Part shown: piece by piece, positions 1 through 64,000 of the stretch | Position numbering within the stretch: the stretch's first letter is position 1 | Layout of the letters: each line of letters opens with the position of its first letter | DNA from: an uncultured Spartobacteria bacterium | GTDB lineage: Bacteria; Verrucomicrobiota; Verrucomicrobiia; Chthoniobacterales; Chthoniobacteraceae | DNA: 64,000 nt | Direction: 5' to 3' | NCBI GenBank assembly: GCA_903882875.1 | Contig: CAIRYQ010000120.1 | Location: forward strand, 1 to 64,000 | Translations under genes and position numbers: made by a program | Notes under the pieces: generated by a model | Seen by the model: the letters and a program-made list of their open reading frames with translations, nothing else | What the model was told of the DNA's origin: nothing | Database searches by the model: none

Positions 1-697
1 ATCCTCTGCTCGAACGCTACGCGATCTCACCCGTCGTTGAAGTTCCATGCGTTCGGTATCAGTAAGAATCAATGGTTGAATGGCCATTCGCCAATCTTAT
101 CTCATGTGTGGCCGAAGTCAATGTTACGTTGCACTAGTGCCCGCCCGATGTCGCGGCATCAAAGCGCGCGGTTCTTCCGGGCCGCAGGATGTCCCGGACG
201 GCCGATACGAATGCGCAAACAAGAAACAGGACGATGGCCGCGAGATACCAGAGTTGACGGAGTCGTGTCATAGGAGTGCCCCAATGGTGCCCAGGGCTCC
301 CCGAGATGCACGTTACGAACCGGCGAAAGTCTCATGGCGATTGCATTGAGGACGCCGCCGGTGCGCGCGCCATTCCTCGCGATCCGCGACTCCCCCACTC
401 CTCCCGGCAGCGGCTCCATTGGAACCACGGATGAGCACGAACGAACACGGACGGTGCGGAGAGACGCTCATTGCACTTCGCGCGCAATTCGGCATCCGAT
501 TCGGGATTCGATTCACGTGCCTTCGCGTCCATTCGCGGCTTCCGCCAAAATGAACCGTCGCCCAAAGAGGGCGAGCCTTGTTATCTCGTGCGGCCGGATG
601 GACGGAGGCGAAATCCTATAGGCTCCGCACGAATCACGCGGCCACCAACGCAGACAGCCCGCCTGAAGCAGCCAATCCAATGCCAGAATGCTACCGG
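1..697. other. Intergenic region, no gene recognised
   Basis: Several short open frames exist on both strands but none has a recognisable family, signal peptide or convincing start. The only structure I can support is the inverted-repeat element at 421-543 and a smaller inverted pair TCGTGCGG (586-593) / CCGCACGA (625-632). The left edge may hold the end of a gene lying outside the window, but nothing shows this. Confidence 0.5.
421..543. repeat. Long inverted repeat with short tandem units in its arms
   Basis: The left arm (421-452) reads GGAACCACGGATGAGCACGA and onward; the reverse complement of the right arm (514-543) reads GGAAGCCGCGAATGGACGCG and onward, so the arms pair imperfectly over about 28 bp around a loop of about 60 bp. 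It resembles in design the other hairpin elements of this window (27592, 43907, 51551, 61161). Function unknown. Confidence 0.5.
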
Positions 698-1270
698 CTA
701 TTCATGCACGATCACCGGCGTGCCGACCTGCGAGTTTTCGTAAAAGTGCTGCGCCATCACCCGCGGGAGCCGCACACAACCGTGCGACGCGGGATAGTTC
801 GGCACATAGCCCGCGTGCAGCCCATAGCCGCCCGTGAAACGCAGGAAGAACGGCATCTTTGCGCCCTTGAACGAACAGCCCTCGGGCACCGGCATCTTGC
901 TCGTGTCCACATCGCGCTTCACGACATCGCCGGATTCGCCGATGAAGCTGCCGTATAGGTTGGACTCATGGTTCATATCCTTCTGGAGCACTGCGAAATT
1001 GCCGACCTGTGTGGCGAATCCACTCTTGCCGCTGCTGCACTTCGTCTCGCCGACCAGCGCATCGCCCCGGTAAAAATACGCACGCTGCTTGCCGAGATCG
1101 ACCACGATCTTCGGCGTTCCCTTGCCTGCCGCGTCGTTCCAAGTGTATGGCGGCGCGGGCTTCGACGGAACCGGCTTCGGCGGCGGAACCGGCGGCTTCG
1201 TCGCGCAGCCGGCCATCATTGCTGTCGCCACGACGGCGAGCATCAGAGCTGGAAAATTCTGTTTTTTCAT
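698..1270 (-). CDS. L,D-transpeptidase (YkuD family) lipoprotein
   Basis: A 190-residue predicted lipoprotein: a basic start, a hydrophobic stretch and a lipobox ending MAGC with the acylated cysteine at residue 22, then a proline-rich linker (about 25-42). The YkuD domain covers roughly residues 52-188. Its catalytic signature is intact: H152 in GLHAG, and H163/C165 in the SHGCVRLP motif. Such enzymes make or remodel 3-3 cross-links in peptidoglycan or attach proteins to it, acting in the periplasm. I chose the ATG at 1270 because it begins the signal peptide; an upstream in-frame start at 1402 would add 44 residues with no family match. Confidence 0.88.
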   Translation of the reverse strand: MKKQNFPALMLAVVATAMMAGCATKPPVPPPKPVPSKPAPPYTWNDAAGKGTPKIVVDLGKQRAYFYRGDALVGETKCSSGKSGFATQVGNFAVLQKDMNHESNLYGSFIGESGDVVKRDVDTSKMPVPEGCSFKGAKMPFFLRFTGGYGLHAGYVPNYPASHGCVRLPRVMAQHFYENSQVGTPVIVHE

Positions 1271-1746
1271 AAAGGGCGCGCACCGTAGCGCGACTCCGCC
1301 GCTTTGCAAAGGTTTCGTGCCCGACATGCAACATCCGCCAAGATCGGCGGCGGCACCCCGGCACCGCTCGGATAACATCACAAGCATCAACCTAAGAGCC
1401 ACCGTGGCTTATTCACGGAATAGTTAAAACGGCATGCAAGGAAACTCTTGCGGGAGAAAATCCGTCTGCACAGCCGGACGGGCACATACGGCTTCAAGAA
1501 TAGATCGGCCTCCCGTCTCCCCAAAGGCAATTCACTCGTGGGAATCGGAATCAAATCAACGTATCAGTTGAGATTAGAAGCCATCCCATCAGTGCTGCGA
1601 ACGAGTAAGTGCGCAGCCGAGATGCAGGAAACCAAGGAAGTTTTCGGCAGGATATTCACGATGGATCCCAAGACTGCGGAGCGGATAAGTACGGCATCGT
1701 GCAGCGAAGGCTCGTCATGCCGCTTGAGAACACTCCTTTCCAGCAT
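1271..1746. other. Intergenic region, nothing recognised
   Basis: This stretch separates the starts and ends of two minus-strand genes. I see no conserved protein, RNA gene or strong hairpin. A 60-codon minus-strand frame at 1564-1746 directly abuts the stop of the LON-domain gene, but it matches no family I know. Confidence 0.4.
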
Positions 1747-2370
1747 TCAATCAGCGGGAAACTGGGTACGCAGCAGACCTGCGATGAGGCGCAGCCGGGC
1801 CGTGGCATCAGGCTCCTCGATGAGGCGCAGCCGCTCGCCCGCGTCGCTGATGAGCGAGTGGCCGACAGCATCGGAAAATGCGCCCGCATCGGAGATATTG
1901 CCGAGCAATTCGGTGAAGGAATCCGGCAGCGGCTCACCGTTCACTCGTATTACCGAGCAGTGTGCGCGGATTTCGTCCACAAGCATGCGCGCTTCATCCG
2001 CATCACCGATGACAGCCTGGATCACCCGGATGCGGGCGATGCGGAACGGCTTGAGCTGCTCGAATCCCTCGAAGCGCACGCGTTCAAGCCCGTGCAGCAT
2101 GAGATGCGACGTGCCATCCGGCTGCGTGACGGACGCCGAGATGAGGCCGATGCCCGCGGTGTGGAAAAACTGATCCGCGGTCACAGCCTCGGAGATTCCC
2201 GGCTTCATCAGCGCGATGCAAAACATCCGGTCGTTCTCCAGCGCCCATGTGAGCATGGCACGGTAACGTGGCTCGGAAATGCGCAACGGCATGATGCCAT
2301 TCGGCAGCAGCACCGCTCCGGGCAGAACCATCACGGGAGCTTCGGACGGAATGGTGAGCGATGTTTGCAT
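1747..2370 (-). CDS. LON peptidase substrate-binding-domain protein
   Basis: A 207-residue protein matching the N-terminal LON substrate-binding domain: the opening segment VMVLPGAVLLPNGIMPLRI followed by EPRYRAML is the hallmark, and the rest is mixed strand/helix with an all-helical tail. There is no AAA+ or Ser-Lys protease domain, so it is a stand-alone domain, as found widely in bacteria; such proteins are presumed to bind unfolded or specific substrates, but their role is unsettled. Start: ATG at 2370 is the first good methionine; a TTG at 2409 immediately preceded by GGAGG with no spacer is the alternative and would add 13 residues. Confidence 0.8.
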   Translation of the reverse strand: MQTSLTIPSEAPVMVLPGAVLLPNGIMPLRISEPRYRAMLTWALENDRMFCIALMKPGISEAVTADQFFHTAGIGLISASVTQPDGTSHLMLHGLERVRFEGFEQLKPFRIARIRVIQAVIGDADEARMLVDEIRAHCSVIRVNGEPLPDSFTELLGNISDAGAFSDAVGHSLISDAGERLRLIEEPDATARLRLIAGLLRTQFPAD

Positions 2371-2452
2371 CGGGATGGCTGGCAAGAATGGACGGAGCGG
2401 AACATGCAACCTCCATGACGCAAAAGCCAGCCTGGGGCGGCTTCGCCTGTTA

Positions 2453-2503
2453 GGAAAAACTAATCATGGGCTCATCGCTGCCTCATGTCGCAGTGCTACA
2501 TGG
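2453..2503. promoter_or_regulatory. Copy 1 of a duplicated ~50-bp upstream element with an 11-bp-spaced direct repeat
   Basis: The segment from GGAAAAACTAAT to GTGCTACATGG recurs almost base for base at 2937-2986. Its core holds two CTCAT boxes at 2471-2475 and 2482-2486, exactly 11 bp apart, followed by CTGC/GCAG that can pair. Direct repeats at 11-bp spacing are the known binding geometry of OmpR/PhoB-type regulators, and such a regulator is encoded at 2998. That the regulator binds here is inference. Confidence 0.55.
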
Positions 2504-2507
2504 ATTC

Positions 2508-2915
2508 ATGCTCAAACACAGAATCCCCTTCGCCTTCGTCCTCCTCGCCATCGCCATCGCCTGTGCCGTCCCGACCGGCTGCGCCGGCGACAACCCCCAC
2601 TTCATGCCACGCATGCATCCGCTTTTCGGCGGGCTGGACGAGCAGAAGCTCGGCAACGGCGCGAAGGCGATGCTCGCGGAAGCCAAGGCCGACTTCCTCC
2701 TCGTGCGCCATGGCAGGGACCCGCAATACGCAAAGTATGCGAGCACCATTCCCTACACGCATTCGCGTGTGTTCGAGGGCAGGGGCTACCATCTCACGAT
2801 GGTCAAGAAAGACGAAATCTCCCGCCTCTACGTCGGGCCGAAGATCGTGATCAAGGCCGCCATCACCGGCGGGCAACCGTTTGAATACGACGAAGTGGAC
2901 TGCCTCGGCGACTGA
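2508..2915 (+). CDS. Small secreted protein, possibly a lipoprotein, unknown function
   Basis: I do not recognise this 135-residue protein. It opens with a basic tip and a hydrophobic run (about residues 6-24) ending in PTGC-AGD, which may be a poor lipobox or an ordinary signal-peptide cleavage region. The mature part is soluble and charged, with no repeated motif. The ATG at 2508 begins the signal peptide and lies only 4 bp after a repeat that also sits before the response-regulator gene 490 bp downstream, so the two genes probably share control. The shared element suggests a role in the envelope response governed by the two-component system; that is inference. Confidence 0.6.
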   Translation: MLKHRIPFAFVLLAIAIACAVPTGCAGDNPHFMPRMHPLFGGLDEQKLGNGAKAMLAEAKADFLLVRHGRDPQYAKYASTIPYTHSRVFEGRGYHLTMVKKDEISRLYVGPKIVIKAAITGGQPFEYDEVDCLGD

Positions 2916-2936
2916 CGGCACGGCAGGTGCGGATGG

Positions 2937-2986
2937 GGAAATCCTAATGATGGGCTCATCGCTGCCTCATCTGGCAGTGTTATAGG
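2937..2986. promoter_or_regulatory. Copy 2 of the duplicated upstream element, before the response regulator
   Basis: About 85 percent identical to the copy at 2453-2503. CTCAT boxes stand at 2955-2959 and 2966-2970, again 11 bp apart, and CTGCC/GGCAG around TCATCT can form a small hairpin. TTATAG at 2980-2985 could be a -10 box. The response-regulator start lies 11 bp downstream, so this is a good candidate for an autoregulatory operator-promoter. Confidence 0.55.
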
Positions 2987-2997
2987 TATTCCCGCCC

Positions 2998-3678
2998 ATG
3001 CGCATTCTCCTTGTCGAAGACGAAGCCAAAGTCAGCCGCGTGGTCACCGTCGGGCTGAAGGCGGAGCATTACGCGGTGGACTGTGCGCGCGACGGGCGCG
3101 AGGGGCTGGAGCTGGCGGTTGTGAATCCGTACGATCTGCTGATCGTGGACCTCATGCTTCCGGAGCTGAACGGCACGGAGCTGATCCGCCGCGTGCGCGC
3201 GAAGAATCCCGACGTGCCGATCCTCGTGCTGACGGCGCGCGATGCGCTCGCGGACAAGGTGACGAATTTCGAGTCCGGCGCGGACGACTACATGACCAAG
3301 CCATTCGCCTTTGCCGAGCTGCTCGTGCGCGTGAAGGCGCTGCTGCGCCGTGGCACGGTGAACCGCTCGAACATTGTGCAGATCGCGGACCTCACGATTG
3401 ATCGCGTGACGCACCAGGTGCAGCGCGCGGGGACCACAATCAAGCTGACATCGAAGGAATACGGCCTGCTGGAATACCTCGCCACGAACGCCGGGCGCGT
3501 GCTTTCGCGCACGATGATCATGGAGCACGTGTGGGACGAGAGCTTCGAGAGCCTCACGAACATCGTGGATGTGTATGTGCGGCAGTTGCGCGTGAAGATT
3601 GACGAGCCGTTTCAGCAGAAGCTCATCCACACGATCCGGGGATCCGGCTACACCATCAGCGATACCTTCCGGGAATGA
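2998..3678 (+). CDS. OmpR/PhoB-family response regulator
   Basis: A 226-residue two-domain regulator. The receiver domain (1-115) has the acidic pair D8/E9, phosphoacceptor D51 in VDLMLP, T79 and K101 in TKP. The C-terminal winged helix (about 125-222) is of the OmpR type, ending in the TIRGSGY motif of the wing. It would be phosphorylated by the kinase encoded next, whose start codon overlaps its stop by 4 bp. The downstream genes form an RND efflux system, so the likely regulon is envelope or metal/drug stress; the inducer cannot be read from sequence. Confidence 0.95.
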   Translation: MRILLVEDEAKVSRVVTVGLKAEHYAVDCARDGREGLELAVVNPYDLLIVDLMLPELNGTELIRRVRAKNPDVPILVLTARDALADKVTNFESGADDYMTKPFAFAELLVRVKALLRRGTVNRSNIVQIADLTIDRVTHQVQRAGTTIKLTSKEYGLLEYLATNAGRVLSRTMIMEHVWDESFESLTNIVDVYVRQLRVKIDEPFQQKLIHTIRGSGYTISDTFRE

Positions 3679-5078
3679 ACACGCGTTCGATCCGTTTCCG
3701 GCTGATCGGGCTCTACGCGGGGCTGCTCGTGCTCGTGATGCTGCTCTTCGGCGGCTACATGCACATGCAGCTCGATCATTTCCTGCGCCTGCTCCTGCAG
3801 GCCAAGCTCGAACTCCGGACACAGCAAATCGTGCATGACATCCTGCCGGAGGTGCCGAAACGCGGCGAGGCCTTCGTGGGCGAGGAGATCGAGAAGCGCT
3901 TCGCACCGGAGATCAGCGACAGGCTGGTGAGGATCACATGGGACGGAGGAAAAATGCTCTATCTTTCCGGTGCGCCGAATGAACGGAGCTTCGTGCCGGA
4001 GGAAGTGCCGCCATTGGGGGCGAGTCCGGTGCAAGCATTCACACGCGAACAGGCGCTTCCCGGCCGGAGCGCCATCCTCATCTCCACGCTGCCAGCCTCG
4101 GTCGCGGGGCACGACTATGTGGTGGAAGTGGGCACCTCGCTCGCGGCAAGCAACAACGTCCTGCGCGGGCTGCTCCTTTCTCTCACGGCTGGCCTGCCGG
4201 TGCTCACAGGCCTGGCCATTTTCGGCGGATATGTGCTGATGAAACGCGCGATGAAGCCCGTGCAGGACATCATCGTTTCCGCACAGGACATCACGCTTCA
4301 CAACCTCAGCCGCCGCCTGCCGGTGACCGACACGGGCGACGAGATCGCGGAGATGTCGAAGGTGCTCAACCAGATGATCGCGCGGCTCGACGAGTCGTTC
4401 CAGCACGTCACGCGGTTCACCGCCGATGCTTCGCACGAACTGCGCACGCCGCTCACGGTGATTCACTGCGAACTGGAGGCGATTCTTCGCAACCCCAAGC
4501 TCGATGTGGATCTGCGCGAGGCGCTCGGCAGCCTGCTCGATGAAGTGGTGCGTCTGGTCCGGATCGTCGAGGGGCTCTTCGCACTTTCAAAGCTCGACGC
4601 AGGCCAGGCGCGCAGCGAGCGCGTCCGCTTTGATCTCGCGAAGCTCGCTGAGACTACTGCGGAGCAAATGTGCCTGCTCGCGGAGGTAAAGCACATCGCA
4701 CTCACGTGCGAGACGCACGAGCCCGTCGAGGTGGAGGGCGACCATTCGCGGCTCAAACAGGTGATCGTGAACCTGCTCGACAACGCGATCAAATACACAC
4801 CGGAGAGAGGGAAGATTTCGCTCACGGTGCGCTCGGAAAATGGAAGCGCCCTGCTCGAAATCGCCGACAGCGGGCCCGGCGTTTCGGAGTCAGCGCTGCC
4901 GCATCTTTTCAAACGCTTCTACCGCGCCGACGAGGCGCACTCGCGCGACGTGGAGGGTGCGGGCCTCGGACTTTCCATCGTCGAGTCCATCTGCACGGCT
5001 CACGGCGGAACGATAGCCATCAGCAATCGCATTCCGACCGGCTGCCTCGCCGCAGTGCAATTGCCCAGGGCAAAGTGA
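3675..5078 (+). CDS. Membrane sensor histidine kinase
   Basis: 467 residues. First membrane helix at about 9-28, a periplasmic sensing loop of roughly 130 residues, second helix at about 164-188, then a HAMP linker. The dimerisation/phosphoacceptor box is ADASHELRTPL with H254; the ATP-binding domain has the N box NLLDNAIKYTP (N370), G1 box ADSGPGV and G2 box GAGLGLSIV. It starts inside the response-regulator stop (ATGA overlap), showing translational coupling. The loop has no recognised sensor fold, so the signal is unknown; in its arrangement it resembles CusS/QseC-type kinases that stand beside RND pumps. Confidence 0.95.
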   Translation: MNTRSIRFRLIGLYAGLLVLVMLLFGGYMHMQLDHFLRLLLQAKLELRTQQIVHDILPEVPKRGEAFVGEEIEKRFAPEISDRLVRITWDGGKMLYLSGAPNERSFVPEEVPPLGASPVQAFTREQALPGRSAILISTLPASVAGHDYVVEVGTSLAASNNVLRGLLLSLTAGLPVLTGLAIFGGYVLMKRAMKPVQDIIVSAQDITLHNLSRRLPVTDTGDEIAEMSKVLNQMIARLDESFQHVTRFTADASHELRTPLTVIHCELEAILRNPKLDVDLREALGSLLDEVVRLVRIVEGLFALSKLDAGQARSERVRFDLAKLAETTAEQMCLLAEVKHIALTCETHEPVEVEGDHSRLKQVIVNLLDNAIKYTPERGKISLTVRSENGSALLEIADSGPGVSESALPHLFKRFYRADEAHSRDVEGAGLGLSIVESICTAHGGTIAISNRIPTGCLAAVQLPRAK

Positions 5079-5202
5079 ACAGGCGCTTTCATCAACAATG
5101 GGCCGACCGAATATGAAACCAGAACGCAATCACGTCGCTCTCGCCACGCCAGGCGGACAAGTGAAAGATTCCCTCTTTGGGCGGAACGGTACACCCTCGG
5201 AA

Positions 5203-6384
5203 ATGCGCAAGCCCTCCACCCGATTCCAGCCCTGCCTCGCTTCGGCGTGTCTCTTCGGCAGCATCCTCTCATTTTCCTGCCTGGCCGGGCCGGACAGAAC
5301 GCAGGATGTCCCCACGGTCGCGGCGGCGCGCGTGGAGCGCGGCGAGATTTCGCGCGAGGCGGCGTTTGACGCGGAGCTGCGGCCCTTCCAGGAAGTCGAG
5401 CTGCACGCGCGCGTCTCGGGCTACATGGAGACGATGAAAGTGGACGCGGGCGACACGGTGAAGGAAGGCGACGTGCTCGCGACTCTCGACGTGCCGGAGA
5501 CGAAGGCCGAGATCGAACACGCGCTCGCGAGCGAGCGGCGCAACAAGGCTGAGGTCACGCGCGCCGAGGCTGCGTACGACGACGCGCACACGAACTACGA
5601 GCGCCTGATGAAAACCAGCCAGGCCCGTCCGGGCCTGATCGCGCAGCAGGACATTGACACCGCGAAGGCGCGCGACCGCGGTGCCGAGGCTGCGCTGGAT
5701 GCGGCGCGCGAGCAGGCGAATGTCGCCAGCGCCGAGGTGAAAAAGCTGCGCACGATGCTCGACTACGCGCAGATCACCGCGCCGTTCGCGGGTGTGATCA
5801 CGAAGCGCTACACCGATCCCGGCGCGCTCATCCAGGCCGGCACGAGCACGGGCACGCTGCCGCTCGTGCGGCTTTCGCAGAACGACAAGCTGCGCGTGGT
5901 GTTCCCGGTTTCGATCTCGTTTGTCTCCGCGATCAAGGTCGGCGATCCGGTGGAAATCCGCATCCCGCTGCTGGGCCGCAACGTCTCCGGCACGGTCGCG
6001 CGTTTCAGCAAAAAGGTGGAGACAGCCACGCGCACGATGGATGCGGAGGTGGATCTGCCGAACAAGGATCTCTCGCTCATCCCCGGCATCTACGCCGTCG
6101 CCGCGCTGCGGACCGAACACCACGACCGGGCGCTGATGGTGCCGATTGAGGCGCTGGTGCGCGAGAAGGAGAACGCGTCCGTTTTCGTGATCAACCGCGA
6201 ACACAAAATCGAGGAGCGAAAGGTCACGATCGGATTGGAAAACGCCGCGAAAGTCGAACTCCTGAACGGCGTCTCCGAGGGCGATCTCGTGATGCTCGGC
6301 AGCCGCGTGAAAGTTGTGCCGGGGCAGGTGGTGGAAGCAAAACTGGCGGACGCCGCGCCCGCCAAAACCGCGAAGGCCGATTGA
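5203..6384 (+). CDS. RND efflux periplasmic adaptor (membrane fusion protein)
   Basis: 393 residues, HlyD/AcrA-type adaptor linking the inner-membrane pump to the outer-membrane channel. A signal region ends near LSFSC-LAG (weak lipobox). The biotinyl-lipoyl half motif ARVSGYMETMKVDAGDTVKEG is split from its partner ITAPFAGVITKRYTDPG by an alpha-helical hairpin rich in Ala, Glu and Arg; beta-barrel and membrane-proximal domains follow. The reading frame is open back to 5098, but the ATG at 5203 fits a signal peptide best. It lies 124 bp after the kinase and 73 bp before the pump gene. Confidence 0.92.
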   Translation: MRKPSTRFQPCLASACLFGSILSFSCLAGPDRTQDVPTVAAARVERGEISREAAFDAELRPFQEVELHARVSGYMETMKVDAGDTVKEGDVLATLDVPETKAEIEHALASERRNKAEVTRAEAAYDDAHTNYERLMKTSQARPGLIAQQDIDTAKARDRGAEAALDAAREQANVASAEVKKLRTMLDYAQITAPFAGVITKRYTDPGALIQAGTSTGTLPLVRLSQNDKLRVVFPVSISFVSAIKVGDPVEIRIPLLGRNVSGTVARFSKKVETATRTMDAEVDLPNKDLSLIPGIYAVAALRTEHHDRALMVPIEALVREKENASVFVINREHKIEERKVTIGLENAAKVELLNGVSEGDLVMLGSRVKVVPGQVVEAKLADAAPAKTAKAD

Positions 6385-6457
6385 TGCGCCTTCGCATGCC
6401 GCCGCCACACACTGGCCGTCCCGAAATGCCGAGCGCGGCTGTTAAGCATCCGTAGCC

Positions 6458-9400
6458 ATGTCGCGCTTCGCACTCAAGTTCCCGTATTTGATCATCGTCA
6501 TCTGCCTGCTGACCACGGTGCTCGGCGTCTCGTTTCTCGTGCGGATGCCGGTGGATCTCTTCCCGCCGATCAACATCCCCGTCGTCGTCGTCGCGACGTT
6601 TTACAGCGGGATGCCGCCCGAGCAGATCGAGAGCGACATCACCACGCGGCAGGAGCGATTTTTCACGATTGCGAGCGGCATTGATCACATGGAGTCGCGC
6701 TCGCTGCCAGGCGTGAGTTTGCTGAAGATTTATTTCCAGCCCGGCGTGAATGCGGACACCGCCGTGAGCAGCATCGCGAATCTCGCCGCCGCGGAAATGC
6801 GCCGCCTGCCGCCCGGCACACTGCCGTCCATGGTGCTGAAGTTCGACGCATCGAGCCTCCCCGTGTGCCTCATCACGCTCAAGGGCGAAGGACTCGACGA
6901 AACGAAGCTACGCGACACCGGCCAGTACGTCGTTCGCAACCAAATCGCCGGCGTGCCCGGCGCATCCGTGCCCTCGCCCTTCGGCGGAAAGTACCGGCAA
7001 ATCATGCTTTACGTGGACCCGCTGAAGCTCGAGGCGCACCAGCTCAGCGTCATGGACGTGGTGCGCAAGGTGAACGAGTCGAACCTCGTCATGCCCTCGG
7101 GCGACGTGCGCATCGGGCCGGTGGACTACAACATTTATGCGAACACCGAAATCGAGGGCATGGATGAGATCGCGCGCATCCCGCTCAAGACCGTCGGGCA
7201 GAGTTCGGTGCTCGTCGGCGACGTCGGCGCGGTGAAGGACGCGTCGCAAATCCAGACGAACCTCGTGCGAGTGGACGGGCAGCGTTCGGCGTATCTCGCG
7301 ATTTTGAAACAGGGCGGCGACGTGAACACCATCGCCGTCGTGAACGGCGTGAAAGAAAAGGTCGCGAACCTCTTCGACGTGCCGAAGCAGCTCGTCGCCA
7401 AGGTCGTCTTTGATCAGTCCGTCTTCGTGAAGACCGCGATCGAAAACCTCGTCCACGAGGGCGTGCTCGGCCTCGTGCTCACGGGCGTGATGATCCTCCT
7501 TTTCCTCGGCAGCGCAAAGGCGACGCTCGGCGTGTTCCTCTCGATCCCGCTCTCGGCGCTCGCGACTTTCATGGTGCTCGCCATCGGCGGCGGCACCGTG
7601 AACAGCATGATGCTCGGCGGCCTCGCGCTCGCGTTCTCGCGGCTGATTGATAACTCCGTCGTCTCGCTGGAAAACGTCTTCCGCCACATGGAACTCGGCG
7701 CGACGCCCGCGGAGGCCGCAGAGAAAGGCGGCGGCGAAGTCGCGCTGCCCGTGCTCGCGGCGACACTCACGACAGTCGTCGTGTTTTTCCCGGTGATATT
7801 TCTCTACGGTGTGAGCCGCTACCTTTTCACCGCGCTCGCCGTCGCCGTGATCCTCTCGATGTTTGCCTCCTACTTCGTCGCGATGACGGTCGTGCCGCTC
7901 TTCTGCGCGAAGTTCATCAAGCAGGAGGACGCCTCGCACGAGACCGGCGAGCCGCACGCGGACGATGTCGGGCCGATCAAAAAAATTCGCCGGTGGTTCA
8001 ACCACACCTTCGAAGCCGCGCTCGACCGCTACGGTCGTGCGCTCGCCTGGGCGCTCCGCGTTCCGAAGTTCACCTGTCTCGCGATTCTCGGGACATTTGC
8101 GGTGAGCCTCGTGCTGTATCCCTTCATCGGGCGCGCGTATTTTCCGCGCACGGATCCCGGCCAGTTTGTGATCAACGTCAAGGTGCCCACCGGCTCACAT
8201 GTGGACGGCACGGACAAACTCATCGCGCAGGTCGAGGACATCATCCGCCAGGAAGTCTCGCCGGCCGACCTCGATCTCATTGTGTCAAACATTGGCACCG
8301 TCCCCGACTTTTCCGCGCTCTACACGAGCAACTCCGGGCAGCACACCGCGTTTGTGCAGACCAATCTCAAGGAGGGCCACCGCACCGGCAGCTACGAATA
8401 CATGGAGCGCGTGCGCAAACGCATCGCGAAGGAGGTGCCGATCGTCACCGTGTATTTCCAGACCGGCGGCCTCGTGGACGCCGTGCTGAACCTCGGCCTG
8501 CCCGCGCCGATTGACATCCAGATCAGCGGCAAGGATCTCCGCGCCAATCACAAGATCGCCACCGAGATCGCGCGCCAGTGCCGCGCCACGCGCGGCATCA
8601 GCGACGTGCTCGTGCCGCAGGACATGGACTACCCGACGCTGCGGCTGGAGATAGACCGCAAGCGCGCTGCCGAACTCGGCCTCAGCCAGCAGGAAATCAT
8701 GGGCAACGTCATCACCGCGCTCACCTCGAACGGGATGATCGCGCCGAGCTTCTGGACCGATCCGAAAAACGGCAATGACTACCTGCTCACCGTGCAGTAC
8801 CCCGAAAACCGGTTCAAAGACCTCAACGACATTCTCGCGATTCCGCTGCGCGGCGTGAACCAAAAGCTCCCGACACGACTCGACGCCGTGTGCAAAATCA
8901 CTCGCGAATATTCACCGACCGAGGTGGACCACTATCAGATCCGCAAGGTCGTGGACGTATATGTCTCGCCGTCGAAGGAAGACCTGAGCGGCGCATACGA
9001 GGCCGTGAAAAAAATCGTCGCGAAAACAAAGCTGCCCGACAACGCCAGCATCGCGCTCCGAGGCAGCGTGCAGGGCATGGAGTCGTCGTTCAAAAGTTTC
9101 GGCCTCGGCCTCATCCTCTCGGTCGTGCTCGTGTATTTGATCCTCGTCGCGCAGTTCAAATCGTTCGTGGATCCGTTCATCATCCTGCTCGCCGTGCCGC
9201 CGGGACTGACGGGCGTGTTCCTCATGCTGTGGATCACGGGCACCACGCTGAACATCATGTCGCTCATGGGCATCGTGCTCATGGTCGGCATCGTCGCGTC
9301 GGACAGCATCCTCATCGTCGAGTTCGTGCGGAAATTGCGCGGCGACGGCATGAGCGTGCGCGAGGCGGTTCCGACCGCGTGCCGTGTGCGCCTGCGCCCG

Positions 9401-9622
9401 ATATTGATGACCACGCTGGCGACCTTCTTCGGCCTCATCCCGATGGCGCTCGGCATCGGCGCAGGCAGCGAAGCCTACGTCCCGCTTGCGCGCGTGATCA
9501 TCGGCGGGCTGATGTTCTCCGCGTTCTGCACGCTCTTCCTCGTGCCCGCCGCGTATTTGCTGATCTACCGCAAGGACGATGAAAAATCACCCGCGCCGGC
9601 GAAGGAAGCACTCACAAGCTGA
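6458..9622 (+). CDS. RND efflux pump permease (AcrB/MdtB-like superfamily)
   Basis: A 1054-residue inner-membrane proton-driven exporter with the usual two-fold plan: helix 1, large periplasmic loop, helices 2-6, cytoplasmic linker, helix 7, second loop, helices 8-12. In helix 4 the proton-relay segment reads LIDNSVVSLENV, so the second aspartate of the usual DD pair (AcrB D407/D408) is asparagine here (D398, N399). In helix 10 the segment IVASDSILIVEF has Ser948-Asp949 where AcrB has Lys-Asn. The acidic pair seems redistributed between helices 4 and 10. Substrate cannot be told from sequence; the absence of CusA-type metal motifs favours organic compounds. Confidence 0.93.
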   Translation: MSRFALKFPYLIIVICLLTTVLGVSFLVRMPVDLFPPINIPVVVVATFYSGMPPEQIESDITTRQERFFTIASGIDHMESRSLPGVSLLKIYFQPGVNADTAVSSIANLAAAEMRRLPPGTLPSMVLKFDASSLPVCLITLKGEGLDETKLRDTGQYVVRNQIAGVPGASVPSPFGGKYRQIMLYVDPLKLEAHQLSVMDVVRKVNESNLVMPSGDVRIGPVDYNIYANTEIEGMDEIARIPLKTVGQSSVLVGDVGAVKDASQIQTNLVRVDGQRSAYLAILKQGGDVNTIAVVNGVKEKVANLFDVPKQLVAKVVFDQSVFVKTAIENLVHEGVLGLVLTGVMILLFLGSAKATLGVFLSIPLSALATFMVLAIGGGTVNSMMLGGLALAFSRLIDNSVVSLENVFRHMELGATPAEAAEKGGGEVALPVLAATLTTVVVFFPVIFLYGVSRYLFTALAVAVILSMFASYFVAMTVVPLFCAKFIKQEDASHETGEPHADDVGPIKKIRRWFNHTFEAALDRYGRALAWALRVPKFTCLAILGTFAVSLVLYPFIGRAYFPRTDPGQFVINVKVPTGSHVDGTDKLIAQVEDIIRQEVSPADLDLIVSNIGTVPDFSALYTSNSGQHTAFVQTNLKEGHRTGSYEYMERVRKRIAKEVPIVTVYFQTGGLVDAVLNLGLPAPIDIQISGKDLRANHKIATEIARQCRATRGISDVLVPQDMDYPTLRLEIDRKRAAELGLSQQEIMGNVITALTSNGMIAPSFWTDPKNGNDYLLTVQYPENRFKDLNDILAIPLRGVNQKLPTRLDAVCKITREYSPTEVDHYQIRKVVDVYVSPSKEDLSGAYEAVKKIVAKTKLPDNASIALRGSVQGMESSFKSFGLGLILSVVLVYLILVAQFKSFVDPFIILLAVPPGLTGVFLMLWITGTTLNIMSLMGIVLMVGIVASDSILIVEFVRKLRGDGMSVREAVPTACRVRLRPILMTTLATFFGLIPMALGIGAGSEAYVPLARVIIGGLMFSAFCTLFLVPAAYLLIYRKDDEKSPAPAKEALTS

Positions 9623-9628
9623 ACGAAC

Positions 9629-10945
9629 ATGAGCCGCTCTCCGTTCATTCTGATTTTTCTGACCGCCCTCGCCATTCCGTCGTTGGCCAGGGAAAAACCG
9701 CGTCCGGCAAAGATGGCTTTGCCTCATGGCCTCACGCTGAAGGAAGCCCGCGAGATCGCTCTGAAGGAGCATCCGAAAATCACGATCGCCGAGATGCAGG
9801 CCCTCGCCGCGAAACAGGCCGTGCGCCAGGCGCAGGCTGCGTACTTTCCGACGCTGAACGGCTCCCTCGGCGCGGCCGCCGCCGGCAATCCCGCCAACAC
9901 CCGCATCGCCTCCGGCACGTTCGCCCTCTCGTCGGTCTATGATCATGCGTGGGCGTCGGTCATCGCCACGCAGCTCATCACCGATTTTGGGCGCACCTGG
10001 CATCTCACAAAAAGCTCCAAGCTCAAGGCCGGCGCCGAGGAGCGGAATTCCGAAGCGGCGCGCGAGCAGCTCCTCCTGCAGGTGGACGGCGCATTCCTCG
10101 ATTCGCTGCAAGCAAAGGCGCTCCTCGCCGTAGCCGAAAGCACCGTAAAGACCCGCAAGCTCCTCCGCGACCTCACCGCCACGCTCGCGAAAAACAAACT
10201 CAAGTCGGAACTCGACGCCAGCTTTGCCGAGGTGGACTACCAGCAGGCGCTGCTGCTCGAATCGAAGGCGCAGAACGATCTCAAGTCGTCCTTCGCCACG
10301 CTCGCCGCAGTGCTCGGCCGCCCCGAGACCGAATCTTTCCGCCTCGTGGACGCACCCGCCCCGGGCGCGCTACCCCAAAACGTCACACCGCTCATGTCGC
10401 TCGCCGTCGAGAATCGCCCCGACCTCCAGCGTCTGCGGCTCGAGCATTTCAGCGCGGAGGAATTTGCAAAGGCCGAGGCCGCGCTGAACCGCCCGTCGCT
10501 CTCGATGCAAGGCACCGCCGGCGTGCTCCCGTACCGCGACCCCGGACTGAACCAAAACTACACCGCCGCGGGTTTCGTGATGAGCGTCCCGATTTTCTCC
10601 GGCGGCTACAACACCGCGCGCCGCAAGGAGGCCGAGTTCCGCGCAAAGGCCGCCGACGCGGTTTTGCTCGACGAGGAAAACAACGCCATGCGCGACGTGC
10701 GCCTCGCATGGCTCGCCGCAAAAAATGCGCAGGAGCGCATCGGCATCGCTGTGAAGCTGGTCGAACAATCCCGCAAGTCGCTCGATCTCGCGCAGGCGCG
10801 CTACGACGTGGGCAGCAGCTCCATCGTCGAGTTGAGCCAGGCGCAGCTCAGCGTCACGTCCGCGGAAATCACGTTCACCAACGCGCGCTACGAATATCTC
10901 GTCCGCCGCAGCATGCTGGACTACCAGACGGGGACGCTGCGGTAG
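9629..10945 (+). CDS. TolC-family outer-membrane efflux channel protein
   Basis: 438 residues with a cleavable signal peptide (about 1-20, ending SLA-RE). The body has the internal duplication of outer-membrane efflux proteins: two long heptad-rich helical segments (about 30-220 and 250-435) separated by short strand regions such as NGSLGAAAAGN and SMQGTAGVLPY. It begins 6 bp after the pump stop, which closes a tripartite operon of adaptor, pump and channel under the upstream two-component system. Confidence 0.92.
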   Translation: MSRSPFILIFLTALAIPSLAREKPRPAKMALPHGLTLKEAREIALKEHPKITIAEMQALAAKQAVRQAQAAYFPTLNGSLGAAAAGNPANTRIASGTFALSSVYDHAWASVIATQLITDFGRTWHLTKSSKLKAGAEERNSEAAREQLLLQVDGAFLDSLQAKALLAVAESTVKTRKLLRDLTATLAKNKLKSELDASFAEVDYQQALLLESKAQNDLKSSFATLAAVLGRPETESFRLVDAPAPGALPQNVTPLMSLAVENRPDLQRLRLEHFSAEEFAKAEAALNRPSLSMQGTAGVLPYRDPGLNQNYTAAGFVMSVPIFSGGYNTARRKEAEFRAKAADAVLLDEENNAMRDVRLAWLAAKNAQERIGIAVKLVEQSRKSLDLAQARYDVGSSSIVELSQAQLSVTSAEITFTNARYEYLVRRSMLDYQTGTLR

Positions 10946-11057
10946 CCTGCCTGACGGCTGAGGGAGCCGGCGGGTGAAGGAAGATCGCGCGATGTCGGCC
11001 TCTTCTTCGGAACCCGATGGGCCGCGTCTTTTTGATTGCGCGACACTGCTGGCGCTA

Positions 11058-11081
11058 CGTTATATCAAAATAAATATAACG
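11058..11081. promoter_or_regulatory. Perfect 8-bp inverted repeat upstream of the PEP-CTERM gene
   Basis: CGTTATAT and ATATAACG are exact reverse complements separated by 8 bp (CAAAATAA), ending 4 bp before the ATG at 11086. The A/T-rich block stands out in its GC-rich surroundings. It could be an operator or overlap a -10 region; being so near the start it would sit in the leader or make the transcript nearly leaderless. Confidence 0.55.
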
Positions 11082-11085
11082 CCCG

Positions 11086-11907
11086 ATGACAACGCGCCTC
11101 CTTCGTCCGCTCCTTCTCGCCGTGTGCTGCACCATGTCCGCCCATGCCGACGTGAAAACTCTCGGTGCAAACATGGACACCGCAATCGTCAACGGCTCGA
11201 ACCAGAACAACAGCAATGGCGGCGGCCCCCTTTTCTTCGCCGGCACGGATGGCAACAGCGCGATCCACCGCGGACTGATTTCGTTCGACTTCAGCAGCAT
11301 CCCGGCGGGTTCCACGATCACGAATGTGCAGCTCACGCTCACCCTCGGGCAGGTCGCTGGCGGCTCCACTTTCACCACCGCCACGATCGGGCTGTTTGAC
11401 GTGACGCAAAGCTGGAGCGCAGGGACGGTCAGCAGCGTGCTCACGACCGCCACGTCCACTTCAGGAGCGGGATCGGGCGCTGCCGCGAATACGGGCGATG
11501 CCACATGGAATGCGGCTCATTATTCTCCGACCGCGCCGGCGCTGTGGACGGTCGCCGGTGGCGATCATGCCACCACGGCGAGCACCTCGCTCTTCCTGCC
11601 AAGCAACTCGGTCGGCACCGCATTCACCTGGCTCTCGACATCGCAGTTGGTCGCGGATGTGCAGGGCTGGCTCAATGCCCCGGCGACGAACTTCGGATGG
11701 GAACTCATCAACGCCAACGAGTCGGCGAGCAAAACGATTTACGGGTTCTACGGCTCCGAGTGGCACAACTACGTCGCGGCCGGAGGCAGCGCCTCGCAGG
11801 AGCCCGCATTGCAGGTGACGTTCACGGCGCCGGTGCCGGAACCGGCAGGCGGACTGCTCCTCGGTGTCGCGGCATTCACGCTTCTCTCCCTGCGCCGTCG
11901 TGCGTAG
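11086..11907 (+). CDS. PEP-CTERM protein with DNRLRE-like domain
   Basis: 273 residues: signal peptide (about 1-21, ending SAHA-DV), a beta-rich domain (about 25-240) of the DNRLRE type with the typical run IHRGLISFDFSSIPAGSTI and later LVADVQGWL and YGSEW, and a C-terminal sorting tag VPEP-AGG followed by a hydrophobic stretch and RRRA. PEP-CTERM tags are processed by an exosortase after export; the exosortase is not in this window. Such proteins are cell-surface or exopolysaccharide associated. The stop is followed after 9 bp by the prepilin-like gene. Confidence 0.85.
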   Translation: MTTRLLRPLLLAVCCTMSAHADVKTLGANMDTAIVNGSNQNNSNGGGPLFFAGTDGNSAIHRGLISFDFSSIPAGSTITNVQLTLTLGQVAGGSTFTTATIGLFDVTQSWSAGTVSSVLTTATSTSGAGSGAAANTGDATWNAAHYSPTAPALWTVAGGDHATTASTSLFLPSNSVGTAFTWLSTSQLVADVQGWLNAPATNFGWELINANESASKTIYGFYGSEWHNYVAAGGSASQEPALQVTFTAPVPEPAGGLLLGVAAFTLLSLRRRA

Positions 11908-11916
11908 GTCCGCCTC

Positions 11917-12621
11917 ATGCGCAGGCACGCAAGGCTGGTGAAAGGATTCACGCTCATCGAGCTGCTCGTCGTCATTGCGATCATCGCGATCGTCGCCGGG
12001 CTTTCGCTCAGTGTGATTTCAAAATCACAGGCGTCGCGCGGACAGGCGGAAAGCGCGGCGCGGCTACGGCAGTGGAGTGCGGCGCTCAGCGCATACGTCT
12101 CGGCGAATGACGGCGACCTGCCGCGGCGCGGCCAGGGCGTGCAGCCGGTGACGCAACTCACCAGACCGGAGGATTGGTTCAACGCGCTGCCGCCCTATCT
12201 CGGCCAGCCGGGCTACGGCACGCTCGTGAGCACGGGTCGGCGCCCGAAGGCAGCCGAGCAGTCCATCTTCGTACGGCCGGGTGCGAAGGATCCCGGTGGC
12301 GTCGCGTTTCTCAGCTACGCGATGAACATGAATCTCTCTCCGTGGAATCTTCCCGCACCGACGAAAAGCACGCGCATCGAGCAGCCCGCGGCCACCGTCT
12401 TCCTCGCGGAGAGCCCGGGGCCTTACTCAAGCACGTATCCCTCCAAGCGCGCCTACGGCTGCGTCACACCCTACAATGGACGCGGCAACATTTTGTTTCT
12501 CGATGGCCATGTGGGCGTGTTCGATGCCGACTACCTCGGCGTCGGCAAAGGCGACCCGCAGCGCGCCGACGTACGTTGGCTCACCGGCACCGAGAGCGAC
12601 GCGCAGGCGGGCAACTACTGA
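11917..12621 (+). CDS. Type II secretion/pilin-like protein with prepilin signal and H-X9-DG type C-terminus
   Basis: 234 residues. The class III leader is short (MRRHARLVKG), cleavage falling before F11 in FTLIELLVVIAIIAI, with the conserved glutamate at position 5 of the mature protein (E15). The C-terminal half (about 120-215) has the layout of the large verrucomicrobial/planctomycetal prepilin-like family, with NILFLDGHVGVFDADYL. Many paralogues occur per genome in that phylum; they are thought to be pseudopilins or surface proteins, with unknown individual roles. It lies between the PEP-CTERM gene and the binding-protein gene with gaps under 10 bp. Confidence 0.88.
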   Translation: MRRHARLVKGFTLIELLVVIAIIAIVAGLSLSVISKSQASRGQAESAARLRQWSAALSAYVSANDGDLPRRGQGVQPVTQLTRPEDWFNALPPYLGQPGYGTLVSTGRRPKAAEQSIFVRPGAKDPGGVAFLSYAMNMNLSPWNLPAPTKSTRIEQPAATVFLAESPGPYSSTYPSKRAYGCVTPYNGRGNILFLDGHVGVFDADYLGVGKGDPQRADVRWLTGTESDAQAGNY

Positions 12622-12627
12622 CTCCCC

Positions 12628-13485
12628 ATGCAAAAACTCCGCCGCGCATTTTTCCTCCTCACCGCACTCGTTCTCTCGGCCTGCGATCCTTCCGCAAAAA
12701 ATTCCGGAGGCGAGAAGCCGCCCGTCCGCGTCGCCGTCATCGGCGGCATGACGATGACCGGCATGTGGCAGGAACTCGCCACGAAATTCGAGGCCGACAC
12801 GGGCTGGAAAACCACGCTCGTGATGACCGGCCCGAAGGACGTGATCTCCGAGCCGTTCATGCGTGGCGAGGTGGACGTGCTCACGATGCACAGCAGCGAC
12901 AAGACGACCGATCTCGTCGCAAACGGCTTCGGCGAAAACCTCCGCCCGTGGGCGCGCAACGAGCATTCCATCGTCGGCCCCGCGAGTGATCCCGCGGGCA
13001 TCCGCGGCATGAAGGATGGTGCGGAGGCGCTTAAGAAAATCGCCGCCGCGCGCGCGCCCTTCGTGGATTTCTACGGACCCGGCAGCCGCGAACTCACGCA
13101 CAAGCTCTGGCAGCGCGCGGGCCTGAAACCCGAGGGAGACTGGGTGCTCAAGGACGAGAGCCCGACGCCGCAGGAGATCGTCGCATTCGCGGAAAAGAAG
13201 CAGGCGTATGTCGTCGTCGGGCGGCTCCCGGTGACGTACGGAAAAATGGCGCTCGGAAAAATGGAAGTCCTCGTGCAGGGCGATCCCGAGATGCGCAGGC
13301 CGTATGTCGTCATCGAGGCCAATGCGAAAAAATTCCCGAAGACCAACATCGCCGGCGCACGCGCACTCGCCGACTGGCTCACGGGCGAAAAGGGCCAGGC
13401 ATTCCTCCTCGACTACGGACGCAAGTCGCCCGGCGGCATCCCGCTCTACTATCCGGTGAACGCGCCGGACGGACCGGCGAAATAG
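12628..13485 (+). CDS. Tungstate/molybdate-type substrate-binding lipoprotein (TupA-like)
   Basis: 285 residues. Lipobox LSAC with C19, then a periplasmic binding fold: VAVIGGMTMTGMW near the N-terminus, GEVDVLTMHSSDKTTDLV, and DFYGPGSREL in the second lobe. This resembles TupA/PstS-like solute-binding proteins that bind tetrahedral oxyanions. No permease or ATPase gene is adjacent, so either they lie elsewhere or the protein acts as a sensor. The convergent neighbour only 4 bp away is a ModE-like regulator, which strengthens a molybdate/tungstate role. Confidence 0.7.
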   Translation: MQKLRRAFFLLTALVLSACDPSAKNSGGEKPPVRVAVIGGMTMTGMWQELATKFEADTGWKTTLVMTGPKDVISEPFMRGEVDVLTMHSSDKTTDLVANGFGENLRPWARNEHSIVGPASDPAGIRGMKDGAEALKKIAAARAPFVDFYGPGSRELTHKLWQRAGLKPEGDWVLKDESPTPQEIVAFAEKKQAYVVVGRLPVTYGKMALGKMEVLVQGDPEMRRPYVVIEANAKKFPKTNIAGARALADWLTGEKGQAFLLDYGRKSPGGIPLYYPVNAPDGPAK

Positions 13486-13489
13486 CGCC

Positions 13490-13849
13490 TCAGCCTTTCA
13501 GCAGCTTCCGCAGTTTCCGCCACGAGGCGCTCATCGCGTCTTCACCCGCATCGCGCATTGCCCGATATTCGGCGAGCACCTTGCGCCCAAAGTCCGTCAC
13601 CTGCGTGCCGCCGCCCTGCTTCCCGCCGCGCGAGAGCACGACGAGTGGTTCGCGAAAGTGCGTGTTCATCGCTCGCACGAGCGCGAGCGCCTTCATGTAG
13701 GACATCTTCATCCCGCTGGCCGAGCGGTTCAGGCTGCCGGTCTCAAGCAGCGATTCGAGGATCTGCGCCTTGCCGGGCCCGAACGCATTCTCCTCCCCGC
13801 GCATGACGCGGAGGCGGACTTTGAGGGAAGCCTGTGAGGAATCAGCCAT
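13490..13849 (-). CDS. ModE N-terminal-type winged-helix regulator
   Basis: A 119-residue protein made only of the ModE-type LysR-like winged helix: LLETGSLNRSASGMKMSYMKALALV forms the helix-turn-helix (shown here in two parts, LLETGSLNRSAS and GMKMSYMKAL) and GGKQGGGTQVTDFG the wing. It lacks the molybdate-binding MOP domains of full-length ModE. Such short forms regulate molybdenum genes in several phyla. It converges on the TupA-like gene. Start: ATG at 13849 preferred over the upstream GTG-rich extension to 13867. Confidence 0.8.
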   Translation of the reverse strand: MADSSQASLKVRLRVMRGEENAFGPGKAQILESLLETGSLNRSASGMKMSYMKALALVRAMNTHFREPLVVLSRGGKQGGGTQVTDFGRKVLAEYRAMRDAGEDAMSASWRKLRKLLKG

Positions 13850-13985
13850 GACGCTCCATACAGACACCTTCGGGCGCGTGTCACGCCTTGAGAGCCGAGG
13901 CCATTGAATGAGGACACTCGTCCCGGCGGATGAAAGTATTCACCCGCAAATGCCAGAACTTCATCGGCGATTCGCACCCTCCAAT

Positions 13986-14465
13986 TCACAGCTCGGTGCG
14001 GCTGAGGAGCAGGCCGAGGAGCGTGGCGTAGAAATCAATCTGCATGAGGGCGAATGCCTTTTCGCCGCCGGGCTCGGTGCGGCCGGCGGTGTCGTCCTCG
14101 GTCACGCCGTGGCGCGCACCGAGGGCGAGACGGGCCTGGTTGAAAGTGTGAATCCATGCGCGCCCATGTTCGGTGGGGATGCGCAATGTGGCGGCTTCAC
14201 CCTCGCCCTTCATCGCGGCGAGGTCGGCAGCGACGATGTCGGTGTGGCTTTTGAAAAGCTCGCGGAGGCCGGGCTCGACGTATTCGCTCCATTCGGAATT
14301 TGCCTCGGCGTCGGCATCGGGCTGGATGGTGGGCGGGCTGAAGATGCGCTTCCGCGCGGCATCATCCTCGGGCTCGGCGCACGCGGGGAGCACGCGGAGC
14401 AGTTCGAGGACAAAAGGATCCATCGCGGTGAATTCCCAGCCTTCGTCGCTGCTCCGGATTTCCAT
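13986..14465 (-). CDS. DUF2017-like protein paired with ClpS
   Basis: 159 residues, mostly helical and acidic, with the C-terminal block IDFYATLLGLLLSRTEL. In other bacteria DUF2017 proteins are encoded next to clpS, as here, where it starts 3 bp after the clpS stop. Function is unknown; partnership with the ClpS/ClpP N-end-rule machinery is inferred only from gene order. The DUF2017 assignment rests on size, position and general pattern rather than a strong motif. Confidence 0.6.
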   Translation of the reverse strand: MEIRSSDEGWEFTAMDPFVLELLRVLPACAEPEDDAARKRIFSPPTIQPDADAEANSEWSEYVEPGLRELFKSHTDIVAADLAAMKGEGEAATLRIPTEHGRAWIHTFNQARLALGARHGVTEDDTAGRTEPGGEKAFALMQIDFYATLLGLLLSRTEL

Positions 14466-14468
14466 GCG

Positions 14469-14774
14469 TCAGCGGGCCTTTGCGATGGTGGCGAGCAGCA
14501 GGTGCGAGTGAAGCTGCTGCACGTAGAATTCCGCCCGCTCGCGCGTGCCGCTCCACACGATGGAGCGGCCTTTTTCGTGGACTTCGAGCATGTGAATCTC
14601 GGCCTTGGTCCGGGAGAAGCCGAAGATTTTCATGAAGACCTTGGTGACGTAGTCCATGAGGTTGATCGGATCGTTGTGGACGACGACATTCCACGGGATG
14701 TCGAGCGCGTCCTCGGTGACTGTCTGCTCCTCGGTGAGCACGTCGCCACCGGCGGCGGCGAGCACGGGCTTCAT
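14469..14774 (-). CDS. clpS: ClpS, ATP-dependent Clp protease adaptor
   Basis: 101 residues. The core WNVVVHNDPINLMDYV is the ClpS signature, where N and D of HNDPIN contact the destabilising N-terminal residue of a substrate; the later VFMKIFGFSRTKAEIHML and VHEKGRSIVWSG segments complete the fold. ClpS hands N-end-rule substrates to ClpA/ClpC. ATG at 14774 chosen; the methionine at 14792 would add six residues. The next gene downstream on the same strand is the DUF2017-like partner. Confidence 0.93.
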   Translation of the reverse strand: MKPVLAAAGGDVLTEEQTVTEDALDIPWNVVVHNDPINLMDYVTKVFMKIFGFSRTKAEIHMLEVHEKGRSIVWSGTRERAEFYVQQLHSHLLLATIAKAR

Positions 14775-14815
14775 TCCTCGGATGCGCGGCATGTGGTAAA
14801 AAATCAGCCGGTGCC

Positions 14816-15964
14816 TCAGCGCGGTGCCGCCGGGGTGGCGGGGACGATGATTGCGGTGGGCGGGTTGCCGGGTGCGGCAGTGGCGGGCGGGATCGTGCGC
14901 GGCGGCGCGACCGATCCAGTGCCCAGGGCGTTCGGGTCAAGCGACGGAGTGGGCGCGACGATCTGCTCGAGCTTCGTGATCCAGCCGGCGGCGTCGGGAT
15001 GCTGCGGGTTGGCCTTGATGAGGTTGAACATCTCGGTGACGGCGCGGTTTTTCAGGCCGAGGACGAGCATGTCCTGCGTGCGATCCCACATGATCTTCGG
15101 ACGCTCGATCTGGGTCTTCTGCTTTTCGTCAAAGGCAGGCATCCCGGCGTAAAGGCTCTCCTGGTTTTTACGCAGCATCATGTCCCAATATTCCAACAGC
15201 CGCGGATCCCTCGAGTCGCGGAATTCGGGAAGGATGATTGCATTGTAGATGCCGCTCACATTGCCGGGCACGGCCTCCCAGCCGCCGGAACCGTCGTCGT
15301 CGCCGCCGCGTTTCCTTTTCCTCCCGGAGTCGCCGAGGATCTCCGCGATCTGGAGCCACTGCGCGACCGGGCTGCTGGCGACCGCAGTCTTCAGGATGCT
15401 GTCGTGCAGCTTTTTCGTCTGCGCGTCGTCGGCAATCGCCTTGCCGGTGAGGACGGGTTTCTTTGGGCCGCCGGTCGCTTTGAGCTTGTCCATGTGCTCG
15501 TTGACCCTGCCGATCGCGAGATCGTCCGCTTCGAGCTGCCGCGTGAAATCAATGATGGCGGGGAGCAACTGCTTCGTCTCCGCGCCGGCGGCGTGCTGGA
15601 GCGTGAGGCCGAGCCAGACGAGGTGAAGACGGGCGGCGTTTGCGCCCTCCTTTGCCTTCAGGCCCTCGCCTTCGCCCTTCTTCCAGTCCTTCACGGCGGT
15701 GCCCTCGTGATCCACGCCTGCGAACTGCACGGCGAGCACCGCCTGCGTCCAGAATGCGGCCGCGGCTTCGTTCGACGCGGCGGCGGCGGCGATCTGCTTG
15801 TAGGCGGTGTTGCGGCGCGTCCTCAGGCCGGTCTCGTTCTGCTCCTTGAACTGCTTGAGTCCGGAGAGCACGGCCTTCATGTCCACGGCCGGGGAGTCGT
15901 TGATCTGCGCAAATGCGGGCGAGGAAAACGCCGCGAGAATCAAGGGGATGAGGATCGGTTTCAT
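14816..15964 (-). CDS. Secreted protein of unknown function
   Basis: 382 residues with a clear signal peptide (MKPILIPLILAAFSSPAFAQ). The mature part is alanine-rich and helical, with a charged lysine/arginine-aspartate patch (RKRKRGGDDD) near the middle and a proline/threonine/alanine-rich tail. I recognise no family. The start at 15964 leaves a 17-bp gap to the ybeY stop; a longer frame to 16009 would overlap ybeY. Position between ybeY and clpS suggests a shared transcript but gives no function. Confidence 0.75.
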   Translation of the reverse strand: MKPILIPLILAAFSSPAFAQINDSPAVDMKAVLSGLKQFKEQNETGLRTRRNTAYKQIAAAAASNEAAAAFWTQAVLAVQFAGVDHEGTAVKDWKKGEGEGLKAKEGANAARLHLVWLGLTLQHAAGAETKQLLPAIIDFTRQLEADDLAIGRVNEHMDKLKATGGPKKPVLTGKAIADDAQTKKLHDSILKTAVASSPVAQWLQIAEILGDSGRKRKRGGDDDGSGGWEAVPGNVSGIYNAIILPEFRDSRDPRLLEYWDMMLRKNQESLYAGMPAFDEKQKTQIERPKIMWDRTQDMLVLGLKNRAVTEMFNLIKANPQHPDAAGWITKLEQIVAPTPSLDPNALGTGSVAPPRTIPPATAAPGNPPTAIIVPATPAAPR

Positions 15965-15981
15965 GGGAGTGGGGAACGGGA

Positions 15982-16464
15982 CTACACAGTGTTCCCGCGC
16001 ATTTTGCACGGCAGATTTTTCGGGGGAAAATTTTCCGCCGCGAGGATTCGCCGCCAGATGCGATTCTGCACGCGGTGCATCCGCGCACGGTCACGCGCCG
16101 CGATGTCGTCGTGGCCGTTCAGGTGGAGCAGGCCGTGGATGACGTAGAGCGCGAGTTCCTCGATCACACCGTGACCGCGCTCCGCGGCGCAACGCGCAGC
16201 CGTGTCGGCGCTCACGACGATTTCGCCATGATCAAAAGTGATTACATCCGTCGCTCCGGGCACGTTCATGAATTGCCGGTGGACGCGTGCGATCACCGCG
16301 TCGCTGACCACAGCCACTTCCAAGAGCGGAAATTTCTTCAGCGCAAACCGCGCGTCGCCGGATTGCGGGACGCATTCGGCGAACGATTTCTCCGCGAACC
16401 GCCGCAGCCGCTCCACATCGAGGCGGACGCGGCGCTGCCGGTTGATGAGCGCGATTTGCACCAC
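15982..16464 (-). CDS. ybeY: Endoribonuclease YbeY, rRNA maturation factor
   Basis: About 160 residues. The family core is present: GATDVITFDHGEIVVS and the zinc motif HGLLHLNGHDD. In most YbeY proteins the motif is HGxLHLxGYDH, with three histidines as ligands; here the third ligand position is aspartate, a variation I believe also occurs in some other phyla. YbeY processes 16S rRNA ends and takes part in ribosome quality control. No ATG stands near the conserved N-terminus; I chose tandem GTG codons at 16464/16461, while an ATG at 16509 would add 15 residues. Confidence 0.88.
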   Translation of the reverse strand: MVQIALINRQRRVRLDVERLRRFAEKSFAECVPQSGDARFALKKFPLLEVAVVSDAVIARVHRQFMNVPGATDVITFDHGEIVVSADTAARCAAERGHGVIEELALYVIHGLLHLNGHDDIAARDRARMHRVQNRIWRRILAAENFPPKNLPCKMRGNTV

Positions 16465-16813
16465 GCGAGAGTGCCATCGCGCACGACGATCGCCAACGCG
16501 TTTCCGCAAACCTCAAAATCCACGACGATGTCCACGGGAGCCCGTTGAATTTCGCCGCACAGGCCCACGCCGTCGCGGATCACGTCATGCTCCGTGCTGA
16601 CTTCGGCCAGGTCGGCGAGTCCCCTCACCGGTCACGGTGGTGATGATAACGCGCACCGTTCCGTTGAGCGGGGCGCATGTGGCAGGGCAGTAAATTTCAT
16701 GTCGTTTTGCAAACGCCTGCTGGCGGAATTTTCGCAGCACGGCTGTCGCCCGCCGAAACACCGCGCTGGCAAAAACAAAGATCATGGGCAATGTGCAAGT
16801 TGACAGCCTGACC
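16465..16813. other. Divergent intergenic region
   Basis: Between ybeY (minus) and the DUF1549 gene (plus). It probably holds both promoters, but I cannot point to a convincing -35/-10 pair or operator. A minus-strand frame at 16338-16628 runs through here but overlaps ybeY and matches nothing known. Confidence 0.4.
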
Positions 16814-19800
16814 ATGCGTTTTCTCCCTGCCACCATCCTCCTGACCTCCGTCGCCGCCACACGCGCCGCAGAAAGCCAGAGCGACATCTTTTTCCGGGAA
16901 AAGGTGCAGCCGATCCTCACGCAGCACTGCTTCAAGTGCCACAGCCACGGCGAAAAAATGAAGGGCAACCTGCTCGTGGATTCGCGCGACGCGCTGCTCA
17001 CCGGCGGTGACACCGGCCCGGCCATCGTCCCCGGCGATCCCGCGAAGAGCCTGCTCATCGAGGCGGTCAACTACAAGAACACCGAACTCCAGATGCCGCC
17101 GAAGGGCGAGAGGCTGAAGGAAGCGCAGATCGCCACGCTCACGCAGTGGGTGAAGCTCGGTGCGCCGTGGCCCGAGCCTCCGGGGCAGAAGATGAAGTCG
17201 CGCCCGCGCGGAAAAATCACGGACGCGGACCGGCAGTGGTGGGCGTTCCGGCCCGTGGCGAAAGTCGAGCCGCCGCCGATCAGTGCGCAATCAGGCCTCG
17301 GAAATTGGACGCAAAGCACAAATCCGATTGATCGTTTCATCCTCGCGAGCCTCGACGCCGCGAAGCTCCGCCCCGCGCCTCCCGCCATGCGCGCTGCACT
17401 CATCCGGCGCGTCTATTTTGATCTCACCGGCCTGCCGCCGAGGCCCGAAGAGGTCGCCGCATTCGAGACCGACATGTCGCCCGAAGCGTACGGCAAGCTC
17501 GTGGACAGGCTTCTCGCTAGCCCGCGCTATGGCGAGCACTGGGCGCGGCATTGGCTCGATCTCGTGCGCTACGCCGAGAGCGACGGCTACCGCGCCGACG
17601 ACTACCGCCCGAACGCATGGCGCTACCGCGACTACGTCATCGCCAGTTTCAATGCCGACAAACCGTACGACCGCTTCGTGCAGGAGCAGCTCGCCGGCGA
17701 CGAGCTGTGGCCCGACGATCCCCCCGCGCGCATCGCGACCGGCTTTCTCACGCTCGGCATCTACGAATACAACAACCGCGATGCCGTCGGCCAGTGGTCG
17801 AACATGCTCAACGACATCACCGACACGACCGCCGATGTCTTCATGGGCATGGGCGTGCAATGCGCGCGCTGCCACGACCACAAGTTCGATCCGATTTTGC
17901 AGAAGGACTACTTCCGCCTCCAGGCGTTCTTCGCGCCGCTCCGGCTCATCGAGGAGGCCGAAGTCGCCTCGCCGGAACAGCGCAAGGCGCACGACGAGAA
18001 ACTCACCGCGTGGGGCGCGAAGACCGCGGGCATCCGCGAAAAAATCTGGCACATTGAGGAGCCCATCCGCGCGCGTTCGGAAAAGGAGGCGGTGAAAAAA
18101 TTCCCGCCGGAGACGCAAGCGATCATCGCAAAGCCCGCAGCGCAACGCACGCCCTACGAGCAGCAGATCGTCAATCTCGCATGGCGCCAAGTGACCTACG
18201 AATACCAGGACAAGCGGTTCGACGCGCGCGTGAAAGAGCCGGCAAAAAGCCACCGCAACACGCTGCTCGCCGAGCTGAACAAATTCCGCGCGGAAAAACC
18301 CGAGCCCCTGCCGCGCGCGCCGATCGCCACGGACGTCGGCCCCGCTGCGTCGCCCGTGCTCATTCCGAAAAAGAAGGCGCTCGGCGAAATCGCGCCCGGC
18401 TTCCTCTCCGTGCTCGACGAGGCTCCCGCAAAAATCGAGCCGCTGCCGAACAGCACCGGCCGCCGCAGCGCGCTCGCACGCTGGCTCGCGCGCCCGGAAA
18501 ATCCCCTCACCGCGCGCGTGATCGTGAACCGCGTGTGGCAGATCCACTTCGGCCACGGCCTCGCGGTGAATGCGAGCGACTTCGGCACGCTCGGCGAAAA
18601 ACCGTCGCACCCCGAACTGCTCGACTGGCTCGCGCACTGGTTCGTGGAAAACGGCTGGAGCATCAAAAAGCTCAACCGCCTCATCGTCACGAGCGCGACC
18701 TACGCGCAGTCCGCGACAAACCCGATCGCGGCGGAGGCAAAGCTCGCCGATCCCGAAAACCGCCTGCTGTGGCACATTCCCACGCGGCGCCTCGACGCCG
18801 AGCAGATCCGCGACGCCGTGCTCACCGTCACCGGCGAGATTTCATTTCCCGACGGCGGCCCCGGCTCGGAACCCGACCGCCACGTGCGCAGCATCTACAC
18901 AAAATTCCGCCGCAACAACCGCGACGCCGTGCTTGATGTCTTCGACGAGCCGGACGGCTTCTCCAGCATCTCGCAGCGCAACACGACCACCACGCCCACG
19001 CAATCGCTGCTGATGATCAACAGCAAGTGGACGCTCGATCGCGCAAAGGCGTTCGCCACGCGGCTGCGGAAAGAAAATTCATCGGAGGAAAAGGAGATCG
19101 TCACGGACGCATTCCGCCTCTGCTACGGACGCGAGCCAAACGCCTCCACGCTCGACGCCTCGCTGAAATTCATCGAGCAGCAGGCGAAAGAAATCGGCAG
19201 TGGCGCGGGCGACTCCGATGCCGCGATTTTCATCGCCGACAAGATGCCGACGCGCGAGGGCCGCGCCGCGCAGCTCGTGCCGGAATCGGGGCAGGAGCGC
19301 CTCGTCATTCCGCACGACACCGCATTTCCTCGTGGCGATTTCACCATCGAGGCGTTCATCAATGTGAAGTCCGTCTATCCCACTGGCGCGGTCCGCACGA
19401 TTGTCTCGAAATGGGATGGCAACAAAGGCCACCCCGGCTGGTCGCTCGGCGTCACCGGCATGGGCTCGCGCAACAAGCCGCAGACGCTCGTGCTCCAACT
19501 CAACGGCGACCGGCCCGGCCGCACCGGTGATCCTGTCGAGGCGGTTTTCTCCGGCCTGCACATTGACATCGGCAAGCCCTACTTCGTCGCCGTGGCCGTG
19601 AACCTCGACAACACGACCGAGAAAGGCATCACCTTTTACGCGAAGGATCTCACGAATGACGACGAGCCCATGCAGTCCGTGCAAATCGCGCACACCGTCA
19701 CCAGCGGCATCGCCAACGAAACACCGCTCGTCATCGGCGGGCTCGGTGCGGGAAACGGGAGCCTCTTCGACGGCCTCGTGGACGACGTGCGCCTCTCCGA

Positions 19801-20032
19801 CAGCGCGCTGAAAAATGAGGAACTGCTCTTCACCAGCCCCTCGCCCGGCGAGCACACGATGGGCTACTGGAAATTCGAGGCCACGCCAAACCCGTACGCC
19901 GACAGCTCCGGCCACGGCCACGACATCACCGCCGAGAAGCAGAAGGGAAAAGTGAAGGACCCGCGGTTTGCGGCGCTCGTGGACTTCTGCCATATTCTTT
20001 TGAACTCGAACGAATTTCTCTACCTCGACTGA
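16814..20032 (+). CDS. Cytochrome c-like DUF1549/DUF1553 protein with inserted LamG-like domain
   Basis: 1072 residues, exported (signal peptide about 1-19). Domains in order: planctomycete-type cytochrome c with one haem motif CFKCH (C39, C42, H43); DUF1549 at about 170-385 (FDLTGLPPRPEEV, RYGEHWARHWLD, CARCHDHKFDPI, the last a second CxxCH-like motif); a helical linker; DUF1553 at about 547-795 (NPLTARVIVNRVWQIHFG, FGTLGEKPSHPELLDWLA). A concanavalin/LamG-like domain of about 220 residues (about 819-1040) is inserted inside the end of DUF1553, whose last helix resumes at FCHILLNSNEFLYLD. The next gene, 3 bp away, is its usual DUF1501 partner. The pair is often proposed to act on polysaccharides; the reaction is unknown. 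Confidence 0.9.
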   Translation: MRFLPATILLTSVAATRAAESQSDIFFREKVQPILTQHCFKCHSHGEKMKGNLLVDSRDALLTGGDTGPAIVPGDPAKSLLIEAVNYKNTELQMPPKGERLKEAQIATLTQWVKLGAPWPEPPGQKMKSRPRGKITDADRQWWAFRPVAKVEPPPISAQSGLGNWTQSTNPIDRFILASLDAAKLRPAPPAMRAALIRRVYFDLTGLPPRPEEVAAFETDMSPEAYGKLVDRLLASPRYGEHWARHWLDLVRYAESDGYRADDYRPNAWRYRDYVIASFNADKPYDRFVQEQLAGDELWPDDPPARIATGFLTLGIYEYNNRDAVGQWSNMLNDITDTTADVFMGMGVQCARCHDHKFDPILQKDYFRLQAFFAPLRLIEEAEVASPEQRKAHDEKLTAWGAKTAGIREKIWHIEEPIRARSEKEAVKKFPPETQAIIAKPAAQRTPYEQQIVNLAWRQVTYEYQDKRFDARVKEPAKSHRNTLLAELNKFRAEKPEPLPRAPIATDVGPAASPVLIPKKKALGEIAPGFLSVLDEAPAKIEPLPNSTGRRSALARWLARPENPLTARVIVNRVWQIHFGHGLAVNASDFGTLGEKPSHPELLDWLAHWFVENGWSIKKLNRLIVTSATYAQSATNPIAAEAKLADPENRLLWHIPTRRLDAEQIRDAVLTVTGEISFPDGGPGSEPDRHVRSIYTKFRRNNRDAVLDVFDEPDGFSSISQRNTTTTPTQSLLMINSKWTLDRAKAFATRLRKENSSEEKEIVTDAFRLCYGREPNASTLDASLKFIEQQAKEIGSGAGDSDAAIFIADKMPTREGRAAQLVPESGQERLVIPHDTAFPRGDFTIEAFINVKSVYPTGAVRTIVSKWDGNKGHPGWSLGVTGMGSRNKPQTLVLQLNGDRPGRTGDPVEAVFSGLHIDIGKPYFVAVAVNLDNTTEKGITFYAKDLTNDDEPMQSVQIAHTVTSGIANETPLVIGGLGAGNGSLFDGLVDDVRLSDSALKNEELLFTSPSPGEHTMGYWKFEATPNPYADSSGHGHDITAEKQKGKVKDPRFAALVDFCHILLNSNEFLYLD

Positions 20033-20035
20033 GCC

Positions 20036-21487
20036 ATGGAAAATTTCCCCTCCTTCTGCGGACGCCGCGAACAGACATTCACCCGGCGCGATTTTCTCCA
20101 GCGCGCTGGCACGGGTTTCGGCGCGCTCCCGCTGCTCGACATGCTCCGCGGTACTCCGCTCGAAGCCGCGCTCGCCGCTCCCCAATCCGTAAATCCTCTT
20201 GCGCCGAAAAAGCCACACTTCGCGTCCAAGGCGAAGAGCGTGATTTTCCTCTTCATGGAAGGCGGGCCGTCGCACATGGACACGTTCGACCCGAAGCCGC
20301 TGCTCCAGGAACTCGCGGGCAAGCCCATTCCCGCGAGCTTCGGCCGCGTCATCACCGCGATGGGTGAGTTCGACTCGCCCATCCTCGCCTCGAAGCGCCA
20401 GTGGGCGCAGCACGGCAAGAGCGGACTGTGGGTCAGCGACTGGCTCCCGAACATCGCGACGTGCGCCGACGACATCGCGGTTCTCCGCGGCTGCTGGGCC
20501 GACGGCATCAACCACTCCGCCGGCGTCTGCCAGATGAACACCGGCTCGATCCTCGCAGGCCGCCCGTCGCTCGGCGCATGGACGAGCTACGGCCTCGGAT
20601 CGGAAAATCAGAACCTGCCCGCATTCGTCGTGATGCAGGACAACGCATCGTCCGTCGTGAACGGCCCGCGCAACTGGGGCGCCGGCTTCATGCCCGCCGT
20701 GTATCAGGGCACGCGCATCACCGCGACCAGCGAGCCCATTCCGAACCTCAACACGCCCGCCGGAATCAGCGACGCCCAGCAGCGCGGCAAGCTCGACTTT
20801 CTCAACGCGCTCAACCGCGAGCACGCCGCCACCCGCCAGCTCCAGACCGAACTCGACGCGCGCATCGCCAGCTACGAACTTGCATTCCGCATGCAGGCCG
20901 AGGCGCCCGAGGCCGTGGAAATGGCAAAGGAAAGCGACGAGACGAAAAAGCTCTACGGCATTGACGAAAAGGAGACCGCCGAATTCGGCAAGATGTGCCT
21001 CCTCTCACGCCGCCTCGTCGAACGCGGCGTGCGCTTCGTGCAGCTCTACAGCGGCGCGGGCAGCAAGTGGGACGCGCACACCAAGATCGAGGCCAACCAC
21101 AGCAAGCTCTGCCGCGCGACCGACAAGCCCATCGCTGGCCTGCTGAACGATCTCAAGACCCGCGGCCTGCTCGATTCCACGCTCGTCGTCTGGGGCGGCG
21201 AATTCGGACGCACGCCGCAGAGCGAAAAGGGCGACGGCCGCGATCACAACCCCACCGGCTTCACGATGTGGATGGCCGGCGGCGGCGTGAAAGGCGGCCA
21301 GACCATCGGCAGCACCGACGAGGTCGGCCTCCACGCCGTCGAGGACCGCATGCACGTCCACGACATCCACGCCACGATCCTCTGGCTCATGGGCCTCGAC
21401 AACATGGACCTCGTGTACAAATACAAAGGCCGCCCCGAGCGCCCCACGCTGAACGAAGGCGGACCGTTCAAGAAGATCGCCGGCTGA
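20036..21487 (+). CDS. DUF1501 protein with Tat-type signal
   Basis: 483 residues. A Tat motif TRRDFLQRAG (about 16-25) leads a hydrophobic stretch. The DUF1501 domain is related to the alkaline-phosphatase/sulfatase fold: IFLFMEGGPSHMDTFDPKP near the N-terminus, then GGEFGRTPQSEKGDGRDH and HDIHATILWLMGLD toward the C-terminus supply metal-binding acidic and histidine residues. It is almost always encoded after a DUF1549/1553 protein, as here with a 3-bp gap, so the two probably form one exported system. Confidence 0.9.
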   Translation: MENFPSFCGRREQTFTRRDFLQRAGTGFGALPLLDMLRGTPLEAALAAPQSVNPLAPKKPHFASKAKSVIFLFMEGGPSHMDTFDPKPLLQELAGKPIPASFGRVITAMGEFDSPILASKRQWAQHGKSGLWVSDWLPNIATCADDIAVLRGCWADGINHSAGVCQMNTGSILAGRPSLGAWTSYGLGSENQNLPAFVVMQDNASSVVNGPRNWGAGFMPAVYQGTRITATSEPIPNLNTPAGISDAQQRGKLDFLNALNREHAATRQLQTELDARIASYELAFRMQAEAPEAVEMAKESDETKKLYGIDEKETAEFGKMCLLSRRLVERGVRFVQLYSGAGSKWDAHTKIEANHSKLCRATDKPIAGLLNDLKTRGLLDSTLVVWGGEFGRTPQSEKGDGRDHNPTGFTMWMAGGGVKGGQTIGSTDEVGLHAVEDRMHVHDIHATILWLMGLDNMDLVYKYKGRPERPTLNEGGPFKKIAG

Positions 21488-21530
21488 CTTGTCGCACAGC
21501 CCGTCCCGCCCGCAGTCACTGCCAGCGGCG

Positions 21531-21711
21531 ACTTGAAATCGGGCCTGCCTGCCCGCACGAGCACCTCATGCACGTCGCGCCCTTCCACTGCAGGATGCAT
21601 TGTGAGGATAGGTTGCAAAATCCCGCCGATCGAAAAGATGTCCGACCGCGCGGTGAGGGTCTCATCTTCGCCGCGTGCCTGCGGGGACAGCATCCTCCTC
21701 GCTCCTTCCAA
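21531..21711 (-). pseudogene. Relic of a Ser/Thr protein kinase domain
   Basis: Reading the minus strand, the frame shows LSPQARGEDE-x-LTARSDIFSIGGILQPILT followed by PAVEGRDVHEVL, which matches subdomains VIII-IX of Hanks-type kinases (APEQARGE...DxRSDIYSLGxILYEILT). About 60 residues remain; the ATP-binding and catalytic loops are absent and the frame has no gene-like start. It lies in the 307-bp gap between the DUF1501 gene and ureD. Probably the remains of a gene lost by deletion. Confidence 0.6.
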
Positions 21712-21794
21712 GCCTCAGTTCCGCAGCCCTCCCATCCATTTCATATATCCAGACGCGGGCGCGTGCGGTTCCGGGAAGGCAGCGTGAAACAAAT

Positions 21795-22625
21795 TCAAGC
21801 CCCGCCCGTGATGCGGCGGAGCGACGGCATCACCTCCCCCGCGGCCTCGTATAAAATCTGCCTTGCGCGCGCGAGCCGATCGCGAAACGCCACACTGTCC
21901 GCTGCGATCATTTTCACGACCAGCCCGCCGGCAGGGAGCGCGGTGATTCCGACCCAGGCTGTCTGCGGATCATGCAGCTCCTCCAATGCCCCCGCCGGCG
22001 CCGAAATGCCCGGAGCCACGCACACGATGCTCGCATAGTACGCAGTGGAAAAACGGGCGCGCAATGCATTCAACGCGGCCTCGCCGGGTGCAAGCGCGAA
22101 CCGCTCGCGCAGTGCGTGCGTCGCACCGACGAAGATGTCCGTCGCGAAGCGCAGTTCCTCATACGCAAAAATTTCCCCGGACGCGGTGCGGCCCGGTGCG
22201 ATGCTTTCGCACCAAAAGAGTGTCCCGCCTTGCTCGACGGAAATCCGCGTGCGCTGCCGGTAGCGCGTGCCGCGCTGCGGGATGAGGTACTCGGGGGAAA
22301 AATCCAGGCTCCCGTCGCGCGCCACGGTGAATTCCTGTGTGAGTTCCGCATGGCCGCCGCTCATCGTGTGCAGTCTGCTCGCGCTCGGCGTGGTGAGCAG
22401 CAGCCGCGCGCCCGTTGCGATTTCGACCTTCACTTTCACGCGATCACCGGAGAGCAACCCTGGTGTCGGACTTGCAAGATTCACCACCAGCCAGTCTGCC
22501 TCGTGATGCGGCTTGCTGATGTGAAATGGCGCAGAGAACGACTGCCGCCGGAGCACCGTGCGGCCTTCACCGTCAGTGCTCGCGAGCAGATCGAGATGCC
22601 CGTGCAGTCCCGACGCCGCGGTCAT
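21795..22625 (-). CDS. ureD: Urease accessory protein UreD
   Basis: 276 residues. Family features: NLASPTPGLLSGDRVKVKVEI near the N-terminus, TTPSASRLHTMSGGHAE, and ESIAPGRTASGEIFAYEEL in the middle. UreD (UreH) is the scaffold that holds apo-urease together with UreF and UreG for nickel insertion. Last gene of the urease operon, beginning 1 bp after the ureG stop. ATG at 22625 chosen; a TTG at 22634 would overlap ureG. Confidence 0.92.
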   Translation of the reverse strand: MTAASGLHGHLDLLASTDGEGRTVLRRQSFSAPFHISKPHHEADWLVVNLASPTPGLLSGDRVKVKVEIATGARLLLTTPSASRLHTMSGGHAELTQEFTVARDGSLDFSPEYLIPQRGTRYRQRTRISVEQGGTLFWCESIAPGRTASGEIFAYEELRFATDIFVGATHALRERFALAPGEAALNALRARFSTAYYASIVCVAPGISAPAGALEELHDPQTAWVGITALPAGGLVVKMIAADSVAFRDRLARARQILYEAAGEVMPSLRRITGGA

Positions 22626-22626
22626 G

Positions 22627-23235
22627 CTATGCAAAGAGCACCTCGCGTTTCAGCCATGCGAGCAGTTCGTCCTTGCCAGTTCCACTGCGCAGATCGGCGA
22701 AGAGGAACGGTCGTTCGCCACGCTGCACCTTTGCATCGCGTGCCATCACAGCGAGGTCCGCGCCGACGTGGATCGCGAGTTCGATTTTGTTGATCACCAG
22801 CAAATCGCTGTTCCGGATCGCGGGCCCGCCCTTGCGCGGGATTTTGTCCCCCTGCGCGACATCAATCACGTAGATGAACGCATCCACCAGCTCGGGCGAA
22901 AACGTGGCTGAGAGATTGTCGCCGCCGCTCTCGACGAGGATGAGCCGCGCGTCCGGATGGCGGCGCTCCAGTTCCTCGATGGCCGCAACATTCATCGAAG
23001 TGTCGTCGCGGATCGCCGTGTGCGGACAGCCGCCCGTCTCGACGCCGATGATGCGATCCGCCGCGAGCGCCTCGTTGCGAGTGAGAAATTCCGCGTCCTC
23101 GCGCGTGTAGATGTCGTTCGTCACGACCGCCATCGAGAACTCGTCGCGCAGCCACTGGCAGAGCCGCAGCACGCACATGGTCTTGCCGGAACCCACCGGG
23201 CCGCCGATGCCGATTCGCACAGGTCGTTTGCTCAT
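22627..23235 (-). CDS. ureG: Urease accessory GTPase UreG
   Basis: 202 residues, SIMIBI-class GTPase that delivers nickel. P-loop GGPVGSGKT (11-19), switch region [14 protein letters not shown] with the metal-binding C70-P71-H72, [15 protein letters not shown], and [15 protein letters not shown]. The guanine-specificity motif, usually NKxD (NKTD in UreG), reads NKIE here (149-152), which is unusual. Its start overlaps the ureF stop by 4 bp, showing coupling. Confidence 0.95.
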
Positions 23236-23909
23236 GAGATGAAAAGCCGTTCGTTCGCAAACTCGTGCCGCATCGCGGCGATTTCGAGCAGCGGATCAAA
23301 AGTACCGGCCTCGTCGCGCTGCACGTCGAGCGATGCGGCGATGGTCGCCTCCGCATGCGCGAGCGCCGCACGCAGCACGCGCTGGCAGCCGTCCTGCCCG
23401 ATGCGGATCAATTTCAGCGCTGCGCCGCAAGCGCCAGCGACACTCTGGTAAAACCAAGCGTCGAGCGCCGCCTCAAGCGGGAAGCCTTCGCCCGCCGCCT
23501 GCACTGCGCAGACGGTGAGGTGATGCCCATGCGCTTCGCCGCGCGCGATGGCGTCCGCGAATTCCGAATATCGCGGCAGATCATTCACCGCGCGCAATGC
23601 AGCGAGCCGCCGCCGGCCAATCGTGATGCTCGCGTCGCGGATTTCGCGCGCAAGTTTCCACGCGGAGATTTCGTGATCAATTTCGCAAAGCGATGCGCGA
23701 TCGTCCGCACACTCGTGGGCAAAGCGCAGATACGGCAACTCCTGATCACGCAGCGCGGGCAGCAGGTGGCTTTCGACGAACGCGCGCAGCCCCGCCTCGT
23801 CGCGCACATCCGCAAGCCGAGCGAATTCCTCGAAGCCGAGCGAGTGCGCGTATGCGCCCGTGGGAAAAAGCGCGTCGCTCGTCTGCAACAGCATCGGCAG
23901 CCAGTTCAT
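23232..23909 (-). CDS. ureF: Urease accessory protein UreF
   Basis: 225 residues, all-helical. Starts [23 protein letters not shown], the UreF hallmark, with [16 protein letters not shown] later. UreF joins UreD and UreG in the nickel-loading complex and gates GTP hydrolysis. It lies 24 bp downstream of ureE and overlaps ureG. Confidence 0.92.
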
Positions 23910-23933
23910 CGCATTGGGATACTGACACGCACT

Positions 23934-24359
23934 TCACTCATGGCTGTGTGCTTTTGCAAAAGGAATGAAGACACGCTCGCACGCAGTGAACGGGATTTTT
24001 TCCCGCTCGAAAAGTTGTCGCAGCGCAGGATCGTCGGGCACGCGGATCGCATCGTCGGTGACTTGGATGGGGAAGTGAAGATTTCCAATCGTCCAGCCAA
24101 ACCGCGCGACGGGCGCGGGCTTCGGGATGAGCGCGACTTCGAGCACGGGCTCGGCTTTCTGTGCGAGGACGTAGAGCGCTGCATCGCTGGCGAAGAACGC
24201 GCTGCCATCCGCGAGTGGTGTGGCGAGATCGAAACCAAACTCAGCATGATCGTCGGCGACTCCGCGCCATCTGCGCTTCGCGAGCGTGAGCCGGTCGGCG
24301 TGCAGCGCGATGCGTGGCAGCGAGGGCGGCGAATCGAGCGCGGCGTGGATGAGCGTCAT
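23934..24359 (-). CDS. ureE: Urease nickel chaperone UreE
   Basis: 141 residues with the UreE N-terminal substrate-like domain (LTLAKRRWRGVADDHAEFGFDL) and C-terminal metal-binding domain: WTIGNLHFPIQV carries the conserved histidine (usually GNRH), and the tail ends in HSHE, a short form of the His-rich nickel tail. It delivers Ni to UreG. 9 bp after ureC. Confidence 0.9.
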   Translation of the reverse strand: MTLIHAALDSPPSLPRIALHADRLTLAKRRWRGVADDHAEFGFDLATPLADGSAFFASDAALYVLAQKAEPVLEVALIPKPAPVARFGWTIGNLHFPIQVTDDAIRVPDDPALRQLFEREKIPFTACERVFIPFAKAHSHE

Positions 24360-24368
24360 GCGCCCAGG

Positions 24369-26102
24369 CTAGAAAAGAAAGTAACGCTGCGCCATCGGCA
24401 ACACGCTCGCGGGCTCGCACGTGAGCACACGTCCGTCGGCGCGGACGGTGTAGGTCTCCGGGTCCACTTCGATGCGCGGCGTGGCGTCGTTCCAGACGAG
24501 ATCTTTTTTTGTCACGGTGCGCGTGCCCTTCACGGCGACGAGGCGCTTGCCGAGCTTCAGCGAATCGAGCGCGCCGCCTTCCAATCCGATGCCGCTGACG
24601 AAGGTCACGCTGGTGGAAAATTTCGCGCGGCCATGCGCGGCGAATTGCGGGCGGTAGAACATCGGCTGTGGCGTGGGGATGCTCGCGTTCGGATCGCCCA
24701 TGTTGGCCATCGCGATGAGGCCGCCTTTCAAAATCACCTCGGGCTTCACGCCGAAGAATGCGGGTTTCCACACGACGAGATCCGCGAGCTTGCCGGGTTC
24801 GATGCTGCCGACTTCGTGCGCGATGCCGTGGGCGAGCGCGGGATTGATCGTCGTCTTTGCGACGTAGCGGAGCGCGCGGAAATTGTCGGCGGCGGCGTGT
24901 GCGGTGTCGGGCGAGGCGAGCTTTCCGAATTGCACCTTCATCTTGTGCGCCGTCTGCCAAGTGCGCGTGATGACTTCGCCGATGCGCCCCATCGCCTGCG
25001 AATCGCTCGACATGATCGAGATCGCGCCGAGGTCGTGCAGCATGTCCTCGGCGGCGATGGTCTCGGGACGGATGCGGCTCTCGGCGAACGCGACATCCTC
25101 GGGGATTTTCGAGTCGAGGTGATGGCAGACCATCAGCATGTCGAGATGCTCGGCGATGGTGTTCACGGTGAATGGGCGCGTCGGGTTTGTGGACGACGGC
25201 AGCACGTTCAGTTCGCCGCAGACGCGGATGATGTCGGGTGCGTGACCACCGCCAGCGCCTTCGCTGTGAAAGGTGTGGATCGTGCGGCCCTTGAACGCGG
25301 CGAGCGTGGCTTCGAGGAAGCCGGCTTCGTTCAGTGTGTCGGTGTGGATGGCGACCTGCACGTCGAGTTCGTCGGCCACGCCGAGGCAGCAATTAATCGC
25401 CGCGGGCGTGGTGCCCCAGTCCTCGTGCAGTTTCAGCCCGATGACACCCGCGCGCACTTGCTCACGCAGCGGCTCGGGTGTGGAGCAGTTGCCCTTGCCG
25501 AGAAAGCCGAGGTTCATCGGGTATTCGTCGGCGGCTTCGAGCATCCGCGCGATGTTCCATTTTCCCGGCGTGCAAGTCGTGGCATACGTGCCGTGCGCAG
25601 GGCCGGTGCCGCCGCCGATCATCGTGGTGACGCCGCTCGCGAGCGCGTGCTCGATCTGCTGCGGGCAGATGAAGTGGATGTGCGTGTCAATCGAGCCTGC
25701 CGTGACGATGCAGCCCTCGCCCGCGATGACTTCCGTCGCCGCGCCGATGATCATCGTGATGCCCTGCTGGATGCCGGGATTCCCCGCGTGGCCGATACCG
25801 ACGATGCGTCCGCCCTTGATGCCGATGTCGGCTTTGATGATGCCGGTGCGCGCATCTAGGATGAGCGCATTCGTGATCACGAGATCGAGGCACTCCGCAT
25901 CGAGCGCGGTGGGCGACTGCCCCATGCCGTCGCGGATGACTTTGCCGCCGCCGAATTTCACCTCATTCCCGTAGCCGCCGCTCTCCGCGATGAGGTCGCG
26001 CTCGACCTCGATGAAAAGCTCCGTGTCCGCGAGCCGCACACAGTCACCGACGGTCGGGCCGAACATGTCTGCGTATTGGCGGCGGCTGAGCGTGAGGGGC
26101 AT
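24369..26102 (-). CDS. ureC: Urease alpha subunit (catalytic)
   Basis: 577 residues, full length for bacterial UreC. All active-site residues can be seen: nickel ligands H141 and H143 (DTHIHF), the carbamylated lysine K224 (GLKLHEDWG), H253 (HTDTL), H279 (FHSEGAGGG), D367 (SSDSQAMGR), and the flap residues C326/H327 (MVCHHLD). It hydrolyses urea to ammonia and carbamate in the cytoplasm. Subunits beta and gamma are encoded just upstream (3 bp), as separate proteins, the three-subunit bacterial form. Confidence 0.98.
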
Positions 26103-26105
26103 GGG

Positions 26106-26417
26106 TCAGAGTTTTCCGTTCACCTTGGCATTGAGTCCGAAGACCTCACGCGCGCCGCTGAGTGCAACGAGTTCCACGTCGCGCGTGTCGCCAGGTTCAA
26201 AGCGGACTGCCGTGCCTGCTGGGATATTGAGCCGAAAGCCGCGCGCGGCGTCGCGGTTAAAGGAGAGCGACTCGTTCACCTCGTAAAAATGGAAGTGGCT
26301 GCCAATTTGGATCGGCCGGTCGCCAGTGTTTGCGACGCGCATGACTTTCGTGGCGAGGGTGAGATTCGCAGCGAGTCCGACAGGGTTTTCCGCAACGACG
26401 ATTTCTCCGGGAATCAT
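26106..26417 (-). CDS. ureB: Urease beta subunit
   Basis: 103 residues, the usual length. Opens MIPGEIVV and contains [19 protein letters not shown] and [17 protein letters not shown], the strongly conserved blocks of the family. Directly follows ureA with no spacer and precedes ureC by 3 bp. Confidence 0.97.
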
Positions 26418-26720
26418 TCAGCGGATCGGATTGTGGACGGTCACGAGTTTCGTGCCGTCGGGAAATGTGGCCTCGACCTGCACCTCGTGGATCATCTCGG
26501 GGATGCCCTCCATCACGTCGGTGCGCGAAAGGATCGTGGTGCCGTAACTCATCAAGTCCGTCACGCTGCGGCCATCGCGCGCGCCTTCCACGATCTCGTA
26601 TGAAATGATGGCGATGCTCTCAGGGTAATTGAGCTTCAGGCCGCGCTTCTGGCGGCGGCGCGCGAGGTCCGCGGCGACGACGATGAGGAGCTTCTCGGTT
26701 TCGCGCGGTGCGAGGTGCAT
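26418..26720 (-). CDS. ureA: Urease gamma subunit
   Basis: 100 residues, typical. Begins [13 protein letters not shown], with [20 protein letters not shown] and [19 protein letters not shown], the family signature ending VTVHNPIR. Its stop abuts the ureB start codon. Second gene of the operon after hupE. Confidence 0.97.
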
Positions 26721-26724
26721 CGCC

Positions 26725-27306
26725 TTAGATCACGCCGAGTCCGAGCAGGATTGCGGCGGAGAAAATCGCGACGCCCGCTGCGCGAATCGCACGGCGATGC
26801 GCTATGCGCTGGAGCACGAGACCGCCTGCCACGCCGATCGCATGCAGCATTGCGGTCGCGATGATGAAACCAGCCATCGTCAGAAATCCGGATGCGTTTG
26901 CCGGCATCTCGCTGCCGTGCGCCTGACCGTGAAAGAGCGCAGCGACCGCGACCAGCGCTGCACTCGCGCCGAGCGGCAGGCGTGCGGCGAATGCCACGAG
27001 CGCGCCGAGCCCGATGACGCTCGCGAGAATCGCTGGTTCCACGAATGGCAGCCGGACGCCGCCCATTCCGAGCGCAGCACCCAATGCCATCGCGCTCACG
27101 AAGGACAGCGGCAGCACCCACAGCGCGCGCTTTCCAATCTGCACCGCCCACAGGCCGACGGCGATCATCGCGAGGATGTGATCCAGCCCGGTGAAGGGAT
27201 GCGCGAGACCCCAGCCGATTCCACCGATTTCCGCGCCGTGGCCGGGATGCGCGTGCGCGAGCGTGGGGATGAGGGCAAGTGCGAGAGCGAGTCGGGTGTG
27301 TTTCAT
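26725..27306 (-). CDS. HupE/UreJ-family nickel transporter
   Basis: 193 residues: signal peptide (ends LAHA-HPGHG) and about six membrane helices. Conserved metal-site motifs are [12 protein letters not shown] in the first helix and [11 protein letters not shown] in the middle. HupE/UreJ proteins take up nickel for hydrogenase or urease. As first gene of the urease operon, 4 bp before ureA, it likely supplies the metal for UreC. Confidence 0.92.
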
Positions 27307-27362
27307 GCCGGGAGTTTAGAGCGAATCCGCGCGCGATTGTGAACCACGAACACGCAAGATCA

Positions 27363-27584
27363 GGAAGATGGCGCGCCCTGCGGCACGTAGCCCATGCCGG
27401 CGCGTGCGCGATCCTCGGGGCGCAGGCCATTCATCGGGCCGCCGTCCAGCGTGTTGCCGCCCTGATCCGCCGATTGCAGCCCAACTATGCTTTTCAATGT
27501 CGTGGTCTTGCCGACGCCATTGCGCCCTATGAGGCAGAAGACGCCGCGCAAAATCTGGCTGCCGCTGATCGAAACGGTGAGCAT
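27363..27584 (-). pseudogene. urtE fragment (urea ABC transporter ATPase), truncated
   Basis: About 74 residues in frame: MLTVSISGSQILRGV, then LIGRNGVGKTTTLKS (Walker A) and LRPEDRARAGMGYVPQG (Q-loop region). In intact UrtE about a dozen residues stand between ILRGV and LIGRNG; they are missing, and the protein stops right after the Q loop, so signature and Walker B motifs are lost. It follows the urtB/urtD remnant on the same strand, as expected from the urtABCDE order. Non-functional as an ATPase. Confidence 0.8.
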
Positions 27585-27591
27585 CTTAGTG

Positions 27592-27670
27592 AAACGCCAA
27601 GACGCCAAGAAGGTGGGGTGAAAGAAAGTGAAAACGGGGCTCCTTGCATCGTCTTGGCGTCTTGGTGGTG
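27592..27670. repeat. Inverted repeat with tandem CGCCAAGA arms
   Basis: Left arm 27592-27613 holds CGCCAAGACGCCAAGA; right arm 27651-27670 holds its reverse complement, TCTTGGCGTCTTGG. Each arm is two copies of an 8-mer. The loop is about 38 bp. It lies between the urtD and urtE fragments of the decayed transporter and might have taken part in the rearrangement. Confidence 0.65.
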
Positions 27671-27684
27671 AAAACATGCCGCCC

Positions 27685-28434
27685 TCGCTTTCCGACCGAG
27701 ATAGACTTCCTTCACGCGCTCGACGTTTTGAAACTCGTCCACCGTGCCCTCGCAGAGCACATGGCCCTGGTGGAGCACGGTGACTTTGCCGCCCTTCGAG
27801 ATTTGGCGGATGAAAGTCATGTCGTGCTTGATGACGATGATGCTGTGACGGCCCGCGAGGCTCAGGAGCAATTCGCCCGTACGCTGCGTCTCGCCGTCGG
27901 TCATGCCGGCGGCGGGTTCGTCCACGAGCAGGAGGCGCGCATCTTGTGCGAGCAACATCCCGATTTCGAGCCACTGCTTCTGCCCGTGCGCGTGCGGTGC
28001 TGCGTGAGATTGGTGGTCTTCAGAATTTCGGTGATGCGATCGCTCTGCGTGCTGCTGAGCTTTGCAAAATGCGAGTGCCACACGCCGCGCGCACCTTCGA
28101 GGCTGAGCACGAGATTTTCCTCCCCCGAGTGATCCGTATAGACCGTCGGCGTCTGGAATTTCCGCCCGATCCCGAGACGGTAGATTTCATATTCGGACAT
28201 CGAGGCGACATCGTGCTTGCCCACAAGCACGAGGATTTTTCCGTGCACAGGATTGCCAAGGATTTGCTGGAGGCTCCGGTCCACAACGCCAATGCCGAGC
28301 GCGCTCACCACCGTGCCGATGAGGCTGCCCACGCCGCCGATCACCACCGTCTTGAAACTGTCCACGATATAGCGTTGTCCAAGGCTTGCCGCGACGTTGC
28401 CTATTTGGGAAAGAAACACGCCCGCGAGCCTAAT
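27685..28434 (-). pseudogene. urtB-urtD deletion chimera (urea ABC transporter remnant)
   Basis: Residues from 28428 to about 28222 read as the C-terminal part of the permease UrtB ([20 protein letters not shown]...GKILVLV). The frame then passes directly into the middle of the ATPase UrtD ([21 protein letters not shown]), so the UrtB tail, all of UrtC and the UrtD Walker A region have been deleted. Near 27995 a frameshift follows; the second frame carries [25 protein letters not shown] (Walker B) and IIVIKHDM, ending at YLGRKA near 27688. The order B-D-E matches urt operons next to urease. A broken gene set. Confidence 0.85.
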
Positions 28435-28640
28435 CACAAAGGGAAGCTCACCCTTGTATTACCTCCCTTCGAGCCACCTAATGTTCCGAGTATTGAGGCG
28501 GCGCGGCTGCGAAGCTTGCGTTCATCTTCGCCGGTTGTTTCAGGTTGCGCGAGATTTGGAGGGGGCTGTCCGGTAGTCTGCGCAACGATTCGGGCTGCTG
28601 CTTGAAGTGCATCTTCTCTCTTGCTTGGGCGTGTAGGCAT
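28434..28640 (-). pseudogene. Truncated small protein of the LGGxKGGxxR type
   Basis: A 68-codon frame. Its N-terminal part (ALQAAARIVAQTTGQ) and the late motif [16 protein letters not shown] resemble a common family of small basic proteins whose motif LGRLGGLKGGKARA is followed by a conserved lysine/arginine-rich tail. Here the tail is missing and the frame ends exactly where the urtB remnant begins, so the gene seems cut by the same deletion. Function of the family is not known to me. Confidence 0.45.
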
Positions 28641-28787
28641 GTCTCGTGACCGAACGCACCAGAGGCAACCGCGACGGAAAATTCAAAATAGCCCACTACC
28701 CCGTCGCTGAACTTGCGGTCATTGACATGCACGCGCACCATGCTGCCGGTTCGCCGGCCCTGCACCATTGTCGAACCGGCACCATGT

Positions 28788-30173
28788 TCATTTCGCCGCC
28801 ACGTCGAGACAGACGAGCTTGTTTTCGCTGCGCAGAAAAAGGCGTTTGCCCGAGAGCACGGGGGCGCCCCAGCACGGGTAGGTGAGGCCCGGCACCTGCC
28901 AGCGCGAGACTTCCTCGATCTTCTGCGCATTCGGTTTGAACAGCCCGAGCAGCCCCGCCTCCCCGAGCGCGAAAAGTTTTCCGTCGGTGAAAATCGTCGA
29001 GCCGCGGCCGAAGACATTCGGCGGTGCCTCGCCGGGGCGCAGCTTCGAGTGGCTGGCGTTCGGCCATCGCTCGTCGCGCTCCCATTTCACTGTGCCGGTC
29101 GCAAATTCCACGCAACGGAAAATCGCGTCGGGCTCGTTGCGTCCGCTGAATGCGAACACATGCCCCGCGACGAGGCTCGGCTGCGACCAGTGCATTTCCA
29201 GCGCGAGGGAGCGCCACACTTCGTCTGCGCCTTTTCCATCGGGCCGCACGCGCAGCAGCACGGAGCCGGAGCGGTAGTAGGCGGAGGAGATCAAAATCAG
29301 ATCGCCGCTCACCACGGGCGTCATCGCGTTCACGGTCTCCTCGCGCGGCGAGCGGAACCAGAAGGAAAAGCGGTGTGCGCCCGTCGTAGGATCGAGCGAG
29401 ATGAGCCCCTGCCGCGTGACGGTGAGCACATGGCGTTTCCCGTGAATCGTCGCGAGCACGGGCGTGCAGTAGCTGGACATTTTTTGAAATGCCGGATGCC
29501 CGGTATCCCATTTCACGAAAGGCTCACCCGGCCAGCCGTGCATCAGCGCGCCGTCCCATGTCTTCGCGCCGCCGCTCTGCCAGAGCGTCTTTCCGGTCGC
29601 GGCGTCGAATGCGACGATGTTCGAGTCCGGCTGCCCGCCGATCTGCACGATCAATTTCCCATCCTCCAGCACGGGCGAACTGCCGACACCGAAGAACGCC
29701 TGCGGAATGTCGAAGTCATTTTGCGTGGCCCGGAGCCAGAGCTGCTTGCCGGACTTGAGATCTAGGCACTTGAGCACCCCTTCCGCGCCGAGCGTGTAGC
29801 ACTTGTCCGCAGTGAGCAGCGGCGCGCAGCGCGGGCCGTTGTTGTAGCCGAAAGGATCCTGGTAAAAACTCGGGTACGAGTGCCGCCAGATCGGCGCGCC
29901 CGTCGCAGCCTCCATCGCCTCGACGACCTCCTCGCCGCCGATGCGTTGGTGCAGCACGAGCACGCCGTCGCGCACGCTCGGCACCGCGTAGCCGATCCCG
30001 GTGTCCTTTTGCCATACGACACGCGGCCCGCCTTTGGGAAACCGATCGAGCAGCCCCGTTTCTGGTGAAGTGCCGTCGCGGTTCGGGCCGAGGAATTCCG
30101 GCCAGTCCGCGGCATGTGATGCGGGCGAGGAAACGGCAAAAATGAAGATCGTGCGGAGGAGAAACAGTTTCAT
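28788..30173 (-). CDS. PQQ-type beta-propeller repeat protein, exported
   Basis: 461 residues. Signal peptide (MKLFLLRTIFIFAVSSPASHA), then WPEFLGPNRDGTSPETGLL, a start common to outer-membrane-assembly/PQQ-like propeller proteins of planctomycetes and Verrucomicrobiota, and blades of the form VVEAMEAATGAPIWRHSY and IVAFDAATGKTLWQSGG. No quinoprotein catalytic residues or haem motif are evident, so it is probably a binding or scaffold protein. It starts 51 bp after the multihaem cytochrome stop, on the same strand, so it may belong to the same unit. The ATG at 30173 fits the signal peptide; the frame is open to 30224. Confidence 0.85.
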   Translation of the reverse strand: MKLFLLRTIFIFAVSSPASHAADWPEFLGPNRDGTSPETGLLDRFPKGGPRVVWQKDTGIGYAVPSVRDGVLVLHQRIGGEEVVEAMEAATGAPIWRHSYPSFYQDPFGYNNGPRCAPLLTADKCYTLGAEGVLKCLDLKSGKQLWLRATQNDFDIPQAFFGVGSSPVLEDGKLIVQIGGQPDSNIVAFDAATGKTLWQSGGAKTWDGALMHGWPGEPFVKWDTGHPAFQKMSSYCTPVLATIHGKRHVLTVTRQGLISLDPTTGAHRFSFWFRSPREETVNAMTPVVSGDLILISSAYYRSGSVLLRVRPDGKGADEVWRSLALEMHWSQPSLVAGHVFAFSGRNEPDAIFRCVEFATGTVKWERDERWPNASHSKLRPGEAPPNVFGRGSTIFTDGKLFALGEAGLLGLFKPNAQKIEEVSRWQVPGLTYPCWGAPVLSGKRLFLRSENKLVCLDVAAK

Positions 30174-30224
30174 CGCGCGGACAAATATGTGCAAAACGGC
30201 GCGCGGCCAAGCGCACATGTTCAC

Positions 30225-33200
30225 TCAATTCCGCAGCGTCGGCACCGGCTGCGCGGGCTTCGGCTTCTTCCCGGAGTCGGCTGCCGCATCAGCAGCCGGG
30301 CTGGATTTTGCTGTCGCTTCGTCCGACGGATTCGGCCGGGCAAGCACCCGCCCTGCCTTGGTAACCAGCTTCCCATCCTTCATCGCCACATCCTCCACGC
30401 GATATAGCGATCCGTCCGCATGTCGGAGGAATGGTTTCATCTCATCGAGATGCAAGGGCCGCGAACCGCGACGTCCAAAGACAACGGTTTGCCCACCTGT
30501 TTCATCGGTGACCCGATCACGGTCCAATCCCCTCGAAACAGCGAGCATCGGTTCCTTTGTCGGATAAGTCGCGATCAGCCGCGGCGCAGGCCGCGGACTG
30601 AAGCCGGCCGCGCCTTCGACAGTGTCCGGCGAGATGATCTGCACGACACGCAGACCGTTCCTGCCATCTGCGACGAGCGCGTACATCGAAGCGGCGACGG
30701 AACCTATCTGAACAGCGCGGGCATCGTTGAGCTGGCCACCAGCATCGAATATCTGATCGAGCTTCGGCCTCTCAGGATTCTCGATGTCCACGATTGCCAG
30801 ACCATCCTTTCCGTCGGCGATGTAGGCATAGGTCCGCGCCACATAGATCTTGTGGGCGTCGCGCAGGCGCACCACGGCACCCGGCAGCGCCCGTGGATGC
30901 TCCGGATCGGCAAGACTCACAACCTTCATCCCCTCATCGTCTGTGACAAATGCGTAGAGGAACTGAATCCCGATGGCGTGCGGATTTTTCAGGAAACCGC
31001 CTGTTAGTTCTCCGACCAGCCGCGGCTGCTCTGGCTTTTCCACATCCACCACGGCCAGCCCGCGCGGCGTACAGACATAGACCCTGTGTCCTCCACACAC
31101 GCAATATTCCGCCCCGGTGAGACGGCCCTCCGGATTGAATTCCGCCGTCTTCTTGATGAAATTGTTCTGGGGATTTCCATCGAACAAAGTCCGCACATCA
31201 CACACGACCAGCCCCAGCTTGCGGTCGCTGACAAACGCATAACCATACCAATCGGGGATCGGCTGCTCCTCGTTGTTCACGGGGAACGTGAACGGCCCCT
31301 TGTTCACCACATCGTCCCTATCGTGTCTCTGCAGTCGCGTCGGATCGTTCAGCAGTGTGCTCGGCAGCGCGACCGAAGTGGCAAAGGGCGTGCGGACATA
31401 AGTCCGCTGACCAAGCGGCGAAACTGGCGACGAAACGATCCGCTCGCTGAAATCCTTCTGATCAATGTTCGCGACATCGAACACCTCAAATCCTCCGGGT
31501 CCGTTTGCCGTGTAGAGATACTCGCCGCGCAAAGTCATATCGTTGATTTCTCTGGAATGATGCTCATAGCCCGTCGCGAGCTTCCGATCGCGGGCAAGGT
31601 GCTCTGCATAGTTGCGCGGGTAGGCGTTCTTATGCATGGAACTGCCTATCGCCGACTGCGGCTCATCAGCCTCGGTCCATACAACGCCGTGCAGCGCCTT
31701 CTCCCCACCCACCCACGCATAGCGGCCAAAGAAATTCACCGTTCCGGTGCCAAAGCCGAGCAATTGCGTCATCCACGCATTGTTGTCGTTCGCCTTTGAA
31801 AGATGGCAGTCCGTGCAATTCTTCGTCGTGCCAACCCCGCTTGTCGTGTGCGGGAAGTGGGGGTTAAATGCCTGCCCGCTGTAACCGTCGCCGCTTACAG
31901 TCTGCTGCTGCGAATAGACCCAGTTGCGGTTCTGGTTCTGCGAACTGACGACTACTGCACTTGACGAACGAATCACCGCCAGACGGTTCTTTTTCACCGT
32001 GCCATCTATGCCGAGCATAAACACATCGTCGCGGACGACCTGTGGGTTATAAGTTGTGAAATTGCGATCCAAGACGCCCTCAAACTTGTTCAGCGGCACG
32101 CGCTGGTTGGCCTTCATCGAAAGATGGCACCCGAAACAACTCGTAGCCCAGGATGTATGGCAGACCTGGCAGTCCATGCTCCGATTGTCATGGGCCAACG
32201 ATGCCTTGCATTGCGCGCCCGTGAGCGGCACGTCGCCCCACGTCTCACCATCCCGCTGGATGGTCTTCGCGTGTGCGGCCTTCGGGTTGTAATGCTTGAG
32301 GGTGTTAGCCGGATCAATGACATCAACAGTCTGGGGAATCTCCCATCGGGTGTCCTTGGCCATGCTTGAATTCTGGAAAAGGCGGCGCACCGGACGGCCC
32401 TGCACGTCCTTCATCGGTTCACCGGTTTTCGGGTCGGGGACATCCTCCCACTCGAAACGTGGCTTCCACGGAGTAATGGTCTTTGAAATGTCCACCGGCT
32501 TGATTTTCCTCCGATCGTCCGGATCTGTTTCGCCTCCCGCACCTGTCGTGATCAGAGTCGGTCGAGATTGGATGGTACCGTGGCAATCCACGCACATGAT
32601 GGTCGTGGCATTGCGTGGTTCACCGTAAAGCAGACCATTGCCATGCACATCCGTCTCAAAATGGCAGTCCGCACACTGCATCCCCTTTTCGAGATGAATG
32701 TCCTTCAGATGCACAGCGCGCTTAAAGTCGCGGTGCGCGATGATGTTGTCATCCCGGTCGAGGCGGTTGCCCTTCTTATCCTGCTTGAATATCGCACGGA
32801 ACACCCAGCCGTGGCCGTGATAGTCTGCAAACTGGGTATGCTTCAGTTTCGGGTTTAGCTCTGCGACTTTCTCCAAGAAATCTAGCTTGCCCCACAGCCC
32901 GCGCGCCGCGGCGGCTTCGGGATTCGCTCTCGTGGAACGCACCAGTTCCTCATCAGTGGGATCGTGCTGCTCCTTCGGATACATGAATTCTGCATCCGTC
33001 TCCTGATCCCACCAGACGTATCCAAGATATGGGTTCACAAAAAGGTTCCCCTGGTGCATGTGGCAGTTCATGCACTGCGAGCTGGGAATCGAGCGGGTGA
33101 ACTCATGCTTGATAGGGTGCCCCCTTTCATGCTTCGAAATGGTCGGATCCTTGGAGAAACTGAGCCCCTGGTTCCCATAGCTATGCCACCAACCCGAATT

Positions 33201-34409
33201 GCTTGGCGAGCGGTCATTTGCATAGACGACATGGCAGGCGCTGCAACCGCTGGAGCGGTAATCGCCCGGATGATCATTGGAACCCAGGAAGCCGAGTAGC
33301 GGATCGTGCAGGCGCGTCTTTTGCGCGCCGAGGAAAATGGGATCGGTTCGGTTCAACGTGCCAAGCCCGCGCGCAGACAGACGCCGTTCCGGTTTGCCTG
33401 GGGGTTCATCTGGAGTCGGAATGCCAAGCGACAGCGCATCCAACCCACCCTTCTCAAAAATTCGGAAAATGTTACCGGGCTGGCTTAGGTTAAACCGCGG
33501 CAGCGGATAAAGTGTTTCCAAAATGCCGGACAACCGTGTCTGTTCCGGTGTCGGTTTGAATGGATTTTTCAACTGGAGCGGTATGCCATCCGCGCCATAG
33601 GCCTGCCCGACAATCGGATTCTTGATGTCAATGGATCCGTTGTTATAGGCCGCTGCGTTCCACAGCATGGCGCCATGATTCATCATGGAATTCCCCACCC
33701 TTTCCACAATGTCGCCATGACATAAGCCACATGCTTTTTTAGCAACTCTTAGATCGCCCGGGTTCAAGAATTGGATAAACTCCGGGGATTCGTGGTTAAG
33801 CACCACATTCGAGTTCGGCGGATTTGCCGATGTGATCCAAAACTCCGGATTCCGCGGCAGGACGTGGGCCTTCGTGATAGTCAGGCCGCGCGCCGGATCC
33901 CCACCGTGGCAGTCCGTGCAGCCTAATACGACATTCGGCGAAGTATGCATTGTGTGCGCGTCCGTTGTCTTATGGCATTCCACGCATCCCGCGCTTTTTC
34001 GATTCGCCTCGCCGACAGTCTGATCAATCCAATTCCGCGGCGGCCTGTTTGCCGACGGAATCTTCGGATGGACAGAAAGCGACGGGCCAAACCCTGATCC
34101 AAACAACCCCGATCGCCCTCCGTGGGGACTTCCACTACGGTGGTATCCGTCGCTGGGAGAGGGAAGCGGCAGTGCGCCCGAAGCGGAGGTTTCCGGCCCC
34201 ACTCCATTTCCCAATTCCGCGGATGTACCATTATTCTGTGTTCGAATGCTGCCGATATCCGGCTGCGATTGCGATACATCGCCTGCCGGTGGCTTCTTTG
34301 AAACCGAGGTCGGCGGCCCGAAACCTTCCTGCCCCCGAACGGTGCAGAGGCAGATCACCGCGGCGATGAAGGGCACAAACAGGAGGACTTGAGCCAATCG
34401 GCGGTTCAT
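30225..34409 (-). CDS. Large multihaem cytochrome c (ten CxxCH) with LVIVD propeller repeats
   Basis: 1394 residues. A signal/anchor segment (about 8-23) precedes a low-complexity Ser/Pro/Gly linker. Ten CxxCH haem sites lie at residues 142, 164, 227, 389, 446, 579, 606, 747, 758 and 865 (for example GCVECH, LGCTDCH, MDCQVCH, TSCFGCH). From about 990 on, repeated units of the form GLAVVDVEKPEQPRLVG, GMKVVSLADPEHPRAL and GLAIVDIENPERPK are LVIVD repeats, predicted to form a beta-propeller. The C-terminal tail is Ala/Lys/Pro-rich. It is presumably periplasmic or on the cell surface and carries electrons. It lies 75 bp downstream of a large outer-membrane barrel, a porin-cytochrome-like arrangement. 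Confidence 0.88.
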   Translation of the reverse strand: MNRRLAQVLLFVPFIAAVICLCTVRGQEGFGPPTSVSKKPPAGDVSQSQPDIGSIRTQNNGTSAELGNGVGPETSASGALPLPSPSDGYHRSGSPHGGRSGLFGSGFGPSLSVHPKIPSANRPPRNWIDQTVGEANRKSAGCVECHKTTDAHTMHTSPNVVLGCTDCHGGDPARGLTITKAHVLPRNPEFWITSANPPNSNVVLNHESPEFIQFLNPGDLRVAKKACGLCHGDIVERVGNSMMNHGAMLWNAAAYNNGSIDIKNPIVGQAYGADGIPLQLKNPFKPTPEQTRLSGILETLYPLPRFNLSQPGNIFRIFEKGGLDALSLGIPTPDEPPGKPERRLSARGLGTLNRTDPIFLGAQKTRLHDPLLGFLGSNDHPGDYRSSGCSACHVVYANDRSPSNSGWWHSYGNQGLSFSKDPTISKHERGHPIKHEFTRSIPSSQCMNCHMHQGNLFVNPYLGYVWWDQETDAEFMYPKEQHDPTDEELVRSTRANPEAAAARGLWGKLDFLEKVAELNPKLKHTQFADYHGHGWVFRAIFKQDKKGNRLDRDDNIIAHRDFKRAVHLKDIHLEKGMQCADCHFETDVHGNGLLYGEPRNATTIMCVDCHGTIQSRPTLITTGAGGETDPDDRRKIKPVDISKTITPWKPRFEWEDVPDPKTGEPMKDVQGRPVRRLFQNSSMAKDTRWEIPQTVDVIDPANTLKHYNPKAAHAKTIQRDGETWGDVPLTGAQCKASLAHDNRSMDCQVCHTSWATSCFGCHLSMKANQRVPLNKFEGVLDRNFTTYNPQVVRDDVFMLGIDGTVKKNRLAVIRSSSAVVVSSQNQNRNWVYSQQQTVSGDGYSGQAFNPHFPHTTSGVGTTKNCTDCHLSKANDNNAWMTQLLGFGTGTVNFFGRYAWVGGEKALHGVVWTEADEPQSAIGSSMHKNAYPRNYAEHLARDRKLATGYEHHSREINDMTLRGEYLYTANGPGGFEVFDVANIDQKDFSERIVSSPVSPLGQRTYVRTPFATSVALPSTLLNDPTRLQRHDRDDVVNKGPFTFPVNNEEQPIPDWYGYAFVSDRKLGLVVCDVRTLFDGNPQNNFIKKTAEFNPEGRLTGAEYCVCGGHRVYVCTPRGLAVVDVEKPEQPRLVGELTGGFLKNPHAIGIQFLYAFVTDDEGMKVVSLADPEHPRALPGAVVRLRDAHKIYVARTYAYIADGKDGLAIVDIENPERPKLDQIFDAGGQLNDARAVQIGSVAASMYALVADGRNGLRVVQIISPDTVEGAAGFSPRPAPRLIATYPTKEPMLAVSRGLDRDRVTDETGGQTVVFGRRGSRPLHLDEMKPFLRHADGSLYRVEDVAMKDGKLVTKAGRVLARPNPSDEATAKSSPAADAAADSGKKPKPAQPVPTLRN

Positions 34410-34484
34410 CGCTGGTACCCTCCCAAGGATTTCAAACGATGGTGAACCGCAAATGGATGACTGAAGTTTGAGCCGGCAGCCATA

Positions 34485-36833
34485 TCAATACACAAGGCTG
34501 ACGGTGAAAAATGCATTATAGAGCATGCTGTCCGGTTTTAACGAGGCGCTTTGTGAACCGAAGCCCGGAACCGGCACGGTATTGCTCCGATACATGTCTC
34601 GATAACCACCTCCGGGGAAGAAAAACCCGACACCAAGGGAAATGACGATGTTATCCGTTAGAAATGGCCGGTATTTGAATCCGACGCTGGTGTCCAGGCC
34701 GAGATCATTGCGAATCCCGTCCGTCTGAAGGGCCAGCTTGACTGATGCGGGCTCCACCATCCAAATATAGTTCACGTTGGCGAATCCCTTCAGTTTTGGG
34801 GTAATGTCCATGTCCGCACCAATCCCGAGGATCAGCGCACCGGGATTCACGAAATTGGACTGCCCTTCGGTCTTGCTGGTCCGAAGGTTCATGACGAGGG
34901 AATCGGGCTGCTTGAGATTTACTCCGGTGCCCGGCAGATTGATGCCCTCGTGAGCATACCAACTGAATGGGCCGCCGACAAAGGACGGGTTATCCAGAAT
35001 GGTATCGAACCCGTGCGCCGTGTGGTCGGTCGGCCGCGAGTCACCGCTAGCGTAAAAGCCGGAGAGTTTCAGTCGAAACCAATCCCGATCATAGCTGACT
35101 TCGAGTGCAGCCATCTGCGCATTGATATTCACCCGTCCTCCGGCGAGAGAGTTGAATTCGTCCTCGCCCAATACCTGATAGAAGGCATGAGTCAGGTTCC
35201 AACGTCCAATATGGCCATCACCCGTCCAGCCAAGATAGTAAGACTTCAGGGAATGCCCGCGCAGCCCGCTGTCCGGGTTGCCGAGAGAATTCGTGTCTTG
35301 CACGGTTCCGAGAATCTCCGGACGTGTCAGAAAACCGTTCCGGTCATAGTGGACGCCGCCCTGGTCCAAGTTCACATGCAGGCTGGCTTGCGCGGTATAT
35401 CCTTTGAATAGAAAGTCCTGCCTGAAAATGTTTGCGATGAACACATGCTGATCGCGCGAATCAAGCGAATTGAGCCCGGAATAGGTGTCCTTTTCCCGCA
35501 TGTTGAAATATGCGAGATTATATTGAATCCGGTTGTTATCGTGATTGCCAAAAATTCGCGCCCCGAGGTTCGTGTCCGCGAAGATGAATCCCCGGAAATC
35601 GGAAATGAATGGCTGCGTTCCGATGCGAGCGGAGACAAAGTCATAGTTTTCGGAAACATCCCCGATGTGGACCTCGGCAAACGCCTCCTGAAGCGCATAG
35701 AAGTCCCGAAAGCGTGTCGTGTAATGCGTGCCTCCAAGGGCGCTGTTCCCATACACCGCCGAAGGGAGCGTGACTCCTGTCGGCAGTTGCCCCGTGGCGG
35801 GATCCACCTGGACAAGCGGCTTTGCGCCAGCCAACGGCTGAAGCTGTGATGCCAGATAGTTATAGAAGTTGGCGGGGTTCACGGTGGATGTGAAACTGCC
35901 GGGGTTTCCCGCCCGCACGTTCACACCCGTGGAACTTGCGGGAATGGCTCCGATGGCGGCGGTATTGGGCACATAGCCGGAAGGATACTGTGAGCCAAGG
36001 GGGAACAGCAGATTGCTTTCCCTCACGCGAGTCCAGTTGGTGTTATAGACGCCATTGATTCGGATGAGCCACTGCACCGGCTTGAACGCAGTCTCGCCTT
36101 TGAACAGATCAAATCCAAACGACGTGTCATTTGAATAGGTCATCTGATCGCCGCGCCCAAAGAATTCCGCGCTATTCGGATACGCCGTGCTGACTCCGCT
36201 CGGCACGGGCAGCTTGCGCATCTCAAAGAGGGAAAAATTCTTCGCCGTCAGATCCATGAAAATGTCCTGACCAATCACCGGGACGTCGCCCTTCAGCTTG
36301 CTCTGTTCATAAGGATGCCATAGCCGCGGGGTGTCGTATTGGTAAGGCGTCTCCGTGGACATGTCCCGATAGCGTTGCCAGTGGGGAAAAGGAATCAGCC
36401 AGCGATTAGGTACGCCCTTCGCATGAGGCAGGAGGCCCAGCCCTTCCCGCCCTTGCGGATAGGATGGATAGGTGAATGTCTTGTTGATGGGATCGTGCCC
36501 GATTACATCGCCGCGCGGGAGCTTCAGAGTTCCCGGCAGGACTGATTCCTCGGGAAAAAGGAGCAGGCTGTTCGGATCCATTTTCAGGGCGGGCTGATCC
36601 CACATGCCCGGATCGGGATTGAATGCCGCCGGTGAACGCGGCAGTTCGCCGAGTCCGTTCGCCAAGTCGCCATCGGCAGTGGCTGCGGATCTCAGTTCCG
36701 GCGAACTCTTGCGGAATTTCAGCCTTTCGTCCGCGCCGGAAACGCCCGCAATCCCGAGGCCCACAAGCGATGCGCACGCCCACAAGACCGGACGGGTTCG
36801 CCGGGAGGGCGAGAGCGGGCTCTGGGTTGGCAT
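34485..36833 (-). CDS. Large outer-membrane beta-barrel protein paired with the multihaem cytochrome
   Basis: 782 residues. Basic N-terminus and hydrophobic core (about 12-32) ending GVSG-AD make a signal peptide. The mature protein is rich in aromatic/glycine strand patterns (TSFGFDLFKGETAFKPVQWL, YNLAYFNMRE, GFKYRPFLTDNIVISLGVGF) and ends in NAFFTVSLVY, the terminal aromatic typical of outer-membrane barrels. The N-terminal 200 residues may be a periplasmic plug or partner-binding region. Gene order suggests it houses the ten-haem cytochrome in an electron conduit. ATG at 36833 fits the signal; the frame is open to 36989. Confidence 0.75.
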   Translation of the reverse strand: MPTQSPLSPSRRTRPVLWACASLVGLGIAGVSGADERLKFRKSSPELRSAATADGDLANGLGELPRSPAAFNPDPGMWDQPALKMDPNSLLLFPEESVLPGTLKLPRGDVIGHDPINKTFTYPSYPQGREGLGLLPHAKGVPNRWLIPFPHWQRYRDMSTETPYQYDTPRLWHPYEQSKLKGDVPVIGQDIFMDLTAKNFSLFEMRKLPVPSGVSTAYPNSAEFFGRGDQMTYSNDTSFGFDLFKGETAFKPVQWLIRINGVYNTNWTRVRESNLLFPLGSQYPSGYVPNTAAIGAIPASSTGVNVRAGNPGSFTSTVNPANFYNYLASQLQPLAGAKPLVQVDPATGQLPTGVTLPSAVYGNSALGGTHYTTRFRDFYALQEAFAEVHIGDVSENYDFVSARIGTQPFISDFRGFIFADTNLGARIFGNHDNNRIQYNLAYFNMREKDTYSGLNSLDSRDQHVFIANIFRQDFLFKGYTAQASLHVNLDQGGVHYDRNGFLTRPEILGTVQDTNSLGNPDSGLRGHSLKSYYLGWTGDGHIGRWNLTHAFYQVLGEDEFNSLAGGRVNINAQMAALEVSYDRDWFRLKLSGFYASGDSRPTDHTAHGFDTILDNPSFVGGPFSWYAHEGINLPGTGVNLKQPDSLVMNLRTSKTEGQSNFVNPGALILGIGADMDITPKLKGFANVNYIWMVEPASVKLALQTDGIRNDLGLDTSVGFKYRPFLTDNIVISLGVGFFFPGGGYRDMYRSNTVPVPGFGSQSASLKPDSMLYNAFFTVSLVY

Positions 36834-37124
36834 CGGCACGCACGGCTCATACGACAAATGCGAAACTCGGCGCAACGCGAAACTCAGGGCACGCAGGGGC
36901 GATGCGTCTAATCGTGTTATCGGTGGGCAGTGGCTCATTTCAAAACGGGGTACGTCCTGAATGGGAAAAATGAACAGCCTCTCTCGCACTCATGCACCTG
37001 CGCCTGCACGAGCTGAAGAATGTTTGGCGACCGCTAGCAGCCGACCCCGCCGGGCGTGTGCCCGGCGCGAAAAGGCCGTTTTCCGTGGCAAAAGCGGGTC
37101 TTGCGGCCATTCGGAGCATCCTCG

Positions 37125-37376
37125 GGAGGTTCCACGGAGTACTCTGGAAGTTCCAAAGGGTTCCGTGGAGGTTCCAAAGCGCCCCTTGGAACGTCCAAGG
37201 AGAACGCTGGAAGTGCCAAGGAAATCCTTGGGGATGCCAGCGGACTCCGTGGAAGTCGCACGGAAGTCCGTGGAAGTCGCACGGAAGTCCGTGGAGTGTG
37301 GCAAGGAGCCTTTGGAGTTTGCCGGGGATTCCTTGGAACCTCCAAGGAACGCGCCGGAGCTTCCGGGGAGTGTACC
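37125..37376. repeat. Array A: twelve 21-bp units
   Basis: Exactly 12 x 21 bp. Every unit begins GG; the common form is GGAAGTTCCAA followed by GGAANTCCGT. Units at 37251 and 37272 are identical, the others diverged. Within a unit, GGA recurs at positions 1 and about 12, so the motif also repeats about once per helical turn, and GGA/TCC dyads recur. No stop codon occurs across the array in nearly any frame, giving heptapeptide-repeat translations in all six frames; I regard that as a by-product. No spacers or flanking cas genes, so not CRISPR. Confidence 0.9.
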
Positions 37377-37385
37377 GCCGAGCGC

Positions 37386-37409
37386 AAAAAAGCCGTCCCG
37401 CAGGACGGC
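37386..37409 (-). terminator. Intrinsic terminator on the minus strand
   Basis: GCCGTCC and GGACGGC pair perfectly around CGCA (37392-37409). On the minus strand the hairpin is followed by six T residues (37391-37386). It would stop transcripts coming from the DUF1549 gene upstream (stop at 37826), about 400 bp away, before they enter array A. Confidence 0.7.
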
Positions 37410-37571
37410 GAAGCATTCCGGGATTGCGAAAAACGCGCGCTTGTTCCGACGATCCTATTAGCCGTTGAGCCGTTGATATCTGGAGCCGTGGGAGATCATT
37501 GGGGAACTTTGCTCGGGCGACGTGAAATAGAATTTCGTGTCAAAGTGCAGGCGGGTTTCTGTGCATCTTTT

Positions 37572-37656
37572 GTAGCCGCCGACGGAAGGAGGCGGGCAGT
37601 TTTTTTTTGCTGGGAAAAGATGAGATCAGCCCGCCTTCTTCCGTCGGCGGTTACGG
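37572..37656. repeat. Inverted repeat of the GTAGCCGCCGACGGAAGG family
   Basis: Left arm 37572-37597 reads GTAGCCGCCGACGGAAGGAG then GCGGGC; right arm 37629-37656 is its near-perfect reverse complement (GCCCGCCTTCTTCCGTCGGC...). A run of nine T follows the left arm. The same sequence recurs at 45117 and, inverted, at 45440, so it is a dispersed family. Confidence 0.75.
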
Positions 37657-37825
37657 ATTACATGATTGGCGAAGGCTCCTTCGTCGCATTGCCTCCAGGG
37701 CGAATGGGCGAGACCTTCGCCACATTCTCAGCATCGTGAGCGCACAGGCGCAGCTTCGCGAAGTGCCGCAGACTCGTCCAGTTGACCGCCGACTTCAATG
37801 GGCCAGCAAGCAGCAACCAGCCCGC

Positions 37826-40558
37826 TCAGTTCAGGTAACGGAAATCCGATGTCGCGAAGAGCGAGCGGCAGAAGCTCGTCCATGCGGCCTTCACGTCCTC
37901 GGCGTCCTTGAACCCCGGCGAGGGCTTGTCGCCCTTGCTCCAGTTGTTCGGGAATTTCTGGAAGAAATTCCACGCGGCGGCGCGCTCACCCGGCGTCGCC
38001 GAGCGCCCGAGGGTGATCCAATACGCGAGGCCGAGACGCTGATCGAAGTTTGCGCCCACGCCGCCCGCCGGCCCCGAGGGAAATGCGGACAGCACGCGCT
38101 CCGCGAGCTTGCGCGAGGCGGCGGCGACCATGTCGCCATTGAGAAGGAAGAGCGCCTGCGCGGGGACGTTCGTCGTGTCGCGCGCGCCGTTCACGAGGCT
38201 CGCGTCGCCGAAGTCGAAGACCGCGAGCGCATCCGGCGGCACGTCGCGCGCGATGGGCAGATAGACGCTGCGCACGAGAGTCGTCGCGCCGCTGTTCGTG
38301 AGCTGTTCCTCGGAGATTCCGCCGGGCCGGAAGCGCGGGCCGCCGATGGGGCCGTCGCCCGCGTGGCCGATCATCGAGGCCGTGGGCGGCGAAAGCTGGA
38401 GCTGCTGGCTCGCGGAGAGCATCGCGTCGCGGATGCACTCGGCGTCGAGCCGACGCTTGCTCACGCGCCAGTGCAGCGCGTTCTCCGGATCGGCGGCAAA
38501 TGCGGCGGGCTCGTAGTCCGATGAAAGCTGGTACGCGTGGCTCATCACGATGTCGCGCGCGAGCTTCTTCACGCTCCAGCCGTAACCGCCTGCGGAGGTC
38601 GGCGTCTGGAATTTCACCGCGAGAAAATCGAGCAGCGCCTGGTTGCTCGGCTTCTTGCCGCTCGTGCCGAAATTATCCGTGCTCTCCACGATGCCGCGTC
38701 CGAAGAGCGTGTGCCACACGCGGTTCACCATCACGCGGGACGTGAGCGGATTCGACGGCGAGGTGATCCACTCCGCGAGCTGGCGGCGTCCGCTTTCCTT
38801 TGTGGGAATGGCGGGCGCGTACTCCGTGCCGAGCACTGCGGGGAAACTGCGCGGCACTTTTTCCGTCGGCTTGTCCGCCTCGCCGCGTGCGTAAAGCGCG
38901 CTGTCGCGCACCGAGCCGAATTCAGGCGGACGCCCGATGCGCGCCTGCGGGCCGCGGCGCATGAATTCACCGAGCCGTGCAAGGCCGGTCGGCGCGGTCG
39001 TCGGCAGATCCTTCACGCCCATCGCTTGTGCCTTCGGCTGGCCTTTCTCGTCGTAGCTCTTGAGCTGCGTCTCCAGCGATCCGATCTGCGTGACCATCAC
39101 GAGAATCCGCTGCAGCTCGTTTCCGGCCGGCGGAGTGGCTCCCTTCCCTCCACCAAAGCGCGCGGCGAATGCCTCGCGCTGCTCCTTCTTCAAATCGTCG
39201 AGCCGCTTTTTCATCCGATCCAGCTCGGCAGTGGAGATCGCCTTGCCCGTCGTGCCCGCGCTTTTCGGCAGCTCGACGAGTTCCGTGCCGTGGCGGTTTT
39301 GGATCGCATTGGCCGTACCGAAGAGCGTGTCGGTGCTGAGAAAAATCCCAGCAAGTCCGTAGTACTCGCGCTGTGAGATCGGATCGAACTTGTGATCATG
39401 GCAGCGCGCGCACGCAATCGTAAGCCCGAGCATCGCCTGCGAGACCGTGTCCACCTGCTCGTCCGCGAGGTCGAGGCAGAATTGCCGCGGGTTCTGCTCG
39501 TTCAGTCCCTTCGGCCCGATCGCGAGAAATCCCGTCGCGATGAGGTGCTCGGTTTTTTGCGCTTCGTTCGAGGCTGGCAGCAGATCGCCCGCGAGCTGCT
39601 CGCGCAAAAATTCGTCGTACGGCTTGTCGGCATTGAACGCCGCGATGACGTAGTCCCGATACCGCCACGCGTGCGGGAACGCGATGTTCACGTCCTTGCC
39701 GCTGCTCTCGGCGTAGCGCGCAACATCGAGCCAGTGGCGTCCCCACCGCTCGCCGAATTGCGGCGCCGCGAGCAGCCTGTCCACCCACTTGCCGAGCACG
39801 GCCTGCTGCTGCTTCGCGTCGGTGCCCGCGGCTTTCCAGTCGTTGAAAAAATTGCCGACATCCACCGGCGATGGCGGCAGTCCCGTGAGGTCGAAATAAA
39901 TCCGGCGCAGCATGGTCGCGGGATCGGCGTCGCCGACAGGCTTCAGCTTTTTCTCCTCCAGTGCGGCGAGGAGAAAACGATCCACATCGCCGTGAGCCCA
40001 CGCGGAGTTCTTCGGCTGCGGCACGGTCTGCGGCTTCGGCGGCTGGAAGGACCACCAGTTCTTCGCGTCCTCCTTGCTGAATTTTTTCACGACCGCCGCG
40101 CTGCCCGCACGCGGATCGGGCGCACCCATTTTGATCCACGTTTCAAAGTCCGCGATCACCGCCACGGGCAGCTTGCCGCCGCTCTTCTCGGGCGGCATGG
40201 CGAAGTCCTTGTTCGTGTAGCGCAGCGCCTGGATGAGGATGCTGTCGTCAAGATTTCCCGGCACGACCGCGGGGCCGCTGTCACCGCCGCGCCGCGCGCC
40301 TTCGCGCGTGTCGAGCACGAGGCCGCCCTTCACCTTGTCGGCTTTTTCAGAATGGCACTTGTAGCATTTCTCCGAAAGCACGGGCCGGATTTTTTTTTCA
40401 AAAAAATCGAGTTGCTCCGCAGTCGGCTTCGGCTCCACCGAGGGCTGGATCGCAGACTCGTCGGCCTTTGATGCCGCGGGTTTCTTGTCCTGATCCAAGG
40501 CGGCCCAGAGTGCGCCGGTGGCTGCGAGTGAGAGAGGGAAAATCAGGCGCAATTTCAT
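37826..40558 (-). CDS. Cytochrome c-like DUF1549/DUF1553 protein without adjacent DUF1501 partner
   Basis: 910 residues. Signal peptide (MKLRLIFPLSLAATGALWAA), a Lys/Ala-rich linker, a planctomycete-type cytochrome domain with one haem site KCYKCH (C65, C68, H69) and DTREGARRGGDSGPAVVPG, then DUF1549 (FDLTGLPPSPVDV, FGERWGRHWLD, CARCHDHKFDPI) and DUF1553 (NPLTSRVMVNRVWHTLFG, DNFGTSGKKPSNQALLDFLA). Same plan as the 16814 protein but without the LamG insertion. No DUF1501 gene follows: downstream is the repeat region and terminator. Confidence 0.9.
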   Translation of the reverse strand: MKLRLIFPLSLAATGALWAALDQDKKPAASKADESAIQPSVEPKPTAEQLDFFEKKIRPVLSEKCYKCHSEKADKVKGGLVLDTREGARRGGDSGPAVVPGNLDDSILIQALRYTNKDFAMPPEKSGGKLPVAVIADFETWIKMGAPDPRAGSAAVVKKFSKEDAKNWWSFQPPKPQTVPQPKNSAWAHGDVDRFLLAALEEKKLKPVGDADPATMLRRIYFDLTGLPPSPVDVGNFFNDWKAAGTDAKQQQAVLGKWVDRLLAAPQFGERWGRHWLDVARYAESSGKDVNIAFPHAWRYRDYVIAAFNADKPYDEFLREQLAGDLLPASNEAQKTEHLIATGFLAIGPKGLNEQNPRQFCLDLADEQVDTVSQAMLGLTIACARCHDHKFDPISQREYYGLAGIFLSTDTLFGTANAIQNRHGTELVELPKSAGTTGKAISTAELDRMKKRLDDLKKEQREAFAARFGGGKGATPPAGNELQRILVMVTQIGSLETQLKSYDEKGQPKAQAMGVKDLPTTAPTGLARLGEFMRRGPQARIGRPPEFGSVRDSALYARGEADKPTEKVPRSFPAVLGTEYAPAIPTKESGRRQLAEWITSPSNPLTSRVMVNRVWHTLFGRGIVESTDNFGTSGKKPSNQALLDFLAVKFQTPTSAGGYGWSVKKLARDIVMSHAYQLSSDYEPAAFAADPENALHWRVSKRRLDAECIRDAMLSASQQLQLSPPTASMIGHAGDGPIGGPRFRPGGISEEQLTNSGATTLVRSVYLPIARDVPPDALAVFDFGDASLVNGARDTTNVPAQALFLLNGDMVAAASRKLAERVLSAFPSGPAGGVGANFDQRLGLAYWITLGRSATPGERAAAWNFFQKFPNNWSKGDKPSPGFKDAEDVKAAWTSFCRSLFATSDFRYLN

Positions 40559-40635
40559 GACGATGTGTCCGTTCAACCGGGGAAGACGCGACAAGTTGCT
40601 CGCAAATTACACCCATCTCGCGCACAGGAGCGCGC

Positions 40636-43320
40636 ATGATTTTCGACGAACCCGGTGCGGACATTCAGCCGCAGGCCACGCCCGAGCATTTCCGGATCAG
40701 CGAAGAGGCGCACCGCGAAGCGAATTGGAAACGCTGGGGCCCTTACCTCAGCGAGCGACAGTGGGGCACGGTGCGCGAGGATTACTCGGCGGATGGAAAT
40801 GCGTGGCGCTACTTTCCCTTCGAGCAGGCACGGTCGCGCGCCTACCGCTGGGGCGAGGACGGGCTCATGGGCATCTGCGACCGGCAGGCGAGGCTGTGCT
40901 TCGCGCTCGCGCTGTGGAACGGGCGCGATCCGATTTTGAAGGAGCGCCTCTTCGGTCTCGCAAACGGCGAGGGCCCGCACGGCGAGGACGTGAAGGAATG
41001 CTACTGGTATCTCGACGCGACGCCGACGTCGTCCTACCTCCGCGCGCTCTACAAATACCCGCACGCCGAATTTCCGTACGACAAGCTGCGTGCGGAAAAT
41101 GCGCGGCGCTCGGGCGAGGATCGCGAGTACGAGCTTGCCGACACGGGCGTGTTTGACGCCGAGCGATACTTCGACATCACCGCCGAGTACGCGAAGTCTG
41201 CCACGGAGGAGATGCTCATCCGCATCACGATCGAAAACCGCGGGCCGGAAACCGCGCGCATCCATGTGCTGCCGACGCTGTGGTTCCGCAACACCTGGAG
41301 CTGGGACAAGGATGCCGAGCGGCCCCTGCTCCGCCAGATTGGTGCGCATTGCGTCGAGGCCGCGCACACGACGCTCGGCGACTACCGCTGGGTGCTGGAG
41401 GAGGACGCGCCCGTGCTTTTCACGGAGAACGACACGAACATCGCACGGCTGTATGGCTCGCAAAATCCGCAGCCCTTCGTGAAGGACGCCTTTCACGATC
41501 ACGTGATCCACGGCGCGGCGGACGCCGTGAATCCCGCAAAGGCCGGCACGAAATGCGCCGCGCACTACGTCCTCGATCTCCCGCCGGGCGGGAAAAAGGT
41601 GCTGCGCTTTCTTCTCGGGGATTCGCTCGGCCTGCCGCCGGAAGCGTTTGCGAATTTCGACAACATCTTCGCGGAGCGCCGCAACGAGGCGCATCTTTTC
41701 TACGCGACAAAATGCGCGCCCGGCCTCGCTGCCGAGGAACGCAACGTCCTCCACCAGGCCTACGCGGGGCTGCTGTGGTCGAAGCAGTTTTACCACTACG
41801 ATGTGAAGCGCTGGCTGACCGGCGACCCCTCGCAGCCCGCGCCGCCAGCCGGCCACGCGCACTCGCGCAACGCCGACTGGCCGCACCTCTACAACGCCGA
41901 CATCCTCTCGATGCCCGACAAGTGGGAATACCCGTGGTACGCCGCATGGGATCTCGCGTTCCACATGATCCCGATGTGCCGGATCGATCCGTATTTTGCA
42001 AAGGGCCAGCTCCTCCTGCTGCTGCGCGAATGGTACATGCGCCCCGACGGCGCGCTGCCCGCCTACGAGTGGAATTTTTCCGACGTGAACCCGCCCGTCC
42101 ACGCGTGGTCGTGCTGGCGCGTGTATAAAATCACCGCGTCGCGCGGACACCGCGACACGTATTTCCTCGAACGGTGTTTTCAAAAGTTGCTCATCAATTT
42201 CACCTGGTGGGTGAACCGCAAGGACGCGCAGGGCCGCCACATCTTCGGCGGCGGCTTCCTCGGCATGGACAACATCGGCCTCTTCGACCGCTCGCGTCCG
42301 CTGCCCGATGGCAGCTCGCTCGAGCAGGCGGACGGCACGGCGTGGATGGCATTTTACTGCGTGACGATGCTCTCGATGGCGCTCGAACTCGCGCGCACGC
42401 GCCCCGCCTACGAGGACATCGCGAGCAAGTTCTTCGAGCACTTCGTCGCCATCGCCGAGGCGATGAACACCCTCGACGGCACCGGTCTGTGGGACGAGGA
42501 CGACGGCTTCTACTACGACCACCTCCGCCACAGCGACGGCGGCTCCGCGCCACTGAAAGTGCGCTCGATGGTCGGCCTCGTCCCGCTGCTCGCAGTCGAG
42601 GTGCTCGATCAGGAAGTCATCCGCAATCTCCCCGGCTTCCGCAAACGGATGCGCTGGTTCCTGGACAACCGCCCGGAGATCGCGAAGCACGCGAGCTACA
42701 TGGAGCGCACCGGCACCGACGGCGCAGAGCTGCGCCTGCTCGCAATTCCGAGCAAGGAACGCCTGCTGCGCGTGCTGCGCCGGATGCTCGACGAGTCGGA
42801 ATTTCTCTCGCCGCACGGCATCCGCTCGCTGTCACGCGCGCACCGCGAGGCGGAGTTCTGCCACTTCGCCGGCGGCAGCCACGTGTGCATCCAATACGAG
42901 CCCGGCGAGAGCACCGACGGCATGTGGGGCGGCAACTCAAACTGGCGCGGCCCCGTGTGGTTCCCGCTGAACTACCTCATGTTCGAGGCCCTCGAGCGCT
43001 ACCACCATTTCTACGGCGACGCTGTGCAGCTCGAATTCCCCACCGGCTCCGGCAACCTGCTGAACCTCTCGCAAATCTCCACCGAACTCGCGCGCCGCGC
43101 CACGCAGCTTTTTCTCCCCGGCAAGGACGGACGCCGCCCCTGCCACGGCGACGACGCGCTCGCGGAAAAATTCGCGCACGATCCGAACTGGCGCGACCTC
43201 GTGTGGTTCCACGAATACTTCGACGGCGACACCGGCCGCGGCCTCGGTGCCAGCCACCAGACCGGCTGGACCGCGCTCGTCACACGCTGCCTGAACACGG
43301 TGGGACGGACAGTCGAGTGA
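40636..43320 (+). CDS. GH63/MGH1-like glycoside hydrolase (glucosidase)
   Basis: 894 residues, no signal peptide, so cytoplasmic. Matches the large bacterial glucosidase family with an MGH1/GH63-like (alpha/alpha)6 barrel: WGPYLSERQWGTVREDYS at the N-terminus, VLPTLWFRNTWSWDKD in the N-terminal beta-sandwich, WYAAWDLAFHMIPMCRIDP, GFLGMDNIGLFDRS, GLWDEDDGFYYDHL and WGGNSNWRGPVWFPLNYL in the catalytic part, where acidic residues in WDLAF and DEDDGF are probable catalytic or binding groups. Substrate probably an alpha-gluco- or mannosyl-glycerate/oligosaccharide; not determinable here. Divergent from the DUF1549 gene, 77 bp between starts. Confidence 0.85.
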   Translation: MIFDEPGADIQPQATPEHFRISEEAHREANWKRWGPYLSERQWGTVREDYSADGNAWRYFPFEQARSRAYRWGEDGLMGICDRQARLCFALALWNGRDPILKERLFGLANGEGPHGEDVKECYWYLDATPTSSYLRALYKYPHAEFPYDKLRAENARRSGEDREYELADTGVFDAERYFDITAEYAKSATEEMLIRITIENRGPETARIHVLPTLWFRNTWSWDKDAERPLLRQIGAHCVEAAHTTLGDYRWVLEEDAPVLFTENDTNIARLYGSQNPQPFVKDAFHDHVIHGAADAVNPAKAGTKCAAHYVLDLPPGGKKVLRFLLGDSLGLPPEAFANFDNIFAERRNEAHLFYATKCAPGLAAEERNVLHQAYAGLLWSKQFYHYDVKRWLTGDPSQPAPPAGHAHSRNADWPHLYNADILSMPDKWEYPWYAAWDLAFHMIPMCRIDPYFAKGQLLLLLREWYMRPDGALPAYEWNFSDVNPPVHAWSCWRVYKITASRGHRDTYFLERCFQKLLINFTWWVNRKDAQGRHIFGGGFLGMDNIGLFDRSRPLPDGSSLEQADGTAWMAFYCVTMLSMALELARTRPAYEDIASKFFEHFVAIAEAMNTLDGTGLWDEDDGFYYDHLRHSDGGSAPLKVRSMVGLVPLLAVEVLDQEVIRNLPGFRKRMRWFLDNRPEIAKHASYMERTGTDGAELRLLAIPSKERLLRVLRRMLDESEFLSPHGIRSLSRAHREAEFCHFAGGSHVCIQYEPGESTDGMWGGNSNWRGPVWFPLNYLMFEALERYHHFYGDAVQLEFPTGSGNLLNLSQISTELARRATQLFLPGKDGRRPCHGDDALAEKFAHDPNWRDLVWFHEYFDGDTGRGLGASHQTGWTALVTRCLNTVGRTVE

Positions 43321-43345
43321 AGCCCGCAAAAAATCCATCCACTCC

Positions 43346-45115
43346 ATGAGCACCGGCATGCGTTGGATTTTGCCAGAGGCGGCTGATGCGGCCGCAGTCG
43401 CACGGCTCGTGAATGATGCGCAAATTGCGCCGTGGGCCGCGGGGATTCTCGTGCGACGCGGACTTTCGGAGCCGGAGGTTGCAGCGAAGTTCCTCAAGCC
43501 GATGCTCCGCACGCTGAGTGATCCCTTTCTGCTGCCCGCGATGGATGCCGCAGTCACACGCGTGCTCGCTGCGGTGGAAAAGCGCGAGCGCATCGTGCTC
43601 TACGGCGACTACGATGTGGATGGCGTGACCTCGCTCACGCTGCTCACGCGGCTGCTGCGCGCATACGGCGCGGAGGTCGCGACGTTCCTGCCGCATCGCG
43701 TGGACGAAGGCTACGGGCTTTCCGCGGATGGCGTCGCCCGATGCGTCGAGGAGCACCGTCCACAACTGCTCATCGCCGTGGACTGCGGCACGACTTCCGT
43801 CGCGGAAATCACGAGCCTGCGCGAGGCAGGCGTGGATGTGATCGTGCTCGATCACCACGAGCCGAAGGACGAACTGCCGCCCGCAGTGGCCATCGTGAAT
43901 CCGAAAGTGCGCAGTGCGCAGTGCGGAGTGGGGAATGGAGACAGCGCAAGCGGCGCATCGGATCACTCCGCACTCCGCACTCCGCACTCCGCATTTGAAT
44001 ACCTGTGCAGCGCCGGCCTCGCGTTCAAAGTCGCACATGCACTGCTGAAGCGCCGCCCGCTCGCGGGCTTCGACATCAAGGATCTGCTCGACCTCGCCGC
44101 CATCGGCACGGTCGCCGATGTTGTGCCGCTCGTGGAGGAGAACCGCATCTTCGTCCGCGCCGGACTCGATCGCATACCACAGTCGCGCTGGCCGGGCGTG
44201 CGCGCTCTCGTCGAAGTCGCGGGTCTGCGTACGCCACTGCGCGCCGTGGACATCGGCTTCGGCATCGGCCCGCGGCTGAACGCGGCGGGCCGTCTCGATT
44301 CCGCGACCGCCGCGCTGGAGCTGCTGCTCACCGACGACCCAACACGCGCGCAATCCCTCGCGCGCTCTCTCGATCAGCAGAACCGTGAGCGACGCGCCAT
44401 CGAGGACGAAGTGCTCGGCATGGCGGGCGCGCAAATCATCGGCGCGTATGATCCCACGGGCGACGCGGCCATCGTCGTCGGCGATGCGGGCTGGCATCCC
44501 GGCGTCGTCGGCATCGTAGCCTCGCGGCTGCAGCGGCGCTACCACCGCCCGACATTTGTGATCGGCTTCGATACGATGGGAATTGGCAAGGGGAGCGGAC
44601 GCAGCATCGAAGGCTTCTCACTCGTCGCCGCGCTCGCACGCTGCGCGCCGCTGCTGGAAAAATTCGGCGGGCACGAGATGGCCGCGGGGCTCACGATGCG
44701 GCAGGAAAATTTCGCAGCCTTCCGCGAAACGTTTGCGCAGGCCGCGCGCGAGATGATCGCGCCGGAAAATTTGCAGCGCACGCTGCGGCTCGACGCCGAG
44801 CTGCGCCTCGCCGATGTGAATCTCGATCTGCTCGACGAGCACGACGCGCTCCAGCCATTCGGCACGGCCAACCACCAGCCCGTCTTCTTCACGCGCGGCG
44901 TCACGCTCGCCGGCGAGCCGCGCATGATGAAGGACAAGCACTGGTCGTTTAATTTCCGCCAAGCCCGCGCGCAGTGCCGCGCCGTGTGGTGGAATGCCGC
45001 CGAGGAAATCCTCCCGCCGCTCCCGTGGGACATCGCCTACACCGTCTCGCGCAATGAATGGAACGGCAACGTGAGCGCGCAGCTCGAACTCCGCGCCGTG
45101 CGCGCGGCGGCGTAA
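43346..45115 (+). CDS. recJ: Single-stranded-DNA exonuclease RecJ
   Basis: 589 residues. DHH-family phosphoesterase: motif I LYGDYDVDGVTS (D88, D90, D92), motif II IAVDCGTTS, motif III DHHEPKDELP (D169-H170-H171), the DHHA1 motif FGGHEMAAGLTM with GSGRSIEGF, and the C-terminal OB-fold. It degrades single-stranded DNA 5' to 3' in repair. Between IVNPK and FEYLCSAGLAFK, where relatives have a short loop, residues 188-216 are encoded by a hairpin element inserted in frame. The essential motifs are untouched, so the enzyme may still work. Confidence 0.94.
   Translation: MSTGMRWILPEAADAAAVARLVNDAQIAPWAAGILVRRGLSEPEVAAKFLKPMLRTLSDPFLLPAMDAAVTRVLAAVEKRERIVLYGDYDVDGVTSLTLLTRLLRAYGAEVATFLPHRVDEGYGLSADGVARCVEEHRPQLLIAVDCGTTSVAEITSLREAGVDVIVLDHHEPKDELPPAVAIVNPKVRSAQCGVGNGDSASGASDHSALRTPHSAFEYLCSAGLAFKVAHALLKRRPLAGFDIKDLLDLAAIGTVADVVPLVEENRIFVRAGLDRIPQSRWPGVRALVEVAGLRTPLRAVDIGFGIGPRLNAAGRLDSATAALELLLTDDPTRAQSLARSLDQQNRERRAIEDEVLGMAGAQIIGAYDPTGDAAIVVGDAGWHPGVVGIVASRLQRRYHRPTFVIGFDTMGIGKGSGRSIEGFSLVAALARCAPLLEKFGGHEMAAGLTMRQENFAAFRETFAQAAREMIAPENLQRTLRLDAELRLADVNLDLLDEHDALQPFGTANHQPVFFTRGVTLAGEPRMMKDKHWSFNFRQARAQCRAVWWNAAEEILPPLPWDIAYTVSRNEWNGNVSAQLELRAVRAAA
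43907..43993. repeat. Hairpin element of GTGCGGA heptamers inserted in recJ
   Basis: Left arm GTGCGCAGTGCGCAGTGCGG and onward; right arm CACTCCGCACTCCGCACTCC and onward; they pair around a loop of about 23 bp. The unit is a degenerate 7-mer. The element keeps the recJ frame and adds about 29 residues. Confidence 0.8.
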
Positions 45116-45571
45116 TCCGTAGCCGCTGACGGAAGGAAGCGGGCTGATCTTCCTGCCGACGCTTACTGAGTTTCGCGTCACCGCCTCATGCTTTCCCTCA
45201 CCCGGAGGGTGAAAGGAAATTAGCCGGTGGCGTGAGCCACCGGATCACGTCGAAAAATGAATGCGCCCCGAAGGGTGCGCTGGAAAACGGATGGTTTCCG
45301 TCGCCAACTTCGTGGCGGATTCCGCTCTCCATCCCATTCCGGGGGCGTTGCCCCCGGCTAGTAGCCATTGGCCCTTCGGGTCATGAACCAGTCACGCGGG
45401 ACTCCATAATCCACGACCGATCGCCCAACAAGCGAGAGCGCCCGCCTCCTGCCGTCGGCGGCTACGGATTACGTCGCCGCCTTCGCCATTACGATGCAAG
45501 GAGCCGTCTGTCCCACTCCGCCTGCGTGCCGCTGTTAGTGTGAGCACGCATTTCCCCACCAACCCACCCCG
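45116..45571. repeat. Cluster of hairpin repeats between recJ and the sulfatase gene
   Basis: No gene seen. In order: GTAGCCGCTGACGGAAGG (45118 on) pairing with CTTCCTGCCGACGCTTAC (to 45165), also a probable recJ terminator; a stem TTTCCCTCACCC/GGGTGAAAGGAAA (45192-45219); CCGGTGGC-GTGA-GCCACCGG (45224-45243); GCGCCCC-GAA-GGGTGCGC (45263-45280); CCGGGGGC-GTT-GCCCCCGG (45339-45357); and an inverted copy of the first motif (45440-45468). The last and first together form a long-range inverted pair around the cluster. The sulfatase promoter should lie near the right end. Confidence 0.7.
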
Positions 45572-47014
45572 ATGAAGACCTCCCGACTCCACGCCCTCGC
45601 CAGACTCGCGCTTGTCGCCCTGCTCCTTGCCCCCTGCTCCATGCTCCATGCGGCAAAGCCCAACATCCTCGTGATCCTCGCCGACGATCTCGGCTACGGC
45701 GAGCTGTCGTGCCAGGGCTTCACGCAGCAGATTCCCACGCCGAACATTGACTCCATCGCGAAGAACGGCGTGCGCTTCACGAGCGGCTACGTGAGCGGGC
45801 CGTATTGCTCGCCGACGCGCGCGGGCTTCATGACGGGGCGCTACCAGCAGCGCTTCGGGCATGAGTTCAATCCCGGCCCCGCCGAGGCGGCGGTGGAAAA
45901 TTTCGGGCTTTCGCTCAACGAGAAAACCATCGGGGACCGGCTGAAGGCGGCGGGCTACGCGACGGGCTGGTTTGGAAAATCGCACCTCGGCTACAAGCCG
46001 CCGTTCCATCCGCTCAAGCGCGGCTTCGACGAATACTTCGGCTTCCTCGGCGGCATGCACGATTACCTCGACGCCGCAGCCGATCCGCACAACCCCATCC
46101 TCAAGGGCACCGAGCCGGTGAACAACATCGGCTACACCACCGAGGCCTTCGGCCAGCACGCGGTGGACTTCATCGCGCGGCACAAGAGCGACCCGTGGTT
46201 CTGCTACCTCCCCTTTAACGCCGTCCACGCCCCACTCGAATCCACCGAGAAGTATCTCGGCCGCTTCACCAGCATCGAGGACAAGAAGCGCCGCACGTAT
46301 TGCGCGATGGAGGCCGCGATGGACGACGCCATCGGCAAGGTGCTCGCGCAGATCCGCGCAAACGGGCAGGAGGAAAATACGCTCATCTTTTTCTTCAGCG
46401 ACAACGGCGGCCCCACGCCGCAGACCACGAGCGGCAACGGCCCCCTGCGCGGATTCAAGGCGCAGACGTGGGAAGGCGGCATCCGCATCGCATTCATGAT
46501 GCAGTGGAAGGGCAAAATCCCCGCAGGCAAAGTGGACGACCGCCCCGTCATCCAGCTCGACATCCATCCCACCGCACTCGCCGCCGCCGGAGTCGAAGCG
46601 CCGGGCGAAATGAAGTTCGACGGCGTGAACCTCCTCCCCTACGCCACCGGCGAAAAATCCGGCCCTCCGCACGAAGCCCTCTACTGGCGCTTCGGCCAGC
46701 AAATCGCCATCCGCTCCGGCGACTGGAAGCTCGTGAAAGGCGCGGGCATGGCCTCCGTCAAACCTCCGGCTGCGGGCGGCAAGGCGACCACCGAAGGCGC
46801 GGAACTCTACAACGTCACCGCAGACATCGGCGAAAAGACGAACCTCGCCCAAAAGAATCCCGAGAAGCTCAAGGAACTCGCCGCGATGTGGGACAAATGG
46901 AACGCTGGAAACATTGACGCAGCCTGGGGCCCCGGCGTGCGCAAGAACGCACCCAACGCCCAGCCCGGCGATCCCGCGCAGCCGAGGCGCAAAAGGAACC
47001 AGCCCGCCAACTGA
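45572..47014 (+). CDS. Exported sulfatase (Cys-type, S1 family)
   Basis: 480 residues. Signal peptide (about 1-27, ending LHA-AK). Metal site ILADDLGYGELS (D38/D39) and the sulfatase signature PYCSPTRAGFMTGRY, in which C79 is converted to formylglycine by a maturation enzyme not in this window. NGGP and DNGGPTPQT further on supply metal ligands; the C-terminal subdomain ends in a Lys/Arg-rich tail. It removes sulfate esters from polysaccharides or small molecules in the periplasm. Sulfatases are abundant in PVC bacteria. Confidence 0.92.
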   Translation: MKTSRLHALARLALVALLLAPCSMLHAAKPNILVILADDLGYGELSCQGFTQQIPTPNIDSIAKNGVRFTSGYVSGPYCSPTRAGFMTGRYQQRFGHEFNPGPAEAAVENFGLSLNEKTIGDRLKAAGYATGWFGKSHLGYKPPFHPLKRGFDEYFGFLGGMHDYLDAAADPHNPILKGTEPVNNIGYTTEAFGQHAVDFIARHKSDPWFCYLPFNAVHAPLESTEKYLGRFTSIEDKKRRTYCAMEAAMDDAIGKVLAQIRANGQEENTLIFFFSDNGGPTPQTTSGNGPLRGFKAQTWEGGIRIAFMMQWKGKIPAGKVDDRPVIQLDIHPTALAAAGVEAPGEMKFDGVNLLPYATGEKSGPPHEALYWRFGQQIAIRSGDWKLVKGAGMASVKPPAAGGKATTEGAELYNVTADIGEKTNLAQKNPEKLKELAAMWDKWNAGNIDAAWGPGVRKNAPNAQPGDPAQPRRKRNQPAN

Positions 47015-47083
47015 GCGGCCTCACCGTTCACCGCCGCCGCGGACAATGTGGCGAGGTGCAACAGTTAGGCGTTTCCGGTCGAT

Positions 47084-47812
47084 TCATCTGCGGCGCGTGT
47101 AAGAGTGAACGTAAGTGCCGTCCTTGCGGGTGTAGCCGCTCACTGGGATGGGGCCGCCAGTGTAACCGCTGCCAGTATAGCGGTCGGTGCCATAATCGCG
47201 GGTGGTGTAGTTAGTCGTGCTGTAATCGCGCGTGGCGATGGAAGCCTGCTGACGTGCGAGAGCCGCCTGAGCCTCTGCCAGCCGCCGCTGCGCCTCCGCC
47301 TCCCGTGCTGCCGCATCCGCTGCGATACGTCGCTGAGTTTCAGCCGCGGCCAGCTCTCGTTGCCGTCTGGCAGTTTTGCCGACAGCGTAAGCCGCTTCGG
47401 TGTAGCCATATCTCCGGCGAAAAGCGATCGGCAAGGTGAGGTAGTCGATAAATCCGAAACCATCTCGGTTGGAGACGCGAATCCCAGTCCTCTCAACTCG
47501 GATAATGGCTACGTCACGATAGATGTCCCCATTGAGTGTGGCTATTTCGGGGGAGTAGGCGAGTTCAGGAGTGGGCTGGATGGAGTCTGGGTCGTCCGCA
47601 ATCTCGGCTAACCGTGCGCTGACATCTGTAGGTAAGATGGAGAAAGGCAGGAACGCAGTGCCGTCGCGATGGTTGATCGCAATTCCGGTCTGATCAACGC
47701 GCATGACTGCGACGTTGCGGTAGGTCTGCCCGGTCAATGTGCTGATGTCGTAGGCGGGGACGGTGGAAACGCACGCGAGTAGCGCAACGCAAATTAAGAA
47801 ATGACGCCTCAT
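47084..47812 (-). CDS. Secreted protein with duplicated N-terminal domain, unknown function
   Basis: 242 residues. Signal peptide (about 1-20, VPA-YD). Two copies of a ~40-residue beta unit: DISTLTGQTYRNVAVMRVDQ (about 22 on) and EIATLNGDIYRDVAIIRVER (about 89 on), each followed by TGI-x-x-x-x-RDG and a hydrophobic end. A charged Ala/Glu/Arg coiled-coil follows (about 145-190), then a Tyr/Thr/Gly-rich tail and SGYTRKDGTYVHSYTRRR, a C-terminal motif seen in other small exported proteins. Function unknown. The DUF350 gene lies 9 bp upstream on the same strand, so the two are probably cotranscribed. Confidence 0.75.
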   Translation of the reverse strand: MRRHFLICVALLACVSTVPAYDISTLTGQTYRNVAVMRVDQTGIAINHRDGTAFLPFSILPTDVSARLAEIADDPDSIQPTPELAYSPEIATLNGDIYRDVAIIRVERTGIRVSNRDGFGFIDYLTLPIAFRRRYGYTEAAYAVGKTARRQRELAAAETQRRIAADAAAREAEAQRRLAEAQAALARQQASIATRDYSTTNYTTRDYGTDRYTGSGYTGGPIPVSGYTRKDGTYVHSYTRRR

Positions 47813-47821
47813 GGGAAAGGG

Positions 47822-48049
47822 CTAATGGCCGGGCGAAATAGCAGTGCTAACGACTATGGCAAAGCCAATGATGACGGCGGCAAGAACAATGGCGACAGCG
47901 ATGTTGCCCTTCTTGAGTTCTTCCCATTCGTCAACGGGGGTGAGCCAGTTCCAGACCTTGACGCAGAGGCCCAGGGCGAGGGACATGACGAGCGCGGCGG
48001 CGAGTCCGTAGCCGAGCATATACAGTATGTTCGTGAGGATTGGGTGCAT
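47822..48049 (-). CDS. Small membrane protein (DUF350-like)
   Basis: 75 residues with two hydrophobic helices (about 5-30 and 48-70) joined by a charged loop, VDEWEELKKGNIAVAIVLA; the EELKKGNIAVA block before the second helix is the DUF350 pattern. Function is unknown. First gene of a two-gene minus-strand unit. Confidence 0.75.
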   Translation of the reverse strand: MHPILTNILYMLGYGLAAALVMSLALGLCVKVWNWLTPVDEWEELKKGNIAVAIVLAAVIIGFAIVVSTAISPGH

Positions 48050-48261
48050 TAGTGGGTCTTTCGGTTGCTTCGGGTTACAGGAGACGCGAGGAGTCGCCTA
48101 ACATCTTATTACGCCAAGCAGGGGTTGCATTTTGCTCGGTCTGGACGGGAGGCGGGGCGTCATGGGCGCGGAGGGTGGGTGGCGGGCGCGCCAGAGTCAA
48201 AGCGAAACATCCCCTGCTGCTCCGCCTGCCCGACAATGGCGGGCTCGGAGTGCTTTGCCCG

Positions 48262-48479
48262 GAGGGCCAACGGCCCGGATCCATACCAGCCTGTGCACAG
48301 CCGCGTCCTACGCGGGCATCGCCCCAGGAATTCGGCCACGACGAGCAGGAGGGCTGAAAGCCCGATCCATCGGCGGATGATGGCGCGGGATGGGACGGGC
48401 TTTCAGCCCTTTTACCCATCCTGTCCGCGGGTTCCTTGGGCGTTGCCCAAGGCTGGTATGGAGCGCGCCGTTGGCGCTC
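48262..48479. repeat. Nested inverted-repeat element
   Basis: Outer arms: 48262-48292 (GAGGGCCAACGGCCCGGATC then CATACCAGCCT) and 48450-48479, whose reverse complement is GAGCGCCAACGGCGCGCTCC then CATACCAGCCT. Inner arms: AGGGCTGAAAGCCC (48350-48363) and its exact reverse complement (48397-48410). A third hairpin, CCTTGGGC-GTT-GCCCAAGG, sits at 48434-48452. Probably a mobile or structured intergenic element. Confidence 0.75.
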
Positions 48480-48515
48480 GGGCGCGGAAAGGCTTTTGGC
48501 GCATTTGGAATGAGA

Positions 48516-48641
48516 TTCGGTGTGCGTGCGGAGGAGTTCAGTGTGCTCGCAAAGGTGTTCGGTGCGCCCGCGATGCTGTTGGATACGCCCGCAAGGGTGT
48601 CCGATGTGCTCGCAAGGGTGTTCGGTGGATGCACAAAGGGT
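48516..48641. repeat. Array B: six 21-bp units
   Basis: 6 x 21 bp, common form TTCGGTGTGCTCGC then AAGGGTG; the units starting at 48537, 48579 and 48600 are the closest to each other. Same period as arrays A and C but a different sequence. Weakly similar 21-bp blocks may precede and follow it. One frame gives a degenerate FxVLARV heptapeptide repeat without a gene-like start. Confidence 0.85.
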
Positions 48642-48739
48642 TCCTTCTGGCGCGCCAGTGGGGTGGAAACCTGGGGACAGGCTCGTTTTTGATGGAAAAT
48701 GGCGATTTATCGCAGAAACGGCTTTCTAGTCCTCTGAAG

Positions 48740-49096
48740 AAGCACATGCTTTTTCTGTGAAAGCATGTGCTTTTACAATGAAACCACATGCTTCTTTCAT
48801 AAAGACATGTGTTTTTATTATAAACGCATGTGTTTTTGACATAAATTCATGTGCTTGTGTTCTGATTTCATGTGCTTTTTATCTGAACACATGTGCTTTT
48901 ATTTAATACGCATCTGATTTTATCACGCACACTTGTGCTTTTTCCTCATAAGCATCTGCCTTTATCACCAACGCATGTGCATTCGTTTTGAAAGCATTCG
49001 CTTTTATGATAGATGCGTGTGCTTCTGTTAAAAAAACATCCGTCTTTTGTGTAAAAGCACTTGCTTTTTTCACAAAAGCATGTGCATTTTCCGTGT
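48740..49096. repeat. Array C: seventeen 21-bp units with CANNTG core and T-tract
   Basis: 17 x 21 bp with no spacing error; common form AAGCATGTGC then TTTTTTCATAA. Position 4 is C and position 9 is G in all 17 units; 13 units have CANNTG there, two of them (units 1 and 3) as CACATG, the reverse complement of CATGTG. A T-rich tract follows in each unit, so tracts lie two helical turns apart, in phase. Read in step with the unit, seven early units end in TGA or TAA, so it is not coding in that frame. Two degenerate units follow to about 49138. The region is AT-rich amid GC-rich DNA. Confidence 0.92.
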
Positions 49097-49209
49097 CATT
49101 GAGGGCTTTTCCACCGATCCTTCGGGCCTTTTTTGCAGATGCGCGGGGTGCCGCGGCGGATGCGGGAGGGCCGGGGGCGGAGGCTCTCGGCTCCGCATCC
49201 CATCATCCC

Positions 49210-49845
49210 ATGAATACGACAAAAGCCAGCGTGGATTTCACGCGCTATCAGGCGGCCGAAATGGCCAATATCGGCCAGCTCATTTTTGAACGGATGTCCG
49301 ACCATGCGGCGACCTTCCCCGATCCGCCCGTGGACATGCCGGCGCTGGGGCTGCAAGTGGAGGATTACAAGGCAAAGCTGTCGGCGCGTGCGAGTCGCGC
49401 GGCGGCGGATGTGCTGGCGCTGAAGGCGGCGCGCGCGGGCCTGAACCGTTCGCTGGGCCTGCTCGGCGGCTATGTGAACCGCGTGGCGCAGGGAAAGCCG
49501 GCCCTCGTGGAGCTGAGCGGCTTCCCTTCCTACGACACGGCGCGCACGCCGGATCGTTCGGCTCCGGGCGCGCCGACGAATCTGCGGCTGAAGCACGGGG
49601 TGCAGAAGGGGACGGTGCTGGCGAGGTTCCGCGCTCAGCGCAGGCCGAGCACGAACGAGGTGCAGGTGTGCCTGGGCAATCCCAACGACGAGTCGGCGTG
49701 GCGGACGGCGGGGATGTTCCTGGGGCAAAGGGCGCTGCTCACGGGGCTGACGCCTGGCACCACCCTCTGGGTGCGCGTCCGCACCGCGGGCCTGGGCGGG
49801 GTGATGGGGAATTGGAGCGACCCGGCGGAGATCATGGTGCTGTGA
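49210..49845 (+). CDS. Small fibronectin type III protein next to array C
   Basis: 211 residues, no signal peptide seen. N-terminal helical region (about 1-100: QAAEMANIGQLIFERMSDHA, then Ala-rich helices) and a C-terminal fibronectin-III domain (about 118-211: GAPTNLRLKHGV, LTGLTPGTTLWVRVRTAG, GNWSDPAEIMVL). Similar two-part proteins occur in Bacteroidota and Verrucomicrobiota; their role is unknown. The frame stays open upstream into array C, but that extension is repeat-derived, so I set the start at the ATG at 49210. Its promoter would have to lie within or beside array C. Confidence 0.8.
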   Translation: MNTTKASVDFTRYQAAEMANIGQLIFERMSDHAATFPDPPVDMPALGLQVEDYKAKLSARASRAAADVLALKAARAGLNRSLGLLGGYVNRVAQGKPALVELSGFPSYDTARTPDRSAPGAPTNLRLKHGVQKGTVLARFRAQRRPSTNEVQVCLGNPNDESAWRTAGMFLGQRALLTGLTPGTTLWVRVRTAGLGGVMGNWSDPAEIMVL

Positions 49846-50245
49846 GGGAAATTCCGGCGACGGCTCCTTTTGAACTACGAAGGGCACCAAGGGCACGAAG
49901 GAAGAGGCTCAGAAAGTTCGGGGATTGTTTGCGCGGTGGAACGCGTCGCTCCGCGCGCGTTTCGGCGTGGATGGCAAGGCTTGCCTGCAATCGGAGGAAG
50001 CGCGCGCGGAGCGACGCGCTCCACCGGCGCTGACGCGCCTTCATCCAAGAACGGCCGCGGTTTGAGTGAAACCGCGGTAGCGGGGGCTTGCATGGGGATT
50101 GCATCCCGCGGTGTGCCGCTGTTACCCCTTCACCATCCCATCCACACCTGCGACAAACCATGCCGATTCCCCTTCCCTCACGACTCCCACGCCGGGCGCG
50201 CACGGTTCGCGGCGCGGATGACTCCGGCCGCGCCCGTACCGCAAG
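49846..50245. repeat. Intergenic hairpin cluster before the heptose genes
   Basis: No gene recognised. At 49870-49901 stands a single arm with GGGCACCAAGGGCACGAAGG. At 49934-50025 is a strong inverted repeat: GGTGGAACGCGTCGCTCCGC and onward pairs with GCGGAGCGACGCGCTCCACC, with GGCAAG/CTTGCC inside the loop. At 50055-50077, CCGCGGTTT-GAGTG-AAACCGCGG is a perfect 9-bp stem without a T-run. Confidence 0.7.
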
Positions 50246-50950
50246 ATGATCGATCTCCCCGTCGCCATCCTCGCGGGCGGGCTCGCCACGCGGCTGCGTC
50301 CCATCACGGAGAAAATCCCGAAGTCGCTCGTAGAGGTCGCGGGCGAGCCGTTCCTCGCGCACCAGCTCCGGCTTTTGCACTCGCGCGGAATCCGGCGCGC
50401 GGTGCTGTGCGTCGGCCATCTCGGCGAGATGATCGAGCGCGACTTCGGCGACGGCGCGGCGTTCGGCGTGGCGCTCCAGTATTCCTTCGACGGCCCGGCG
50501 CTGCTCGGCACGGGCGGCGCGCTGCGGCGCGCGCTGCCGCTGCTGGGCGAAGCGTTCCTCGTGCTCTACGGCGACTCGTATCTGCCGGTGGACTACGCCG
50601 CCATCGCCGGCGCGTGGCGCGCGAGCGGCAAGGATGCGCTGATGACGGTCTTCCAAAACGAAGGCGCGTGGGACACGAGCAATGTGGAATTTTCCGACGG
50701 CCAACTGCTGCGCTATGACAAGCAGGATCGCACGCCCGCGATGCGGCACATTGATTACGGGCTCTCCGTTTTCAAGGCATCCGTCCTCGCGGATCGCGCG
50801 GCGGGCGAAAGGTTCGACCTCGCGGATTTGCAGCGGGATTTGGTCGCACAGGGCCGCATGGCGGGCTACGAGGTGCGCGAACGATTCTACGAAGTCGGCT
50901 CGCACGCCGGCCTCGCGGACATCAACACTCTCCTCTCAAAAAAATCATGA
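50246..50950 (+). CDS. Sugar-1-phosphate nucleotidyltransferase, likely heptose-1-phosphate guanylyl/adenylyltransferase
   Basis: 234 residues, NTP-transferase Rossmann-like fold. LAGGLATRLRPITEKIPKSL is the nucleotide-binding signature, GTGGALRRAL and LVLYGDSYL (the metal-binding aspartate) follow, with EVGSHAGLADI near the end. The next two genes encode a GmhA-like isomerase and a GmhB-like phosphatase, so the product is probably HddC-like, activating D-glycero-D-manno-heptose 1-phosphate for surface polysaccharide. Its stop overlaps the start of the isomerase gene. Confidence 0.8.
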   Translation: MIDLPVAILAGGLATRLRPITEKIPKSLVEVAGEPFLAHQLRLLHSRGIRRAVLCVGHLGEMIERDFGDGAAFGVALQYSFDGPALLGTGGALRRALPLLGEAFLVLYGDSYLPVDYAAIAGAWRASGKDALMTVFQNEGAWDTSNVEFSDGQLLRYDKQDRTPAMRHIDYGLSVFKASVLADRAAGERFDLADLQRDLVAQGRMAGYEVRERFYEVGSHAGLADINTLLSKKS

Positions 50951-51543
50951 GCTACTCGAAGCAACACATCGGCGAGGCCATCAGCATCCTCGGGCAACTG
51001 GACGTGGACATCATCGAAAAGGCCGTGGCGCTCCTCGCGTCCGTGCGCGAACGCGGCGGGCGGCTCTTCATCCTCGGCGTCGGCGGCAGCGCGGGCAACG
51101 CCTCGCACGCGGTGAATGACTTCCGCAAAATCTGCGGCTTCGAGGCCTACGCGCCGACGGACAACGTCTCCGAACTCACCGCGCGCACGAACGACGAGGG
51201 CTGGAGCACGGTCTTCGCCGAGTGGCTGCGCGGTTCGCGGCTGCGCAAGGAGGACGCGCTGCTCGTGCTCAGCGTCGGCGGCGGCAGCCTGGAAAAAAAC
51301 GTGAGCCCGAATCTCGTCGAGGCGCTGAAGCTCGCGAAGGAACGCGGCGCGACCGTCATCGGCATCGTCGGCAAGGACGGCGGCTACACCGCGCAGGTCG
51401 CGGACGCGGCCATCATCGTCCCGACTGTGAACCCCGCGACCATCACGCCGCACTCGGAGGCATTTCAGGCCGTCGTGTGGCACCTCTTCGTCTCGCACCC
51501 GGCGCTGAAGATCCGGGAGACGAAGTGGGAGAGCACGAAGTAA
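50947..51543 (+). CDS. SIS-domain isomerase, likely sedoheptulose-7-phosphate isomerase (GmhA-like)
   Basis: 198 residues with one SIS fold: LFILGVGGSAGNASHAVNDF, the sugar-phosphate-binding loop, then LLVLSVGGGSLEKNVSPNL and VVWHLFVSHP. GmhA converts sedoheptulose 7-phosphate to D-glycero-D-manno-heptose 7-phosphate. ATG overlaps the upstream stop by 4 bp. The first-step assignment rests on context with gmhB/hddC-like genes. Confidence 0.8.
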   Translation: MSYSKQHIGEAISILGQLDVDIIEKAVALLASVRERGGRLFILGVGGSAGNASHAVNDFRKICGFEAYAPTDNVSELTARTNDEGWSTVFAEWLRGSRLRKEDALLVLSVGGGSLEKNVSPNLVEALKLAKERGATVIGIVGKDGGYTAQVADAAIIVPTVNPATITPHSEAFQAVVWHLFVSHPALKIRETKWESTK

Positions 51544-51550
51544 CGATGCC

Positions 51551-51629
51551 GTGACTGGTGAATGGTGACTAGTGACTGGTTTGGTCGCCGGACTGCTCCA
51601 CCAATCACTTTTCACCAGTCACCAGTCAC
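51551..51629. repeat. Hairpin element of GTGACTG heptamers between gmhA- and gmhB-like genes
   Basis: Left arm GTGACTGGTGAATGGTGACT and onward (51551-51582); right arm CACCAATCACTTTTCACCAG and onward (51599-51629), its near reverse complement. Loop about 16 bp. It lies inside what is otherwise a tight operon, so it will form a large hairpin in the transcript. Confidence 0.75.
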
Positions 51630-51653
51630 CGCCTCAACAGCACACAGCACTCC

Positions 51654-52196
51654 ATGAAAAAGGCAGTCTTCCTCGACCGCGACGGCGTGATCAACCGCCC
51701 GATCATCCGCGATGGAAAACCATTCCCGCCGACGAGCGTGGAGGAATTTGAAATCCTGCCCGGAGTCCCGGAGGCGTGCGCGAAATTGAAGGCCGCCGGT
51801 TTCCTCCTCGTCGTCGCGACGAACCAGCCCGATGTCGGACGCGGCACGCTCGCGCGCGAAACCGTCGAAGCCATTCACGCGAAAATGTGCGCGGCACTGC
51901 CGCTGGATCACATCGAAGTCTGCTACGACGGCGGCAGCGCGCACGGGCAGCCGAGTGAATTCCGCAAGCCCGCTCCCGGAATGCTCCTCCGCGCCGCCCG
52001 CGAACTCGGAATCAATCTCGCGCAAAGCTGGATGGTCGGCGACCGCTGGCGCGACATTGACTGCGGCGCGGCGGCAGGATGCCGCACGGTGTTCATAGAC
52101 CTCGGCCACGATGAGACGCTCCGCGCCACGCCCGACTATCGCGCCAAAAATCTCGGCGAGGCTGCGGACATCATCACGGCCACGACCCGTCCTTGA
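51654..52196 (+). CDS. HAD-IIIA phosphatase, likely heptose 1,7-bisphosphate 7-phosphatase (GmhB-like)
   Basis: 180 residues. Catalytic DxD in FLDRDGVINR (nucleophile and acid aspartates), TNQPDVGRG (motif II threonine), RKPAPGMLL (motif III lysine) and VGDRWRDIDCG (motif IV acids). It is in the HisB/GmhB subfamily and removes the 7-phosphate from heptose bisphosphate. Together with the two preceding genes this covers isomerisation, dephosphorylation and nucleotide activation; the heptose-7-phosphate kinase is not in the window. Confidence 0.85.
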   Translation: MKKAVFLDRDGVINRPIIRDGKPFPPTSVEEFEILPGVPEACAKLKAAGFLLVVATNQPDVGRGTLARETVEAIHAKMCAALPLDHIEVCYDGGSAHGQPSEFRKPAPGMLLRAARELGINLAQSWMVGDRWRDIDCGAAAGCRTVFIDLGHDETLRATPDYRAKNLGEAADIITATTRP

Positions 52197-52197
52197 A

Positions 52198-53307
52198 TCA
52201 CGGGAAGAGCACGAACTTCCCGTTCGCCAGCGCAACACCCGCTGCGCCGCTGCCAGCACTCTGCACCTTGCCGGGGCTTCCCTGCGGCTGGCCTTTTGCA
52301 TCGTAGAGCTGCCAGCCGAGCGTGTCGTTGTTCTTCCACGCGATGAGCGTCGTGCCGTTGCTGGCGCCGAGCGCGATGACGCCCGTGCGCATTCCGTTTG
52401 TGCCGGGTGTCTTGATTTCGCCGGGAGGCAGGACCGCACCGTCCTTGTCGATCCGCGCAAAATAGATCTGCCCCTTCGTCGGCCACGCGGCGATGCAGCC
52501 GCCCGGCGCGGGCGCAATCGTGAAATAGGTCATCGGGCACGCCGCGACTTTCCACGGCGCGGCGCTGATGCGCGTCCGCACCGGCGTCCCCTTCCCGCTC
52601 GGGTCGAGCAACGCCAGCCAGATGTCGCGATCGTTGTTCGTCTCTTCGCGATAGAGCAACGCAAGCCTGCCATCCGTACCGAAGGCCGTGCTCGTCGTGC
52701 AGCACTTGCACGGATTCCACGAGGCATCCGCCTCGGCGGGTTCCGAAAATGTCGCCCCACCGTCACGCGAAGTCATCGTGTAAATCTTGCCCGCTAGGAA
52801 TGTCGCGACGACCGCGCCTCGTTCGCCGGTGGCGATGGAAAAGCCCTCGCTCGGCTTGTGATTGATGTTCCGCACGGGCGTGAACGCCTTCGCGCCCGGC
52901 GCGAGCGCCGCGTAGTAGAAACCCCATTCCTCCTTCGGCAGCTTCAGTTGCCATGCGTTCGTCCCCAGCGCAACGTGGACGCGGCCATCGCCACCCACTG
53001 CGAGATCCCACACGATGAATTTCAGGCCCGGCTTCCGCGCCGCGGAGTCCACAATCGGGATCGGCGTGCCAAATGTCTTCCCGCCATCCCGCGAAATCAC
53101 GTACTGCGGCCCATCGTCCGTGTCGCCGACAATATGAATCGCGCCGTCCGAGCCAGACTGGGCCTTGATCACCTTCATCGTGCCAGGAACGCGCGCTGTG
53201 CGAACATCGTTTGCCCGATCTTCCGAACGCACCGAGAGCGGCGAGACGATTGCCACCACGGCGAGGATCGCGGCAAGCACCGCGCATTTCCGGTAGCCGG
53301 GATTCAT
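52198..53307 (-). CDS. Exported sialidase-like (BNR/Asp-box) propeller protein
   Basis: 369 residues, signal-anchor-like hydrophobic N-terminus (about 8-27). Asp-box motifs SRDGGKTFG and SRDGGATFSEP mark a sialidase-type six-bladed propeller. WNPCKCCTTSTAFG and ACPMTYFTIAPAPGGC make a cysteine cluster seen in a subset of such proteins of unknown function. The arginine triad of true sialidases is not evident, so enzyme activity is doubtful. Start at the ATG at 53307, before the signal; the frame is open to 53352. Convergent with the GmhB-like gene, 1 bp apart. Confidence 0.75.
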   Translation of the reverse strand: MNPGYRKCAVLAAILAVVAIVSPLSVRSEDRANDVRTARVPGTMKVIKAQSGSDGAIHIVGDTDDGPQYVISRDGGKTFGTPIPIVDSAARKPGLKFIVWDLAVGGDGRVHVALGTNAWQLKLPKEEWGFYYAALAPGAKAFTPVRNINHKPSEGFSIATGERGAVVATFLAGKIYTMTSRDGGATFSEPAEADASWNPCKCCTTSTAFGTDGRLALLYREETNNDRDIWLALLDPSGKGTPVRTRISAAPWKVAACPMTYFTIAPAPGGCIAAWPTKGQIYFARIDKDGAVLPPGEIKTPGTNGMRTGVIALGASNGTTLIAWKNNDTLGWQLYDAKGQPQGSPGKVQSAGSGAAGVALANGKFVLFP

Positions 53308-53376
53308 TGCAGGTTCTGTCCGGGTGGTGATCATAATGCTCGTTTCAAACAACCCTGGCGCTCGACAAATGCCGGT

Positions 53377-54660
53377 TCAAATCGCCCGGTCGTAGATCCG
53401 CTGGAAGACCTTCTCCGCGCCTTCGCTCACGCGGTTCGGATCGCAGATCGTGATTCCATCATTTCCGAAGCGCGCGGTCACGGTCGCGCCTCTGCCCTCG
53501 GCCATGTATTTGAAATTCAGATCCCGCACCTTCGCCGCCGCATCCACGATCGCGCAGGTGATGCGCGCTTCCTCCGCCGTCGGATACAGGCTTGCGACGG
53601 CATCGCGTGTCTCACCGGCGAACTTCACTCGACAGATCGCCACGAGCGCGACGGTGAGGCTGTCCACACCGTAGCCGACGTACGCCTTCGTTCCATCTGC
53701 GCGCAGCACGTCGCGCGTGAAGTGATTGTTCGACGTGCGCGAGCCGCCGCCTTTGTTCCACCAGCGGAAACCGCGGTATTGCTGGTCGCTCTCCACCTTT
53801 CCATCCGCGCCGACGATCTCGTGCCCTTGGTTCACCGGCCCCTCGAAATCCGGCGGCGTGATCCAGTTGTTGTGAAAGTTGATGCTCATCCCGTTGTCGA
53901 AATCCACGCGCACCTGCACGGCGTCGTAGGCATTGATGCCGTCGCGCACGAGCCGCTTCTTCTGCCCGACCGCCGTGAGCGAGACGGGCTTCGACTTGTA
54001 GTAGGAGAAAATGAGATCCGTCCAGTGCGGGCCGACGTAGCTGAACGGGTCGGATGACTCGACCCACTTGAACGTGCTCGTCGAGACCTCCAGCGGCTCC
54101 TCGAGAAATGCGGTGCCGTAAAGCGGCGTGCCGATGCGCTTCTGGATGTCGTCGCGGATGCGCAGGTGATCGGGGTCGTATCGCTTGTGCATGTCCACGC
54201 CGACGATGCGGTTCTTCGCGCGCGCCGCCTCAATGATCTGATCGGCCTCCTGCGTGGTGAGGCACATCGGCTTTTCCGTGAGCACATGCACGCCCTTCGC
54301 GAGCGCGGCGAGAATCGGCTGCGTGTGCAGGTGATCCGGCGTCGCCACCGCGAGCACATCGAGATCAGGAAAACCACGCAGGATGTCATTCCACGGCTCC
54401 TCGCCCGAGTAGCACTTGGGCAAATGCCCCGTCCATTCCGCAAACGCAGCCGCCGACTTCTCCGCCGACTTCTGCGAGCGCGTGGCCACGGCCACGAGAT
54501 CGAACTTCACCGGCGAAAGCTCGCGCGTGTATTTATCCAGCCCGACGCGGGCGAGCTGGCCGGCGATGCCAAAGCGCTGGAGGTCTGCGTAGGCGCGGAG
54601 GTGGACATCGCCGCCGAACATGCCGGCGCCGACGAGGGCGATTTTGATCGTGGGTTCCAT
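53377..54660 (-). CDS. Gfo/Idh/MocA-family oxidoreductase
   Basis: 427 residues. N-terminal Rossmann fold IALVGAGMFGGDVHLRAY binds NAD(P); VLAVATPDHLHTQPILAALAKGVHVLTEKPM is the family signature containing EKP; the C-terminal alpha/beta domain has VGVDMHKRYDPDHL and WTDLIFSYY. It oxidises or reduces a sugar or inositol-type substrate; which one is unknown. Divergently transcribed from an AraC-type regulator, which probably controls it. Confidence 0.9.
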   Translation of the reverse strand: MEPTIKIALVGAGMFGGDVHLRAYADLQRFGIAGQLARVGLDKYTRELSPVKFDLVAVATRSQKSAEKSAAAFAEWTGHLPKCYSGEEPWNDILRGFPDLDVLAVATPDHLHTQPILAALAKGVHVLTEKPMCLTTQEADQIIEAARAKNRIVGVDMHKRYDPDHLRIRDDIQKRIGTPLYGTAFLEEPLEVSTSTFKWVESSDPFSYVGPHWTDLIFSYYKSKPVSLTAVGQKKRLVRDGINAYDAVQVRVDFDNGMSINFHNNWITPPDFEGPVNQGHEIVGADGKVESDQQYRGFRWWNKGGGSRTSNNHFTRDVLRADGTKAYVGYGVDSLTVALVAICRVKFAGETRDAVASLYPTAEEARITCAIVDAAAKVRDLNFKYMAEGRGATVTARFGNDGITICDPNRVSEGAEKVFQRIYDRAI

Positions 54661-54710
54661 GAAGAGAGAAGTGCGGACTTCTTACACTGCGGCATTGTGA
54701 ATTCCCCGCC

Positions 54711-54737
54711 TTTTGTCACGACTTGTCCTACTTTTGT
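54711..54737. promoter_or_regulatory. Direct repeat TTTTGT, 21-bp spacing, in the divergent Gfo/AraC region
   Basis: CCTTTTGTCACG (from 54709) and ACTTTTGTGCCG (from 54730) share nine of twelve bases and are exactly 21 bp apart, the half-site spacing known for AraC-type operators. They stand 20 bp before the AraC-type start and about 50 bp upstream of the oxidoreductase start. Confidence 0.5.
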
Positions 54738-54757
54738 GCCGCACCCCGGCCAACGTG

Positions 54758-55624
54758 ATGAAAGCCGTCCTCGAAAAAACTCCGCGCACGCAGTGGGAAT
54801 CATTCCACTGCGAAACCGTGCGCGGCACGAGCTATCACGCGACGTGGCACTTTCACCCCGAGTATCAGCTCACGCTCGTGCTGGAGAGCCGCGGACACCG
54901 AATGGTCGGCGACAACATCACGCGCCTGCGCCCCGGCGATCTCGTGCTCGTCGGCGCCAATCTGCCGCACGTGTGGCATCAGGAAAATCGCGGCGGCGCG
55001 AATGGCCGCGTCCACGCGATTATCGTGCGCTTTCTCGACACCTTTCTCGGGCGGGATTTTCTGGAAAGACCGGAGTTGGAACTCGTGCGGACGCTGTTGC
55101 GCAAAGCCGCGCGCGGACTGCACATCACCGGTCGCACGCGTGACCTCGTCGCCGATGCGATGCACCGGCTCGCAGCAGCCAAGGGCTTCGCGCGCATCCG
55201 CGAACTGCTCGCGATCCTCGACGTGCTCGCGACTTCCCGCGACGTGAAGCCGGTTGCGAGCACGGGCTTCCTGCCGAAATTTTCCACCGACGATCAGGAG
55301 CGGATGCAACGCGTACTCCGTTACATTGACCTCCACCTCACGGACGAAATTGATCGCACACGTGCAGCCGCCGAGGCGCACCTCAGCCCCGGCGCATTCA
55401 GCCGCTTCTTCAAGCTCCGCACCGGCCGCACGCTCCCCGAATACGTGAACGCCCTGCGCATCGGCCGCGCGTGCGAATTGCTCTCCGACGACAAGTGGAA
55501 AATCGCCGACATCGCGATGGAGTGCGGCTTTGCAAACCTCGCGAATTTCAACCGCCACTTCCGCAAGATCACAAAATTCTCACCGCGCGAATACCGCCGG
55601 CGCTTCCGCGAAAATGCGGGCTAA
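54758..55624 (+). CDS. AraC-family transcriptional regulator with cupin sensor domain
   Basis: 288 residues. N-terminal cupin (about 15-100: HFHPEYQLTLVLESRGHRMVGD, LRPGDLVLVGANLPHVW) followed by two helix-turn-helix motifs at the C-terminus (AAAEAHLSPGAFSRFFKLRTG and KIADIAMECGFANLANFNRHF, quoted in part) with the ending KFSPREYRRRF. Such regulators sense a sugar. Divergent from the oxidoreductase gene and convergent with an isomerase-like gene. ATG at 54758 preferred to the adjoining GTG at 54755. Confidence 0.92.
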   Translation: MKAVLEKTPRTQWESFHCETVRGTSYHATWHFHPEYQLTLVLESRGHRMVGDNITRLRPGDLVLVGANLPHVWHQENRGGANGRVHAIIVRFLDTFLGRDFLERPELELVRTLLRKAARGLHITGRTRDLVADAMHRLAAAKGFARIRELLAILDVLATSRDVKPVASTGFLPKFSTDDQERMQRVLRYIDLHLTDEIDRTRAAAEAHLSPGAFSRFFKLRTGRTLPEYVNALRIGRACELLSDDKWKIADIAMECGFANLANFNRHFRKITKFSPREYRRRFRENAG

Positions 55625-55632
55625 TTACGCGG

Positions 55633-56544
55633 CTACGCCAGCCACTCGCGCAGCTTCGCGAGATCCTTCTTCATGTTCGCGATCATCTCGGCGCCGGTGC
55701 CGAGCGTCTTGTATTCGTGATGCTGGCTGAGTGGGCCGGCGAACTTGCTCGCCTTGAGATTCGTGAGAAAACTGCGCTGCACGCTTCCCTCGCCAAAATT
55801 GCACCACAGCGGCTGCCAGCCCTTCTCGGTCTTCTGCCAGTAGAAATCCTTGAGGTAAACCGCGACGTAAAATGGCTCCATGAGCCGCGCTTGCACGGGC
55901 CACGACAAGCCGCCTTCGAGCGTCGCATGGCCGATGTCAAAGCACATGCCGATGTGTTTCGGATCGAGGTCGTGGATCATCGTCCACACATCCCAGATCG
56001 GTGCGCCCACGTAGTCCGCGCCCGAGTGATTCTGCCAGCCGCCCTGCACACCGATCTCGGCATTGAATGCCGCAAGATCCTTCAGCGCCGCACCCTGTTC
56101 ACGCACGGTCTCAGCGACCGGTTTGTCCTTCGTGTATTTGGTGAACCCAAAACGGTATTTTTTGATCCCGAGCTTGGCGGCGGTGCGGAGGACCTTTTCC
56201 GCGAGCGGATCGAGCTTCACGATTTCCGTCGTGACGATCTCCACGGTCTTCCCGCGCTTTTTCAGCGCCTCGACCATCTTTGGCAGATCCTCCTCCACGC
56301 GCTCCGGCGCAATGTGCCCGGACTTCGAGCGCACGCCGCACTCGATGCCATCCCACCCGACATCCGCCACGAGATCCGCCGTGTCGTCGGGGCTCAGTTT
56401 GTCGAACGGCTTGCTGAACGCGATGATCTTCCAAGGTGCCGCCGGTGCGGCAATGGCGGACGCTGTGCCGGCCGCGAGTGCGGCGACGGCGAATGCGGAT
56501 TGTTTTGCAAATGCACGGCGGGAGACGGAGGCGGCGGGATTCAT
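55633..56544 (-). CDS. Exported sugar phosphate isomerase/epimerase-like TIM-barrel protein
   Basis: 303 residues. The leader MNPAASVSRRAFAKQSAFAV with its twin-arginine motif SRRAFA predicts Tat export. The body is an AP-endonuclease-2/xylose-isomerase-like TIM barrel: DLVADVGWDGIECGVR, VQGGWQNHSGAD, MCFDIGHATLEGG and FYVAVYLKDFYWQ carry metal-ligand His/Asp/Glu candidates. Frequent in Verrucomicrobiota sugar clusters with Gfo/Idh oxidoreductases; exact substrate unknown. Ends 8 bp from the AraC stop (convergent). Confidence 0.85.
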   Translation of the reverse strand: MNPAASVSRRAFAKQSAFAVAALAAGTASAIAAPAAPWKIIAFSKPFDKLSPDDTADLVADVGWDGIECGVRSKSGHIAPERVEEDLPKMVEALKKRGKTVEIVTTEIVKLDPLAEKVLRTAAKLGIKKYRFGFTKYTKDKPVAETVREQGAALKDLAAFNAEIGVQGGWQNHSGADYVGAPIWDVWTMIHDLDPKHIGMCFDIGHATLEGGLSWPVQARLMEPFYVAVYLKDFYWQKTEKGWQPLWCNFGEGSVQRSFLTNLKASKFAGPLSQHHEYKTLGTGAEMIANMKKDLAKLREWLA

Positions 56545-56646
56545 GCGGGGAGTGTGGGTTGGAGGTTCGCTAGGAAAGCCCGTTCGCATCCGCAGGGCGA
56601 GAAAGTTTCGCAGCCGCCGCGCCCGCGGGAAGATCCGCCCGCGCAT

Positions 56647-57918
56647 TCAGAGGTGCGGCTGCACAAGGCCGAGCACGAGCGAGCAGTTTGCGCCACCGAA
56701 ACCGAACGCGTTGTTCATCGCGTGGCGGAAGGTGTGCGCGCGGCCGGCGTTCGGCACGATGTCAATTTCACACGCGGGATCGGGCGTGCGATGATGCAGC
56801 GTCGGCGGCACCCATTGTTCGCGGAGTGCGAGTGCGCAGATGGCCGTCTCCATCGCAGCGGTCGCGCCGAGCGGGTGCGCGGTGAATGGCTTCGTACCGC
56901 TCACCGGCGGCGGCCGCTCACCGAAGACGGCGCTGATGCACATGACTTCGTTCGCGTCGTTGAGCTGCGTGCTGCTCGCGTGCGGATTGATGTAGCCGAT
57001 GTCGCGCGGCTGCACGCCCGCATCCGTGAGCGCGGCGGTCATGCAGGCGATCACGCATTCGCCGTCGGGCGCAGGGCTCGTCATGTGGAATGCGTCGTTG
57101 TTCACCGCGTAGCCGAGCACCTCGGCGTAGATGCGCGCGCCGCGGCGCACGGCGTGATCGTGCTCCTCGATCACAAGCGAACACGCCCCCTCGCCCATCA
57201 CGAAGCCGTCGCGATTTTTGTCGAACGGCCTGCAAGCGAACGCGGAGGGCTCGCCCTTCCAGCGGCTCATCGTTCTGATGAAATCGAACGAACCAAATGT
57301 GAGCGGACTGAGCGGGGCCTCGGCACCGCCGGCGATCATCACGTCCGCCCAGCCGTCGCGGATGTAGCGCAGCGCCTCGCCGACTGCGACCGCGCCGCTC
57401 GCGCACGAATTCGAGTTCGTCGTGCCGACGCCGCGGAAGCCGCATTCGATCGCGATGTTGCTGTGCGCGCTGCCGCCGAAGACCTGGAGCGCGAGCGTCC
57501 GGTTCACTCCGCGCGGGCCAGCTTTCAAAAACCGCGCGTGCTCGGATTCGGCGTTCGAGATGCCGCCGAGCGCGGTGCCGAAGCTCACGCCCCGCCGCGC
57601 GTCGGGAGCACTGCGACTCCACGGGAGCTTCGCGTCATCGAGCGCGAGCAGCGCGGAGGCGACGGCAAACTGCGCGTAACGATCCAGCCGCTTCAGGCGG
57701 TGCGGCGGGAAAAATTGCGCGGCATCCCAGTCGCGCACCTCGCCTGCGTTGCGCGCCTGGAACATCGAGGCATCGAAGCACGACACGGGCGCGATGCCGC
57801 TGCGGCCTTCGCGGATTGCATCCCAAAACGCGCCGGGCCCGACGCCGCACGCGGCGACGGGGCCGATGCCGGTGATGACTGCGCGGCGGCGCGGCGGGAT
57901 ATTTTTGGCGTCGTGCAT
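56647..57918 (-). CDS. Beta-ketoacyl-ACP synthase (KAS II/FabF-like)
   Basis: 423 residues, thiolase fold. Catalytic triad: C172 in NSNSCASGAVAVGEA, H313 in NPHASSTQLNDANE and H348 in KPFTAHPLGATAAME. Compared with housekeeping FabF (TACSAG, AHGTST) the surroundings are altered, so it may belong to a specialised lipid or polyketide-like pathway rather than primary fatty-acid synthesis. It follows the reductase gene by 17 bp on the same strand. No acyl-carrier gene is adjacent. Confidence 0.9.
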   Translation of the reverse strand: MHDAKNIPPRRRAVITGIGPVAACGVGPGAFWDAIREGRSGIAPVSCFDASMFQARNAGEVRDWDAAQFFPPHRLKRLDRYAQFAVASALLALDDAKLPWSRSAPDARRGVSFGTALGGISNAESEHARFLKAGPRGVNRTLALQVFGGSAHSNIAIECGFRGVGTTNSNSCASGAVAVGEALRYIRDGWADVMIAGGAEAPLSPLTFGSFDFIRTMSRWKGEPSAFACRPFDKNRDGFVMGEGACSLVIEEHDHAVRRGARIYAEVLGYAVNNDAFHMTSPAPDGECVIACMTAALTDAGVQPRDIGYINPHASSTQLNDANEVMCISAVFGERPPPVSGTKPFTAHPLGATAAMETAICALALREQWVPPTLHHRTPDPACEIDIVPNAGRAHTFRHAMNNAFGFGGANCSLVLGLVQPHL

Positions 57919-57935
57919 CGTCGTTCTCGCCGCGT

Positions 57936-58637
57936 TCAATTTGCCGCGCGCGTCCTGCCGCGCACCACGCGCCAGCGCGTGAAGCACTCGTCGCCGGCGC
58001 GCTTCATCCCGACGAGTTTCAGTTGCGTGCTCTTCGGGAGGAATTTTCCGGGCACGCCGGTCAGCGTGGGAGCGGCGCTGCCGCCGAAGACGAGCGGGCA
58101 GAGCGTGAGGTGGAGTTCATCGAGCAAATCTGCGGCGGCAAACGAATGCAGCAGCGCGCCGCCGCCTTCGCACACGAGGCGCTTCACGCCGTAGTCGGCG
58201 CGAAGGATTGCGAGCACGAGCGCGAGATCCACGGAGGACCTCGGGTGGATGAAAATGTCGGCGACGGTGGCGAGCGCAGCGCGTGTCTTTGCAGGCATCT
58301 TCTTTGTGGTGAAAATCACAATGGGCGCGCCTGCGGATTGGAAGACCCGCAGAGTCGGGGCGATGCGCCCGCTGTTGCTCACGATCACGCGCAGCGGGGG
58401 ATTTTTCCCACGCACTCCGGGGATGCCGAGAGTCATGGTGTCGAAGGCGAGCGTGCGCGCACCGATGAGCACGGCGTCGCACGCGGCGCGAATTTTCACG
58501 AGGCGGCGCTTGTCGCGCTTCGAGGAGAAATTGCTCGGCGTGAAATTCCGCGTGCTGATGCGGCCGTCGGCGGTGATCGCAAAGTTTGCGGTGACGAACG
58601 GGCGCGGCGGCGGTTTCGAGGCGTCCCCGCTGCTCAT
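57936..58637 (-). CDS. RibD C-terminal-like/dihydrofolate-reductase-fold reductase
   Basis: 233 residues. FVTANFAITADGRIST is the start of the RibD reductase/DHFR fold, RAACDAVLIGARTL and VKRLVCEGGGALLHSF (NADPH-binding GGG) complete it, and DLLDELHLTLCPLVFGG ends the core. There is no deaminase domain, so it resembles the stand-alone pyrimidine-reductase-like proteins. Riboflavin biosynthesis or another NADPH-dependent reduction is possible. ATG overlaps the flippase-like stop (ATGA), so the genes are coupled. Confidence 0.82.
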   Translation of the reverse strand: MSSGDASKPPPRPFVTANFAITADGRISTRNFTPSNFSSKRDKRRLVKIRAACDAVLIGARTLAFDTMTLGIPGVRGKNPPLRVIVSNSGRIAPTLRVFQSAGAPIVIFTTKKMPAKTRAALATVADIFIHPRSSVDLALVLAILRADYGVKRLVCEGGGALLHSFAAADLLDELHLTLCPLVFGGSAAPTLTGVPGKFLPKSTQLKLVGMKRAGDECFTRWRVVRGRTRAAN

Positions 58638-59665
58638 CCGCCGAGATGCGTCCCCTGAAACTGCGCCTCGGCCTCGGCGCGGATCGCGTCCCGCTGCGCA
58701 CGGCTGGGCCGGTAGAAAATGTAGAAGACGCCGCCAACCGCGCCCCAGAACGCGATGCAAAGGTAGCCAAGCACGGAGATGGTCGGCGCGACGTTTTGCT
58801 CGAGATCCGCGAGCGGCGTGAGCATTTGATCAAAGAGCATCTCGCGCGCACCGAGGCCGCCGGGCGTGACTGGGATCGCAGCCGCACCCTCGATGATCGG
58901 CAGCGCGGAGTAGAGTTCGATCGCGGAGGGCTTGCGCGGGCCGGAGTCCTCGATGGATTTGCTCGCGCACCAGAAGGTCGTGTAGTGCGCGACATGCGCG
59001 AGGACGGAGATGAAGATCGCGCCGAGTGTCGGCAGCCACGCGCGGCCGTAGAGGGCGTATGCGCGGGAGACGGCCGAGAGAAAATTGCGGCCGGGGAGAT
59101 TTTTCGGAAGCGCATGGACGAGGCGCAGGCCGGAGATGAGCCCGGCGAGCAACATGCCGGACACGCTGACGGCGAGGATGCCGAGCACGGTGTACACGCA
59201 GTGCTTTGAAAACGGCTCGCTCATGAGCCAGTCCCAGCGGAACGATGTAACCAGCACGGTGAGCACGCCAACACCGAGAAGCCCGAGCAGGCGATCCATC
59301 ACGACGCTGAGTGCGGCAGAAGTCTTGTGGCCGACGGGCGCTTCCTTGAGCAGATAGTAGCCCTTGATCAGATCGCCGCCTGTGCCGCCGGGGATGAAGA
59401 GGCTGAAGAACAGGCCGACCATGAGCAGTCCGTAAAGCCGCCACCACGAGAGATGCACGCCCTGCACGCGCAGCAGGATCTGCCAGCGGATGCCGGCGAG
59501 AATCTCGAAGAGGCCGTACGCGGCGACACCCGCGGCAAGCCACCACCAATTTCCCTGCTGCACGGCGTCGAGCAGCGCGTGTCGCTTCGACTCGTCGCGG
59601 AAGACCCACCACAGGAGGCCGACAGTGACGCCGATCTGGAACATCGCGAGGAGAAATTTTTTCAT
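58634..59665 (-). CDS. Lysylphosphatidylglycerol-synthase-TM/UPF0104 membrane protein (flippase-like)
   Basis: 343 residues, about eight membrane helices. FEILAGIRWQILLRVQGV, FSLFIPGGTGGDLIKGYYLL and the late PVTPGGLGAREMLF are the signature motifs of the AglD/MprF-transmembrane family (UPF0104), thought to move lipids or lipid-linked sugars across the membrane. No synthase domain is attached. ATG at 59665 chosen; the longer frame to 59743 would overlap the upstream gene. Followed by the reductase and ketoacyl synthase in one run. Confidence 0.85.
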   Translation of the reverse strand: MKKFLLAMFQIGVTVGLLWWVFRDESKRHALLDAVQQGNWWWLAAGVAAYGLFEILAGIRWQILLRVQGVHLSWWRLYGLLMVGLFFSLFIPGGTGGDLIKGYYLLKEAPVGHKTSAALSVVMDRLLGLLGVGVLTVLVTSFRWDWLMSEPFSKHCVYTVLGILAVSVSGMLLAGLISGLRLVHALPKNLPGRNFLSAVSRAYALYGRAWLPTLGAIFISVLAHVAHYTTFWCASKSIEDSGPRKPSAIELYSALPIIEGAAAIPVTPGGLGAREMLFDQMLTPLADLEQNVAPTISVLGYLCIAFWGAVGGVFYIFYRPSRAQRDAIRAEAEAQFQGTHLGG

Positions 59666-59693
59666 GCGCGCATTGCGGCGGGAGCGGTGTTGC

Positions 59694-60605
59694 TCATTCG
59701 CCGAACTTCTCCTTCCACTTCGCGAGCGCGGTCGTGATTTCATCCTTCGTGCGGCGCGGGCTCATTTCAAAGACGTAGAGCGTGTCCTTTGGCAGCAGCG
59801 GGATGAGCCGGCCGTATTCGACGCCGCCGTCGAATGGCGCCATGTGGTCGCGGCCCGGCCACTGCGTGTCGTGCAGGTGGCAGCCGATGAGCCGCGGCGC
59901 GACACGCTTGAGCCATTCGAAGTGATCGAGGAAGCCGATGTTGTGCTTCACCTGCACATGGCCGAAGTCGTGCCAGTACCCGATGATGTCCGGGTTCATG
60001 CGCCCGAGGACGTCGAGCATCTCGCGCTCGCTCGGGATCTCCTCGAAGCTGTGCCGGCTCTCGACGCCGAGCCTGATTCCGCGTTCGCCCGCGTAGTCCA
60101 CGACGCGGCGGAAGCAGTCGAGCATCCGCAGGAATGGCGGCACCTGCTTTGCTTCGCGCTGCTGCACGGCTTCGAGCTTCAGCGCGACGTATTCCTTAGA
60201 GAGGTGATGGCCGTCCTCGGCGAGCTTCACGAGCGCGCGCGTATAGTCGGCGATGGGCACGGAGCCGAGGTGCATCACGACGAATTTCGCACCGAGGCGC
60301 TTTGCAAAATCAATCGTCTTGAAGCTGTGCCTCACGGCGCGTTCACGCTCGCCCTCGTGCTGCGCGCTGAACTGGTAGCAGTCCGGCGACGCGCGCGGGA
60401 TCTCCGGCGGGAGCGGACAGAAATTGTGCAGCGAGGTGATGTTCACCTTTCCCGCCTCCCACATTTTCAGGATGCCCTCGGCAAGCGGCAGCCGGATGCC
60501 GTGGCCGAGTTCGACATTGGTGAAGCCGAGATTCAGGATTTCCTCGATCATCGCGACGCCATCCGTGTGGCGTCCTGAATTCCAGCAGGTGGAGCAGCTC
60601 AACAT
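59694..60605 (-). CDS. Sugar phosphate isomerase/epimerase-like TIM-barrel protein
   Basis: 303 residues, no signal peptide, so cytoplasmic. Xylose-isomerase-like barrel: ILNLGFTNVELGHGIRLPL, TSLHNFCPLPPEI, AKFVVMHLGSVP, IRLGVESRHSFEEIPSE, DIIGYWHDFGHVQVKHN and IGCHLHDTQWPGRDH present conserved Glu/His/Asp metal ligands. Substrate unknown. First of a four-gene minus-strand run with the flippase-like, reductase and ketoacyl-synthase genes. Confidence 0.85.
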   Translation of the reverse strand: MLSCSTCWNSGRHTDGVAMIEEILNLGFTNVELGHGIRLPLAEGILKMWEAGKVNITSLHNFCPLPPEIPRASPDCYQFSAQHEGERERAVRHSFKTIDFAKRLGAKFVVMHLGSVPIADYTRALVKLAEDGHHLSKEYVALKLEAVQQREAKQVPPFLRMLDCFRRVVDYAGERGIRLGVESRHSFEEIPSEREMLDVLGRMNPDIIGYWHDFGHVQVKHNIGFLDHFEWLKRVAPRLIGCHLHDTQWPGRDHMAPFDGGVEYGRLIPLLPKDTLYVFEMSPRRTKDEITTALAKWKEKFGE

Positions 60606-60923
60606 TTACAGGGTGATGAAACGGGTGTCAGGATTTTTGGCGATTCGAGAAGGAAGCACGAACCGCGCATTGGGCAACCGCAGGGTGTCTCGGTGGCCGT
60701 CGCGCGGAGCGCCGTGGCTTCCACAGGGATTGCGCAGCGAAGCGGGAAACGTCCGTGGGCGCAATGCGCAAAGGCGCGTGCAGCGCGGTTTCGTTTCCAC
60801 GACAACGGCCCGACGTCCAACTTCCGACGCCAACCTTCAAAAGCAGGCGGCGCACATTCTTCCCGGAAAAATTGCGTTGCCGAAGCGATGGTGCCCGCTA
60901 CTTTCGCCGCCCACTTTCCGATC
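60606..60923. other. Divergent intergenic region
   Basis: Between the epimerase-like gene and the ferredoxin gene. Open frames cross it but match nothing. The promoters of both genes should lie here; I cannot single out boxes with confidence. Confidence 0.4.
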
Positions 60924-61157
60924 ATGGCCGACCAAGCAAACAAGTATCCCGAAAACGTCACTGGCAAATTCTACGTGGACGACCAGTGCATTGACTGCGA
61001 CCTCTGCCGCGAGACCGCGCCCGCGAATTTCAAGCGCAACGACGACGGCGGCCACAGCTTCCTCTACAAGCAGCCGGAAAATCCCGACGAGGAAAAGCTC
61101 TGCAAGGAAGCCATGGAAGGCTGCCCGGTCGAGGCGATCGGCAACGACGGCGAGTGA
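60924..61157 (+). CDS. Single-cluster ferredoxin
   Basis: 77 residues. C22, C25 and C28 (CIDCDLC) with C67 (GCPVEAI) bind one [4Fe-4S] cluster; an extra C60 lies in the helix before it. The remaining loop is acidic, as usual for ferredoxins. Start at ATG 60924, just before the conserved MADQANKYPENVTGKFYVDD. An electron carrier for an unknown partner. Confidence 0.9.
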   Translation: MADQANKYPENVTGKFYVDDQCIDCDLCRETAPANFKRNDDGGHSFLYKQPENPDEEKLCKEAMEGCPVEAIGNDGE

Positions 61158-61160
61158 GCG

Positions 61161-61256
61161 AATTTAAGATTTCAGATTTCAGATTTGGGATTTCAGATTT
61201 CCCGCTCGCCCGGAGCCCGGAGAAATCTTAAGTCTTAAATCGCAAATCTTAAATTC
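61161..61256. repeat. Hairpin element of AGATTTC heptamers
   Basis: Left arm AATTTAAGATTTCAGATTTC and onward (61161-61201), right arm GAAATCTTAAGTCTTAAATC and onward (61222-61256), near reverse complements around a loop of about 20 bp. It ends 1 bp before the ATG of the DUF721 gene, so translation initiation of that gene occurs at the foot of the hairpin. Confidence 0.8.
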
Positions 61257-61613
61257 ATGAATCCGCAGCTCCGCTCCAAGGTCATCGCCGACTGGCGCGG
61301 CATCCCCGAGCGGCCATTCGCGCAGGACACCTCGCGGCCCATCGGCGGCGTGCTGGAAAAAGTCATCGCACAGCTCGGCCTCGCGAAGCGCGTGCGCGAA
61401 GAGGAAATCCTGCGCGCGTGGCAGGAGATCGTCGGCCCGTTCATCGCACAGCACTCGGTGCCGCAGCGCCTCGTGGAAGGCGTGCTGCACATCCGCGTCC
61501 TCCAGCCCACAATGCTCTACGAACTGGATCGCACCCTCCGCACCGACATCCTCGCAAAGCTCAAGGCGCGCTTCGGGCGCACGGTGCGGGATGTGAAGTT
61601 TCGTGTCGGCTGA
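61257..61613 (+). CDS. DUF721/DciA-like protein
   Basis: 118 residues. The DUF721 pattern is clear: PIGGVLEKVIAQLGLAKRV, ILRAWQEIVGPFIAQHSVP and LHIRVLQPTMLYELDR. In many bacteria without DnaC/DnaI loaders, DUF721 proteins (DciA) help load the replicative helicase; that role is inferred here. No Shine-Dalgarno sequence can be seen because the AGATTTC hairpin ends at the start codon. Confidence 0.85.
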   Translation: MNPQLRSKVIADWRGIPERPFAQDTSRPIGGVLEKVIAQLGLAKRVREEEILRAWQEIVGPFIAQHSVPQRLVEGVLHIRVLQPTMLYELDRTLRTDILAKLKARFGRTVRDVKFRVG

Positions 61614-61621
61614 AACATCCC

Positions 61622-61981
61622 ATGCCAAGCCGACCCGACCAAATCCTTATCTCGAAGCTCGAGCTTTCCACCCGCATCGGCGCGACGGAAACGGAGCGCA
61701 GCCAGCCGCAGCGGCTGCTCGCATCCCTCGTCCTCGAGCCGAGCGTCGGCTTTTCCGAATTGCGCGACCGGTTTGCGCGGACTGTGGACTACGACGCGGT
61801 CGCGCAGGCCGTAAAAGCCCATGCGTCCGCGGGCGAGCGCACGCTCATCGAAACGCTCGCGGAGGAACTCGCGGCGCTGCTGCTACGCCGCTTCGCACTG
61901 AATGCGGTGGAGATCGAGCTGCGGAAATTTTTCCTGCCGGATGCGGAGTTCACCGGTGTGCGCCTGCGCCGTGAACGCTGA
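61622..61981 (+). CDS. folB: Dihydroneopterin aldolase (FolB)
   Basis: 119 residues. ISKLELSTRIGATETERSQP is the FolB start, followed by DRFARTVDYDAVAQAVKA, LIETLAEELAALLL and VEIELRKFFLPDAEFTGVRL. The conserved glutamate (E in GATETER) and the Tyr of TVDYD match active-site positions. It makes 6-hydroxymethyl-dihydropterin in folate synthesis. Start 8 bp after the DUF721 stop; the frame is open further upstream in another register only. Confidence 0.88.
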   Translation: MPSRPDQILISKLELSTRIGATETERSQPQRLLASLVLEPSVGFSELRDRFARTVDYDAVAQAVKAHASAGERTLIETLAEELAALLLRRFALNAVEIELRKFFLPDAEFTGVRLRRER

Positions 61982-61993
61982 CCTCCGGAGCGG

Positions 61994-63520
61994 TTACGCA
62001 GCCTGCTGCCTGATTTCCTCGCGCAGCTTCTCGCTCGATGAGATCGTCTGCTCGAGGATGTTCGGCACCGTTGGGCGGGCCTGGGCGCGGACGTAGATCT
62101 GGTAGTTGAAGAGGCTGCGGATGATCGGGATGCGGCAGAGGAATCCATTGATCGCCATGATGATTTTTCCAACGACGCCGTTGCCGACGACTTTCGGAAA
62201 CGGCGCGGGGATGCCGCGCATTTCGAGCACGTTGTAGCCGGTCTGCTCGAAGAGTTCGCGCAGCGAGCGCCAGGTGAAAAGACGGGTGTGCGTGCGATCG
62301 AGGATGCCTTTGCGCCCGTAGTTGAACTGGCCGAAGAAGAGCATGAAGCGCGTGACGAAAAAGGCGATGTTTGCCGTGGTGAGGATGATCTCGGGGCGCT
62401 TGTGAATCGCCTTTTCGCGGAGCATCTCCATGAAAACCTCCGGGTCCTTGAGGTGCTCGATGATGTCGAGCATGAATATCTGATCGTAGTCCGAGATGTC
62501 CACCGGCACGGGCTCGGCCTCAATGTCCCACTTGCGATATTCGACGTTGGGCTTGCCGCCCTTGTCCGGCGAATACTGATCGAGTCCCGTGACCTGCGCG
62601 GCCTTTTCCGCCATGAGTTCGGCCACGTAGCCGCGTCCGCAGCCGATATCGAGGACGCGAGCGCCGGGCTTCACGGACTTGATGGCGCGCTCATGCGAGC
62701 TGTCGTAGCCGAGCTTCAGATCATAGGTCTCCTCGACGGGGCCGACATCGAACTTCCGATCGTAGAGAAGATTTTTGCTGTGGAGTTTCGCGCGCACGAC
62801 GGCCTTGCAGCAGTCCCACGCGTATTTGATTCCGTTCACACGGCAGATTTCGTCGCCGTAAAAAGTGGGGATCGGCAGCTCCACGATCCGCATTCCCGCG
62901 AAGTGGAGCTGGATAATGATGTCGGTGTCGAAGTGAAAGTCGTTCGCGTTCCGCTCGAACGGCAGCTTCTTCAGCGCAGCGACGGAGTAGAGCCGGTAGC
63001 CGCTGTGAAATTCGCTGAGCTTCGTGCCGAGCACGAAATTCTCAAACGAGGTGAGCACCTGGTTGCCGATCCATTTGTATAGCGGCATGCCGCCGGCGAG
63101 CGCGTCCTGCTTGCGCAACATGCGCGATCCGAAGACCGCGTCCGCCTCGCCCTTGATGAACGGCTCGATGAGGTCGGGCAATTTTTCCGGCGCATACTGC
63201 CCGTCGCCGTGGACGAGTGCGACGATGTCAAAGCCGTTGTCGATCGCGTACCGGTAGCCGAGCTTCTGGTTGCCGCCGTAGCGCTGGTTCTCGGGGTTGC
63301 GCAGGATCGTGACACGGAAGTCGCCCTCGCGATCCTCGTGCTTCAGCCCGGTCGCGAAAGTGCGATCCTTCGACGAGTCATCAATGATGAGCACCTCGAC
63401 GCCCGGTCGCCGGAGCGATGCGGGGATGCGGTCGAGGACGCTGGTGATGGTCGTCTCGGCGTTATAAGCGACGATGAAAATGAGGACGCGTTTCTGCGCC
63501 TGAGCGGGCGTGTCGGACAT
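61994..63520 (-). CDS. Glycosyltransferase family 2 fused to a SAM methyltransferase
   Basis: 508 residues. Residues 1-245: DPM1-like GT2 domain (IFIVAYNAETTI, IIDDSSKD with D47/D48, VHGDGQYAPEKL with the DxD-like D106). Residues 265-500: class I methyltransferase (LDIGCGRGYVAELM at 290-303, TGLDQYSPD, DQIFMLDIIEHLKDP), with a hydrophobic C-terminal stretch. The pair probably acts on a lipid-linked sugar. ATG at 63520 chosen; the frame is open further upstream but without a family match. Convergent with folB. Confidence 0.88.
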   Translation of the reverse strand: MSDTPAQAQKRVLIFIVAYNAETTITSVLDRIPASLRRPGVEVLIIDDSSKDRTFATGLKHEDREGDFRVTILRNPENQRYGGNQKLGYRYAIDNGFDIVALVHGDGQYAPEKLPDLIEPFIKGEADAVFGSRMLRKQDALAGGMPLYKWIGNQVLTSFENFVLGTKLSEFHSGYRLYSVAALKKLPFERNANDFHFDTDIIIQLHFAGMRIVELPIPTFYGDEICRVNGIKYAWDCCKAVVRAKLHSKNLLYDRKFDVGPVEETYDLKLGYDSSHERAIKSVKPGARVLDIGCGRGYVAELMAEKAAQVTGLDQYSPDKGGKPNVEYRKWDIEAEPVPVDISDYDQIFMLDIIEHLKDPEVFMEMLREKAIHKRPEIILTTANIAFFVTRFMLFFGQFNYGRKGILDRTHTRLFTWRSLRELFEQTGYNVLEMRGIPAPFPKVVGNGVVGKIIMAINGFLCRIPIIRSLFNYQIYVRAQARPTVPNILEQTISSSEKLREEIRQQAA

Positions 63521-63579
63521 GGTTGGGCAAAGGGAGAATAGCGGGATGCGTGCCGCGGTCGAGCTTCGCGTCAATGGGC

Positions 63580-64000
63580 TCACGGCGCGCACTTGATCAC
63601 ATTCTGCAGCCGCAGCAAATCCGCCGTGACCGTCTCGTAAAGCGGTAGCGAAGGGTTCGTCGCGAGAATCGTGTATTGGCGGACTTCGTAGCCGCAGAGC
63701 GCGACGACGGCGACGGTGGTGACGAGCCATTGCCGCGAGCCGAAGCGCGCGCACAGCTCCCACACCATCACGAACGCGGCGGCACGCAGCGGAAGCTCCC
63801 AGATGGACGCATAGCGGAGGTTCATTCCGTAGCGCACATTGCACATGATGAGATAGCTCGCGGCGACGAAGACGGCGAAGAATGCGAGTTCCCGGCGGCG
63901 CGGTACGACGGCGAAAAGTGCGCCGAGCGCAAGACACACGACGATCGGACTCACGGTGAGCAAATCAATGAGGTAACGGTGCCACGGGCCGTCGCCGGTG
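63580..64000 (-). CDS. C-terminal part of an integral membrane glycosyltransferase, runs off the window
   Basis: About 140 residues to the stop at 63580, the N-terminal part lying beyond position 64000. GDGPWHRYLIDLLTVSP at its visible start, then hydrophobic helices and NVRYGMNLRYASIWELPLR, recall the C-terminal region of ArnT/PMT-like (GT39/GT83) transferases that use lipid-linked sugars. It precedes the GT2-methyltransferase gene by 59 bp on the same strand. Confidence 0.7.
   Translation of the reverse strand, partial: TGDGPWHRYLIDLLTVSPIVVCLALGALFAVVPRRRELAFFAVFVAASYLIMCNVRYGMNLRYASIWELPLRAAAFVMVWELCARFGSRQWLVTTVAVVALCGYEVRQYTILATNPSLPLYETVTADLLRLQNVIKCAP

Follow-up and report, generated by a model that had tools for sequence, protein, structure and literature searches.

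A decahaem-propeller cytochrome and an AlgE-like barrel as the candidate outer-membrane end of an electron-export chain in Verrucomicrobiota

The closest described systems are MtrCAB of Shewanella and OmaB-OmbB-OmcB and extABCD of Geobacter, in which an outer-membrane barrel works with multihaem cytochromes and is fed by an inner-membrane haem route. The Geobacter extHIJKLMNOPQS cluster likewise encodes a porin-like protein and several multihaem cytochromes, and reduction of selenite and tellurite depends on its porin ExtI (PMC5877670). Within Verrucomicrobia, a porin-cytochrome cluster with an eight-haem periplasmic cytochrome was proposed by He et al. (2017), with IMCC26134 among the carriers (PMC5615132), so the idea of extracellular electron transfer in this phylum is not new. 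Here we examined a contig of an uncultured Spartobacteria bacterium (CAIRYQ010000120.1), of which the stretch analysed (64,000 nucleotides, hereafter the window) carries a barrel gene followed by a cytochrome gene. The features discussed below are as follows.

34485..36833 (-): predicted outer-membrane β-barrel, 782 aa, with an N-terminal signal peptide (ORF, AF2 model, Foldseek, homologues)
34488..36293 (-): predicted barrel domain, from the first to the last modelled strand, about residues 181-782 (AF2 model)
34410..34484 (-): 75 bp spacer from barrel to cytochrome, same strand (ORF coordinates)
30225..34409 (-): decahaem cytochrome c with a C-terminal propeller, 1394 aa (ORF, Pfam, motif count, alignment)
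34332..34409 (-): predicted Sec signal peptide of the cytochrome, without a convincing lipobox (inspection)
31803..33986 (-): ten-haem region, residues 142-869, first to last CXXCH (motifs, distant ExtM NF040943 match)
30519..31727 (-): predicted seven-bladed propeller with LVIVD repeats, residues 895-1297 (PF08309, model, structural match)
28788..30224 (-): PQQ_2/BamB-like propeller directly downstream of the cytochrome (Pfam)

Compared with MtrCAB, OmaB-OmbB-OmcB and extABCD, the window barrel has a predicted AlgE-like fold of 18 strands and lacks an MtrB family match, one secreted cytochrome unites ten haems with a propeller, and the set goes with a NAD(P)H flavoprotein/cNMP/b-type/decahaem chain and has no clear outer-surface lipoprotein cytochrome. 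A first-pass annotation of this DNA had described a ten-haem cytochrome with LVIVD repeats 75 bp after a large outer-membrane barrel and proposed an electron conduit; the spacing is exact to the base.

The AF2 model of the barrel protein shows 18 long strands with pLDDT mostly 85-97 over the strands (residue numbers used here are model residue + 35), preceded by a long, partly conserved N-terminal region. A Foldseek/VIA search matched the model to the alginate exporter AlgE (Z 28.8, 356 aligned residues, 2.7 Å), with 14% sequence identity over the aligned part, and this 18-stranded fold is shared in the absence of any Pfam match to an exporter family, so that the likeness to AlgE is one of fold only. 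Neither Pfam nor NCBIfam gave a family match for the barrel, including MtrB/PioB, and a PDB sequence search returned nothing relevant. The protein is thus predicted to be an integral outer-membrane β-barrel of the kind that defines the porin-cytochrome class, and the non-barrel fold that would have told against the first-pass annotation was not what the model gave. A 21-bp unit is repeated in short tandem arrays at 37145-37295, upstream of the barrel gene.

In the cytochrome, ten CXXCH motifs were found, at residues 142, 164, 227, 389, 446, 579, 606, 747, 758 and 865, while shuffled versions of the sequence contained a mean of 0.02 and a maximum of one (5000 shuffles). Relatives were collected by a genome scan, one per species, which gave 482 stretches; the best 80 of the 482 were kept and nearly all are labelled Verrucomicrobiota. 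The ten motifs are retained in nearly all relatives longer than 1200 aa (73 proteins), with one such relative having nine in a frame that starts at a contig edge. A further relative (G052:C3:42182-45985 (-)) carries one in-frame TAG and may reflect a sequencing error or a broken gene. Across relatives 22 histidines are invariant (at least 97%), ten within the motifs and twelve elsewhere, which is enough for bis-histidine ligation of most haems. Weak matches to the cytochrome elsewhere in the phylum sample were mostly to unrelated proteins and to the propeller part only, and were set aside.

The C-terminal part matches the LVIVD family in Pfam (PF08309), scoring 58.5 bits where the cut-off is 20.2, and its model aligns with a seven-bladed designed propeller (Z 28.4) and with the YVTN propeller 1l0q (Z 28.1). 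The repeats reported in the first-pass annotation are therefore real, but on the model they form one closed seven-bladed propeller rather than an open chain. Its view that haem and propeller parts in a single protein amount to a different design also holds, in that the protein is unlike the known periplasmic parts of MtrA or DmsE type. The model of the haem region is poor, with pLDDT below 50 over much of it. A lipobox-like pattern is present in nine of 76 cytochrome homologues and is not conserved. Immediately after the signal peptide there is a G-x-GP-x-[IT]-S-V-P-like motif (GFGPPTSVS at residues 29-37 in the window), seen in 42 of 55 linked and four of nine unlinked cytochrome relatives; judged from its sequence, it is possibly a docking peptide.

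We assessed whether the two genes belong together from their distribution. Among 335 genomes of the phylum, the full-length cytochrome and the barrel are present in the same 11, adjacent in all 11, and these span five families and eight genera, counts that are uncorrected for phylogeny and not independent of it. No barrel lacking the cytochrome was detected in the 335 genomes by either single-sequence or profile searches; this is the co-occurrence check that the first-pass annotation had called for, and the solitary barrel it had named as counter-evidence did not appear. The barrel lies upstream of the cytochrome on the same strand in all 66 linked cases, and ten of the best 80 loci have upstream sequence available but no barrel beside the cytochrome. 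Where linkage has been lost in Chthoniobacteraceae, eight genomes each encode one barrel elsewhere and one cytochrome, as does a ninth (L079); L060 alone has no barrel, and seven motifs are present in its short cytochrome frame. In the tree, the cytochromes of unlinked Chthoniobacteraceae loci are spread over three separate clades. Barrel and cytochrome distances are correlated (r = 0.89 over 59 loci, with none of 1000 shuffles as high). This identical presence and absence even when unlinked, together with the correlated trees, supports barrel and cytochrome as a functional pair, and a multihaem cytochrome that is encoded with a barrel and co-occurs with it is what characterises the conduit class. 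Loss of linkage in some Chthoniobacteraceae would fit two unrelated neighbours, but that reading is scarcely credible given the matching distribution, the correlated trees and a gene order that is the same on Sphingobium plasmids (below). A search for promoter-like sites around the pair gave none, which is weakly informative for such a phylum.

The phylum, the general idea and some of the organisms are shared with the cluster of He et al. (2017) (PMC5615132). We compared the window pair with the locus of IMCC26134 that best fits that cluster (L120 6408-11268 (+)), matched by description and not by locus tags. This locus encodes a NapC/NrfH-like hexahaem protein, a DmsE-like cytochrome and a putative porin of 775 aa that has no Pfam match, and the DmsE-like periplasmic protein has eight haem sites, seven CXXCH and one CX4CH. 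Between its porin and the window barrel hhalign found no similarity (0.1%), its cytochrome resembles the window cytochrome at the level of CXXCH only, and the window protein has ten haem motifs against eight, the reference again being this best-fitting locus. A porin beside a multihaem cytochrome in the same phylum, with IMCC26134 a listed carrier, could suggest that the window pair is a member of the published cluster; since IMCC26134 has a separate locus that fits, with porin and cytochrome not homologous beyond CXXCH, we regard membership as very improbable, and the window system appears to be a different family. Among open-licence papers we found no description of this gene combination.

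The haem region is a distant relative of Geobacter ExtM, matching NF040943 over short stretches at 67.8 bits against a cut-off of 800, and likeness among multihaem proteins is partly due to the CXXCH motif itself. ExtM (68 kDa, 12 haems) is too short to include the window propeller, and the other ext components differ. A PDB search with the cytochrome returned only a trivial stretch, to NrfB and octahaem nitrite reductase. These likenesses bear on a second reading, in which the barrel would be a selective pore for a soluble substrate, such as an oxyanion or organic acid, that the decahaem-propeller protein reduces or binds inside as a periplasmic or surface multihaem reductase, with no electrons crossing the outer membrane. 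An 18-strand barrel resembling solute channels and exporters (AlgE, OprD/Occ), a haem region distantly related to ExtM, whose cluster includes ExtI, and the weak match of one short stretch to octahaem nitrite reductase are all consistent with it. However, all ten motifs in the window cytochrome are CXXCH, CXXCK and other clear catalytic haem motifs being absent, and the neighbouring genes encode electron carriers rather than substrate-processing enzymes, and we consider a reductase unlikely, while giving it more weight than any other alternative discussed here. Separately, in a genome of 5,957,605 bases, an 11-haem ExtM-like protein (L117 7738-9909 (-), 211.7 bits) adjoins a molybdopterin oxidoreductase, NrfD and a rhodanese/sulphur-transport fusion, and this is possibly an ext-like system in Verrucomicrobiota.

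Examination of the surroundings of the pair showed recurrent neighbours: an HbpS-like protein, an NHL propeller, a trihaem C554-like cytochrome, a FAD/NAD/2Fe-2S reductase, a protein that combines cNMP-binding and 4Fe-4S domains, a small membrane protein in which two His pairs are invariant, and an anchored decahaem cytochrome formed of a Cys-rich head and one membrane helix. Of the linked loci, 33 have 8 kb or more of sequence on each side, and among these HbpS was found in 24, the NHL propeller in 16, the anchored decahaem in 15, the cNMP/Fe-S protein in 14, the flavoprotein and the b-type protein in 13 each, and the trihaem in 11. The HbpS-like gene is full length in exactly the 11 of 335 genomes that carry the pair, and the anchored decahaem gene occurs in the 11 and in seven others, there mostly as partial matches. 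The small membrane protein has four invariant histidines in two pairs 14 columns apart (22/22) and can be read from its sequence as a putative di-haem b-type protein. The NAD(P)H flavoprotein beside the cNMP/Fe-S protein differs by lineage, being of FNR, NuoEF or thioredoxin-reductase type, which suggests entry of electrons from NAD(P)H and exit via b haems to the periplasm.

In the source organism's own genome the inner-membrane genes are unlinked to the barrel-cytochrome pair: the anchored decahaem, b-type and trihaem genes lie together on contig C89, a NuoEF-like protein adjoins a cNMP/2Fe-2S/4Fe-4S protein on C3, and an HbpS-like gene is on C64. The scatter counts against the export chain proposed below, but with all parts found the whole route can be traced in this organism. 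Its HbpS-like protein shares an open frame with FG-GAP repeats (L143 5373-8381 (+)). The PQQ_2/BamB propeller was dropped as probably not part of the system, since only L002, the closest relative, also has it beside the cytochrome. Elsewhere in the window, UrtB/C-UrtD-UrtE urea transporter-like pieces lie in several frames at 27360-28605 (-), so that the transporter looks decayed, beside an apparently intact urease operon at 21795-26720, and there are two PSCyt1-PSCyt2-PSD1 'planctomycete cytochrome' proteins (16784-20032 (+) and 37826-40594 (-)).

Outside Verrucomicrobiota, carriers were found on plasmids only. Both genes are present on thirteen plasmid records, twelve from Sphingobium and one from Sphingopyxis, with 40-44% identity, and the cytochrome copies in both genera also have ten CXXCH. 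On pMSHV of S. herbicidovorans the order is a trihaem-like protein (with four CXXCH), HbpS, barrel and cytochrome, while nearby on the other strand are a metallophosphoesterase (CpdA in the annotation of a sister plasmid), a decahaem, a b-type protein and a fused Pyr_redox/cNMP/Fe-S gene; the Sphingobium b-type protein gave a weak cytochrome b561 match. The same run of trihaem-like, HbpS, barrel and cytochrome genes is found on Sphingopyxis pMC4, and both plasmids are typed conjugative. A plasmid search using the IMCC26134 decahaem anchor returned nothing and was insensitive, since a diverged counterpart does exist on a Sphingobium plasmid. The cytoplasmic head of the anchored decahaem is FHA/YscD-like in Sphingobium (L133 19811-21610 (-)) and Cys-rich in IMCC26134 (L058 4851-6572 (+)). 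Since an aerobic life is usual among sphingomonads, Sphingobium included, anaerobic metal respiration should not be assumed by default, and the same point argues against a purely anaerobic respiratory role.

From gene content, conservation, co-occurrence and haem motifs, and from the predicted barrel and propeller folds, we think it somewhat more likely than not that the pair forms the outer-membrane terminus of a conserved electron-export chain driven by NAD(P)H. We infer an order of electron flow in which electrons from NAD(P)H would enter by a flavoprotein, a NuoEF-like diaphorase in the source genome and other types in other lineages, and would then pass to the Fe-S clusters of the protein that also bears cyclic-nucleotide-binding domains, by which the flow may be gated. 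The inner membrane would be crossed on the putative di-haem b-type protein, the membrane-anchored decahaem cytochrome would take over the electrons in the periplasm, and the trihaem cytochrome may shuttle them to the decahaem-propeller cytochrome, which would work with the AlgE-like barrel at the outer membrane, perhaps in a physical complex.

The outward direction of this flow would be reversed if the chain instead took electrons from a donor outside the cell, Fe(II) or reduced humics for example, and reduced NAD(P). Carriers of the gene set are mostly heterotrophs, reduction of NAD(P) from such donors would be uphill, and no driving component is seen in the set, all of which make electron uptake improbable. 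In its favour, the parts list is reversible in principle and the MtoAB and PioAB conduits have been suggested for Fe(II) oxidation (PMC6344600).

For the export chain, the width of the barrel bears on how the pair would be arranged. A simple geometry estimate, backbone to backbone, gives ~33 Å for 18 strands and ~48 Å for 26. The MtrB barrel has 26 strands. A thick haem rod would not fit a barrel ~33 Å across and a classical plug-in-barrel conduit would be tight; the cytochrome would more likely dock or form a thin plug than be arranged as in MtrAB. We found no clear second outer-surface cytochrome, nor a conserved lipobox in the cytochrome itself (9/76), and the propeller, if sited outside, or the HbpS-like protein could act as the outer-surface redox partner.

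The first-pass annotation had thus seen half of the system, as the pair is accompanied by a trihaem cytochrome, an HbpS-like protein and a putative inner-membrane chain that would run from NAD(P)H over b haem to the decahaem protein. Taken as a whole, and only tentatively, this may be a previously undescribed, horizontally mobile form of transenvelope electron export, in which an NAD(P)H diaphorase, a cyclic-nucleotide-gated Fe-S protein, a di-haem b protein and a decahaem anchor would drive a decahaem-propeller cytochrome paired with a narrow barrel of AlgE-like fold, and which would operate in aerobic bacteria of soil and freshwater, not only in metal respirers. If so, it would add a route for electrons at the outer membrane whose barrel and cytochrome both lie outside the families of the known conduits and which draws its electrons from NAD(P)H rather than quinol, with switching by cyclic nucleotides possible. 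It would occur in an abundant, hard-to-culture phylum and also on plasmids of easily grown sphingomonads, and these plasmid copies make its function directly testable in a laboratory strain.

Follow-up and report, generated by a model that had tools for sequence, protein, structure and literature searches.

The window, i.e., the complete stretch of 64,000 nucleotides that was analyzed here, has a G+C content of 62.8% and derives from the 5.78-Mb draft genome of a freshwater bacterium in the Chthoniobacteraceae/Spartobacteria branch of Verrucomicrobiota, whose closest named relatives are metagenome-assembled genomes. It encodes the DNA-repair exonuclease RecJ (Table 1), for which a search of its own genome returned one match, indicating a single-copy gene. 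The protein is intact, with the DHH, DHHA1, and RecJ_OB domains all present (Pfam), and is homologous to PDB entries 5f54, 8y30, and 2zxo.

Within recJ, we identified a 92-base hairpin that is read in frame (43905-43996). Its arms are 85% complementary, and Tandem Repeats Finder independently detected a period of 7 in each of them. The hairpin is predicted to fold stably as RNA (-56.7 kcal/mol, z = -6.1) as well as DNA (z = -5.4), and shuffled versions never folded as well. A previous sequence-only reading of this DNA had placed a heptamer hairpin at 43907-43993, in a register that avoids stop codons; both points were confirmed, with slightly wider edges for the hairpin and with a reading frame that stays open through it, leaving RecJ intact at 589 aa. 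At the scan threshold, period-7 stretches in the window were limited to the two recJ arms and to positions 61160 and 45628, compared to none in 9 of 10 runs with first-order Markov versions of the window and 1 in the remaining run. The kinship with intergenic elements that had also been claimed holds for the design, which is alike in two other hairpins of the window, but not for the heptamers, which differ (GTGACTG and ATTTCAG). Elements built from the GTGCGGA word were found elsewhere in the genome.

Table 1. Coordinates of recJ, the parts of its hairpin, and two further heptamer hairpins in the window.
Feature	Position	Strand	Basis
recJ, single-stranded-DNA-specific exonuclease, 589 aa	43346..45115	+	ORF, Pfam, PDB homology
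5' arm, tandem AGTGCGC/AGTGCGG heptamers, 33 nt	43905..43937	+	inverted-repeat and tandem-repeat scan
Loop, 26 nt, unlike loops of other elements	43938..43963	+	loop comparison
3' arm, tandem CACTCCG (reverse complement of CGGAGTG), 33 nt	43964..43996	+	inverted-repeat and tandem-repeat scan
Inserted peptide V188-F217 (VRSAQCGVGNGDSASGASDHSALRTPHSAF), predicted disordered	43907..43996	+	RecJ alignment, AlphaFold model
Intergenic hairpin, heptamer GTGACTG, stops on one strand, between two ORFs	51545..51635	.	repeat scans
Hairpin, heptamer ATTTCAG/ATTTAAG, no frame open through	61160..61256	.	repeat scans

An alignment of RecJ from 29 related genomes revealed the segment in only three species, namely the window genome and its relatives G004 (92% identity) and G003 (85%); all RecJ sampled outside this clade, including those of other genera, lack it and join the residues NPK to YLC by a short linker. 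This linker comprises 6-9 residues in 23 measured RecJ proteins versus 31-34 in the three carriers. Since it measures 31 residues in the window protein, the net gain is 22-25 residues rather than the addition of about 29 that had been proposed. By comparison with these orthologs, the hairpin is identified as an in-frame insertion in recJ, which most simply would have entered the gene once, in the ancestor of the three species, displacing a few linker residues. The records of the two other carriers, BJFP01000079 and JANXZI010000526, are independent assemblies, making an assembly artifact unlikely. No clear target-site duplication, as looked for in MITEs, was found in recJ relative to the empty orthologs; the insertions are, however, old. 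In the AlphaFold model, RecJ has a mean pLDDT of 91.5, whereas residues 192-210 fall below 50, and this segment sits between the strand that follows motif III (182-184) and a helix (222-236). The model therefore agrees with the earlier placement of the insert before the helix following motif III and with the suggestion of a surface loop, as it predicts that the insert forms a disordered loop while the rest of RecJ is well folded. The insert also evolves faster than its surroundings, with amino acid identities of 0.67 and 0.47 compared to 0.94 and 0.87 in the remainder of RecJ.

The divergence of the insert affected both arms. In G003, most units of either arm read AACGCGG/AGCGCGG, which corresponds to a T-to-C change relative to the AGTGCGG of the window. 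Among the three sequences, five pairs of the stem are altered on both sides, and 88.9% of cells are paired, compared to 29-60% when the partner arm is slid. This pattern, although drawn from three sequences only, is suggestive of a concerted change of both arms between species.

The recJ hairpin is one of many such elements in its genome. At a threshold of 15/16 identity, 37 period-7 arrays were detected in a genome sample of 1.606 Mb that was partly picked for earlier matches, and none in its Markov version. Other periods yielded 0-4 arrays (periods 4-6, 8, and 10-13), 11 arrays (period 9), or 22 arrays (period 14, i.e., twice 7). The four longest stretches, which were examined first (719 kb), contained 18 period-7 arrays and at most 7 for any other period, the maximum being period 14. 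The elements thus share with the heptanucleotide tandem repeats of bacteria (SSR class) a genome-wide occurrence of tandem 7-nt units in excess over other periods. Typically, an arm consists of approximately 3-5 tandem heptamers, and the element often is a hairpin of roughly 60-140 nt with an unrelated loop, sometimes a single array. Hairpins account for 16 of 47 elements, with a median arm of 30.5 nt and a median loop of 27.5 nt, and the words include AGTGCGG, ATTGCGG, ACCGGAT, GTGACTG, AATGACG, AACGTCC, and ATTTAAG, among others. Within one word family, the outer edges of elements look alike. A simple MITE with a conserved interior was rejected as a description, because members of the CCGGATA family do not have related loops, save for two copies within one gene.

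Approximately 34 of the 47 elements fall inside long open frames whose third codon positions are rich in G+C. Some of these elements are located close to the start of a gene, possibly upstream of its true start codon. Pfam-confirmed host genes encode NAD synthetase, DXP reductoisomerase, a UvrD-like helicase, a U32 peptidase, an ABC transporter, and a protein kinase. Stops in the sense frame are absent from all 41 in-gene arrays, which partly follows from the definition of an open frame. The antisense and intergenic counts are free of this circularity: 7 of the in-gene arrays have a stop on the antisense strand only, and 11 of 15 non-coding arrays contain a stop on a strand. Words in which both strands contain stops are confined to intergenic sites. 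The element class is hence both genic and intergenic, with genic copies in stop-free orientations only. Together with the existence of filled and empty orthologous sites, the in-gene majority bears out the earlier proposal that these elements move or originate inside genes, where they are tolerated.

Orthologous in-gene sites were compared among species, leaving out the site in the ABC transporter gene, for which too few orthologs were available. Different pure heptamers occupy matching linkers in nadE, dxr, the U32 peptidase gene (two sites), a GlcE-like gene, and the locus C23:66448. In NadE, the linker contains TPHSALR (window genome), FKIQNSK (G004), or IRDSQSAIRNP (G001); at C23:66448, it contains TPHSALR, VPRSALP (G003), or NPKSEIR (G001 and G007), whereas G002, G006, and G009 have an empty or short site. 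Outside the genus, the linkers at these sites are mostly short or unrelated, with G012 as an exception. Array lengths at shared sites are near-constant. Furthermore, when consensus words were compared in the register set by the gene flanks, rotation 0 gave 187 matches versus a mean of 75 (46-100) for rotations 1-6 across 45 species pairs with different words, which share species and are therefore non-independent; rotation 0 was best or tied in 33 of these 45 pairs. In dxr, however, the register varies among species, which counts against in-place rewriting. Identity is 0.94 among the units of an array, a value biased upwards because arrays were selected for looking periodic, compared to 0.62 between species at orthologous positions. 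The latter falls inside the range found at fourfold-degenerate sites of the host genes (0.38-0.86). Near-neutral divergence between species combined with uniformity inside the array points to concerted evolution: judged from these alignments, the arrays are rewritten in place at orthologous sites, with register and length largely kept. It should also be noted that the U32 peptidase loci L319 (G002) and L320 (G006) contain a full in-frame hairpin of the AAATAGC type where other species hold a single array; single-array and hairpin forms thus interchange at one site.

With regard to the spread of these elements, a repeated TCCGN3 pattern matched 56 times in the window genome, 50 times in G007, approximately 20 times each in G003, G004, and G008, and 0-2 times in G009, G002, and G006, and a reversed control pattern had no match in these genomes of the genus. 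Across the phylum, matches were patchy, occurring in 39 of 115 sampled genomes, a few of which matched the control as well. Two of the phylum genomes, G053 and G112, have a genome-wide dialect of their own, as nearly all of their listed TCCG arrays mix TCCGTTC and TCCGTTT.

We consider it probable, although with substantial reservation, that the recJ hairpin is a copy of a genus-wide element class that is rewritten in concert while its length is preserved, and that it would be neutral or nearly so for RecJ. Transient slip-and-realign between adjacent heptamers at replication could rewrite an array, and, once the hairpin has formed in single-stranded DNA, one arm could serve as template for its partner; as expected from known replication chemistry, both processes conserve length. 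Changes by one unit (7 nt), in contrast, would shift the frame and be purged. Given this frame shift and the near-constant array lengths at shared sites, homogenization within genes must conserve length, and gain or loss of units was rejected as the homogenizing step. Moreover, a heptamer vocabulary common to unlinked loci and the presence of lineage dialects imply copying between loci in addition to local homogenization. Tentatively, and with more doubt than confidence, we propose that an active process rewrites whole arrays of essential genes in register at a fixed length and homogenizes unlinked loci into dialects. If this is true, a process of non-coding DNA repeatedly re-encodes the linkers of housekeeping proteins.

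A different history would be one of insertion hot spots, in which each species would lose arrays and independently acquire new elements of other heptamer families, the tolerated linkers being the same throughout. Such a history would fit the first U32 peptidase site, which holds an array in G002 and none in its near sister G006 and was possibly hit twice, the AATTCAA arrays, whose loci differ between G003 and G004, and the discrete vocabularies common to several loci. Against this history count the preserved heptamer register relative to the gene flanks, the nearly constant array lengths, the word common to sister species at the second U32 peptidase site (window genome, G003, and G004) and at C23:66448 (G001 and G007), and the existence of intermediate words (AATCCGC, AATCCGA, AATCCAA, and AATTCAA). 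We therefore regard hot spots as unlikely, albeit worth serious consideration. It appears improbable that a Y1 (RAYT) transposase mobilizes the elements in the manner of REPINs, with single arrays as remnants. The layout, with paired inverted arms, unrelated loops, and common single arms, matches, and Y1_Tnp genes are present in 10 of 10 genomes of the genus; the GTAG tag, however, is absent from the heptamer hairpins and marks a separate family, and gene number does not track array number, with 3 Y1 genes in the window genome and 2 in G007, which have the most arrays, and 6 in G009, which has none. The inspected RAYT genes also have no heptamer hairpin close by, the nearest being 1.3 kb away. 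As neither gene counts nor neighborhoods fit, Y1/RAYT was rejected as the mover.

Selection on the recJ hairpin itself, either as an RNA pausing or decay site or as a useful protein loop, would account for its retention in three species with arms that still pair, but homogenization would likewise predict this pairing. The hairpin is absent from all other RecJ sampled, and the rapid divergence of the inserted residues described above argues against a function, which we consider very improbable. No support was found for the view that the segment is a normal constituent of RecJ or an error of assembly, and both are refuted by orthologs without the segment and by the diverged form in the two independent sister assemblies, leaving this explanation with practically no probability.

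To our knowledge, palindromes that encode protein have been described chiefly in Rickettsia and Wolbachia. Families of Rickettsia palindromic elements (RPE) each have one consensus over the length of the element. The recJ hairpin resembles RPE and their Wolbachia counterparts in being a stem-loop in frame within a protein gene, whereas the heptamer elements share a principle rather than a consensus, as words vary by element and species and loops are unrelated. According to the excerpts of the literature used here and below, RPE are stem-loops of approximately 100-150 bp that occupy intergenic sites and also, in frame, conserved protein genes, and their insertion is tolerated, the gmk product being active (PMC2229807). 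Tandem heptamers, in turn, were reported from Geobacter metallireducens, where 49 elements with four tandem GGGACCG units are found both between genes and inside them, at times with several in one gene, and another class consists of five MTYCTGA heptanucleotides; with one word per class, these were interpreted as regulator-binding or RNA elements (PMC2700814). The elements described here are likewise genic and intergenic, and the orthologous in-gene comparison and word switching add to what the excerpts of that report contain. Genome-wide tandem heptamers of Xanthomonas (GGGAATC) and Nostoc (GGGGA(C/T)T) usually comprise four units with occasional inverted pairs, form G-quadruplexes, and are under-represented in coding regions (PMC4692102). 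The TAACTGA repeats of Beggiatoaceae, also genome-wide, are direct repeats of one word with rare related heptamers; they are mostly intergenic near start codons and, within ORFs, present their stop-free strand (PMC4679880). In contrast to these systems, which, unlike that of Geobacter, were reported as mainly non-coding, most arrays of the window genome are genic, and several words coexist, in contrast to Xanthomonas and Nostoc. REPINs, in which inverted repeat pairs with a spacer form hairpins and singlets are remnants (PMC3116915), resemble the 16 hairpins in their inverted repeats around a spacer. However, REP sequences are defined by a GTAG tag (PMC3733652), and the arms described here are heptamer arrays without it, with many genic copies.

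In the open-licence literature, no such element was described in Verrucomicrobiota, and its excerpts on the compared systems do not describe word switching at conserved in-gene sites; heptamer repeats in general are little studied (PMC4692102). The genus unites both kinds of element, with in-frame heptamer hairpins and arrays in many housekeeping genes and concerted word changes at orthologous sites. Its ten genomes constitute a natural experiment on the homogenization of tandem DNA under a strict frame constraint, which bears on selfish or slippage-born DNA as a source of protein linkers. For annotation, it should be considered that peptides such as TPHSALR, NPQSAIR, and NSKFKIQ are translated repeats here.

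Furthermore, other repeats were observed in the vicinity. GTAG-tagged REP-like sequences (GTAGCCGC(C/T)GACGG..AGG..GCGGGC) are located at window positions 45119, 45448, and 37572, one copy directly following the recJ stop codon and one 330 nt further on in the opposite orientation. The 1.6-Mb sample contains 9 copies of this family, and a further GTAGCCGC site adjoins the RAYT gene of contig C92. An AT-rich region at 48740-48980, in G+C-rich surroundings, is built of tandem repeats of 21/42 nt and contains CACATGTG inverted repeats. At 37130-37295, there are an adjacent inverted repeat with 61-nt arms and a perfect 21-nt tandem repeat (TCCGTGGAAGTCGCACGGAAG). Finally, a CGCG-rich inverted repeat with 30-nt arms of 93% complementarity is located at 49934-50026, and a motif resembling it (CGCGCGGAGC...) recurs in C18:1249-1357.

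Follow-up and report, generated by a model that had tools for sequence, protein, structure and literature searches.

Described repeat systems and array C

Bacterial minisatellites, or VNTRs, are short tandem repeats that lie 5' of genes and are homogenised within the array, while the iterons of plasmid replication origins are intergenic direct repeats present in many copies, with a spacing of about two helical turns. Where regulatory DNA is conserved, it is usually recognised by its sequence. Intergenic tandem repeats have been mentioned in Planctomycetota (PMC9426551). In the open-access papers that we searched, no prior description of arrays of the kind reported here was found.

The array studied here, array C, lies in the window, by which we mean the whole 64-kb stretch of verrucomicrobial DNA analysed (Table 1). 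From its comparison with other loci, array C appears to be one of a dispersed intergenic class whose period is 21 bp (in rare cases 20.5-22 bp), located 5' of a multi-copy helical-FN3 gene family and patchily distributed in Verrucomicrobiota. Like minisatellites and VNTRs, these arrays are short tandem repeats 5' of genes, and their units are homogenised within each locus. They differ in having one fixed period over many loci and genera, a narrow range of unit number and an association with one gene family. The likeness to iterons lies in direct, many-copy, intergenic repeats with a spacing of about two turns; the arrays differ from iterons in being chromosomal, in occurring at many loci per genome with mostly different units, and in having a 7-bp rather than a helical substructure, and no initiator gene was seen beside them. 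An iteron origin with one shared unit serving one initiator was rejected, as most pairs of unit consensus sequences are no more alike than permuted pairs. CRISPR arrays are similarly regular and gene-adjacent, and some 21-bp units have dyad symmetry as well. In contrast to CRISPR, the units of array C are contiguous without spacers, as the earlier note had pointed out, no cas genes were seen beside the 21-bp arrays, and unit identity shows no polarity along them (proximal minus distal +0.014, Wilcoxon P 0.19, 27 arrays), by which CRISPR-like polarised growth was also rejected.

Table 1. Positions of the arrays, palindrome copies and family gene in the window
Feature	Position	Strand	Description
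Array A	37125..37380	.	~12 units x 21 bp, third unit sequence
Companion palindrome of array A	37069..37082	.	GAAAAGGCCGTTTT, 2 mismatches
Array B	48509..48640	.	~5-6 units x 21 bp, different unit AGGTGTTCGGTGCGCCCGCAA, directly upstream of array C
Degenerate palindrome copy	48696..48709	.	AAAACGGCCGTTTT, 3 mismatches, weak; between arrays B and C
Array C	48740..49096	.	17 units x 21 bp, consensus AAGCATGTGCTTTT(N)7, imperfect dyad AAGCA-TG-TGCTT
Two degenerate trailing units, in register	49097..49138	.	G9, C10, T12-14 retained; read from sequence
Gene of array-linked family (211-aa protein)	49210..49845	+	N-terminal helical bundle, C-terminal FN3-like sandwich; no known function

The 17 exact units that the earlier note had described are all present without gaps, with C4 and G9 invariant (17/17 each) and a CANNTG core in 13/17, just as it had counted; T12, which it had missed, is likewise invariant (17/17). 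At lags of 21, 42 and 63, the self-match of array C reaches 0.607, 0.635 and 0.571, respectively, and the lag-21 value compares with 0.285 +/- 0.027 (maximum 0.369) in 2000 first-order Markov shuffles. Beyond the 17 units, the register runs on to the end of the trailing pair, GGGCTTTT at 49097 and GGGCCTTTTTT at 49118. The imperfect dyad is present in most units and the T-tracts are phased. As a general feature of the arrays the CANNTG core does not hold up, being specific to array C. The neighbours of array C are the FN3-like gene, which begins downstream after a gap of 113 bp, and what look like sugar-nucleotide genes. Besides array C, strong periodicity in the window is confined to arrays A and B, leaving aside a single weak 7-bp tract; array A lies upstream of a large gene on the minus strand that starts near 36832-36989, and no member of the FN3 family is close to it.

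Association of the arrays with a helical-FN3 gene family

The AlphaFold2 model of the 211-aa protein (mean pLDDT 89) consists of four helices followed by a seven-strand sandwich, and Foldseek matches it to FN3 domains in the FN3-like part only. Pfam fn3 is detected weakly in 5/13 family members (best E 0.00043), and the 211-aa protein itself (P0001) is not among them. Similar FN3 proteins occur also in Bacteroidota and Planctomycetota. The linked gene therefore shares a C-terminal FN3 fold with FN3-domain proteins (Pfam PF00041; phage tail proteins in PHROGs) and differs from them in its N-terminal helical bundle, which has no database match. A phage or plasmid origin of the family was considered and rejected, as no phage or plasmid relatives were found for the member or the profile searched. 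Many family members carry an in-frame N-terminal tail such as MPAPLTWDTPGLTWDSGLTWDG, and a WDTPGLTWDSG-type tail is often present. The genome of array C holds 14 copies of the family by protein search and 19 by profile. At two loci (L066 and L067) the family gene is followed downstream by a gene starting MFDPSKPA... or MPFDPT..., which runs on into collagen-like GXY repeats; a similar start was seen at L007 and L015.

Across Verrucomicrobiota genomes, an array lies upstream of the family gene at 41/57 loci (72%) and has a period of 21 bp at nearly all of them, compared with 1/61 for downstream controls. Here an array is defined by a periodicity score of at least 12, and the 57 loci, tallied from per-locus tables, are those with at least about 350 bp of upstream DNA. 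The lone strong array on the downstream side (L047 in G269, at about 1019-1162) is a 10-bp tandem repeat. Of the first 14 loci in the genome of array C, 13 are preceded by such an array, one with a period of 22 bp, and the fourteenth meets a contig end 258 bp upstream. Arrays also precede family genes in other genera, other families and a second family of the class (G025, G030, G269 and named Verrucomicrobiota MAGs), in a sample consisting mostly of MAGs and with named genomes from Verrucomicrobiota only. No array was detectable at 16/57 loci, especially in G269 and G018, and some of these are gene fragments. The earlier note had allowed for an assembly artefact should the array be unique to its contig; as the pattern recurs at related loci in many independent assemblies, it is not one.

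The distribution of periodic tracts was also compared between genomes. Period 21 accounts for 17/24 periodic tracts in the genome of array C (762 kb sampled), where a few of the tracts lie inside genes, and the family-rich genome G016 has 7 period-21 tracts together with one of 22 bp and one of 41 bp (400 kb), although both densities are biased upward because the sampled contigs were chosen for carrying family genes. In genomes poor in or free of the family (400 kb each), the number of period-21 tracts was 0 in G030, 1 in G018 and 1, a weak one, in G054. A search with an HMM built from 55 members placed distant family members directly downstream of three apparent orphan arrays. Other arrays are real orphans without a family gene (array A of the window, L077, L082 and L108), and some precede TIR-domain or UG19 reverse-transcriptase genes instead of the FN3 family; the link between array and family is consequently not exclusive. 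The arrays have a median of about 15 units, mostly 13-20, and commonly span 300-420 bp.

The unit consensus mostly differs from locus to locus. There is nevertheless an excess of related pairs over the permuted maximum of 15, namely L002/L066 with 17/21 matching positions (different genera, same strand relative to the gene) and L069/L045 with 16. What recurs beside one gene family across genera is thus a noncoding element whose repeat length is kept while its sequence is largely free, and ordinary homology searches are for this reason blind to it. Period, side and size are the properties retained between loci, with the unit sequence left largely free.

Control element or persistent satellite

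Taken together, the observations point either to a control element that has not been described before or to a genomic satellite of unusual persistence. The explanation that we put first, with about an even chance of being right, is that array C is a 5' cis element of FN3-like genes whose register is held by concerted evolution. The array would then serve the gene downstream of it, and its register would probably be maintained jointly by unit-to-unit conversion and by selection that favours a regular array. At loci with the WD-type tail, only about 40-90 bp separate the end of the array from the probable start codon ATG (about 42 bp at L015). This is too short for a promoter plus a normal leader, and the array therefore probably either forms part of the transcribed leader or includes the promoter. 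Near array C no sigma-70-like site was detected, although that consensus may not fit promoters of this phylum, and no conserved promoter was found.

The structured transcript that the earlier note had suggested is possible for array C itself, which folds far better than its shuffles (z -7.46), and it is less apt for the class: over 42 arrays the mean z is -2.2 against column-permuted arrays, and about 40% of them show no effect. Sense and antisense strands are alike in stability, on which ground a strand-specific RNA structure was rejected. Array C matches no known RNA family and no conserved RNA structure was found. Compensatory covariation within units was rejected too, with nothing convincing seen and with the high values in L010, L024 and L039 looking like phase slips.

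How a register can outlast its sequence is illustrated by the orthologues L024 (G006) and L034 (G002). Their genes are 99% identical and their arrays have 13 units each with no gap. The arrays differ over a block of ~38 bp with ~17 differences and are nearly identical in the remainder; in this one pair, the block looks like an in-register replacement by other unit variants. In-register conversion between units means that the period can persist without selection on helical geometry. The persistence of the period as the sequence drifts, which the earlier note had described, is supported.

A broader form of the cis-element reading, which we consider rather unlikely, would define a class of cis elements through the length of the repeat instead of its sequence. 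Every gene copy would carry its own array 'barcode', subject to in-register conversion and read by its length or through its own transcript, and the class would control the helical-FN3 family and, together with the palindrome AAAACGNCCGTTTT in one genus, defence-type genes (TIR and UG19 reverse transcriptase) as well. If the arrays are functional, they would represent a cis element whose geometry or transcript structure is what is read, and its many natural variants would lend themselves to direct tests. If they are not, they would be a clear bacterial example of concerted evolution of the satellite kind, with the period locked. In both cases, they offer a way into a protein family that is uncharacterised and highly duplicated.

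That the arrays are a functionless satellite is a serious alternative, though we judge it less likely than the cis element. An ancestral 21-bp array, perhaps itself 3 x 7 bp, would have been duplicated with the gene, with slippage and conversion homogenising the copies and the period inherited and not selected. It would account for unit identity that is flat in mid-array and decays at both ends, for the block replacement described above, for units related across loci and genera, for the 7-bp substructure, and for duplicates of array plus flank that are scattered through the genome (L194, L195, L208 and L210). On the other side, presence at such a proportion of loci, across family- to class-level divergence, always 5' and with narrow unit numbers, is more persistence than slippage alone should give. 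Indels bear on both sides of the question. Over 34 arrays, 1858 substitutions from the array consensus contrast with net shifts of the register, 10 bp in total, in no more than 6 of them, which speaks against the satellite reading; in the flanks of the dispersed duplicates of the same genome as array C, indels are also few, at 0-1 per 15-40 substitutions, and their rarity in the arrays accordingly suggests but does not prove selection on spacing. The strict register reported in the earlier note is borne out for array C, whose period outlasts the drift of its sequence, but is not absolute across the class, where periods of 22 bp (L013, L053 and L105) and 20.5 bp (L166) and occasional shifts of 1-3 bp occur.

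Among the readings that the earlier note had proposed is a protein-binding or bent-DNA platform; here 21 bp, as two helical turns, would set dyad sites on one helical face for a dimeric or nucleoid protein. We regard this as improbable. Array C combines its imperfect dyad with phased T-tracts (0.77 coherent A-tract per unit, P 0.03), periods bunch at 20.5-22 bp, and consensus dyads are modestly enriched over all arrays (mean arm 4.25 vs 3.4), but many arrays have no dyad. Coherent A-tracts are found in 5/34 arrays, array C included, so that the proposed bending may apply to array C and was rejected as a general property. In the A/T content of units from 33 arrays, the 7-bp harmonic is 2.5 times the null (z 9.5), whereas that at 10.5 bp is 1.04 times the null, and cores on one helical face are not supported as a shared principle. 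The power of the 7-bp harmonic is 0.244, compared with 0.106 in natural 21-mers (z 7.7), and the pattern, clear in about 13/33 arrays, is missing from others. These values favour 3 x 7 bp over two helical turns as the common principle. Moreover, with unit sequences that mostly differ, no single sequence-specific binder could serve all arrays.

Companion palindrome and neighbouring genes

In the genome of array C, the palindrome AAAACGNCCGTTTT has a 21-bp array close to 15 of its 20 best sites, and two of the remaining five lie near contig ends; array C has no good copy. Palindrome and array are linked in G002 as well, and sporadically in G006, G009 and G018. As a universal companion of the arrays the palindrome was rejected, since it is absent near sites in other genera, and it is accordingly a lineage-specific addition. 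At L194 / L214 (G000:C116:1-2657), a 21-bp array and the palindrome stand directly before a UG19-type defence reverse transcriptase (PADLOC E 4.6e-151), and the leader of this gene also precedes TIR-domain genes at C120, C89 and probably C108. The UG19 reverse transcriptase was rejected as a general writer of arrays, as it occurs only in this genome among 38 searched.

These neighbours could suggest that the arrays are recombination or gene-capture sites, acting as homologous landing pads that exchange cargo genes (TIR, UG19 reverse transcriptase, nuclease-like), an idea that we find very improbable. It draws on a common array type, palindrome and leader of 290-390 bp that stand before different genes in a neighbour list read by eye, and on the low GC3 of several array neighbours (about 0.52-0.6, vs near 0.8-0.9 for the host). 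The GC3 of the FN3-family genes, however, is mostly host-like (0.77-0.93, one at 0.61), and an unsystematic look noticed no integrase, terminal repeats or target duplications. That the arrays encode heptad peptide repeats could be suggested by the equality of 21 bp and 7 codons and by L003, L006, L011 and L012, where an open frame runs from the array into the gene. This is scarcely credible, and counts of open frames refuted it as a general explanation: array C, which the earlier note had called non-coding in the unit frame, is closed in every frame on both strands, 7/34 arrays have no open sense frame, the total of 27 open matches permutation (22.4 expected), the 3-bp harmonic of A/T content is below the null, and arrays of 22 and 20.5 bp exist.

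Two further observations concern other parts of the window. Short 7-bp tandem tracts (ATTTCAG and AAATCTT) form an A/T-rich inverted pair between two genes at 61162-61254, and they may have a connection with the 7-bp substructure seen within the 21-bp units. An Rfam match to 5_ureB_sRNA (72.4 bits) lies at 25646-25938 on the + strand beside apparent urease genes, and may merely reflect the conservation of ureB.
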